Origin: a virus
DNA: 25,961 bases
IMG/VR virus record: IMGVR_UViG_3300013093_000240
Coordinates: 1-25,961 of that record
Strand: one strand, 5' to 3'
Part shown: piece by piece, positions 1-25,961 of the stretch
Position numbering within the stretch: the stretch's first letter is position 1
How the letters are laid out: each line of letters starts with the position of its first letter
The notes under the pieces: model-generated
The model's input: the letters and a program-made list of their open reading frames with translations, nothing else
Database searches by the model: none
Told to the model about the DNA's origin: nothing
Position numbers and translations under genes: made by a program

Positions 1-81
1 GTAAAAGGCCCTATGAAGGATGAGAATGGTAAACCAACACGCAAAGCAGCGGCTTTGAAAAGGTGGAAGTGTGGCAGCTAA
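1..81 (+). CDS. C-terminal end of a DUF6321-like phage protein (partial)
   Basis: The reading frame is open from base 1 and stops with TAA at 79-81. The visible 26 residues run VKGPMKDENGKPTRKAAALK and then end in RWKCGS. This GPMKD-x-GKPTRKA-x-AL-x-x-W-x-C ending is, from memory, typical of the small basic phage proteins grouped as DUF6321, whose function is unknown. The gene starts outside the window. Its end overlaps the GTG start of the next gene by 11 bases in another frame, as expected in a phage operon. The family assignment rests only on this tail, so it is moderately sure; that the frame is coding is supported by the protein-like tail and the tight overlap. Confidence 0.6.
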   Translation, partial: VKGPMKDENGKPTRKAAALKRWKCGS

Positions 82-451
82 AAAATACGTATTTAAACCC
101 GAAATGTGCCAGCGCATCATTGAGATGGGCAAGGAAGGCGCATCTCAAAAAATGATGTTTGCTGAGATCGGCATTAACAAAGGTGTAGCAGATACTTGGA
201 AGAAAAACCATCCAGAGTTTGCTGATGCCCTAGATAGCGCCGTAACAAACGCCCAAGCCTATTGGGAGCGTGAAATCTTAGCCAACGTCAACAACAAAGG
301 CTTTAACAGCCGACTTGCTGAAATTGCCCTCCGTGGTCAATTCCAACAGGACTACCGCGAAACCCGCGACATCAAACTAGACGCCAAGGTGGAAACCAAG
401 GTCGACTTCGCAAAAGAAATAGCAGATTTACTTACCGCCCTAAAAGGCTAG
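71..451 (+). CDS. terS: Terminase small subunit-like DNA-binding protein
   Basis: A 126-aa protein with a GTG start preceded by AAGGTGG at 60-66, a good ribosome site. The N-terminal half (about residues 10-50) looks like the helix-turn-helix of phage small terminases: a helix with EMCQRIIEMGKEG, then a second helix and GINKGVADTWKKNHPEFADALD. The middle has the family-like AQAYWEREILAN and FNSRLAEIALRGQF segments followed by a charged C-terminal helix. Small terminase subunits bind the packaging site and regulate the large ATPase subunit. No large subunit follows here; the next gene is a nuclease of the replication block. A stand-alone HTH regulator of the same fold is therefore possible. 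The role as terminase is inferred from sequence pattern only. Confidence 0.6.
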   Translation: MAAKKYVFKPEMCQRIIEMGKEGASQKMMFAEIGINKGVADTWKKNHPEFADALDSAVTNAQAYWEREILANVNNKGFNSRLAEIALRGQFQQDYRETRDIKLDAKVETKVDFAKEIADLLTALKG

Positions 452-468
452 TTTTTTATTTTTTCGGG

Positions 469-495
469 AAAGGGGCTTGACATAGCCCCTTTTTT
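469..495 (+). terminator. Rho-independent terminator after terS-like gene
   Basis: A perfect 9-bp stem AAAGGGGCT (469-477) / AGCCCCTTT (484-492) with loop TGACAT runs into a tract of six T (490-495). It lies 18 bases after the stop codon of the terminase-like gene. Its loop contains most of the -35 box of the promoter that follows, so terminator and promoter share DNA. Confidence 0.85.
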
Positions 496-505
496 GCATT
501 AGTAT
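477..505 (+). promoter_or_regulatory. Sigma70-type promoter embedded in the terminator
   Basis: TTGACA at 477-482 is a perfect -35 box, followed by a 17-base spacer and TAGTAT at 500-505 as the -10 box (5 of 6 to consensus). The -35 overlaps the terminator loop and the spacer is its 3' arm plus T tract. It would drive the DUF2800 nuclease and following genes, with initiation expected about 512-514. Recognition by host RNA polymerase is inferred from consensus match. Confidence 0.8.
490..504 (+). repeat. 15-base core shared with the two late intergenic elements
   Basis: TTTTTTGCATTAGTA on the + strand equals the first 15 bases of the 18-base elements on the - strand at 15556-15573 and 22012-22029. 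Here it spans the terminator T tract and most of the -10 box. After it, TGTATAC resembles ATGTAGAC of copy A with two bases missing. Confidence 0.7.
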
Positions 506-536
506 GTATACATCTTAACCGAATTGAAAGACTAAA

Positions 537-1685
537 ATGACTGCACATGCGATGCTATCAGCCTCCGGCTCCAAACGGTGGCTGTCCTGTACTCCTAGCG
601 CTCGGCTAGAAGCCACACTCCCAGAACCCAAAAGAAGTACCAAGGGGATTGATTTCTCTGCGGAAGGCACTCTTGCCCACTCGCTTGGCGAAATTCGCCT
701 GCGCCTTCATTACAACCAAATTGGACACGAAGAATATGAAACAGAATACGCCGAAGTCAAAGCGCACCCGATCTACCAAAACTACTCATCCGATGAGCGA
801 GACGATTTCGAGGCTAACGTCGATAATTACGTTCTTTACGTACGTTCCCAAATCGGAGAGGGTGATACACCGCTTTTTGAACAGCGTGTGGACTTCTCTG
901 AGTGGGTCCCTGATGGCTTTGGTACAGCCGATGTGGTTATACTTTCTCAGCACTCCATTCGCGTCATCGACCTCAAATTTGGACGCGGCGTCCCAGTCTA
1001 CGCGCAAGACAACCCGCAGCTCAGACTCTACGCCCTTGGCGCCTACGCCAAGTTCAAAGAAGAGTGGCCGGAGATCAAAGAAGTCAGTTACACGATACAT
1101 CAGCCCAGACTTGACAGTATCAGTACCGATGGTACCAGCATCAGTAAACTTGTCGACTGGGCCAACTACTTCGTCAAACCCAAAGCCAAAAAAGCGTGGT
1201 CAGGCAGCGGTGACTTCCTTCCCGGTGACTGGTGTCAATTCTGCCGCGCCAAAGCGACGTGCAGAGCGCGCAGCGATTTTAACACAGAGCTTGCCAAGCA
1301 AGACTTCAAAGAGCCTCCCCTCCTCAGTGAAGAAGAAATCATTGAAGTCCTCGGCAAAGCCCAAGACCTCCGCACGTGGGCAAACGACGTTGAAGAGTAC
1401 GCCCTCGAAAAAGCCGTAAAAGAAAACGTTATTCCGTCTGGGTTTAAACTGACAACAACTAAGACACATCGTAAGATTTCTGACAACCAGTTAGCTGCTG
1501 CGGTGCTTGTTGAAAAAGGTTTACCAGCAGAACAAATCTGGAACCAACCAACTCTCAAATCTATTCCAAACTTGGAAAAGATTAACCCACAAGTAACAGC
1601 GTGGTTAGGCGATTTAGTATTGCGCCCAGAAGGCCAGCCTAAACTGGTTCGTGTTAAACAAGCAGCTAAGGATGACTTCGCATGA
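537..1685 (+). CDS. DUF2800 family RecB/Cas4-like PD-(D/E)XK nuclease
   Basis: 382 aa, usual length for DUF2800 phage proteins. Visible nuclease signature: EGTLAHSL (E43, H48), the GTADVV strand with D132, IDLKFG with D145 and K147, and QLRLYALGAY (Q161-x3-Y165), i.e. the E...D...D-x-K...Q-x3-Y order of RecB-type exonucleases. Four cysteines, C18 in WLSC and C233/C236/C242 in CQFCRAKATC, have the one-plus-three layout that holds a 4Fe-4S cluster in Cas4 and AddB. A role in DNA end processing or recombination is inferred. It is driven by the promoter just upstream and overlaps the next gene by ATGA. A weak GAAAG (526-530) serves as ribosome site. Base composition drops sharply within the gene near 1440. 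Confidence 0.85.
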   Translation: MTAHAMLSASGSKRWLSCTPSARLEATLPEPKRSTKGIDFSAEGTLAHSLGEIRLRLHYNQIGHEEYETEYAEVKAHPIYQNYSSDERDDFEANVDNYVLYVRSQIGEGDTPLFEQRVDFSEWVPDGFGTADVVILSQHSIRVIDLKFGRGVPVYAQDNPQLRLYALGAYAKFKEEWPEIKEVSYTIHQPRLDSISTDGTSISKLVDWANYFVKPKAKKAWSGSGDFLPGDWCQFCRAKATCRARSDFNTELAKQDFKEPPLLSEEEIIEVLGKAQDLRTWANDVEEYALEKAVKENVIPSGFKLTTTKTHRKISDNQLAAAVLVEKGLPAEQIWNQPTLKSIPNLEKINPQVTAWLGDLVLRPEGQPKLVRVKQAAKDDFA

Positions 1686-1840
1686 ACGCATGGCTAATTG
1701 GATTTATTGGATGTGTGTATACTATAGTGGCAATTAACTTCTTCAGAGACGGCCAAGTAGGCATGGGAATATCCTTCGTTGGCTATGCTTTAGGCAACGT
1801 AGGATTAGTTATGGTAACATTAAAGCTATTCGAAAGATAA
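1682..1840 (+). CDS. Small two-span membrane protein, unknown function
   Basis: A 52-aa reading frame starting with the ATG of the ATGA overlap with the DUF2800 stop and ending in TAA two bases before the next ATG. The product begins MNAWLIGFIGCVYTIVAINF and has a second hydrophobic stretch, ISFVGYALGNVGLVMVTLKL, joined by a short charged loop (FRDGQVGMG). Two transmembrane helices are therefore likely, in the host inner membrane. The exact fit between two genes, with start-stop coupling on the left and a 2-base gap on the right, is the main evidence that it is real. No family is recognised. Confidence 0.7.
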   Translation: MNAWLIGFIGCVYTIVAINFFRDGQVGMGISFVGYALGNVGLVMVTLKLFER

Positions 1841-1842
1841 CT

Positions 1843-2100
1843 ATGAGAGTCGAGTGCCTTGGTAATGACATTGAAGTACCAGATTATTTAATTGATTCAT
1901 ACGTTAAACAATTTGATGGATTACCTGGTAGCGGAAACAGAGAAGCTGTGTTACAATTACGTGGTACAATGTATGAAGTGATTGACTACATAGCAGAAGA
2001 TCCAGAAGCATTGCACGAATATGAAATCAGAAATGACTTCATTAACGCACTAGCAGTACAAAAAGCATTAGAAGTTCACGGAATATTGCACGACTCATAA
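1843..2100 (+). CDS. Hypothetical protein, 85 aa
   Basis: An acidic 85-aa protein starting MRVECLGNDIEVPDYLIDSY and ending HGILHDS. It looks like an alpha-helical soluble protein with no membrane segment, no Cys pair and no motif that I can place. The ATG comes 2 bases after the 52-aa gene's stop, so the two are likely translated together with DUF2800 from the promoter at 477-505. Its 3' end overlaps the -35 region of a possible promoter for the following ssDNA-binding gene. Small acidic genes in this position of phage replication blocks are often host-takeover or accessory replication factors, but nothing here shows which. Confidence 0.7.
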   Translation: MRVECLGNDIEVPDYLIDSYVKQFDGLPGSGNREAVLQLRGTMYEVIDYIAEDPEALHEYEIRNDFINALAVQKALEVHGILHDS

Positions 2101-2114
2101 AAGTTGTGTATAAT
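2086..2114 (+). promoter_or_regulatory. Possible promoter for the DUF2815 gene
   Basis: TATAAT at 2109-2114 is a perfect -10 box, with TTGCAC at 2086-2091 at a 17-base spacing as a poor -35 (TTG matches only). It lies at the stop of the 85-aa gene and leaves a leader of about 60 bases before the next ATG. The leader holds AGCTGG (2132-2137) able to pair with CCAGTT (2151-2156). Confidence 0.5.
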
Positions 2115-2177
2115 GGTAGTACGGGTAGACGAGCTGGCCCCGATTGAAGTCCAGTTCTAATGTAAATAGGAAATATC

Positions 2178-2693
2178 ATGCAATCTAATAAAGTTAAAGT
2201 AGTAACCGGTAAAGTTCGTTTCTCATACGCTAACGTGTTCCAGCCTAAAGCTGGCATGAACGGCGGCGAACCAAAGTATTCAGTATCTATCTTGATTCCA
2301 AAAACAGATACAGCCGGTGTTGCTAAATTGAAACAAGCCTTTGAAGACTGCAAGTCTAGTAACGCAGCGTTCTTCGGTGGTTCAGTACCAAAAGGTCTTA
2401 AAGGTGGTTTGCGTGATGGTGATGAAGAGCGTGATGACGCAGCATACGCAGGTTGCTATTTCATCAATGCTAACAGCGCCCAAAAGCCACAAGTTGTAGA
2501 TGCTAATCGTGAAGAGTTGTTTGACCCAAGCGAGTTCTACAGTGGTTGCTACGGCCGTGCTTCAGTAACATTTTACCCATACAATGCAGCTGGTTCTAAG
2601 GGCATCGCATGTGGTTTAAACAATCTCCAGAAATTGGAAGATGGTGACAAATTAGGTGGTGGTTCATCTGCTGCCGACGACTTTGCAGTATAA
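2178..2693 (+). CDS. DUF2815 family single-stranded DNA-binding-type protein
   Basis: 171 aa, usual size for DUF2815. The N-terminus has the family pattern GKVRFSYANVFQPKAGMNGGEPKYSVSILIPKTD (residues 11-44), followed by the DANREELFDPSEFYSGCYGRASVTFYPY region (about 114-141) and a glycine-rich acidic tail ending DDFAV. DUF2815 proteins are OB-fold ssDNA-binding proteins related to the phage Enc34 SSB, and the acidic tail fits a partner-recruiting tip as in other SSBs; both points are family knowledge. It follows a DUF2800 nuclease and precedes RNR and polymerase, a common phage grouping. AGGA at 2168-2171 is the ribosome site. A terminator-like hairpin follows. Confidence 0.85.
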   Translation: MQSNKVKVVTGKVRFSYANVFQPKAGMNGGEPKYSVSILIPKTDTAGVAKLKQAFEDCKSSNAAFFGGSVPKGLKGGLRDGDEERDDAAYAGCYFINANSAQKPQVVDANREELFDPSEFYSGCYGRASVTFYPYNAAGSKGIACGLNNLQKLEDGDKLGGGSSAADDFAV

Positions 2694-2724
2694 GTAGTCC
2701 TTCAATCAGTAGTACCGTAGTACC

Positions 2725-2758
2725 GGGGAGTGTCCATAGAAACTGTGGCCTCCCTTTT
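2725..2758 (+). terminator. Terminator-like hairpin after DUF2815
   Basis: GGGAG (2726-2730) pairs with CTCCC (2750-2754), and an inner stem CCATAG (2734-2739) pairs with CTGTGG (2743-2748, one G-U) around the loop AAA. A run of five T follows (2755-2759). The bulge TGT makes it less regular than the two other + strand terminators, so partial read-through into RNR is likely; no clear promoter sits before RNR. Confidence 0.65.
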
Positions 2759-2785
2759 TCATCAACTCATAACAATAAAGATACC

Positions 2786-4660
2786 ATGGATAATTATCAA
2801 GAATACATCGCTGCCAGCCGTTACGCCCGTTATCAAGATGACAAAGGTCGTCGTGAAACTTGGGACGAAACAGTGCAGCGCTTTGTAGATTACATTTTCA
2901 GCCGCACACCCCAAATTACCGAAAACGAAAAGTTAAAAAAAGAACTTTTTAAATCCATTAAAAACCTAGAACTTATGCCGTCCATGCGCGCCATGATGAC
3001 TGCAGGAAAGAGTGCCGACCGTGATAACACATGTGTTTACAACTGTTCGTATTTACCTGTCGACGATCCTAAATCGTTTGACGAAGCCATGTTTATATTG
3101 TTATGCGGAACGGGTGTCGGCTTCTCGGTTGAGTCTAAGTACATTAATCAATTGCCTGAAGTGCCAGATCAGCTCTTTGAATCGGAACATATCATCGCCG
3201 TGCATGACTCCAAAGAAGGCTGGGCAAAATCATTACGTCTACTCCTCGCCCACCTCTGGGCTGGAGAAATTCCAAAGTGGGACGTGTCCAATGTCCGACC
3301 TGCCGGAACACGACTCAAAACTTTTGGTGGAAGAGCTTCCGGGCCAGAACCATTAGTAGATTTATTTCAATTTGCAGTAAATACGTTTAAACATGCTAAA
3401 GGTCGTAAGTTGCATTCATTGGAGTGCCACGACTTAATGTGTAAAATTGGCGAGGTAGTTGTGGTTGGTGGCGTTCGCCGTTCAGCTATGATATCATTGT
3501 CAGACTTAGATGATGAAAGGATTCGACATGCAAAAGCTGGACCATGGTGGGACACTGCGCCACACCGCGCTCTTGCGAACAACAGTGCGGTGTATAACGA
3601 AACACCTACTGTCGGAAAGTTCATGGAAGAGTGGCTGTCACTTTACAACTCCCATTCCGGTGAAAGAGGGATTTTTAATCGGGAAGCTGCTAGAAAGACG
3701 GTTGAAAAATACGGGCATCGTGATCCAAATTATGAGTTCGGAACTAATCCATGCTCGGAGATCGTTTTGCGACCATACCAATTTTGTAATCTCAGTGAGG
3801 TTGTAGTACGCCATGACGACACAAAAGAAACTTTGCTGCGTAAAGTGCGGCTCGCATCTATCCTTGGAACCATCCAGTCTACCTTTACAAAGTTCCCCTA
3901 TCTGCGCAAGGTGTGGCAGAGAAATACTGAAGAAGAACGGCTTTTGGGTGTCTCCCTCACCGGAATCTATGATAATCCCCTTCTCACAACCCAAGGAGAC
4001 AAGTTAAATGAGTTACTTGCCGAACTACGAGTTGCAGCCAGAGAAACTAATAAAGAATGGGCAGCTATTCTTGGAATACCTGAAAGCGCTGCAATCACTG
4101 CAGTCAAACCCAGCGGAACAGTTTCTCAATTGGTCGACAGCGCATCAGGAATTCATCCAAGACATTCCAAATATTACATTAGACGAGTTCGCGGAGATAA
4201 AAAGGACCCTCTTAGCCAGTTCTTGGTCGCCAGCGGAATACCTTCGGAGGACTGCGTATACAAACCCACTCAAACGACAGTATTTAGCTTCCCTATCAAA
4301 GCTCCAGACGGACTTACAAGAGCTGATGTTACACCCATTTCACACCTCGCTCTTTGGCTTACCTACCAACGACACTGGTGTGAGCACAAGCCCTCCGTCA
4401 CAATCTCAGTCGAGGAAAAAGATTGGCCAGCAGTCGGAGCTTGGACATGGGAAAACTTTGACGAAATCTCCGGAGTCAGTTATCTCCCCTACGATGGAGG
4501 AACTTACCGCCAAGCTCCATACGAAGAGTGCACAGCCGAGCAGTACGAAGAACTTAAAGCTAAGATGCCAAAGATTGATTGGGCTCTTCTCAAAGAAGAA
4601 ACCGACAACGTAGAAGGCGCACAGATGCTTGCTTGTGCGGCTGGCGTTTGTGAAATCTGA
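2786..4660 (+). CDS. nrdJ: Adenosylcobalamin-dependent (class II) ribonucleotide reductase
   Basis: 624 aa; reduces ribonucleotides (probably triphosphates) to deoxyribonucleotides using adenosylcobalamin as radical source, supplying dNTPs for phage replication. It matches the single-chain RTPR type: NCSYLPVDD with C87, CGTGVGFSVE (107-116), NPCSEI with C323 as thiyl-radical cysteine and N321/E325 beside it, FCNLSEV with C334 as partner of C87, KPSGTVSQL (441-449), and a C-terminal C617-x4-C622 shuttle pair with the same spacing as in Lactobacillus leichmannii RTPR. It is shorter than that enzyme (739 aa). No small subunit gene accompanies it, as expected for class II. The host must supply or scavenge B12 (inference). 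DUF1289 follows after 3 bases. Confidence 0.93.
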   Translation: MDNYQEYIAASRYARYQDDKGRRETWDETVQRFVDYIFSRTPQITENEKLKKELFKSIKNLELMPSMRAMMTAGKSADRDNTCVYNCSYLPVDDPKSFDEAMFILLCGTGVGFSVESKYINQLPEVPDQLFESEHIIAVHDSKEGWAKSLRLLLAHLWAGEIPKWDVSNVRPAGTRLKTFGGRASGPEPLVDLFQFAVNTFKHAKGRKLHSLECHDLMCKIGEVVVVGGVRRSAMISLSDLDDERIRHAKAGPWWDTAPHRALANNSAVYNETPTVGKFMEEWLSLYNSHSGERGIFNREAARKTVEKYGHRDPNYEFGTNPCSEIVLRPYQFCNLSEVVVRHDDTKETLLRKVRLASILGTIQSTFTKFPYLRKVWQRNTEEERLLGVSLTGIYDNPLLTTQGDKLNELLAELRVAARETNKEWAAILGIPESAAITAVKPSGTVSQLVDSASGIHPRHSKYYIRRVRGDKKDPLSQFLVASGIPSEDCVYKPTQTTVFSFPIKAPDGLTRADVTPISHLALWLTYQRHWCEHKPSVTISVEEKDWPAVGAWTWENFDEISGVSYLPYDGGTYRQAPYEECTAEQYEELKAKMPKIDWALLKEETDNVEGAQMLACAAGVCEI

Positions 4661-4663
4661 TCC

Positions 4664-4852
4664 ATGGGCTTGCCCTCCACTCAATCTGTGGAACTGGTCC
4701 GAGACGTGGAAGTTAAATCTCCATGTAACGGAATCTGTACCCTCGACATACAAGATGTATGTCGAGGATGCAAACGAACCAGGGCGCAGATTTTTAAATG
4801 GTTTGTTATGTCCAACGACGAAAAGCGAGAAATAATCAACAGTATTAAATAA
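4664..4852 (+). CDS. DUF1289 small cysteine-motif protein
   Basis: 62 aa with the DUF1289 pattern in residues 19-60: SPCNGICTLD, then CRGCKRT, FKWFVMSNDEKREII. C21-x3-C25 and C33-x2-C36 make a likely metal or Fe-S binding set, and the WxxMSxxEKRxI ending is typical of the family. The function of DUF1289 is not established. It begins 3 bases after the RNR stop, so the two are likely co-translated, and it ends just before a strong terminator. The central coding part (4741-4767) is a perfect 12-bp inverted repeat. The 18 residues before the domain vary and the start could be later, but the close coupling favours the ATG at 4664. Confidence 0.85.
   Translation: MGLPSTQSVELVRDVEVKSPCNGICTLDIQDVCRGCKRTRAQIFKWFVMSNDEKREIINSIK
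4741..4767. repeat. Perfect 12-bp inverted repeat inside the DUF1289 gene
   Basis: CCTCGACATACA (4741-4752), loop AGA, TGTATGTCGAGG (4756-4767). It encodes the stretch between the two cysteine pairs of the DUF1289 protein. No T tract follows, so it is not a terminator. As RNA it would form a stable 12-bp hairpin with a 3-base loop; as DNA it could bind a dimeric protein. Confidence 0.9.
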
Positions 4853-4870
4853 TTTGACATGGTGGTGTTT

Positions 4871-4897
4871 GGGGAGCTTGTATAGCTCCCCTTTTTT
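4871..4897 (+). terminator. Rho-independent terminator after RNR-DUF1289
   Basis: Perfect 8-bp stem GGGGAGCT (4871-4878) / AGCTCCCC (4884-4891), loop TGTAT, then six T (4892-4897). It starts 18 bases after the DUF1289 stop, the same arrangement as the terminator at 469-495. Confidence 0.9.
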
Positions 4898-4907
4898 ATG
4901 CTACAAT
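4878..4907 (+). promoter_or_regulatory. Extended -10 promoter for the DNA polymerase, overlapping the terminator
   Basis: TACAAT at 4902-4907 preceded by TG at 4899-4900 forms an extended -10 box (TGCTACAAT). TTGTAT at 4878-4883, spaced by 18, lies in the terminator loop and is a weak -35. The layout copies the promoter at 477-505, where the -35 also lies in a terminator loop. Transcription would start near 4914, leaving a leader of about 33 bases. Confidence 0.65.
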
Positions 4908-4946
4908 GGACTCTTACAGATTCGTCTGGACGCCATAGGAGCATAT

Positions 4947-6863
4947 ATGATTTACAGCATTGACTTTGAAACACGCAGCCACATTGATCTAACAGAACAA
5001 GGGCTCGACATCTACGCCAACGACCCCACAACAGAAGTGTTGTGTATGGCCTACGGTATCAACCCACACGACGTGGATATTTGCAATCCCAAAGATAAGT
5101 TTTTATACAACCCAGTAATTGCTCACGTTGAGCAAGGTGGCAAAATCCAAGCATGGAACGCCATGTTCGAGTACGCCATCTGGAACTGTGTCTGTGTGCC
5201 CAAGTACGGCTGGCCACCTCTAAAGCTGGAGCAGTGCATTGACTCTATGGCGATAGCAGCAGCCAACAACATCCCTCAGAGCTTGGGTGATGCTGCCATG
5301 TTTATGGATGCAGATCATAAGAAAGATACCCGTGGTAGGTACCTTATTCAAAAGCTGTGCAAACCTATTAAAGGATCCTTTAATGAGGACCCAGAGCTAT
5401 TAAAGGAACTTTACATATACTGCCAACAAGACGTCCGTGCGGAGATGTCGATTGTAGCCAATTTAAGGCCCCTATCAGCCGAGGAGCAGGAAGTTTGGAC
5501 CATGACCCAGCGGATTAATTTGAGAGGCGTACCGGTCGATCCTAAAGAGCTCCAAAACGCCGTAAAAGCAGTGGAAGGGGCGCAGGCACAACTGGACCAA
5601 GAACTCGTCTCCTTGACCGGTTTTAAGCCCTCTGAGCGGGCTAAATTGCTGGGTTGGTTAAATGGGAAGGGTGCGGGTATGGAGGATATGACCGCAAAGA
5701 CCGTTTCAGCTATGTTAGTGAACACTAACTTACACCCTGATGTACGGCGCGCATTAGAGTTGCGCCAAGAAGGAAGCCAAACTAGCGTGGCTAAGTACGC
5801 TAAGATGATGGAGATACAACGTGAAGGACGGATTAGGAATACACTGGTATATCATGGCGCTAGTACTGGTCGTTGGGCATCAAGGGGCGGACTTAATTTA
5901 CAGAATATTGCGAGGCCCACGCTCAGTGATGAACAAATTGAACAGGCTATACCTGAAGTCTTTGGAAGGGGATCTGGAACGATGCTACAACTTTCCTCTT
6001 TGGTACGATCATCAATCAAAGCTCCGGACTCCAAGACCTTCGTTGACGTGGATTTTAGTTCAATTGAAAACCGAGTTGGGGTTTGGCTCGCAGGACAAAA
6101 CGACAAAGTTGAACTCTTCAGAAAGGGATTAGATGAATATAAAGTCTTCGCTTCAGAAAGCCTATACCGAGTCCCTTATGATGAAGTCACGAAGGATCAA
6201 CGCCAGGTCAGCAAATCAGCTGTCCTCGGTGCAATGTTTGGTCAGGGTGCTAAAGGGTTGGTTAAGTATGCTGAAGGAATGGGGGTCAAACTGACTGAGG
6301 CGCAAGCCAAGAACGCAGTAGATGGTTACCGCAGTTCGTATTCGAAAGTGAAGGAGTTGTGGGCATTGTGTGAAAATGCCGCGATTGAAGCAGTAAGCAA
6401 TCCCGGTAACCCATTTCGGGCGGGACAGCATATTGTGATGAAAGTTGCAAAGGATGCACTTTGGATGCAACTACCAAGTAAACGTTTGATCTGTTGGCAA
6501 AGGCCACAGCTCGAGCTGGTCACTACTCCGTGGGGTGCTACTAAGTATGGTGTCACTGTGCATAGCTTGAACACCTACACTAGAGCATGGACAAGGAATC
6601 AGCTGATCGGTAGCTCCATTTTTCAGTCTGCAGTGCAAGGAACCGCTCGCGATTTTCTGGCTAATGCGATGCTCAATTTGGAAAAGAATGGCTATGAGCT
6701 CATCAATTCTATCCATGACGAAGTGTTACTCCTAGTTGATGAGGATAAAGCAGAAGAGGCTTTGGAGAATGATGTCATGCACATAATGACTAATCCTCCA
6801 AAGTGGGCACTTGACTTCCCCCTGCAAGCAGAGGGATGGGTCAATAAGCGTTATAGGAAGTGA
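4947..6863 (+). CDS. polA: Family A DNA polymerase (Pol I type) with 3'-5' exonuclease
   Basis: 638 aa; replicates phage DNA. The N-terminal DEDDy-type proofreading domain shows D6-x-E8 (SIDFETR), WNAMFE (70-75) and Y158-x3-D162. The polymerase domain shows TGRW (307-310) and NLQN, motif A DFSSIE (D369, E374), motif B R419-x3-K423 followed by AVLGAMFG, and motif C H590-D591-E592. Aligned to E. coli Pol I, F762 is Leu (L427) and Y766 is Phe (F431). There is no 5'-3' exonuclease domain, as in many phage enzymes. I chose the ATG at 4947 because AGGAG (4937-4941) sits 5 bases before it and the protein then opens directly with the exonuclease motif; the frame stays open upstream to a TTG at 4854 inside the promoter/terminator. 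It abuts the convergent virion gene with no gap. Confidence 0.95.
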   Translation: MIYSIDFETRSHIDLTEQGLDIYANDPTTEVLCMAYGINPHDVDICNPKDKFLYNPVIAHVEQGGKIQAWNAMFEYAIWNCVCVPKYGWPPLKLEQCIDSMAIAAANNIPQSLGDAAMFMDADHKKDTRGRYLIQKLCKPIKGSFNEDPELLKELYIYCQQDVRAEMSIVANLRPLSAEEQEVWTMTQRINLRGVPVDPKELQNAVKAVEGAQAQLDQELVSLTGFKPSERAKLLGWLNGKGAGMEDMTAKTVSAMLVNTNLHPDVRRALELRQEGSQTSVAKYAKMMEIQREGRIRNTLVYHGASTGRWASRGGLNLQNIARPTLSDEQIEQAIPEVFGRGSGTMLQLSSLVRSSIKAPDSKTFVDVDFSSIENRVGVWLAGQNDKVELFRKGLDEYKVFASESLYRVPYDEVTKDQRQVSKSAVLGAMFGQGAKGLVKYAEGMGVKLTEAQAKNAVDGYRSSYSKVKELWALCENAAIEAVSNPGNPFRAGQHIVMKVAKDALWMQLPSKRLICWQRPQLELVTTPWGATKYGVTVHSLNTYTRAWTRNQLIGSSIFQSAVQGTARDFLANAMLNLEKNGYELINSIHDEVLLLVDEDKAEEALENDVMHIMTNPPKWALDFPLQAEGWVNKRYRK

Positions 6864-9254
6864 TTAAGGTAGGCCGCCCTTTGGACCGTTGATAGGTAGA
6901 CCAGTAGCTGGGTCTATCACGTGAACACCAGGGGCGGTTACTGCGGGCTTTTTCTTAGATTGCTCAATGCTTTCAACAGCAGTCAACGCACCTAATGGAG
7001 TATTTTGTTTTATTACTTGGCCCAGTTGCTTAATTGCTTCAGGACGCTCAGCAACCGCTTTACTCTTTAGCCATTCTTGAACTGGTTTGCTATATAAACC
7101 TCTTGCCCCGCCAATAGTTGCTGCAGAAACACCAGCTGCCACTGGTAAACCAACAAGGTGTGCTAAACCGGCAGCACTACCAGTCAACGCACCACCACCC
7201 AACCAGTTATAGATGCCGCGTTTTTCAGCATAGTTTTCACCGGGACTGGTAACGATATCTTTTATTGCTCCAGATAACTGATTTACATTTGCATCTTTTG
7301 CAGCTTTTTCAACATCTACTTTGTTTTGCAAAGCGTCTTTACGCAAATCGATGTTTTTATCAATTAGTTTAAATTCTGAAACTGGATTATCAGATCCTTT
7401 TAGAGCTTTTAACTCAGCCTCTTTAACACTATTAACATGGTTTGTTACATCTTTAACAAATGTTTTATGGGCCGCACGGTTCTCCATCATTTCTTTGTAT
7501 GCTTTTTCAGCCATTTGCTGAATTTCGCTTTGGCCACCGGCTAAACTCTTTGTAGATAATTCAGACTGGATAGCTTTTAGTAAATCAGCGGGCTTAGCTT
7601 CACCAGCATCTTTTAAACTGGACATGTAAGAAGCAGCTTTTTCTGGAACTTTAAATTCGTGAAAAGCCTTATTGGCATTTTTAAATAAATCGCTACCGGC
7701 TTGACCTTCAATCAAACCAATCCATTTATCTTTCAAATCGTCAAGTGCTTTACCATAGTTTTGTTCAAAAACGGTTTTAGTTGGCGACTTTGCAGCATAG
7801 GCTTCTCTGCTCAATGAACTTAGTTGATCTTGCCAATCTTTTGGATTGAGCCAGTTTCCGTTCTTTGTAGCATTTATTAAGCTATCAACTTTACCTGTTA
7901 ATAACTTGTGTAGTTTAGATCCTTCTCCACCTAAAGAAGTTGGATCAGTATTAGCCACATCTTTTAATTCAGTCTTAACAGATTCAGGTAATTTTAAACT
8001 GCCGATATCTTTAAGCGAATCTTCGTAAGCCTTAGAAATATTCTTTTGGCCTTCAGCAATCATTTCATGCCCTTTAGCACCTGGAGTAACATGGTACTCT
8101 GGCGGTAAATTAGACATAGCTCTATCAACAAACGGACGATGAAAGTTTGATTCGCTTTCTTTAAGCGCTGATTCTTTTTCGCCAATGTGCGCAGCTAAAT
8201 CTGCATCTGCTTTAGCATGAGCTGCTTCTAAGTCAGCAATTTTTTGCTGTTTAGTTTTAGCCGCCATAGTATCCAAAGTACCTGTGGACCCTGGAGTACC
8301 AATTACTTTGTTTGCCTGACCCTGTAAAACTTCTTTTTCAATTTCGTTTGCAGCTTTTTTCTCTGCCAAAGATTGATTTAAAGATTTAATACCGCCAACA
8401 ATTTTATCTCGAACACCACCAAATGGAATATCACCTAAAAGGTTTTCCATTTTTTGAACACCGCCACCTAAAAGCTGACCAATTGTAGTGTCTTTTAAAA
8501 TCTCTTCATTAGATAGGCCCATAGCTTTAAGTTCTTTAAAGCGTTTTAAAGCTGGGCTAAACATTGCACTGGCCCCACTTCCAAGACCATGGAATCCCGC
8601 ACCAAAAAGTGCACCCATCATAGCTTCGTCTGTAGCAGCACCGGCTGTAGGGTTTGCTCCTAATACTCCAGTAGCTGCACCACCGGCAACAGATTGGCCC
8701 CAAAATGGATGCTCGGCAATCCACTTACTGGTTTTACCAGCAACAGAAGAAATATCAGAGCCAGCTTTTTCAAGCATTGGAGCAATAGTAGGAGCTTGTT
8801 TTTCTGCAAATTGAAGTGCTTCTTGCCCCGCTGCTTTAGCACCTTGGCCAACTTTAAATGCACTTGTGCCAAGTCCTTTTAACCCGGCAAAATCTCCAGC
8901 TAAACTAGCTGTGCTACCTAATGGGCCTTGAATACCTGGTGCCCAGTCACTTTGCTTTTTAATACCAACGTCAGTTTGTGTGAGCGCGTTAATTGGGTCT
9001 TGATAACCCATCCACTTAGCCACATCAGCGAATGGTTTTGCAGTAGACATGGCCGCACGAATAGGAGCTCCAGTAATGTCTGTCATAACATTAGCTGCAA
9101 CTTTACCAGCCCCTGTCGGAGCCGCTTGAGTGCTCGGAGTAACTAGCGGGATGCCTTCAGGGCTATAAACTGTGTCTTCATCCGGTGTAAACTTTTCAGC
9201 AACAGGCTCGGGAGCAAATTCCCTAACTGGAGTTGGCGCGTATTCTCTAGCCAT
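6864..9254 (-). CDS. Large internal virion / DNA-ejection-type protein (796 aa)
   Basis: No enzymatic motif is visible. The N-terminal 40 residues are Pro-rich with repeats of EFAPEPV type. Residues 110-230 are Gly/Ala-rich and moderately hydrophobic. The stretch LKDTTIGQLLGGGVQKMENL through IPFGGVRDKIVGGI (about 253-289) resembles a motif I know from large internal proteins of podoviruses (TPGQ-x-LGG...EDK...IP). Residues 290-370 are charged and coiled-coil prone. Residues 680-735 are again Gly/Ala-rich and hydrophobic (LTGSAAGLAHLVGLPVAAGV), able to enter a membrane. Position at the end of the tail gene cluster, behind other large Ala-rich proteins, fits a T7 gp15/16-like ejected core protein. 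This is inference from context and composition. Its ATG overlaps the preceding stop by one base (TAATG). Confidence 0.65.
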   Translation of the reverse strand: MAREYAPTPVREFAPEPVAEKFTPDEDTVYSPEGIPLVTPSTQAAPTGAGKVAANVMTDITGAPIRAAMSTAKPFADVAKWMGYQDPINALTQTDVGIKKQSDWAPGIQGPLGSTASLAGDFAGLKGLGTSAFKVGQGAKAAGQEALQFAEKQAPTIAPMLEKAGSDISSVAGKTSKWIAEHPFWGQSVAGGAATGVLGANPTAGAATDEAMMGALFGAGFHGLGSGASAMFSPALKRFKELKAMGLSNEEILKDTTIGQLLGGGVQKMENLLGDIPFGGVRDKIVGGIKSLNQSLAEKKAANEIEKEVLQGQANKVIGTPGSTGTLDTMAAKTKQQKIADLEAAHAKADADLAAHIGEKESALKESESNFHRPFVDRAMSNLPPEYHVTPGAKGHEMIAEGQKNISKAYEDSLKDIGSLKLPESVKTELKDVANTDPTSLGGEGSKLHKLLTGKVDSLINATKNGNWLNPKDWQDQLSSLSREAYAAKSPTKTVFEQNYGKALDDLKDKWIGLIEGQAGSDLFKNANKAFHEFKVPEKAASYMSSLKDAGEAKPADLLKAIQSELSTKSLAGGQSEIQQMAEKAYKEMMENRAAHKTFVKDVTNHVNSVKEAELKALKGSDNPVSEFKLIDKNIDLRKDALQNKVDVEKAAKDANVNQLSGAIKDIVTSPGENYAEKRGIYNWLGGGALTGSAAGLAHLVGLPVAAGVSAATIGGARGLYSKPVQEWLKSKAVAERPEAIKQLGQVIKQNTPLGALTAVESIEQSKKKPAVTAPGVHVIDPATGLPINGPKGGLP

Positions 9255-11104
9255 TATTTGGGCTCCCTGTAAAACCTTCCATTTTCGTAACCATAGTTGT
9301 ATTTATCTGGCTCATAAGATTTGAAATGTTTAATGGCATCTGCGTTAACATCCGGTGCTTTAGTGGCTGGGGTTTTATTAAACGCGGTTACTGTGTTTTT
9401 AAAAATTCTTTCACGCTCGCCGCTAGCATCCCAGGCTCGTTCACCACCAGCTAAATCTTTTGGATATTTATCTAAAAATCTTAAATGCGCCAAATTAACT
9501 TCATTCTTAGCTTGCATGATTTGGAACGTTGTTTTAACAAACTCAGCTGGATCATTAATGCTTGTCAAAGACTTAGCAAAGTTATCGGCTTCTTTACCGG
9601 TGTACTGGGCACCCATAGCAGCTTTAGCGCCGTGGGCAACATACTGTTGCTTAGCTTGCTCAATTGTTAAGTTACGGGAATAGCGCGCAAGTTCTTCTGG
9701 GTCAACAGGAACACCTGCTGCAATTTTTGCAAAAATATAATTTTGCTTAATAGTAGAACCAGGGCCTTGCTCCTCGCCCTTACCTTCATCAACGGCTTTA
9801 ATAGCCATTTTAGCAGAGTCAGCAGCATCTTGGTACATTGTTTTATTATCAGTAAGATCTTTGTACACTTTGCCAACAGCTTCATTTGTTAACGCGATGT
9901 TTTTATACTGCTGCTCTACACCAGGGACAGATGTATCTTGCTCACCTGGAGTCAATGGACGTGCCGGAGATATTGCTCCAGTTGGAGTAGTCGTTGCCTG
10001 AATCTCAGCTTTCATTCCAGGAACAGAACCCACGCGATAGAAATGGTTTTCTTCTAAACCAGTCCCACGTTTGTATCCGGCTGCTGCAGCTTTTGCGTCT
10101 AATTCTGGAGTTACAGAACCAGGCTTAACATCAAAACCATCGCCAGTAAAATGCGGACTAGTTTTTAAATCAATTGGGCGACCTTGCGCTGTTCTTGGAA
10201 TACCGTTTTCATCGTAGTGATGCACCAACGCAGCACTCTCAACGGGAGTTCTAGTTCCGCTAATAACTTGGAAACCGTTATCAACAGCCCAATCAGCAGC
10301 TGTTGTTTTACCTTGAGTTGGAGTAGCTGTCGGAGTAGGCGCATTTGGCTGTTTAAACAAAGAAGCAGCATCTGGGCTGTACTCAGTAGCAACACCATTA
10401 ACAACACGTTTAGCCGGTTGAAACAGATTTGGAAAGTTTTGACGCGCCCATGCTTCGTTTTGTGGGGTATAGTCCATACCTTTGAGGGTATCAAGAACTT
10501 TAAGTTGATCTGGTTTCTTCAATTCATTTTGCTGAACTGTTTTCATTAACTCAGTAGGGTTTGTTCTAGCTAAAACAGCACCCCAACGTCTTTGTGACTC
10601 TGGCAATGAATTTACTTCATTTGCAAATGGGCCTGTATAGGCACCAGGTGCACCGCCAGCTGTTCCACCAGCGGTAGTGCCAGGACCAGCCATGGTGTCT
10701 GCAATAACTTTATTTTGGTTTTGCATGGCTTGCATAGCAGCCATACTTTGAGCAATATTATATTTATTGGCCCGGTCTTGCTCTTGCTCCATTTGAATTT
10801 GTTGGAACGCAGGAGTTTTATCATACTTAGTCCAAGCATGAGCTTCTTTTAAAGAATCTTGAAATTTTTTGTAAGGGCTATTGTATTCATCCAACATTTT
10901 TTGCATGTTGTCTAAAATACCCTTACTAGATTGCTCATCCAAAACAGTACCTGCAGTTGGGGTAATTGTCGCCAATGTACCTTTCCCACCACCTGTAATT
11001 TTAACAGGCTGTCCAATCGTAGACTGAAGGCTAGCCTGTGGTGTTTCACTATCTTGGTTTGTTGCAACCGCAGATAATGGAGCTTGTGTTGGTAAATCTG
11101 CCAT
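9254..11104 (-). CDS. Virion protein with embedded M15-type zinc peptidase domain (616 aa)
   Basis: The N-terminal 260 residues are low in complexity and helical (Met/Gln-rich 100-140, Gly/Thr/Ala-rich 140-155). Residues about 266-358 carry an M15-like (VanY/D-Ala-D-Ala carboxypeptidase, L-alanoyl-D-glutamate endopeptidase) signature: GFQVISGTRTPVE, then S316-P-H318-x6-D325 in SPHFTGDGFDV (the S-x-H-x2-G-x3-D zinc motif) and E351-x2-H354 in EENHFY as catalytic Glu and third ligand. The C-terminal 250 residues are helical. It would cut peptidoglycan peptides, probably during genome entry as a virion-associated hydrolase; the lysis endolysin is encoded separately. SD AAGGA stands before the ATG on the - strand. 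The domain call rests on motif reading; the virion location is from gene context. Confidence 0.75.
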   Translation of the reverse strand: MADLPTQAPLSAVATNQDSETPQASLQSTIGQPVKITGGGKGTLATITPTAGTVLDEQSSKGILDNMQKMLDEYNSPYKKFQDSLKEAHAWTKYDKTPAFQQIQMEQEQDRANKYNIAQSMAAMQAMQNQNKVIADTMAGPGTTAGGTAGGAPGAYTGPFANEVNSLPESQRRWGAVLARTNPTELMKTVQQNELKKPDQLKVLDTLKGMDYTPQNEAWARQNFPNLFQPAKRVVNGVATEYSPDAASLFKQPNAPTPTATPTQGKTTAADWAVDNGFQVISGTRTPVESAALVHHYDENGIPRTAQGRPIDLKTSPHFTGDGFDVKPGSVTPELDAKAAAAGYKRGTGLEENHFYRVGSVPGMKAEIQATTTPTGAISPARPLTPGEQDTSVPGVEQQYKNIALTNEAVGKVYKDLTDNKTMYQDAADSAKMAIKAVDEGKGEEQGPGSTIKQNYIFAKIAAGVPVDPEELARYSRNLTIEQAKQQYVAHGAKAAMGAQYTGKEADNFAKSLTSINDPAEFVKTTFQIMQAKNEVNLAHLRFLDKYPKDLAGGERAWDASGERERIFKNTVTAFNKTPATKAPDVNADAIKHFKSYEPDKYNYGYENGRFYREPK

Positions 11105-11113
11105 AATTATTCC

Positions 11114-12121
11114 TTATTGTACCACTGGAGCGGTTAAATCACCGCCCGTAGATGAAGTATATTGGTCATTAATGGGCATAGATGTACTTACTGAACCGTC
11201 GCCATTATTTAGACTAACCGTACTATTACCCGATGAATCCGTTGTAGCCGTGGTGCCTGAATTTGATGAGCTAGACCCCAAAATATTTGGAAACGCATTT
11301 TGTAAAGTACTTAAAAATCCTGCCGTAGCCGGTTTGTATCCCGAAATCCCTTGAGTTCCTTGTGCTGGTGTACCAAACAAGCTATCTAATAAACTTGTAC
11401 CTGCTGCAGGAATACTAGATAAAGACCCTAACATTGAAAGAGGCGACATTTGGTTTTGTGTGGATACTGTAGCAGGAGCGTTGACAGCATTTACCAAGTT
11501 TGCGTAGTTTGTTACACCTTGGAACGGAGCATTCATTTGAGCTGCTCCAGTTGTAAGGTCTGCAGTTGTACCTTGTGTTCCGATTGTACCTAAACCAGCA
11601 GCAGCTTGAGCTCCTGTGCTTTGGTTTTGCAATGCTGCAGTCATTTGTTGTGCCTGCAATTGAGCCATAGCATTGGCTCTTGCTGTATCTACAGCGGTTT
11701 GACCACGTAAGCTACCAAAGTTACCAGAGCCAATAGCACCTGCTTCAGTGCCAGCAGTTTGCGTTGGTAGGATTTGATTAAGCTGTTGGTTTTCTGCTTG
11801 GAACAAACCACCTAATGCAGTGCTCGTATTTGGCGTAACGTTACCAGTCGTTGGGTCAACAATCCACGGATTAGCTGCACCGGTAGCAATCTGGTTTAAA
11901 TTAGTTTGGCCTTGAGTAAATGGATTATTTGGGCCAGCCAAAGTATTAACAGCCTGCTGCCCAGTTGTTTGACTAAAAGCTGGAGCACCAGCTGCAGCAG
12001 TACCAGCTTGGTTGATAACGTTTTGTTGCGCTGCATCCATCCATGATGGGAGCGTCGTTTGTGTCTGATTTGTATCAGTTAAAAGGTTATTTAACCCGGA
12101 TGAGGTTGATGTACCTGCCAT
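11114..12121 (-). CDS. Asn/Gln/Ala-rich putative internal virion protein (335 aa)
   Basis: 335 aa, rich in Ala, Gln, Asn, Thr and Gly with almost no charged residues after the N-terminus. The central part (about 120-180, QLNQILPTQTAG... ANAMAQLQAQQMTAALQNQS) is probably a long helix; the last 60 residues are Ser/Thr/Gly-rich. It lies between the 1011-aa and 616-aa virion proteins, overlapping the former by TAATG. Composition and place suggest a T7 gp14-like internal or ejection protein, but no family is recognised with certainty. Confidence 0.6.
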   Translation of the reverse strand: MAGTSTSSGLNNLLTDTNQTQTTLPSWMDAAQQNVINQAGTAAAGAPAFSQTTGQQAVNTLAGPNNPFTQGQTNLNQIATGAANPWIVDPTTGNVTPNTSTALGGLFQAENQQLNQILPTQTAGTEAGAIGSGNFGSLRGQTAVDTARANAMAQLQAQQMTAALQNQSTGAQAAAGLGTIGTQGTTADLTTGAAQMNAPFQGVTNYANLVNAVNAPATVSTQNQMSPLSMLGSLSSIPAAGTSLLDSLFGTPAQGTQGISGYKPATAGFLSTLQNAFPNILGSSSSNSGTTATTDSSGNSTVSLNNGDGSVSTSMPINDQYTSSTGGDLTAPVVQ

Positions 12122-15100
12122 TATGCTCTCGCTTTTTTCTGTGCTTGTAATAAATAAGCCAACGGGCCTTTGCTATCTGGGGGTAGATGCTTGGAGTCGT
12201 GCTTCTGTTTATGTTCTCTAACTGTTTTTAAAAATAAATCTAATACTTTTGCGCCAGCTTCATTACTACCGTTACCTAAACCAGATACTACATCAGCTGG
12301 AATAACAAACTCACCGTTTGCCAGCATAGCTGGTACACTGTCGCTAGTACCGTCCCCGTCACCACGCACGTATTTATTGTGCAATGAATTTAAACCGCCT
12401 TCACTAAAGAACTGTGGGTTGTGCCCCTCGGGCAAAGTCCTATCTTGGAACATCATATTGCCAGGCTGTCCGCCATTTTGCAAATGCGGTGCACTGGATA
12501 AAGGAGAACCTTTTAAACCAAACAAACTAGCATGTGTGGCATCATGTCCTTTTAAAAACACAGGACCACCATCTACTCTATGAATTATACCACCATTTTT
12601 AGCTTGTTGGATTTCTTGCAAATCCAAAGGTGTAATTTGCTGCGCTGCTGAAGTCGCAGCAGTTTCTGGTTTAAGAATAGCAGCTAAAGGATCAGCAATT
12701 TGAGTACCTTTAGAGAACGATGCTGTTCCCGGAGTGATTGTTTTCTTGGTTGCTGCCACGTTTGAAGTTCCTGTTGTACTTGTTCCTGTTGTGCTTATTC
12801 CAGTGCCAGTGCCAGTGCCAGTGCCAGTGCCAGTTCCTGATCCACTACCGCCGCTATTTCCAGCTATAATCCCTGCTACTACACCTGCTGCTGTACCAGC
12901 CCCAGTATTGGAAGAACCAGTACCAGCCGTTGTGCTAGTACTTGGTGTTGTGCTAGTGCTTGGTGTTGTACCAGTACTTGGTGTTGTGCTAGTACTAGCC
13001 GTTGTGCTAGTACCAGCCGTTGTGCTAGTACTTGGTGTTGTGCTGGTACTTGGTGTTGTACTTGATGTTGTGCTGGTGCTTGGTGTTGTACTTGATGTTG
13101 TGCTGGTGCTTGGTGTTGTAGATGACCCAATAATATTAGCAACAATATCGTTTGCCGATACATCACTACCAGTACCAGAAGTACCTGTTTCTCCAGTACC
13201 CGTTGTGCTAGTTGTTGGAGTTTCAGCTGTGCCGCTTCCACTGGAAATAGGCTGCGCATTGTTAAACGAGTCAGGTGCTCCAGTAACTGTAACTGTGCCT
13301 TTTGCACCTTGTACTATACCAGTTCCAGTTCCCGCAACTTGGCCGGATTCACCGGTAAAGGTTGCTCCTGTTGTGGCGCTTGCTTGTTGGTTAAGGCTGC
13401 CGTCTGCATTGTAAACAGCGCCGGTAGAACTAAGATATCCTGTAGACCCATCTGGATTTGTAACCGGTATGGTGTTTGCTAAATTAGCAATCTGTGCTGT
13501 GTTCTGTGTTAGGTTATCTGTTGATGGTTGCGGGCCAACTTGAGCAGATGGGGCAGATAAAGCAACATCTGGAATATTAAGCCCAGAAGCTAACTGACCA
13601 TTTGAAATCTGTGACAATCCACTTAACGTTGTGCCCAAAGAATTAGCTACACTATTAAGTGCTGATTGATTAGTACCGTATTGCTGTAAACTTGTATTTA
13701 ACGCATTTGTGCTACTTGTTGCAGCTGTTTGCAGTGGTGCAATAGCAGTGCTATATAAATTTTGTAAATTTGTATTGGCTGTTTGAAATGCAGTATTAGC
13801 TGGTGTATAAGCATTAACAGCATCTGTATAGGCTTTTGACGCAGCATTTGCAGCATCATAGTTTGCTTGTGTCGGGTTATCCTGAAACGCTTTGTACGCT
13901 GTGTTATACGCAGTTTCTGCTTGTGTTGCAGCAGTATATAATCCGCTTGCTGTTTGCTGTAAGTTTTGTACATTAGCATATTCAGGTTGATACTTATTTG
14001 TATAAGCGTCACTTAAAGCAGCTTGATCTGCTTTTGCTTGGTTGTATGCTGCAGTTGTAGCATCTGTACTAGAAGTAACAGTACTCTGTGCATTTTGTAA
14101 ATCTGTTAACTGCCCACTAGCTTTACCAGATAATAAATCTGCTTGAGCTTTTAACTGAGCCTCAAGGACAGAAGTACCATCAGGTGTAGTTGAAGATGTA
14201 GCTGACGGTGTAATCGAAGCAGAAGGAGCTGTTAACGCATTTAGCCCAGAACCCACAGTTGCGCCAATAGCCCCTGTTTCTGCTCCAGTGGCAACGTTGC
14301 CACCCTTAATAGCAGAACCAGCCGCACCAGTTGCGGCGCCGACAATAGCGTTTGCAACAGAACTCGGAATACTTCCGGACATAGCACTATTTGCTTGGCC
14401 ACCCAATGAGCTTAACGCGCCACTAATTGCAGTGTTTTCTAAAACTGATTTTGGATCTGCACCACCAGCAATAGCTTTAGTAGCAGCCAAAAGAGCTGAT
14501 GCCACTGGTGTGCTAATAGGTGCACTTAAACCCATCTGAGCAGCCAGCGCTGGCGATGTTAAACTATCTAACGCACCACCTGTCAACCCACCAGTAATAG
14601 CACCAGTCAAAATACCAGTTAACGGATCTTGTCCGGTGACAGCGGCTTTTACACCGCCCATAGTGCCGCCTGTTAAAGCACCGGTTCCTGCTGAATTAAG
14701 CAGTGACTGAAGCGGCACACCTTGTTGGAGAGCAGTATCTAAAGCACCAGATGTTAATCCAGTGCCAGTTCCACCTGCAGTAGTAGCCAAAGCTGTAGCA
14801 GCATCGGTAACACCAGCAGCAGTTGTGCCCGCTGGTAGACCCAATGACGCAGCATCTACACCAGCATCAAGAGCTTCGGCAGCAGTTTCATATCCCGCTG
14901 CTTGAGCAAATCCATCGGCTGTAGCCAATGTTCCCGCATCTAAAGCACCACCAGCCCCAGCTAAAGCAGGAGCTAAATATGGCGCTGCAATAGCTAATGC
15001 AGCAGTTCCTAAAGTTGCCCAACCACCAGGTATTGTATCATGTACAGACTTATCTAATTGGGCGGCCATGCCCAATAAACCGCCACCGCTTCCGTCTGTT

Positions 15101-15156
15101 CCAAGAGCATGGGAAAAGCCATCGGTTATAGCACTTATTGGATTACTACCGCTCAT
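12121..15156 (-). CDS. Very large Ala/Thr-rich virion protein with repeat tract and conserved C-terminal motif (1011 aa)
   Basis: Residues 1-310 are Gly/Ala-rich with several amphipathic hydrophobic stretches (LAIAAPYLAPALAGAGGALD; repeated TGGLTGG-like units). Residues 330-500 are a Tyr/Gln/Ala helical, coiled-coil-prone region. Residues 678-746 are a low-complexity tract of TTPSTS hexads, and 771-787 is a Gly-Thr dipeptide run. The last 160 residues change character: GGIIHRVDGGPVFLKG and, at 936-957, GTSDSVPAMLANGEFVIPADV. The latter motif recurs in tail-associated and tape-measure-like proteins of many phages (recollection). A structural role in the tail or ejected core is inferred; the Ser/Thr tract may be a flexible linker. 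The start overlaps the previous stop by ATGA. Confidence 0.7.
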   Translation of the reverse strand: MSGSNPISAITDGFSHALGTDGSGGGLLGMAAQLDKSVHDTIPGGWATLGTAALAIAAPYLAPALAGAGGALDAGTLATADGFAQAAGYETAAEALDAGVDAASLGLPAGTTAAGVTDAATALATTAGGTGTGLTSGALDTALQQGVPLQSLLNSAGTGALTGGTMGGVKAAVTGQDPLTGILTGAITGGLTGGALDSLTSPALAAQMGLSAPISTPVASALLAATKAIAGGADPKSVLENTAISGALSSLGGQANSAMSGSIPSSVANAIVGAATGAAGSAIKGGNVATGAETGAIGATVGSGLNALTAPSASITPSATSSTTPDGTSVLEAQLKAQADLLSGKASGQLTDLQNAQSTVTSSTDATTAAYNQAKADQAALSDAYTNKYQPEYANVQNLQQTASGLYTAATQAETAYNTAYKAFQDNPTQANYDAANAASKAYTDAVNAYTPANTAFQTANTNLQNLYSTAIAPLQTAATSSTNALNTSLQQYGTNQSALNSVANSLGTTLSGLSQISNGQLASGLNIPDVALSAPSAQVGPQPSTDNLTQNTAQIANLANTIPVTNPDGSTGYLSSTGAVYNADGSLNQQASATTGATFTGESGQVAGTGTGIVQGAKGTVTVTGAPDSFNNAQPISSGSGTAETPTTSTTGTGETGTSGTGSDVSANDIVANIIGSSTTPSTSTTSSTTPSTSTTSSTTPSTSTTPSTSTTAGTSTTASTSTTPSTGTTPSTSTTPSTSTTAGTGSSNTGAGTAAGVVAGIIAGNSGGSGSGTGTGTGTGTGTGISTTGTSTTGTSNVAATKKTITPGTASFSKGTQIADPLAAILKPETAATSAAQQITPLDLQEIQQAKNGGIIHRVDGGPVFLKGHDATHASLFGLKGSPLSSAPHLQNGGQPGNMMFQDRTLPEGHNPQFFSEGGLNSLHNKYVRGDGDGTSDSVPAMLANGEFVIPADVVSGLGNGSNEAGAKVLDLFLKTVREHKQKHDSKHLPPDSKGPLAYLLQAQKKARA
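12801..12836. repeat. Six tandem copies of a 6-bp unit
   Basis: CAGTGC repeated five times and ending in CAGTTC. On the coding (-) strand it gives the Gly-Thr run of the 1011-aa protein. Such runs change length easily by slippage in whole 6-bp steps, keeping the frame. Confidence 0.9.
12919..13125. repeat. Minisatellite of 18-bp and 12-bp units within the 1011-aa gene
   Basis: About 200 bases built of imperfect 18-bp units such as GTTGTGCTAGTACTTGGT, mixed with two 12-bp short units (GTTGTACTTGAT). It encodes Thr/Pro/Ser hexads (TTPSTS) on the - strand. There are no unique spacers, so it is a coding minisatellite and not a CRISPR array. The opposite strand is open too, giving a spurious Val/Pro/Leu repeat frame. 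Confidence 0.9.
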
Positions 15157-15533
15157 AGCTCAGCCATCCATAAATAGTGTGGTTTATCTGATTTTTGAAC
15201 TTTCAATCCAAGTTTATTTAACAGCGGTAAAGTTTTTTCTAATACCGGACCACCATCTTCGCCATACACTTTTTTAAACCCGGAATTTTTAACTTGCCCA
15301 ATAAAATATTTCATTGCGGATTTAATTTTGTTTGGAGTATCTGCAGTAAAAAAGTTTATTTCTGCAGCGTTATTTCCAATGTTTACTAAAAATAATAGTG
15401 AATCACCGTGCTGTACTAAGTGCCCAACTTGCTTTTGAATCATCGCGTTCATTGTTTCCATTAAACGAGCAGTATCGGCTTGGCTGTGGCCAAAACGCTT
15501 GTGATCTGCTTGGATGATTTCGGATGGGGTCAT
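15153..15533 (-). CDS. Small hypothetical protein of the tail module (126 aa)
   Basis: A mixed alpha/beta protein with TPSEIIQADHKRFGHSQADT at the N-terminus and a C-terminal part, YGEDGGPVLEKTLPLLNKLG then LKVQKSDKPHYLWMAEL, whose shape recalls the end of GNAT-like small virion proteins such as T7 gp13. No acetyl-CoA binding loop is visible, so this comparison is weak. I chose the ATG at 15531-15533; the frame also has a TTG two codons earlier. Neither has a clear ribosome site. It is the first gene after the conserved 18-base element and a terminator, and it overlaps the 1011-aa gene by ATGA, so it probably heads the internal-protein sub-operon. Confidence 0.65.
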   Translation of the reverse strand: MTPSEIIQADHKRFGHSQADTARLMETMNAMIQKQVGHLVQHGDSLLFLVNIGNNAAEINFFTADTPNKIKSAMKYFIGQVKNSGFKKVYGEDGGPVLEKTLPLLNKLGLKVQKSDKPHYLWMAEL

Positions 15534-15555
15534 ATTCAATAAGATTGTGGTCTAC

Positions 15556-15573
15556 ATCTACTAATGCAAAAAA
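15556..15573 (-). promoter_or_regulatory. Conserved intergenic element, copy A
   Basis: On the - strand this reads TTTTTTGCATTAGTAGAT, identical over 18 bases to copy B at 22012-22029. Its first 15 bases equal the + strand sequence at 490-504. It lies directly after a terminator stem and before the 126-aa gene. It may be a phage promoter or processing signal; a good -35 box is not visible. Confidence 0.6.
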
Positions 15574-15591
15574 TAGGGCAAAAACGCCCTA
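15568..15591 (-). terminator. Rho-independent terminator after the 89-aa gene
   Basis: Reading on the - strand: TAGGGC stem, loop GTTTTT, GCCCTA stem, then six T. It starts 2 bases after the TAA of the 89-aa gene and splits the late region between the tail/gp10-like genes and the internal-protein genes. The short 6-bp stem may allow read-through. Confidence 0.75.
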
Positions 15592-15593
15592 AA

Positions 15594-15863
15594 TTAGTGG
15601 GATTTACCGTTAATGATTAAAGCTGTTTCTTTAGCCCAATCCTGCCAGTTGTCAAATGTTTCTGGGTTTGGAACGGGGAAAGCTGAAAAGGTAAAGGTAC
15701 TGGAAATTACAGATGCTGTATCTTTCCAGTTTTCTTCTGAGTTATATGGCACATTTAACTGACCATAGTAAATGATAAAGTTACCATTCCAATCTTCCCA
15801 GCTAGACAACTCAGGAGAAAACGGAAAAAACGGTTGGTTTCGTTTATTGACAAAAGTTGTCAT
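15594..15863 (-). CDS. Hypothetical small tail-module protein (89 aa)
   Basis: 89 aa, rich in Trp, Asn and Phe (SSWEDWNGNFIIYYGQLNVP; ETFDNWQDWAKETALIING). The two W-x-D-W segments at roughly residues 22-25 and 72-75 look like an internal duplication of a short motif. It has no membrane segment or catalytic motif. Its ATG overlaps the stop of the gp10-like tail gene (ATGA), so it is translated with it and may be a small virion or assembly protein. No family is recognised. Confidence 0.7.
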   Translation of the reverse strand: MTTFVNKRNQPFFPFSPELSSWEDWNGNFIIYYGQLNVPYNSEENWKDTASVISSTFTFSAFPVPNPETFDNWQDWAKETALIINGKSH

Positions 15864-18016
15864 GGACGCTCGTCACCAAACTCACAAGTAACTAAGTTAC
15901 GGCCCATTTCATAATTGCCGTCAATTTCGTTAGATTCAAACTTTAAACGAATTAAGCGGTGCTCAACACGAAGGTCAATTTTACCGGTATCTTGGGTAAA
16001 ATAGTATGGCCCGGAATCCTCTTCCATGGGGCTTGATGCAAACTTGCGGCCTAAAATGGTCATGGACATAGTACCGGTTTGCAAGAAGTTAGGCTCAACA
16101 CGGCGCAAGTGCATGCGGCGGTTTACTCCAACTAAACCATCTTGGCTTGGGTTACCTGTTAGCCAGCCAACATCGCTGGTGGTAATGCTAGAATAAACAG
16201 CTTGCTCTGTATTTAGTCCAACTTTGTTTTGGCCAAACTCATGCTGCCAAATTGTAAATCCACCAGTTTGTACATATACTGGTGTGCCAGCTACAGGAGT
16301 TATTGGGTTTTCTTCGCTAAATGTTACTAATGTAACACCAGGTGTGCCAATGGTAGTATTATAAATATTGGTGGAAGCTGTTACTAAATATGTTTGGTTG
16401 AAGTCTTGCGTTTGTGAAAAAGCAAAAATTGAACCCGGGGGTAACTGAGGTGTTACATCGCCAGCAATATACATCTGGTATACTGTAGGAGCGGGCAAAC
16501 TTGCTGGGTGGTTGATAACGTAGAGCGGTGCGCTAAAAGACGGATTGTAATTCCAATCAGCCCAAATAGGTGTTGGAAAAATCTCAGTAGTCCAACCACA
16601 AGAGCGTTGTGCACCTTCAGCGGAGCCAGCATCATACCAGAGCTTATCTTTAGTATTATAGATAATTGCGTCGGTGCATTCTGTTGCTGTACCGCGGGGA
16701 TAAAAGAACCAAATCTCATTGTAGCGTGGGATTTTAGTAGCCCATACTTTTTGGCGTTGTGTGTAATTGATGTTGTCAAAGAGCCAGTTTACGTTCTTAT
16801 CATTAGGCACCACCTGTACACTACCATTGTAGGCATAGAAGCGGTCAACACCCATCCACCAATAAACACCATCCATCTCCACAATAGCATTGGAAGACAT
16901 GATTGAGATTTGGCTAGAAATAATATCGTAGTTCCAGAACTGATTTACTGTTACAGTAGAAGATGCAGATGAGTTAAAGGAAACACGAATAAGAGAGTCA
17001 GTAGCCCAGAATAGTCCAGCTGGGGAGTTAGTACCCCCACGCATTGGTATACCTTTAACAATCTTGGAAGAGGCTACGTTAGTTTGGTTGGCTAATGGGC
17101 CATTCCAGTCGTAAAAGTTTTGCTGCAAGTATGTGCTGCTGACGTTATTGTTGGCAATATAGCCATGCGAGCCGTACACAAAAATAAACGGATACAATAC
17201 GCAAACACCGCCGTCAACACTAATTGGTTGGTATGTTGGGTTTTGGCCTGCGCTATCTGATAAGCCTGTGAAGTTCCAAGTATTTGCAACAGACGGCGCA
17301 ATATTACCTACTAGAACTTGTGATGGAACACCGTTGTCAATATCCTGTAAGTTATAACCTGGATGGGCAAAAATAGACAGTTGGCCGCCTTGTGGGCTAA
17401 ATTGAGCATCAAATTGCCAAGTAATGCGATAAGGCCCATTAGCTGGGTCTTCAGTAAATGTTGGTGTGTTGTTTAGCCAAACGTTTGTTGGGCTACCTGA
17501 AATGGTTCCAGTAACGTTTACTGTGGTATTTGGGGATGTATATGTGGCAGTTGTAGTTACAAAATTTACCGGCGTTGTCTGGTTAAAGATAACATTTGTT
17601 CCGGTGGGGAAAAGCGCTGTTACGTTACCTGCAATAGTAAAGCTAGAACTTGTATGTGATACAAGAGTAAATTGTGAAGTACCTGGGAGAATATTAGCTG
17701 TAAATGGTCCGCTACCACTACCAAAGTTAATGCCGCAAGTAAACACATCAAGCTCTTGGTAGTTACCTGCAAAAATGTAGTTTACGCCATTATATGGCTG
17801 TACTACCATACCGCGGTAAATGCCAACGTTACTAGTAAACAACGTGCGGTAACCACCCATCTTTTTAGGGTCACCACGCTGAAAACGACACCACACACCA
17901 TCAGTGTATTGGTCGTTTTGGAATTGTGTACCGTCGCGTTTAATCCCAGCCGGAATTGCTAAGCTGTAAATTGAGGTATATTGCGAGGTATCCTGTTGCT
18001 GATTATCAGCCGCCAT
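15860..18016 (-). CDS. P22 gp10-like tail hub / packaged-DNA stabilization protein (718 aa)
   Basis: A long beta-rich protein that fits the tail nozzle of short-tailed phages, which closes the portal channel and holds packaged DNA. The N-terminus (SIYSLAIPAGIKRDGTQFQN...WCRFQRGDPKKMGGYRTLF) and the C-terminus (RRMHLRRVEPNFLQTGTMSM...YYFTQDTGKIDLRVEHRLIR...YEMGRNLV) have the pattern of this family, and repeated aromatic blade-like segments (DGVYWWMGVDRFYAYNG; RYNEIWFFYP) fit a beta-propeller. It is longer than P22 gp10 (about 470 aa); a Thr/Val-rich insertion near residues 100-200 explains part of it. It abuts the fibre-like gene upstream (stop TAA followed directly by ATG). The family call is from pattern recognition. 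Confidence 0.75.
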   Translation of the reverse strand: MAADNQQQDTSQYTSIYSLAIPAGIKRDGTQFQNDQYTDGVWCRFQRGDPKKMGGYRTLFTSNVGIYRGMVVQPYNGVNYIFAGNYQELDVFTCGINFGSGSGPFTANILPGTSQFTLVSHTSSSFTIAGNVTALFPTGTNVIFNQTTPVNFVTTTATYTSPNTTVNVTGTISGSPTNVWLNNTPTFTEDPANGPYRITWQFDAQFSPQGGQLSIFAHPGYNLQDIDNGVPSQVLVGNIAPSVANTWNFTGLSDSAGQNPTYQPISVDGGVCVLYPFIFVYGSHGYIANNNVSSTYLQQNFYDWNGPLANQTNVASSKIVKGIPMRGGTNSPAGLFWATDSLIRVSFNSSASSTVTVNQFWNYDIISSQISIMSSNAIVEMDGVYWWMGVDRFYAYNGSVQVVPNDKNVNWLFDNINYTQRQKVWATKIPRYNEIWFFYPRGTATECTDAIIYNTKDKLWYDAGSAEGAQRSCGWTTEIFPTPIWADWNYNPSFSAPLYVINHPASLPAPTVYQMYIAGDVTPQLPPGSIFAFSQTQDFNQTYLVTASTNIYNTTIGTPGVTLVTFSEENPITPVAGTPVYVQTGGFTIWQHEFGQNKVGLNTEQAVYSSITTSDVGWLTGNPSQDGLVGVNRRMHLRRVEPNFLQTGTMSMTILGRKFASSPMEEDSGPYYFTQDTGKIDLRVEHRLIRLKFESNEIDGNYEMGRNLVTCEFGDERP

Positions 18017-19291
18017 TTAGAACTGTCCGCCACTAATTAAGGTTGCTGTAAGTCTTGCATTGATGGTTACCACCGGAGCAGATAAGTTAGTGGCATTTAT
18101 ATCAATAATTTCAGTACCGTTTGCAGCCAAACCTAAGATGCCCAAACCAGATAAATACATACCAGTTGTATTATCATTTAGGAATGAGTACGAAGGTGCT
18201 CCAGCATTACCGTTAATTGCTTTAAATGTAGAGGAAGATGAAGAGTTAAGAATGTACAAAAACTCGCCATCACTTAACAATGTATAAATGTTACCGGTTG
18301 TTAGCGCTAATGGGGCTTGACTACTACCTTGATTTTGGAAAGTAATGTTATAACCAGATTGATTGGTATTATTAACCAAAATATAAAGCTGGGTAATAGC
18401 GGGTAACGTTACAGCTAATGTCTGTGTACGAGTACCAGACTGTGCAATGTAAGTTTGAATAATAGGCGCATTTGATACTAAGTTCAAAGTATTGCCGGAA
18501 ATTGCGTCTACGTCATAGGTTGCTGCAGTAAACACTAAATTGTTTGGTGTTGTCCATCCGACCGTAATAAATCCGTTTGTACTCTGGTTATAAAAAATAT
18601 AACCTGAATCCCCAGGATTTGTGTTAATGGATGTGTTGCCGTTAATTAGTTGTGGGGATGATGGAGTAAATGTTAATGTGCCGGATCCACTATTTCTAAA
18701 TGCAATAAACCAACCAGAAGAAAGGGTTGAAACTGAAGGGAGAGGAAAGTTAATAACTCCGCCAACCCAGTTATAAGTTACAGCGCGACTTGAATCCGTA
18801 ATAGTTGGAACTGTAGAAACGTTTACAACGTTTTGTGTCGTTGCTAATTGTCCGTTTACGGTAGTTAATCCGGCGCCAGCCAATGACGCTGCATCAGCAG
18901 AAGACGTGCCTGTGCCAAATGTTACATTATGCCAAACACCTGCGGCTGTTGTATTATCTGTTAAATAGAAATACTTAGACACACCTGCAGCAATGGTTAC
19001 TGAATTACCACCAAGAAAATCTTCAACTACGAATGAGTTTGAGCCAAGGTTACGGAATAAAATATCAGAGCCTAAAGTGCCCTGATCTGCTTCCGGTAGT
19101 TTAATTGCCAAACCTGTAGTTGTAGCAGTGCAATCCATAATACGAGTAGCTGGAACTTCCCCAGTACCTTGATTTACGATTGCAGGCCAAAATAGCGGAG
19201 TATTTACTCCAAATGACAGATTAGAATAAGATACATCCGTTGGGGTAACAACGGTGCCAGTAAACGGTGATGTGTAAATTGGAGTAGTCAT
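18017..19291 (-). CDS. Tail fibre-like beta-structured virion protein (424 aa)
   Basis: Rich in Thr, Ser, Asn and Gly with alternating hydrophobic residues, as in trimeric beta fibres. The last 70 residues include APSYSFLNDNTTGMYLSGLG followed by ILGLAANGTEIIDI, a segment seen near the C-terminal ends of many phage tail fibres and spikes. The middle repeats short strand units (GNTLNLVSNAPIIQ; LPAITQLYILVNNTN). No chaperone (S74) or enzyme motif is visible. It sits between an adaptor gene and the gp10-like hub gene. A receptor-binding or neck-fibre role is inferred from composition and position; it could also be a decoration protein. Confidence 0.65.
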   Translation of the reverse strand: MTTPIYTSPFTGTVVTPTDVSYSNLSFGVNTPLFWPAIVNQGTGEVPATRIMDCTATTTGLAIKLPEADQGTLGSDILFRNLGSNSFVVEDFLGGNSVTIAAGVSKYFYLTDNTTAAGVWHNVTFGTGTSSADAASLAGAGLTTVNGQLATTQNVVNVSTVPTITDSSRAVTYNWVGGVINFPLPSVSTLSSGWFIAFRNSGSGTLTFTPSSPQLINGNTSINTNPGDSGYIFYNQSTNGFITVGWTTPNNLVFTAATYDVDAISGNTLNLVSNAPIIQTYIAQSGTRTQTLAVTLPAITQLYILVNNTNQSGYNITFQNQGSSQAPLALTTGNIYTLLSDGEFLYILNSSSSSTFKAINGNAGAPSYSFLNDNTTGMYLSGLGILGLAANGTEIIDINATNLSAPVVTINARLTATLISGGQF

Positions 19292-19294
19292 TTA

Positions 19295-19909
19295 TTAGGG
19301 TTCCTGAACCGTAGTGTTGCGATCCACGCGACGTGTATCGTCTTCTTTTTTGAGCGCGGTAATTGCGTCTGTGTAGTAGCTTTTCCAAACAGGTAGTTTA
19401 TCTAAAGCCTTTAAATATCCTTGGGCTTGTAGCAAAGCGCCATAAAGCATAGCTTGCGGTGCAATTGAAGTCCACAAATTTTGCTGATTGTTTTCATCTA
19501 ATGGTTGGATTTCAGCGTAATAGATGATTTCAACTGGATAAGATTGATCTGGGGCTGGCGCAAAGTTCCAATTACTATAGTCATAATCTGCATAGTATAC
19601 TGGCTTACCACCATTTGATTCTGACAGATACTGTGATACATAGTCTTGGCTTCTTAATAAAACTGGCTGGCCGTTAACCTTCATAGATATGGTTTTACGC
19701 CAACGGGCAGGTTTATTAAGAATAGTTTGGTTTGTTGCTAGATTAGTTTCAACAACAATAAGCTGCATATAAGTCTTCAATTCAGCAGCAATTGAAGATT
19801 CAGCCAACGCAATAAGGTTAGGGATCTGCGCAATGAAATCAGCGTCATCACGCTCCATGTATTGCTGGATGTTTAACACCAGCGAATCGTAGGTCATTAT
19901 TACGCTCAT
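19295..19909 (-). CDS. Tail adaptor / head-tail connector-like protein (204 aa)
   Basis: 204 aa with the pattern of podovirus adaptor proteins (P22 gp4 / T7 gp11-like): N-terminal MTYDSLVLNIQQYMERDD, then IPNLIALAESSIAAEL, a beta middle with PVEIIYYAEIQPLDENNQQN and a helical end IAPQAMLYGALLQAQGYLKA. Such proteins form the ring under the portal that receives the tail hub. The first ATG (19907-19909) overlaps the previous stop as ATGA; a second ATG four codons on (19895-19897) begins MTYDSL, where related proteins usually start, and may be the real one. Neither has a strong ribosome site. It is followed after 3 bases by the fibre-like gene. Confidence 0.75.
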   Translation of the reverse strand: MSVIMTYDSLVLNIQQYMERDDADFIAQIPNLIALAESSIAAELKTYMQLIVVETNLATNQTILNKPARWRKTISMKVNGQPVLLRSQDYVSQYLSESNGGKPVYYADYDYSNWNFAPAPDQSYPVEIIYYAEIQPLDENNQQNLWTSIAPQAMLYGALLQAQGYLKALDKLPVWKSYYTDAITALKKEDDTRRVDRNTTVQEP

Positions 19910-20976
19910 CTTGTGTAGTAGCTTATGTTAGGTTGGAAATAGATTGGAGACTTATCACGATCCTCATCAGCAGCTTGTTGGAATGCTTTTTCAGCTTGAG
20001 CTTCTAAATACTGGATTCGAGTTAGCTCAACACCAGGAAGCTGCAAAGACATTGCATGGGAGAGTGATTTTTGGATTGAATTAATCCAACGATCTGGAAC
20101 ATAGATCTGATCTGTCAACGAACCAACGTCCTGCATTTGTTTTTCAACAACAAGCTGGAACATTTGGAAGTCGTTGTTTGGTACAGGCCACAAATACATT
20201 GAAGGCTCAATGGTACGGTCAAACCAGTACTGTAATGATCGAACTGATGGGAACTGCTTGTTTGGAAGGTTCCAGTAATCATCGCGGTTTAAGCGAGCCA
20301 ATGGAATAACTTGTTGGCTAGTTGAGAATACAATTTGACGCACAGTAAATGTGCTTGTTGGATCAGCGTTACGCAAACGGTAGTAAAGATGGTTTGGCGT
20401 AATGGCGATGTTAAAATACACCCATTGACGATCAGATAGTGTAGTTTCTGGAAACTGTTGGACTTCTGTCCAAAGGATACCATCATCACTAACTTCGTAA
20501 ATAAGATTGTATGTAGTTGTACCACCACCAGTTGCGTAGCCGTTCCAACCAACGTAAAACACTGGTTGGGCTTGTGCATATTGCACACCCAAATAGTTTT
20601 TGGCAAGCGTAGATGTAGATACTAAATTAAGGTTTTGTTCAAACGCACCAGGGGCCAGTGGATTGTCAATAGGTAAGTATTCTGCTGCTTGGGAATTAAT
20701 AATGTAAACCCAATTAGCCTCACGAACATCAATTACAGTCTTCGGTAAGTACAGCTGCTGTTGCGCAGTTAGCGCACCATACAGTTGGTTTTCCAATAGC
20801 CAAAGATTTACACCTTTGTTGGATAGGTTTTGCAAGTTGTAAAACAAGGCTTGCTTAGCCGCACCAACGAGCTCAGGTGTCATCTCTTCAGCTGTTTTAC
20901 CAGCTTCACGAAACGCGTAAGAAATTAACTGGTCAACATTAATTGTTGTTTCGCCAGTGGTATTACTATAGGCCAT
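19906..20976 (-). CDS. Second, longer tail adaptor-like protein (356 aa)
   Basis: The N-terminal 75 residues (QLISYAFREAGKTAEEMTPE...LFYNLQNLSNKGVNLWLLE) and the C-terminal part (LARLNRDDYWNLPNKQFPS...SMYLWPVPNN...VPDRWINSIQKSLSHAMSLQ) follow the adaptor/tail-accessory pattern. Between them, about residues 120-235, is an inserted beta domain (YVGWNGYATGGGTTTYNLIY...WVYFNIAITPNHLYYRLRN) that looks like a carbohydrate-binding or discoidin-type jelly roll. It may decorate the neck or bind glycans; this is inference. It overlaps the following adaptor gene by ATGA. Two adaptor-like genes in tandem suggest paralogues with separate positions in the tail. Confidence 0.65.
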   Translation of the reverse strand: MAYSNTTGETTINVDQLISYAFREAGKTAEEMTPELVGAAKQALFYNLQNLSNKGVNLWLLENQLYGALTAQQQLYLPKTVIDVREANWVYIINSQAAEYLPIDNPLAPGAFEQNLNLVSTSTLAKNYLGVQYAQAQPVFYVGWNGYATGGGTTTYNLIYEVSDDGILWTEVQQFPETTLSDRQWVYFNIAITPNHLYYRLRNADPTSTFTVRQIVFSTSQQVIPLARLNRDDYWNLPNKQFPSVRSLQYWFDRTIEPSMYLWPVPNNDFQMFQLVVEKQMQDVGSLTDQIYVPDRWINSIQKSLSHAMSLQLPGVELTRIQYLEAQAEKAFQQAADEDRDKSPIYFQPNISYYTR

Positions 20977-20977
20977 A

Positions 20978-21145
20978 TTACCTTCCGCGGCCAGCGGCTC
21001 GCTTGGTTACTTTATTGGGTAGTTTATTTGAAGCTGGGCCAGCTTTGATAAACTCCTTGGCAACCTTTTTGGGGATGCCAAGGGTAGATTTACCAGCTGC
21101 AGCAGCGTACATTGCGCCTTGTTGCGCTTTGGACTTTATGGGCAT
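20978..21145 (-). CDS. Small basic phage protein (55 aa)
   Basis: 55 aa: [20 protein letters not shown], then [16 protein letters not shown], a linker, [15 protein letters not shown]. This K-S-K-A-Q...MYAAA[15 protein letters not shown]...LP-x-x-V pattern is one I know from small proteins of many phages and metagenomic phage contigs; its function is unknown. The ATG overlaps the end of the Lys/Gly-rich gene by 10 bases, and the stop is followed one base later by the start of the adaptor gene. The strong charge suggests nucleic acid or membrane-phosphate contact. It was confirmed by direct translation of the - strand. Confidence 0.8.
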
Positions 21146-21969
21146 GTTCCACCAGTGTTCATTTTCTTAACTTTACCGCCACGCTTTTGAGCGGGGATGG
21201 CACCGGCTGGGCTTGTACCACCTGGAGCTTGAACAGCAGGAGCTGGCATTGGAGCAGGAGTTTGACCCATACCAGTCATTGCTGGAGTTTGATTCATTTC
21301 TGTACCAGCAAACTCACCTTGTTGGCCTTTGCCTAAATATTTACGAGCGTTGTTTAAACGAGCCAATTCTTTAGCTTGCATTAAATCTTGTAGCGTTGAT
21401 CCGCCAACTGCCATCTTCTTAACACCGCCGCCACATTTGTATTTGTTTGGGCCGCCTTTAGCACCAGAAGCAGAATCAGCAGCTTTAGGGCGCTCAGTCA
21501 CTTCTTTAGCTTTGGTAGAACCAGCGGGCATTTTGTTAGTCTTTTTAACATCGCTGCCTTTAAAATTTGGCTTTTCAGTAGCTTTAGATGGCGCATCGGC
21601 TTTACCCGGCTTAATATCTTTGGTCTTTTTAATGTTATCCAAATCACCGGAAGTTTTTTTGGCTTCGTAAACATTGGTTACAGAGCCACCTTCTTTGTAG
21701 GCATTACCTCCGCCGCAAAACTTTTTAACTGTACCTTCTTTTTTCTTGGCACGGCCACCTTTTTTGAGGGCTGTTAAATCAGTCTTTTCACCTTCGTGCA
21801 TTTGGTTATCGTGCATACCAAAGGCTTTTTTAACAATCTTTTTGTCTTGTTTGGTATCAGCTTCTTCCACGGACTTACGGTCGCGTTTAGTGAAGTTTTT
21901 TACTTCGCGTTGTACAGAGCCGCCTTCTTTGAAGTGCTGCATCTTAGGTAATTTTGTAAATCCGTCCAT
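21136..21969 (-). CDS. Lys/Gly-rich basic repeat protein (277 aa)
   Basis: 277 aa, very rich in Lys, Gly and Ala. It contains recurring short units: FKEGGSV (13-19), [39 protein letters not shown] and [13 protein letters not shown] at the end. The GGK/KKM-GG units resemble those in uncharacterised phage proteins near tail or head genes. It is probably largely disordered and binds DNA or another acidic partner; no enzyme motif is present. A good ribosome site (GAGGAAAC) precedes the ATG. It is the first gene after the lysis cassette, behind conserved element B and a weak terminator-like hairpin. A virion or scaffold-type role is only inferred. Confidence 0.65.
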
Positions 21970-21987
21970 GGTTTCCTCGAGTTTGGG

Positions 21988-22009
21988 TTAAAAAGGGTGA
22001 TCGGCCCTT
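21988..22009 (-). terminator. Weak terminator-like hairpin before the Lys/Gly-rich gene
   Basis: On the - strand AAGGG, loop CCGATCA, CCCTT, followed by three more T. The stem is only 5 bp. It lies downstream of conserved element B and upstream of a ribosome site, so it could act as a terminator for the lysis genes or as an attenuator. Confidence 0.4.
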
Positions 22010-22011
22010 AT

Positions 22012-22029
22012 ATCTACTAATGCAAAAAA
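22012..22029 (-). promoter_or_regulatory. Conserved intergenic element, copy B
   Basis: On the - strand TTTTTTGCATTAGTAGAT, the same 18 bases as copy A. It begins 15 bases after the endolysin stop codon. Flanks share a short TTTAGGGCG on the upstream side (overlapping the endolysin stop here), but the pairing arm seen in copy A is lost. Confidence 0.6.
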
Positions 22030-22044
22030 CTGGATGTTTTCGCC

Positions 22045-22566
22045 CTAAATCTTGGCTAAAAACAGTTCTCTTTCGCGTTTACGGCGGTTTTCTAGAACCG
22101 CTGGTTTATTCCACATCAAGATAGCGTCAGCCGCACCTTGCATGTCATTTGCGTTGATTTTCTTGACAACGGTAGAGTTCTTAAAAGCACTAGCTCCAAT
22201 ATTGAAGCAGAGGCTGTATAAGGCGTCAAATTGGTTTTGGGCTAGGGGCACCTTTACTGAACCTTCAACGGCCTCGCTACACCACTTTAAATCCTTTCTA
22301 AGCAGGTCTTCTACCTGGTCGTTAGTTAGGGTGGCGTTAATAAGGTCTTTTTCATCATCTTTGATAAGGTGGCCTACTCCAATGGTCCAAAGGCCCTTAG
22401 TGTCCTTGTATGCCTTGGTACGGGCGCCTTCCTCTTTGGTAATGAAGTCTAGTGTGGATTTTGCAATTGCCATGATGTTTTCTTCAATATTAGTATAGTT
22501 ATCAGTGAAGTGGATAGCGGCAGCAATGCCCAATACCCATAAAAGTACTACAAATAGCTTTTTCAT
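22045..22566 (-). CDS. GH24 endolysin (T4 lysozyme type) with N-terminal membrane anchor
   Basis: 173 aa muramidase that cleaves the MurNAc-GlcNAc bond of peptidoglycan for host lysis. The catalytic triad is plain: E46 in EEGARTKAYKD, D55, and T61 in WTIGVGH, the same E-x8-D-x5-T spacing as T4 lysozyme E11/D20/T26. Residues 3-20 (KLFVVLLWVLGIAAAIHF) form a single hydrophobic segment after two lysines: either a signal-anchor-release (SAR) segment or a cleavable signal ending AAA. Export would then be Sec-dependent and not need large holin holes. AAAGGAG on the - strand gives a strong ribosome site for this start; M32 (MAIAKSTLDF) could be an internal start for a cytosolic form but lacks a good site. 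Confidence 0.92.
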   Translation of the reverse strand: MKKLFVVLLWVLGIAAAIHFTDNYTNIEENIMAIAKSTLDFITKEEGARTKAYKDTKGLWTIGVGHLIKDDEKDLINATLTNDQVEDLLRKDLKWCSEAVEGSVKVPLAQNQFDALYSLCFNIGASAFKNSTVVKKINANDMQGAADAILMWNKPAVLENRRKRERELFLAKI

Positions 22567-22581
22567 TTTGGCTCCTTTCTT

Positions 22582-22598
22582 TGTGGTATATTACCACA
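22582..22598. promoter_or_regulatory. Palindrome just upstream of the endolysin ribosome site
   Basis: TGTGGTA (22582-22588), TAT, TACCACA (22592-22598): a perfect 7-bp inverted repeat in the 40-base gap between the 72-aa membrane gene and the endolysin. It may be an operator or an RNA hairpin that controls endolysin translation. Confidence 0.6.
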
Positions 22599-22606
22599 TT
22601 AGGGGG

Positions 22607-22825
22607 TCAGTCTTCTTTAGATCCGATTTTGATACCCGCCACAAGGCCCACAAAGGCCCCAACGATCATTTGAAAAGCGGGTGTAATGGCTTTAAAGATT
22701 TCGTTATTATCTACTTTTTCGTTAAAAAGTCCCAAAAGTAATACTACAACCATAGATAAAAGAATAACGGTAAGTGTAATAGTAGCTGTAAGGGTTACGT
22801 AAGCTGTTAACTTATCTTTATTCAT
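22607..22825 (-). CDS. Two-span small membrane protein, holin-like (72 aa)
   Basis: 72 aa with transmembrane segments at about 9-34 (long, LTATITLTVILLSMVVVLLL) and 49-67 (PAFQMIVGAFVGLVAGIKIG), a charged loop FNEKVDNNE between them and the tail SKED. Size, topology and position directly between the spanin pair and the endolysin fit a holin or an antiholin. The start overlaps the Rz stop as ATGA. A second candidate holin lies upstream of Rz, so which one triggers lysis cannot be told from sequence. Confidence 0.7.
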   Translation of the reverse strand: MNKDKLTAYVTLTATITLTVILLSMVVVLLLGLFNEKVDNNEIFKAITPAFQMIVGAFVGLVAGIKIGSKED

Positions 22826-23232
22826 TTACTTAACGAGTCGTATTGTTGGTAACAGGCGGAGAGGGCTGATCGCAAGATGTCGGCTCTGGCAGCTTCCCGT
22901 TCAAGAAAAGTTGCATCTTCGGCAGAAAGGGACAGCCCAGTTCCACTTTGTCCATTTGCGGCGCCTTGGGTGCGACTGGGACGGCTGCGCAGCTGCACAA
23001 GAGCATCAGCGAGGCTGTTATTGATAGCAGCAATTTGAGCATCTTTGTCTTTCCTTATTTGGTCTGCGGCGGCTTGGTGTTCTTCTTGGAGTGTTTGGGT
23101 GAGGGCTTGTTGGCTCGCCTTGTAGCGATCGAATCGCGCAGCTTCCAAGCTAAAGCCAGTATAGCCAGCCAAAAATAAAAGTGCAGCAAATAATCCAATT
23201 TTGACATAAGTAAGTATAGGTAATGGAAACAT
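22822..23232 (-). CDS. Rz: Rz-like inner-membrane spanin
   Basis: 136 aa; with Rz1 it bridges and fuses the inner and outer membranes in the last step of lysis of Gram-negative hosts. Residues 9-28 (TYVKIGLFAALLFLAGYTGF) form an N-terminal membrane anchor, followed by a long charged coiled coil (about 35-80, RYKASQQALTQTLQEEHQAA) and a periplasmic C-terminus. A second frame inside it encodes the matching lipoprotein Rz1, which is the strongest evidence for the call. It overlaps its upstream neighbour by TAATG and the next gene by ATGA. Confidence 0.88.
   Translation of the reverse strand: MFPLPILTYVKIGLFAALLFLAGYTGFSLEAARFDRYKASQQALTQTLQEEHQAAADQIRKDKDAQIAAINNSLADALVQLRSRPSRTQGAANGQSGTGLSLSAEDATFLEREAARADILRSALSACYQQYDSLSK
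22830..23042 (-). CDS. Rz1: Rz1-like outer-membrane spanin lipoprotein, nested in Rz
   Basis: 70 aa read in another frame entirely inside Rz. MLKLLLSITASLMLLCSC is a lipoprotein signal: hydrophobic core and lipobox L15-C16-S17-C18, with C18 as the lipidated residue. The mature part is short and Pro-rich (AAVPVAPKAP; LPEPTSCDQPSPPV), as Rz1 proteins are. It pairs with the Rz periplasmic end across the periplasm. Nesting of Rz1 within Rz is a known arrangement (lambda). Unlike other overlapping frames here it has all hallmarks of its family, so it is kept. Confidence 0.88.
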   Translation of the reverse strand: MLKLLLSITASLMLLCSCAAVPVAPKAPQMDKVELGCPFLPKMQLFLNGKLPEPTSCDQPSPPVTNNTTR

Positions 23233-23456
23233 TATTGATCGGGTTCTGTTTTGGATTTCATCGCCACACTGGCGCCACCAGCAGCCGACACAATTCCAAG
23301 GGATTCGGCAAGTTCACGGATGCTGACAGTGTTGTGCATCACCTCATAAAAAGCCAGCGCAATAACGGCTGTTAGACTAATAAGCCAAGTAACACGGCCA
23401 ATATCGTATGTGTTATTGTCTTTGCCAGTTAGGAGTTGCTTAATTATATCGTTCAC
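23232..23456 (-). CDS. Putative holin-like protein (74 aa)
   Basis: 74 aa: short basic N-terminus (MNDIIKQLLTGKDNNTYDIG), one clear transmembrane helix at about 21-40 (RVTWLISLTAVIALAFYEVM), a linker, a weaker Gly/Ala segment at 52-66 (SLGIVSAAGGASVAM) and a charged tail KSKTEPDQ. Proteins of this shape (TGKDN-x-TYD-x-GRV...) occur in lysis cassettes of many phages and are usually annotated as holins. Position just before Rz agrees. Membrane topology of one or two spans cannot be decided. It overlaps the neighbours on both sides (ATGA, TAATG). Confidence 0.7.
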   Translation of the reverse strand: MNDIIKQLLTGKDNNTYDIGRVTWLISLTAVIALAFYEVMHNTVSIRELAESLGIVSAAGGASVAMKSKTEPDQ

Positions 23457-23692
23457 TTTTGGTCACGTAAAACATCTAACTTGTCTTCAATACGATGGAC
23501 GGCTTTTAGAACCTCGTCCCAGCGACTTGCAAAATCATCTTTGCGGACATAGTTGTCAGAAAGGTGATTGCGCAAATTGGAGACGTCATCTTTGAGCTCC
23601 TGAACTGCGTTCCAGAGTTCTTTGCAGAACCAGCCGATTGCCACGCAAATAAGGGGCAATACGGTGTTAATAAGGGTTTGAAGATCCATCAT
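23453..23692 (-). CDS. Membrane-anchored coiled-coil protein of the lysis cassette (79 aa)
   Basis: 79 aa with an N-terminal transmembrane segment at about 5-24 (QTLINTVLPLICVAIGWFCK) and a charged helical remainder (ELWNAVQELKDDVSNLRNHL, then VLKAVHRIEDKLDVLRD) with heptad-like spacing. Similar small proteins (QTLI...GW...LW-x-AVQELK-x-D) are common in phage lysis regions; function is not established. It may assist or regulate holin assembly. The ATG overlaps the last oxygenase stop as ATGA, so translation is coupled across the boundary between the AT-rich oxygenase block and the lysis genes. Confidence 0.7.
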   Translation of the reverse strand: MMDLQTLINTVLPLICVAIGWFCKELWNAVQELKDDVSNLRNHLSDNYVRKDDFASRWDEVLKAVHRIEDKLDVLRDQK

Positions 23693-24273
23693 TTATATCC
23701 TATAAAATGGGCTAAAGTTATTCGGTATGATTCACCATCGGTTTTAATTTCCTCCGCTTGATGCTCCATGCAACCATGGAAAATTACAACTCTGTTATGT
23801 TTAGCTAAAACTGTTTCGTTATATTCAGGAAATATAAAATTTCCGCCATCAAATTCGCCTTCTTTTAAAAACGTAACTGCTGTAATAGCAGAATCATCTC
23901 TGTGGGGCAAATATTTTTCTCCATTTTTGTAATAATTTAAAAGAACCGCATCTCTGTTTGAATAACGTATATGGTTAAACGATGGGTCAAAATTTTTAAA
24001 AACTTCTGTTAAATTATCACAAAATATTTTTCTACTTACATTTAAGATTTTTGATACTGAAATGTCTTTTTGGAATAGTTCATTTAAAAAAATGCCTCTT
24101 CCAGTTTTATTAGAAACGCCGTTTTCGTCTATACTTGAATTGGTTGAATCGGCGTTTAAAGCGTAGGGTTCTAATGCACTAACTTCTTGCATAATTAATG
24201 CAAGTTCTTCATCAGTATAAAATTCATCAATTACAATGTAATTAAATGGTTTTGTAACTAGATGTATATTCAT
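23689..24273 (-). CDS. Fe(II)/2-oxoglutarate-dependent oxygenase, prolyl 4-hydroxylase type (194 aa)
   Basis: The double-stranded beta-helix signature is complete: H124-x-D126 in YLPHRDDS, distal H171 in MEHQAEEI and R184 in YRITLAHF, which would bind 2-oxoglutarate. FDGGNFIFPE (141-150) and RVVIFHG (161-167) are the usual strands between. It would hydroxylate a protein or other substrate using O2 and 2-oxoglutarate, in the cytosol; the substrate is not shown. The N-terminus (FNYIVIDEFYTDEELALIM) is typical of P4H-like enzymes. It is the last of a four-gene oxygenase run and overlaps both neighbours by ATGA. The DNA is much richer in A+T than the lysis and tail genes. Confidence 0.88.
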   Translation of the reverse strand: MNIHLVTKPFNYIVIDEFYTDEELALIMQEVSALEPYALNADSTNSSIDENGVSNKTGRGIFLNELFQKDISVSKILNVSRKIFCDNLTEVFKNFDPSFNHIRYSNRDAVLLNYYKNGEKYLPHRDDSAITAVTFLKEGEFDGGNFIFPEYNETVLAKHNRVVIFHGCMEHQAEEIKTDGESYRITLAHFIGYK

Positions 24274-24773
24274 TGTAATGTAAGTTTAAATGCAACCGTT
24301 GTTCTTAATCCGAAAAAAGACCTTGATGGGGCTTCTGCATAATGTAGATCTGTACTATCAAATAAAACACCGCGGTTGGGTGTGGGATATTGGCAATTTA
24401 CTTCGTTTTCTTTTTCAATAATAATTGTTTGCCCGTTCCAACTTACATGCCATTCTTTACATGGATAATATAAAAACGTAAAATATCTGTTCTTTTTGTC
24501 ACTTTCAACGTCCCTATGCAATTCACCGGATAAACCAAACGTTTGTCCGTTTGCATAAACTCTGTCTAAAATAAAATTTGCGTTGCTTAAATTTTGTATT
24601 TTATTAAAAAAGATATCTGTAAAAAATTTATCTTCATTTAAATTCATAAACCAAAAAAGTTTACTAGAATCGTCACTAAATCCTGTAAAACTCCAGTTTC
24701 CGCCGTTATAAATTTTATTGTAAACGTACTCCCATTCTTCTTTGGACAATACGTTATCGTATATGATTGCCAT
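24270..24773 (-). CDS. Fe(II)/2-oxoglutarate-dependent oxygenase (167 aa)
   Basis: Starts with an enzyme-like lead DNVLSKEEWEYVYNKI and shows H86-x-D88 in ELHRDVES, distal H144 in DLHYAEAPS and R157 in FFGLRTTVAF, 13 residues later, the same distance as in the 194-aa neighbour. Strands RYFTFLYYPC and NRGVLFDST fit the double-stranded beta-helix. The protein is close to minimal size for the fold. It differs too much from the adjacent oxygenases to be a recent duplicate. Substrate unknown. It overlaps the upstream DUF6445-like gene by 20 bases. Confidence 0.82.
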   Translation of the reverse strand: MAIIYDNVLSKEEWEYVYNKIYNGGNWSFTGFSDDSSKLFWFMNLNEDKFFTDIFFNKIQNLSNANFILDRVYANGQTFGLSGELHRDVESDKKNRYFTFLYYPCKEWHVSWNGQTIIIEKENEVNCQYPTPNRGVLFDSTDLHYAEAPSRSFFGLRTTVAFKLTLQ

Positions 24774-25440
24774 TTAATTGCCCTTCTTTCATCCACCAAA
24801 CCAATGTAATTCTTGGCGTATTATAGTACCCGTTTACGGGGTGATATGCTGAATGATAAAGGTTTGCTGGAAAAATTACAAGTCTATTTGGCTTCATTTC
24901 TACATGCCCTAACTTTTCCCAACAACTTGGGTCAGAGCCCCAGTAGTCTAAATCTTCAATTACGGAGTCATCTTTTAACTTATTAAAGAAAGCAGTACCG
25001 CCAAAACAGTCTTCTTCGGAGTTTAGATAGACAAGGCAAGTATATAAATTGGCGTTTGGAACAAAATTATCTTGATGCGGCACGGCATAATTTGCACGTT
25101 TAGCGTTTATTTGTTTAAACCAATTTGCTTCCGGATGGCCCACAACAGCAAATGAATTTTTGCCATATTGTTCTTCAATTATGGTTTTTGCTACATTAAA
25201 TATTTCATACGGTTTATCTAAAAAAGATAACCTACAGTCATAGTAATCAATGTAATTTTTTGTGCCGTTTTTGTATTTCCAATTCCCTACGGAAGAAGAA
25301 AAAACAACTTTTTGTAATTCAGAATAATTTTTAAATAAATTATCTATTACTAAAATTTTATTATTTTCGCTAAATAATATATTCCCTTGCATATTATTTG
25401 AAACGGCAAATACTTTATCATATAAAAAGGGCTCATTCAT
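24754..25440 (-). CDS. DUF6445-like protein, 2OG-Fe(II) oxygenase fold (228 aa)
   Basis: The C-terminal half matches, from memory, DUF6445: YAVPHQDNF (H122-x-D124), LYTCLVYLNSEEDCFGGTAF, then KPNRLVIFPANLYHSAYHP (H196 or H200 as distal ligand) and R210 in TPRITLVWW. The N-terminal 110 residues form a cap domain with ILVIDNLFKNYSELQKVVF. An oxygenase reaction is therefore likely, but activity for this group is inferred from fold only. It overlaps the upstream oxygenase by 8 bases and the next by 20, and its first half is extremely A+T-rich (25321-25380 has 6 G+C in 60). Confidence 0.78.
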   Translation of the reverse strand: MNEPFLYDKVFAVSNNMQGNILFSENNKILVIDNLFKNYSELQKVVFSSSVGNWKYKNGTKNYIDYYDCRLSFLDKPYEIFNVAKTIIEEQYGKNSFAVVGHPEANWFKQINAKRANYAVPHQDNFVPNANLYTCLVYLNSEEDCFGGTAFFNKLKDDSVIEDLDYWGSDPSCWEKLGHVEMKPNRLVIFPANLYHSAYHPVNGYYNTPRITLVWWMKEGQLNGNHIR

Positions 25441-25961
25441 AAACTACCCAGCCGGTTAATACGTATTTATCTCCAATCAGGGGTGGATTACCTCTATGAG
25501 TATGCGTAAATCCAGTGGGCCAAATAAGCAACGTGCCTTTTTTTGGTTTTATTCTTAAATGCTGATATAAAAATTCAGTTTCGCCACCTTCTTCAACATC
25601 ATTTAGATACACCATCCATGCAAGTACTCTGTGCGATATATTTTTATTATCGGACTCACAGTGCCATGCGTGATACCCTTCTCCGGGTTTGGTTTTTTGC
25701 AATTTATGTTCTAAAACTATATGCCTAGCATGTTTTTTAAGAATTGCAAAATTGTTTGAATACATTGAGTACCCTACGTTCCAAAATACAGAATCAAATG
25801 TATCGAGAAATTCTTCTGTATTGGCATTACGATCTAAAAATAACATAGTATCGTCTTTAGTGGTTTTTTCTACCCCTTCAAAATCTTGTCGGTTAAGCAA
25901 CTGTTCTTTTGGTGCTTTTTCAAAATAAGAAATTAAACCGCTACAAAAAGCGTCATCAAAC
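25433..25961 (-). CDS. 2OG-Fe(II) oxygenase with HxE metal motif (5' end beyond window)
   Basis: The frame is open to the right edge, beginning with residues FDDAFCSGLISYFEKAPKEQ, so the gene starts outside the window; an internal TTG at 25898-25900 is not a likely start. The metal site reads YHAWHCES, i.e. H-x-E instead of H-x-D (H at 25661-25663), with distal His in FTHTHRGNPP and Lys in GDKYVLTGW in place of Arg for 2-oxoglutarate. VYLNDVEEGGETEFLYQ and PKKGTLLIWP complete the core. This H-x-E/K form is, to my knowledge, normal for a phage and marine subfamily of these enzymes. Substrate unknown. It stands upstream of three further oxygenase-type genes. Confidence 0.82.
   Translation of the reverse strand, partial: FDDAFCSGLISYFEKAPKEQLLNRQDFEGVEKTTKDDTMLFLDRNANTEEFLDTFDSVFWNVGYSMYSNNFAILKKHARHIVLEHKLQKTKPGEGYHAWHCESDNKNISHRVLAWMVYLNDVEEGGETEFLYQHLRIKPKKGTLLIWPTGFTHTHRGNPPLIGDKYVLTGWVVYE

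Follow-up and report, generated by a model that had tools for sequence, protein, structure and literature searches.

We found that a 616-residue protein, encoded in a stretch of viral DNA of 25,961 bases that makes up the entire record of an uncultivated phage (the window hereafter), carries a predicted zinc-peptidase module of the M15 type, and that close relatives of this protein, compared by sequence, hold different modules at the same place. In our joint reading, in which we place considerable confidence, the 616-residue protein would be an ejection protein whose linker-flanked M15 peptidase cuts the host wall at entry, and the place that the peptidase occupies would be an exchange slot. 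An M15 peptidase with the VanY/LdcB/Ply500 fold would sit between two flexible linkers of the ejection protein and, after release from the head, would bind zinc via H318, D325, and H354, with E351 serving as the general base. The domain would then cleave bonds in the stem peptides of the host's peptidoglycan, allowing the DNA conduit to cross the wall. At the exchange slot, the N-terminal part, the enzyme module, and the C-terminal part would recombine, such that the chemistry of the slot may change between peptidase (M15, M23) and transglycosylase (SLT). We infer the virion location, ejection, activity, and entry role of the protein, as well as recombination as the cause of the differences between relatives.

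A predicted M15 peptidase module between two linkers

The gene for the 616-residue protein lies on the minus strand (9254..11104), and an earlier note on this DNA had read a full M15 zinc and catalytic set from it. All five residues of that set (S316, H318, D325, E351, and H354) were found exactly where they had been claimed, within a module that covers residues 265-358 (10031..10312; minus strand, as for all features of this protein). The predicted zinc ligands H318 (10151..10153), D325 (10130..10132), and H354 (10043..10045), for which the note had proposed a check of conservation, were unvarying in all eight M15 modules that we aligned, as were S316 of the S-x-H motif (10157..10159), R285 (10250..10252), a conserved arginine that precedes the metal site, and the glycines G321 and G343. 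The predicted catalytic base E351 (10052..10054) was E or D in seven of the eight modules and H in the remaining one, that of relative L042. The predicted zinc-ligand and general-base roles follow M15 enzymology. The spacing between the ligands H and D, six residues in the window, was three residues longer in L007 and L020 and one residue longer in L042. The pattern S-x-H-x6-D-x(10-60)-E-x2-H arose in 12 of 20,000 shuffles of the 616-residue protein and occurred in one of the 54 stop-to-stop frames of at least 100 residues in the window, namely the 616-residue frame.

Scans with the single sequence returned no M15 model, neither for the whole protein in Pfam (up to E 1), PHROGs, or NCBIfam, nor for the domain by itself in PHROGs or NCBIfam, and a phmmer search of the whole protein against the PDB gave a single, unrelated match at E 0.65. 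The M15 assignment therefore rests on the relatives and on the fold. Among the relatives scanned, only L015 passed the Pfam VanY cut-off (32.4 versus 25 bits), L049 and L053 matched below it, and the window protein, which gave no VanY match up to E 1, fell short of a cut-off that is a sensitivity threshold and no structural feature. A profile of the eight modules, by contrast with the single sequence, matched VanXYc at E 1.9e-8 and ten further carboxypeptidase or dipeptidase entries of the M15 family at E 1.8e-7 to 2.8e-5. Upon removal of the three VanY-matching modules (L015, L049, and L053), VanXYc still came first, at an E value of only 0.0051, and a profile built without the window and its relative L002 recovered both modules from the 25 proteins searched, with 32.9 and 37.2 bits.

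Structure prediction, which the note had suggested as a check on the fold, gave an M15-like result. AlphaFold2, run on the eight-row alignment, modeled the module with a pLDDT of 90.4, and the first nine Foldseek rows against the PDB were LdcB, VanY, and VanXYc, with a best E value of 0.011 and no match reaching E 0.001. Using VIA, we aligned the modeled module to Ply500 (Z 6.7), LysB4 (Z 6.4), and VanXYg (Z 6.0); the 22 leading rows were peptidoglycan peptidases of the M15 family, unrelated folds began at Z 3.2, and no Z value came up to 8. At the level of motif, relatives' profile, and predicted fold, residues 265-358 are thus shown to be an M15 domain with a complete set of zinc and catalytic residues. 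The domain resembles the VanY/VanXY/LdcB group (Pfam PF02557), Ply500, and LysB4 in its predicted fold, in the S-x-H-x6-D and acidic-x2-H motifs, and in the conserved arginine; it differs from them in being a domain of about 94 residues between the linkers of a 616-residue phage protein, without a direct Pfam match. The linkers before (residues 253-266; 10307..10348) and after the module (residues 360-397; 9914..10027) were recognized by a pLDDT below 50 in a full-length model that was itself of low confidence (pLDDT 59.9).

The same matches bear on what the domain would do to the wall. It could be a D,D- or L,D-carboxypeptidase-like enzyme or a non-catalytic peptidoglycan binder that trims or holds stem peptides while the mesh stays closed, an alternative that we regard as unlikely while still giving it some weight. 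The profile matches in the PDB, being carboxypeptidases and dipeptidases (VanXYc, LdcB, VanY), and the histidine of L042 in the column of the catalytic base agree with this alternative. Yet the two best VIA matches, Ply500 and LysB4, are endolysins (with VanXYg within 1 Z of them), the window retains the full set of residues and all modules but one an acidic base, and the SLT and M23 domains that relatives carry in the same slot fit an opening of the wall better than a trimming of its peptides. The L042 protein (5873-7669 of its contig) keeps all ligands, and its module may be a changed or inactive enzyme.

The module is under strong purifying selection. Its closest counterpart, in L002 (one of two contigs, with L003, that a scan with the domain had found at 93% module identity), was about 92-94% identical to it (94% over 96 residues), while the remainder of the two proteins was 33% identical over 488 residues and the other M15 modules were 26-33% identical to that of the window. 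Between the window and L002, 25 of the 46 four-fold degenerate sites of the module agreed, compared with 24 of 72 elsewhere in the protein and 87 of 214 in the DNA polymerase (module versus polymerase, p 0.10; module versus rest, p 0.035). The 95 polymerase codons with the highest conservation gave a similar picture, with 97% protein identity and agreement at 23 of 43 sites. Because high protein identity is thus combined with agreement at only 25 of 46 four-fold sites, we ascribe the conservation of the module to selection on its sequence. A recent transfer of the window module, which we also considered, was unsupported by the four-fold sites given the comparison of 25 of 46 with 87 of 214.

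Placement among probable ejection genes

Judged from its position and its neighbor, the 616-residue protein most likely belongs to a set of three proteins that a short-tailed phage ejects. The genes are ordered as a 718-residue tail protein, small genes, a large protein, the 335-, 616-, and 796-residue proteins, and then genes on the opposite strand, an order like that of gp067 to gp062 in Caulobacter phage GB2A, where a relative of the 718-residue protein, a small gene, a large protein, a relative of the 335-residue protein, and two further proteins follow one another. The 718-residue protein (15860..18016, minus strand), which later served as an anchor for collecting relatives, matched phrog_3287 'virion structural protein' at E 3.6e-25, and its counterpart in MW202545 is annotated as a 'phage stabilization protein'. 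The 335-residue protein (11114..12121, minus strand) is DNA-ejection-protein-like: GB2A gp064 matched phrog_4287 'DNA ejection protein' at E 1.6e-9, and hhalign related the 335-residue family to gp064 and its MW202545 counterpart at 94% probability and E 9.8e-8, using two-row alignments. The slot gene lies directly after this ejection-related gene and before a large gene, as expected within an ejection cluster. That large gene, for a 796-residue protein (6864..9254, minus strand) that is by position a probable third ejection protein and that has diverged or been exchanged along with the slot gene, showed no enzyme by Pfam.

The 616-residue protein itself had no PHROG match, and hhalign did not connect the profile of its C-terminal part with GB2A gp063 (probability 0.6%), so that its label as an ejection protein rests on position and neighbor. 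GB2A also differs in that gp063, at the slot position, lacks an enzyme in Pfam and PHROGs, while an SLT domain lies at the C-terminus of gp062. Hydropathy revealed no clear membrane segment in the 335- or the 616-residue protein. The 616-residue protein could instead be a structural tail protein that is not ejected and whose enzyme acts at the tail tip, which we consider quite improbable. Such a tail protein would be in line with the lack of a direct match to a known ejection protein, including the failed alignment to gp063, and with names given elsewhere: the SLT region of the slot protein of L019 matched phrog_2013 'lytic tail protein' and two 'lytic tail fiber' models, and in the GB2A record gp065 and gp062 are annotated as a tape measure and a lytic tail protein, respectively. 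However, the upstream neighbor is related to DNA ejection proteins, and the L019 protein also matched phrog_342 'internal virion protein with endolysin domain' (residues 255-540, E 1.9e-9).

The note had set the domain apart from the lysis endolysin, and this held: the endolysin is encoded by a distinct gene (22045..22566, minus strand) that matched phrog_7 endolysin at E 3e-48, with weaker matches to lysozyme models and a hydrophobic N-terminus, and which we take to be of the lysozyme type from our own reading. Several further genes of the window were noted. Ahead of the ejection genes, a 1011-residue protein (12121-15156, minus strand) is rich in Ser/Thr/Gly repeats, and ORFs positioned like its gene range from 375 residues (L060) to at least 2031 residues (L037). 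A ribonucleotide reductase (2786-4660, plus strand; phrog_367 at E 1e-186, and the Pfam B12-dependent ribonucleotide reductase insertion domain) lies close to the gene for a family A DNA polymerase (4854-6863). Four consecutive ORFs at 23689-25960 (minus strand) look by eye like 2-oxoglutarate/iron oxygenases, with motifs such as PHRDD and HCESD.

Different modules in one slot among relatives

We gathered relatives by scans whose queries were the domain, an alignment of the window and L002 proteins, and the N- and C-terminal parts. Exact duplicates were excluded, as were L016 (a near-copy) and L012 (cut short), and the remaining 18 distinct proteins were aligned. Ahead of the slot lies an N-terminal family region (residues 1-130 in the window; 10715..11104) that relatives with different modules have in common, and the window protein ends in a C-terminal helical region (residues 397-616; 9257..9916) that was delimited by an alignment with five relatives and by helices in the model. 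Eight of the 18 carried M15 modules (the window, L002, L007, L020, L015, L042, L049, and L053). Two carried M23 (L009 with 51.6 and L022 with 53.5 bits, at a Pfam cut-off of 28.7), two carried SLT (L011 with 37.5 and L019 with 53.6 bits, at a cut-off of 21.3), four carried an NNPGN-type domain (L013, L014, L033, and, weakly, L023), and the slots of L028 and L029 held no recognized module. The slot domains were compact, with about 90-130 residues, and several went unrecognized by Pfam.

The NNPGN domain, of 126 residues (L033:7673-8050, L013:5721-6098, and L014:5691-6068), is possibly an uncharacterized wall-acting domain. The L033 copy matched a tape measure (E 1.4e-4) and an endolysin (E 0.0048) in PHROGs, where the L023 copy matched nothing; tblastn gave no match for the module, and 'NNPGN' was not found together with 'phage' in the open-licence literature.

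A less biased sample was obtained by anchoring on the 718-residue tail protein, which yielded 34 loci, 25 of which were examined after leaving out nine with less than 1.8 kb beyond the match. The whole slot gene was present in nine of the 25, corresponding to eight distinct proteins. M15-B modules occurred in L059 and L085 (the contigs of L007 and L008) and SLT in L084 (the contig of L019), and nothing was recognized in L058 (the contig of L029), L079, or L081. In the slot protein of L060 (5538-7541), a weak M15 match at residues 264-347 (9.6 bits) precedes a match to the C-terminal half of an SLT domain at residues 361-421 (25.5 bits, falling to 18.9 when the profile included a third SLT row), an arrangement that reads like the scar of a module exchange. 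The slot proteins of L056 (17188-19458) and L082 (17354-19636) contain a stretch of the form ESGANP...YGTYGITK that looks lysozyme-like by eye and was unconfirmed by Pfam, by PHROGs over the stretch, and, for L056 only, by the PDB. Downstream of the slot, the proteins of ten relatives and of L056, L060, and L082 gave no Pfam match above cut-off, and a search by eye among the ORFs of L029 (10.8 of 16.7 kb) did not reveal its missing enzyme.

Beyond these metagenomic contigs, which include all relatives except the named phages, searches returned little. The 616-residue protein had no relative at E 1e-3 by tblastn against 50,697 phage records, a pattern search with the whole protein gave two stretches, neither encoding a relative, the domain alone gave two weak phage matches (E 0.2 and 4) that we did not use, and the L011 and L015 proteins had no match among phages. 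As a search of genome contigs with the N-terminal profile yielded 31 stretches and no relatives, we name no host or prophage. For L002/L003, L007/L008, L015/L016/L017, L023/L024/L025, and L028/L029, identical or near-identical proteins recurred in records whose sample numbers differ, which argues against misassembly in these five sets.

Comparing the proteins part by part, we found that parts of one protein can differ strongly in their closeness to those of another, at a scale where modules of different families give identities near 20-25%. L023 and L053 were 74% identical in the C-terminal part, 27% in the N-terminal part, and 23% in the module, and L013 and L014 were closest in the module (87%), with 74% identity in the N-terminal and 24% in the C-terminal part. 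L014 and L015 shared 66% of the N-terminal part and 22% of the module. The window was 71%, 28%, and 36% identical to L007 in N-terminal part, module, and C-terminal part, and 24%, 30%, and 55% identical to L042. On an N-terminal tree of the 18 proteins, nine module labels needed 11 changes, where eight is the least possible and shuffled labels needed 13.1 on average, with as few as 11 in 4 of 200 shuffles. Since the labels are more clustered on this tree than in shuffles, the modules both descend with the phages and are replaced. The well-supported branches of a C-terminal tree of nine proteins forced two origins for the module type of the window; those of the N-terminal tree did not.

These patterns could in principle have come about without any exchange, if the proteins formed one ancestral family whose middle diverged so fast that the modules only look unrelated. 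Several pairs do have low identity throughout and the linkers diverge fast, yet we consider this explanation highly improbable: the SLT, M23, and VanY matches lie above Pfam cut-offs and represent different families, the module is the best conserved part between the window and L002, which is the reverse of fast divergence, and L060 combines a weak M15-like stretch with an SLT half. We favor exchange at the slot.

A near-identical pair and comparison with known systems

The difference in slot modules was sharpest between the window and L019, which are one contig each. Their 718-residue proteins were 99% identical and two small proteins 97% and 99%, followed by 79% for the 1011-residue protein, 80% for the 335-residue protein, and 84% for the DNA polymerase, whereas the slot protein and the 796-residue protein after it were 35% and 37% identical. 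At the DNA level, identity was 94.6% over 3.2 kb (14969-18177), up to the edge of the compared stretch. A block of about 4.5 kb (6866..11421, minus strand), delimited by identity per 100 bases, has diverged or been replaced: at 11421, identity dropped from 89% to 36%, and at 6866 a match resumed, with 82%. In between lay two islands, one of 75% within the N-terminal portion of the slot gene (10726-11005) and one of 76% at 7627-7757. The slot enzyme was an SLT transglycosylase in L019 and an M15 peptidase in the window. With L029, which carries no recognized enzyme, the window shared 85% of the tail protein, 87% of the polymerase, and 25% of the slot protein.

Wall hydrolases in ejection proteins are documented. 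In T7, the wall hydrolase resides in gp16, and some gp15 homologues carry it instead; wall-hydrolase domains in gp15-like and gp16-like proteins have been reviewed (PMC8954989). The exchange of a wall hydrolase between ejection proteins is documented already. The likeness to T7 lies in an ejection gene cluster with one gene carrying a wall hydrolase; in the T7 type, the available text describes a transglycosylase or lysozyme, whereas here different enzyme families occur at one position of one protein family. The ejectosome of Pectobacterium phage PhiM1 (PMC11440229) similarly has putative wall-degrading domains inserted in ejection proteins, which differ in being lysozyme-like and transglycosidase-like; the word 'peptidase' is absent from its main text. 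Domain exchange in phage proteins is well documented: Smug et al. 2023 (PMC10684548) described fragments exchanged between otherwise unrelated phage proteins, with endolysins among the hotspots, but 'ejection' is absent from the main text, and recent mosaicism of tape measures could not be confirmed there. In the tail-associated lysins of enterococcal phages (PMC10194240), different wall-enzyme classes likewise occur in the virion proteins of one group, with the difference, in the portions available, that tape measure proteins carry only transglycosylase domains and the lysins are grouped by viral genus. For E. coli phages, one account (PMC12031403) reports an endolysin domain in internal virion proteins, one of which carries a transglycosylase domain, as well as separate M15 endolysins, and no M15 internal virion protein was seen in its accessible sections.

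Searching a viral library with the M15 model, we obtained weak matches to parts of large phage proteins, none below E 0.001. Among them were, in Rhizobium phage RHph_I20, a 1285-residue 'putative internal virion protein' (E 0.052, probability 0.94) and, in Agrobacterium phage Atu_ph03, a 1191-residue protein named 'cell wall hydrolyse' (E 0.097). In view of these weak matches, virion proteins that contain an M15 domain are probably a kind already known. The earlier note had presented a peptide-cutting enzyme as an entry tool different from the transglycosylase that short-tailed phages more often use, a view that has weakened, as such an enzyme may not be unusual given the RHph_I20 match and the hydrolase domains covered in the review (PMC8954989). 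What appears to be new is the swap of one wall chemistry for another at one slot: we found no description of the replacement of an enzyme class at one ejection-protein slot in the open-licence literature, an absence that is weak evidence.

The window and L019 constitute a natural experiment on the entry enzyme, with a near-identical backbone and another class of wall enzyme at one place, and bear on two questions: whether selection for the enzyme comes from the wall chemistry of the host, and whether any small hydrolase is tolerated between the linkers of an ejection protein. The block of ejection genes may be a site dedicated to exchange, where phages whose tails are nearly alike would swap a peptide-cutting for a glycan-cutting entry enzyme or vice versa, possibly following differences in host peptidoglycan, a proposal for which we see the chances as evenly balanced.

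Follow-up and report, generated by a model that had tools for sequence, protein, structure and literature searches.

What does a tailed phage gain from encoding four 2-oxoglutarate (2OG)-Fe(II) oxygenases in a row, directly beside its lysis genes? Such enzymes are common and unexplained in aquatic phages, where they are usually classed as auxiliary metabolism. The window analysed here, from an uncultured phage, is a whole linear virus record of 25,961 bases (IMG/VR IMGVR_UViG_3300013093_000240). Its plus strand carries a replication block (exonuclease, ssDNA-binding protein, ribonucleotide reductase and DNA polymerase) and its minus strand a virion block (p277, p55, p356, p204, p424, p718, p89 and p128; 15153–21969), which is also found in relatives devoid of oxygenases. 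Downstream of the virion block, four large minus-strand ORFs of 796, 616, 335 and 1011 aa (6864–15156) have no PHROG match; they are possibly ejection or internal virion proteins. The lysis genes, also on the minus strand, encode an endolysin (22045–22566; PHROG 7, E = 3e-48), a holin-like protein (22607–22825), an Rz-like spanin (22822–23232), a small membrane protein, s74 (23232–23456), and T79 (23453–23692), which overlaps s74 and is the first gene of this conserved block. A 70-aa lipoprotein-like ORF (MLKLLLSITASLMLLCSC..., 22830–23042), which lies within the Rz-like gene in a different frame, resembles an embedded Rz1 spanin. Promoter and terminator scans stayed close to the shuffle expectation, and a host search in bacterial genomes led to one short MAG contig.

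The sequence-only reading of this DNA had described four consecutive, overlapping genes with HxD/E...H...R/K signatures at 23689–25961, upstream of the lysis genes, and both points hold. The genes are on the minus strand: A (25433–25960; P4H-like, PHROG 61), B (24754–25440; DUF6445/PF13640, PHROG 1644), C (24270–24773; PHROG 274) and D (23689–24273; PF13640, PHROG 61). The iron triad and the downstream R/K for 2OG are complete in all four (H100-E102-H155-K165 in A, H122-D124-H196 or H200-R210 in B, H86-D88-H144-R157 in C and H124-D126-H171-R184 in D), so that none of the metal sites, whose absence from most of the enzymes would have counted against that reading, is missing. These residues are largely conserved across family alignments of closer relatives, which are small (5–8 sequences each) for B, C and D. 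A, B, C and D score 50.6, 33.2, 28.0 and 29.8 bits, respectively, against PF13640 (2OG-FeII_Oxy_3), above the curated Pfam cut-off of 27 bits, and B also matches DUF6445. A and B overlap by 8 nt, B and C by 20 nt, C and D by 4 nt, and D and T79 by 4 nt; the lysis cassette therefore adjoins D with no gap, an operon-like arrangement. A has no start codon and runs open into the contig end, so its 5' end and the N-terminus of the protein are absent. Four is thus a minimum, and the array may be longer. An exact 50-base probe for extension of the contig to the right gave no match.

A matches solved bacterial prolyl-4-hydroxylases (P4Hs) by sequence (E = 2.7e-7), followed by a weak match to the collagen lysyl hydroxylase LH3. 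The AlphaFold model of C (pLDDT 87, pTM 0.86) has the HIF prolyl hydroxylase PHD2 as its best solved match (E = 4.7e-9, TM 0.78). The double-stranded beta-helix fold is thus assigned to C by its model and to A by its sequence match to P4H structures. D matches solved P4Hs only weakly (E = 0.52), and B has no match among solved P4H sequences. Two PHROG labels point elsewhere. The label "minor coat protein" of PHROG 1644 is wrong for B. The label "DNA endonuclease V" of PHROG 274 is ruled out for C, whose model is a 2OG oxygenase fold; it seems to be an artefact of naming, since cyanophage P-SSM2 has denV as a distinct gene nearby. This label and the location of relatives of C near the replication genes of P-SSM2 could suggest that the enzymes modify or repair DNA or RNA, in the manner of AlkB or TET. 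We consider this very improbable, since the AlkB-type profile PF13532 (cut-off 31.2 bits) gives only 14.5 bits for D and no match for A, B or C, C has a prolyl hydroxylase fold, and the genes occupy a late position.

The four enzymes are mutually diverse, as had been noticed from the sequence. Pairwise BLASTP among them gives no significant similarity (best E = 0.045), which excludes tandem duplication. A quick tree puts A and C on separate branches and pairs B with D; the placement of B, C and D is unsure because their branches are long, those of B and D being flagged as unsafe by the program. A has its nearest relative (58%) in the enzyme that ends an array on contig L004, and B (54%) in a member of a five-oxygenase array on contig L003; the nearest relatives of C and D (about 34–37%) are in cyanophages and other contigs. 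The A-B-C-D order was searched for, as the sequence-only reading had advised, and was found nowhere else in the viral contig and phage collections; a fixed four-gene order is thus rejected. The idea of a built pathway is not supported either: the nearest relatives of A and B are single members of differently composed arrays.

L003 and L004, two uncultured phages, each have a run of five oxygenases, flanked by a glycine-rich tail adhesin on one side and by the lysis region on the other. B has its nearest relative in the L003 array and A in that of L004, but both arrays differ from the window in membership and order, and lack C and D. L003, L004, L118 and L007 share a partial order: the glycine-rich adhesin, a "ferrochelatase-like" enzyme, then a P4H-like enzyme. 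A small ORF directly follows the adhesin in L003, L004 and L118, L003 and L004 have two additional PF13759 enzymes, the L004 array includes a methyltransferase, and some additional members of such arrays are relatives of A or B. The arrays are mix-and-match. The phage collection contains no isolate with the L004 adhesin. Just upstream of this adhesin and its array, L004 encodes a fibre-like protein with collagen-like GYSGFSGYSG repeats (L004:956-1708), whose match to Pfam Collagen is below the cut-off.

The "ferrochelatase-like" proteins (L003:4818-5396 and its relatives in L004, L118 and L007) belong to PHROG 2954, the phage "ferrochelatase" family, and the family is homologous to cyanophage and pelagiphage genes that bear this label. 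The match between PHROG 2954 and the enzyme that opens the L003 array has E = 1.4e-40, this L003 protein has a conserved HxD...H, and the 50 best solved matches of its model are all 2OG-type enzymes, with a bacterial prolyl hydroxylase first. The S-SCSM1 homologue is annotated as a 2OG oxygenase by its depositors and as a ferrochelatase in RefSeq, and PHROG 2954 is reported to be co-enriched with 2OG oxygenases (PMC11561400). Sequence and model together indicate that the "ferrochelatase" protein of this family is probably a 2OG oxygenase.

The site that A–D occupy was compared in 80 contigs carrying T79, many of which have the same virion block at high identity. In relatives whose upstream region is complete, the order there is GT2-methyltransferase, GT2, GT9-like, tail fibre, variable cargo and T79. 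The cargo includes glycine-rich tail domains, 2OG oxygenases, M15 peptidases, lectin domains, a methyltransferase, HNH nucleases and cupins; oxygenases were present in only 5 of the 80 loci in the initial scan. In MW202545, an annotated phage whose virion block is homologous, the lysis gene is likewise preceded by genes for a tail fibre and an endo-neuraminidase. The closest relative across the junction, L084, has a T79 that is 96% identical at the protein level, and a cupin in the slot upstream of it. The DNA identity between the window and L084 is 83–95% in the first 180 bases of T79 and 25–37% upstream of its start. The start codon of T79, after D, is thus a sharp mosaic breakpoint, where identity falls to chance. 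That A–D are 2OG oxygenases, and that they occupy a variable accessory site, is almost certain.

The base composition had been taken as pointing to a transferred accessory module. The G+C counts on which this relied (9 of 60 at 24601–24660 and 6 of 60 at 25321–25380, against 32 of 60 at 12841–12900) are exact on recount, and the cassette has 32.4% G+C compared to 42.2% for the late block. The codon usage of A–D is at distances of 0.140 and 0.106 from the two other blocks of the window, beyond the resampling maxima of 0.068 and 0.058, and these two blocks also differ from each other (0.080). The neighbouring genes on the left do not share the composition of the cassette, a comparison that concerns the left side, the contig ending on the right. 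However, the GC3 of the cassette (0.25) is about that of the left-hand block p796–p1011 (0.26), and oxygenase genes in other phages are AT-richer than their own locus in 72 of 76 and 34 of 37 loci. AT-richness is a mark of these genes as a family. It would fit a transfer without being proof of one, and composition as sole evidence of transfer is rejected. The accessory module is retained, on the grounds of the sharp breakpoint and the differing codon usage.

The window ends before any adhesin gene, and the link of the oxygenases to an adhesin comes from relatives. Their adhesin, NSSG, is a glycine-rich tail protein whose N-terminus (MTMNSSGPISLGG...) is conserved, and for which there are 205 loci. 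Its matches are tail fibre/host-specificity PHROGs and, below the cut-off, the Gp38 adhesin. Among 34 dereplicated complete intervals, the glycine-rich tail adhesin is present in all four that contain oxygenases (L106, L118, L131 and L145) and in 2 of the 30 that do not (p = 3e-4). A second set, from a separate NSSG-anchored fetch, comprises 38 dereplicated glycine-rich loci with sufficient downstream sequence. A 2OG enzyme lies at most 1.3 kb downstream of the adhesin in 22 of them and a cupin in 10 more, 32 of 38 together. Of 103 control ORFs, which are further large ORFs from these loci, 11 have an oxygenase or a cupin. The cupin and F profiles were made only after the pattern had been seen, but the count was already 20 of 38 before extra profiles were added. 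For four short NSSG proteins that lack the glycine-rich part the count is zero. The loci in both tests are related and not independent, and the four loci that are positive in the first set are also part of the second. A looser rule, which pairs glycine-rich proteins of any kind with any cupin or oxygenase, gives a weak p of 0.06 in the first set, at one arbitrary threshold.

In many relatives without 2OG oxygenases, L084 (9701–9997), L178, L186, L200, L214 and others, the gene slot behind the glycine-rich tail protein is filled by a small cupin with a conserved HxH and a later H.

The sharply varying content of the site, and the absence of oxygenases from it in most relatives, would also be expected of passenger genes of no steady benefit that come and go where recombination is frequent. 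This is very improbable: all four active sites are complete despite deep divergence, and the enzymes are linked to one adhesin type far more than chance would allow.

Taken together, A–D would be the visible end of an accessory 2OG-Fe(II) oxygenase array, located in the part of a tailed phage genome that serves receptor binding. By comparison with relatives, the array would lie between the tail fibre/adhesin genes and the lysis genes, with the adhesin itself off the contig, and the overlaps suggest that it is expressed together with the late genes. Judging from the intact sites and the fold, each enzyme would bind Fe(II) through HxD/E...H and 2OG through the downstream R/K, and hydroxylate its target with O2. 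Peptidyl side-chain hydroxylation is the likeliest reaction, because the best matches of A (by sequence) and C (by fold) are protein prolyl hydroxylases. The likeliest targets would be proteins of the phage itself, either its glycine-rich tail adhesin or its fibres. Array members would be gained, lost and swapped along with adhesin types, hence the mix-and-match content. Virion proteins, a host target and modified nucleotides had been named as possible substrates from the sequence; the position of the arrays in relatives, at the fibre–lysis junction after a glycine-rich adhesin, favours a role in the virion or in receptor binding over modified nucleotides. We give slightly less than an even chance to the proposal, drawn from sequences and models, that these are interchangeable peptidyl-hydroxylase-type enzymes of a receptor-binding module, probably acting on the tail adhesin or fibre. 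The relatives of C among P-SSM2 replication genes and a relative of A near sugar-nucleotide genes in S-SSM7 count against the adhesin role and imply that these oxygenase families serve elsewhere too.

The target could also be a glycan. The enzymes, together with phage glycosyl- and methyltransferases, would then act on the host surface polysaccharide or on a virion-attached glycan, altering receptors or preventing superinfection. A conserved trio of GT9-like, GT2 and GT2-methyltransferase fusion genes (L147:385-828, L128:3967-4953 and L157:6537-7784) precedes the tail fibre gene in more than 30 related contigs. Its position directly upstream of the fibre, the methyltransferase of the L004 array and the sugar-nucleotide neighbours of the cyanophage relative of A agree with action on a glycan, but glycosyltransferases are also present in many relatives without oxygenases, and A and C resemble protein hydroxylases, which makes it quite unlikely.

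An auxiliary metabolic role, as proposed for cyanophages (PMC3037559), is unlikely as well. By lowering 2OG, or by hydroxylating small metabolites or host proteins (for instance a translation factor), the enzymes would reprogram the host during infection. A bacterial prolyl hydroxylase acting on EF-Tu (PDB 4iw3) is among the matches of the L003 ferrochelatase-like model. However, a late position between fibre and lysis genes and a linkage to one adhesin type are unexpected for this role, and drawing down 2OG does not require four divergent enzymes.

Under the preferred reading, action on tail proteins, the adhesin linkage offers a specific and testable alternative to auxiliary metabolism. If the oxygenases do modify virion tail proteins, their number and turnover would be explained, and post-translational chemistry would be part of phage host recognition. 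A broader, rather doubtful extension is that phages of this group mature their receptor-binding adhesin by chemical means. Behind the glycine-rich adhesin gene would come a small partner gene and then a beta-helix metalloenzyme that can be exchanged, either a cupin or one or more 2OG oxygenases; swaps of these enzymes would tune adhesin stability or host recognition. The array would then be a phage-encoded post-translational host-range system.

Multiple 2OG oxygenases in one phage are already known. The roles proposed for them are in 2OG/nitrogen metabolism and DNA repair. As background to viral P4H genes, a Baltic Sea study refers to tail-fibre collagen (PMC9301287), and structure-based annotation has shown that EGLN3-like phage proteins are widespread (PMC12774648). 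A literature search, in which subscription journals were mostly not covered, returned no report of an adhesin-linked tandem array or of the cupin alternative, and the former appears to be undescribed in the literature searched.

Bacterial and viral P4Hs (Bacillus 5hv0/3itq and PBCV-1 vCPH 5c5t) have the catalytic core of A, with its two histidines and its lysine, and the prolyl-hydroxylase fold of C; A differs from them in having HxE instead of HxD, and no collagen-like substrate is visible within the window. Like the window, the HTVC023P-type pelagiphages have several non-orthologous oxygenases near one another (eight in pelagiphages), often beside "ferrochelatase" genes and in varying order, but these are not adjacent and no adhesin linkage has been reported (PMC9599517). 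The T4-like cyanophages have the same families (PHROG 61, 274 and 1644) and many divergent 2OG oxygenase copies per genome (PMC3037559), with 24 in S-SCSM1 (PMC9602691). Their copies are mostly scattered or in other contexts, whereas in the window four overlapping genes stand at the fibre–lysis junction of a phage whose virion block is unrelated.
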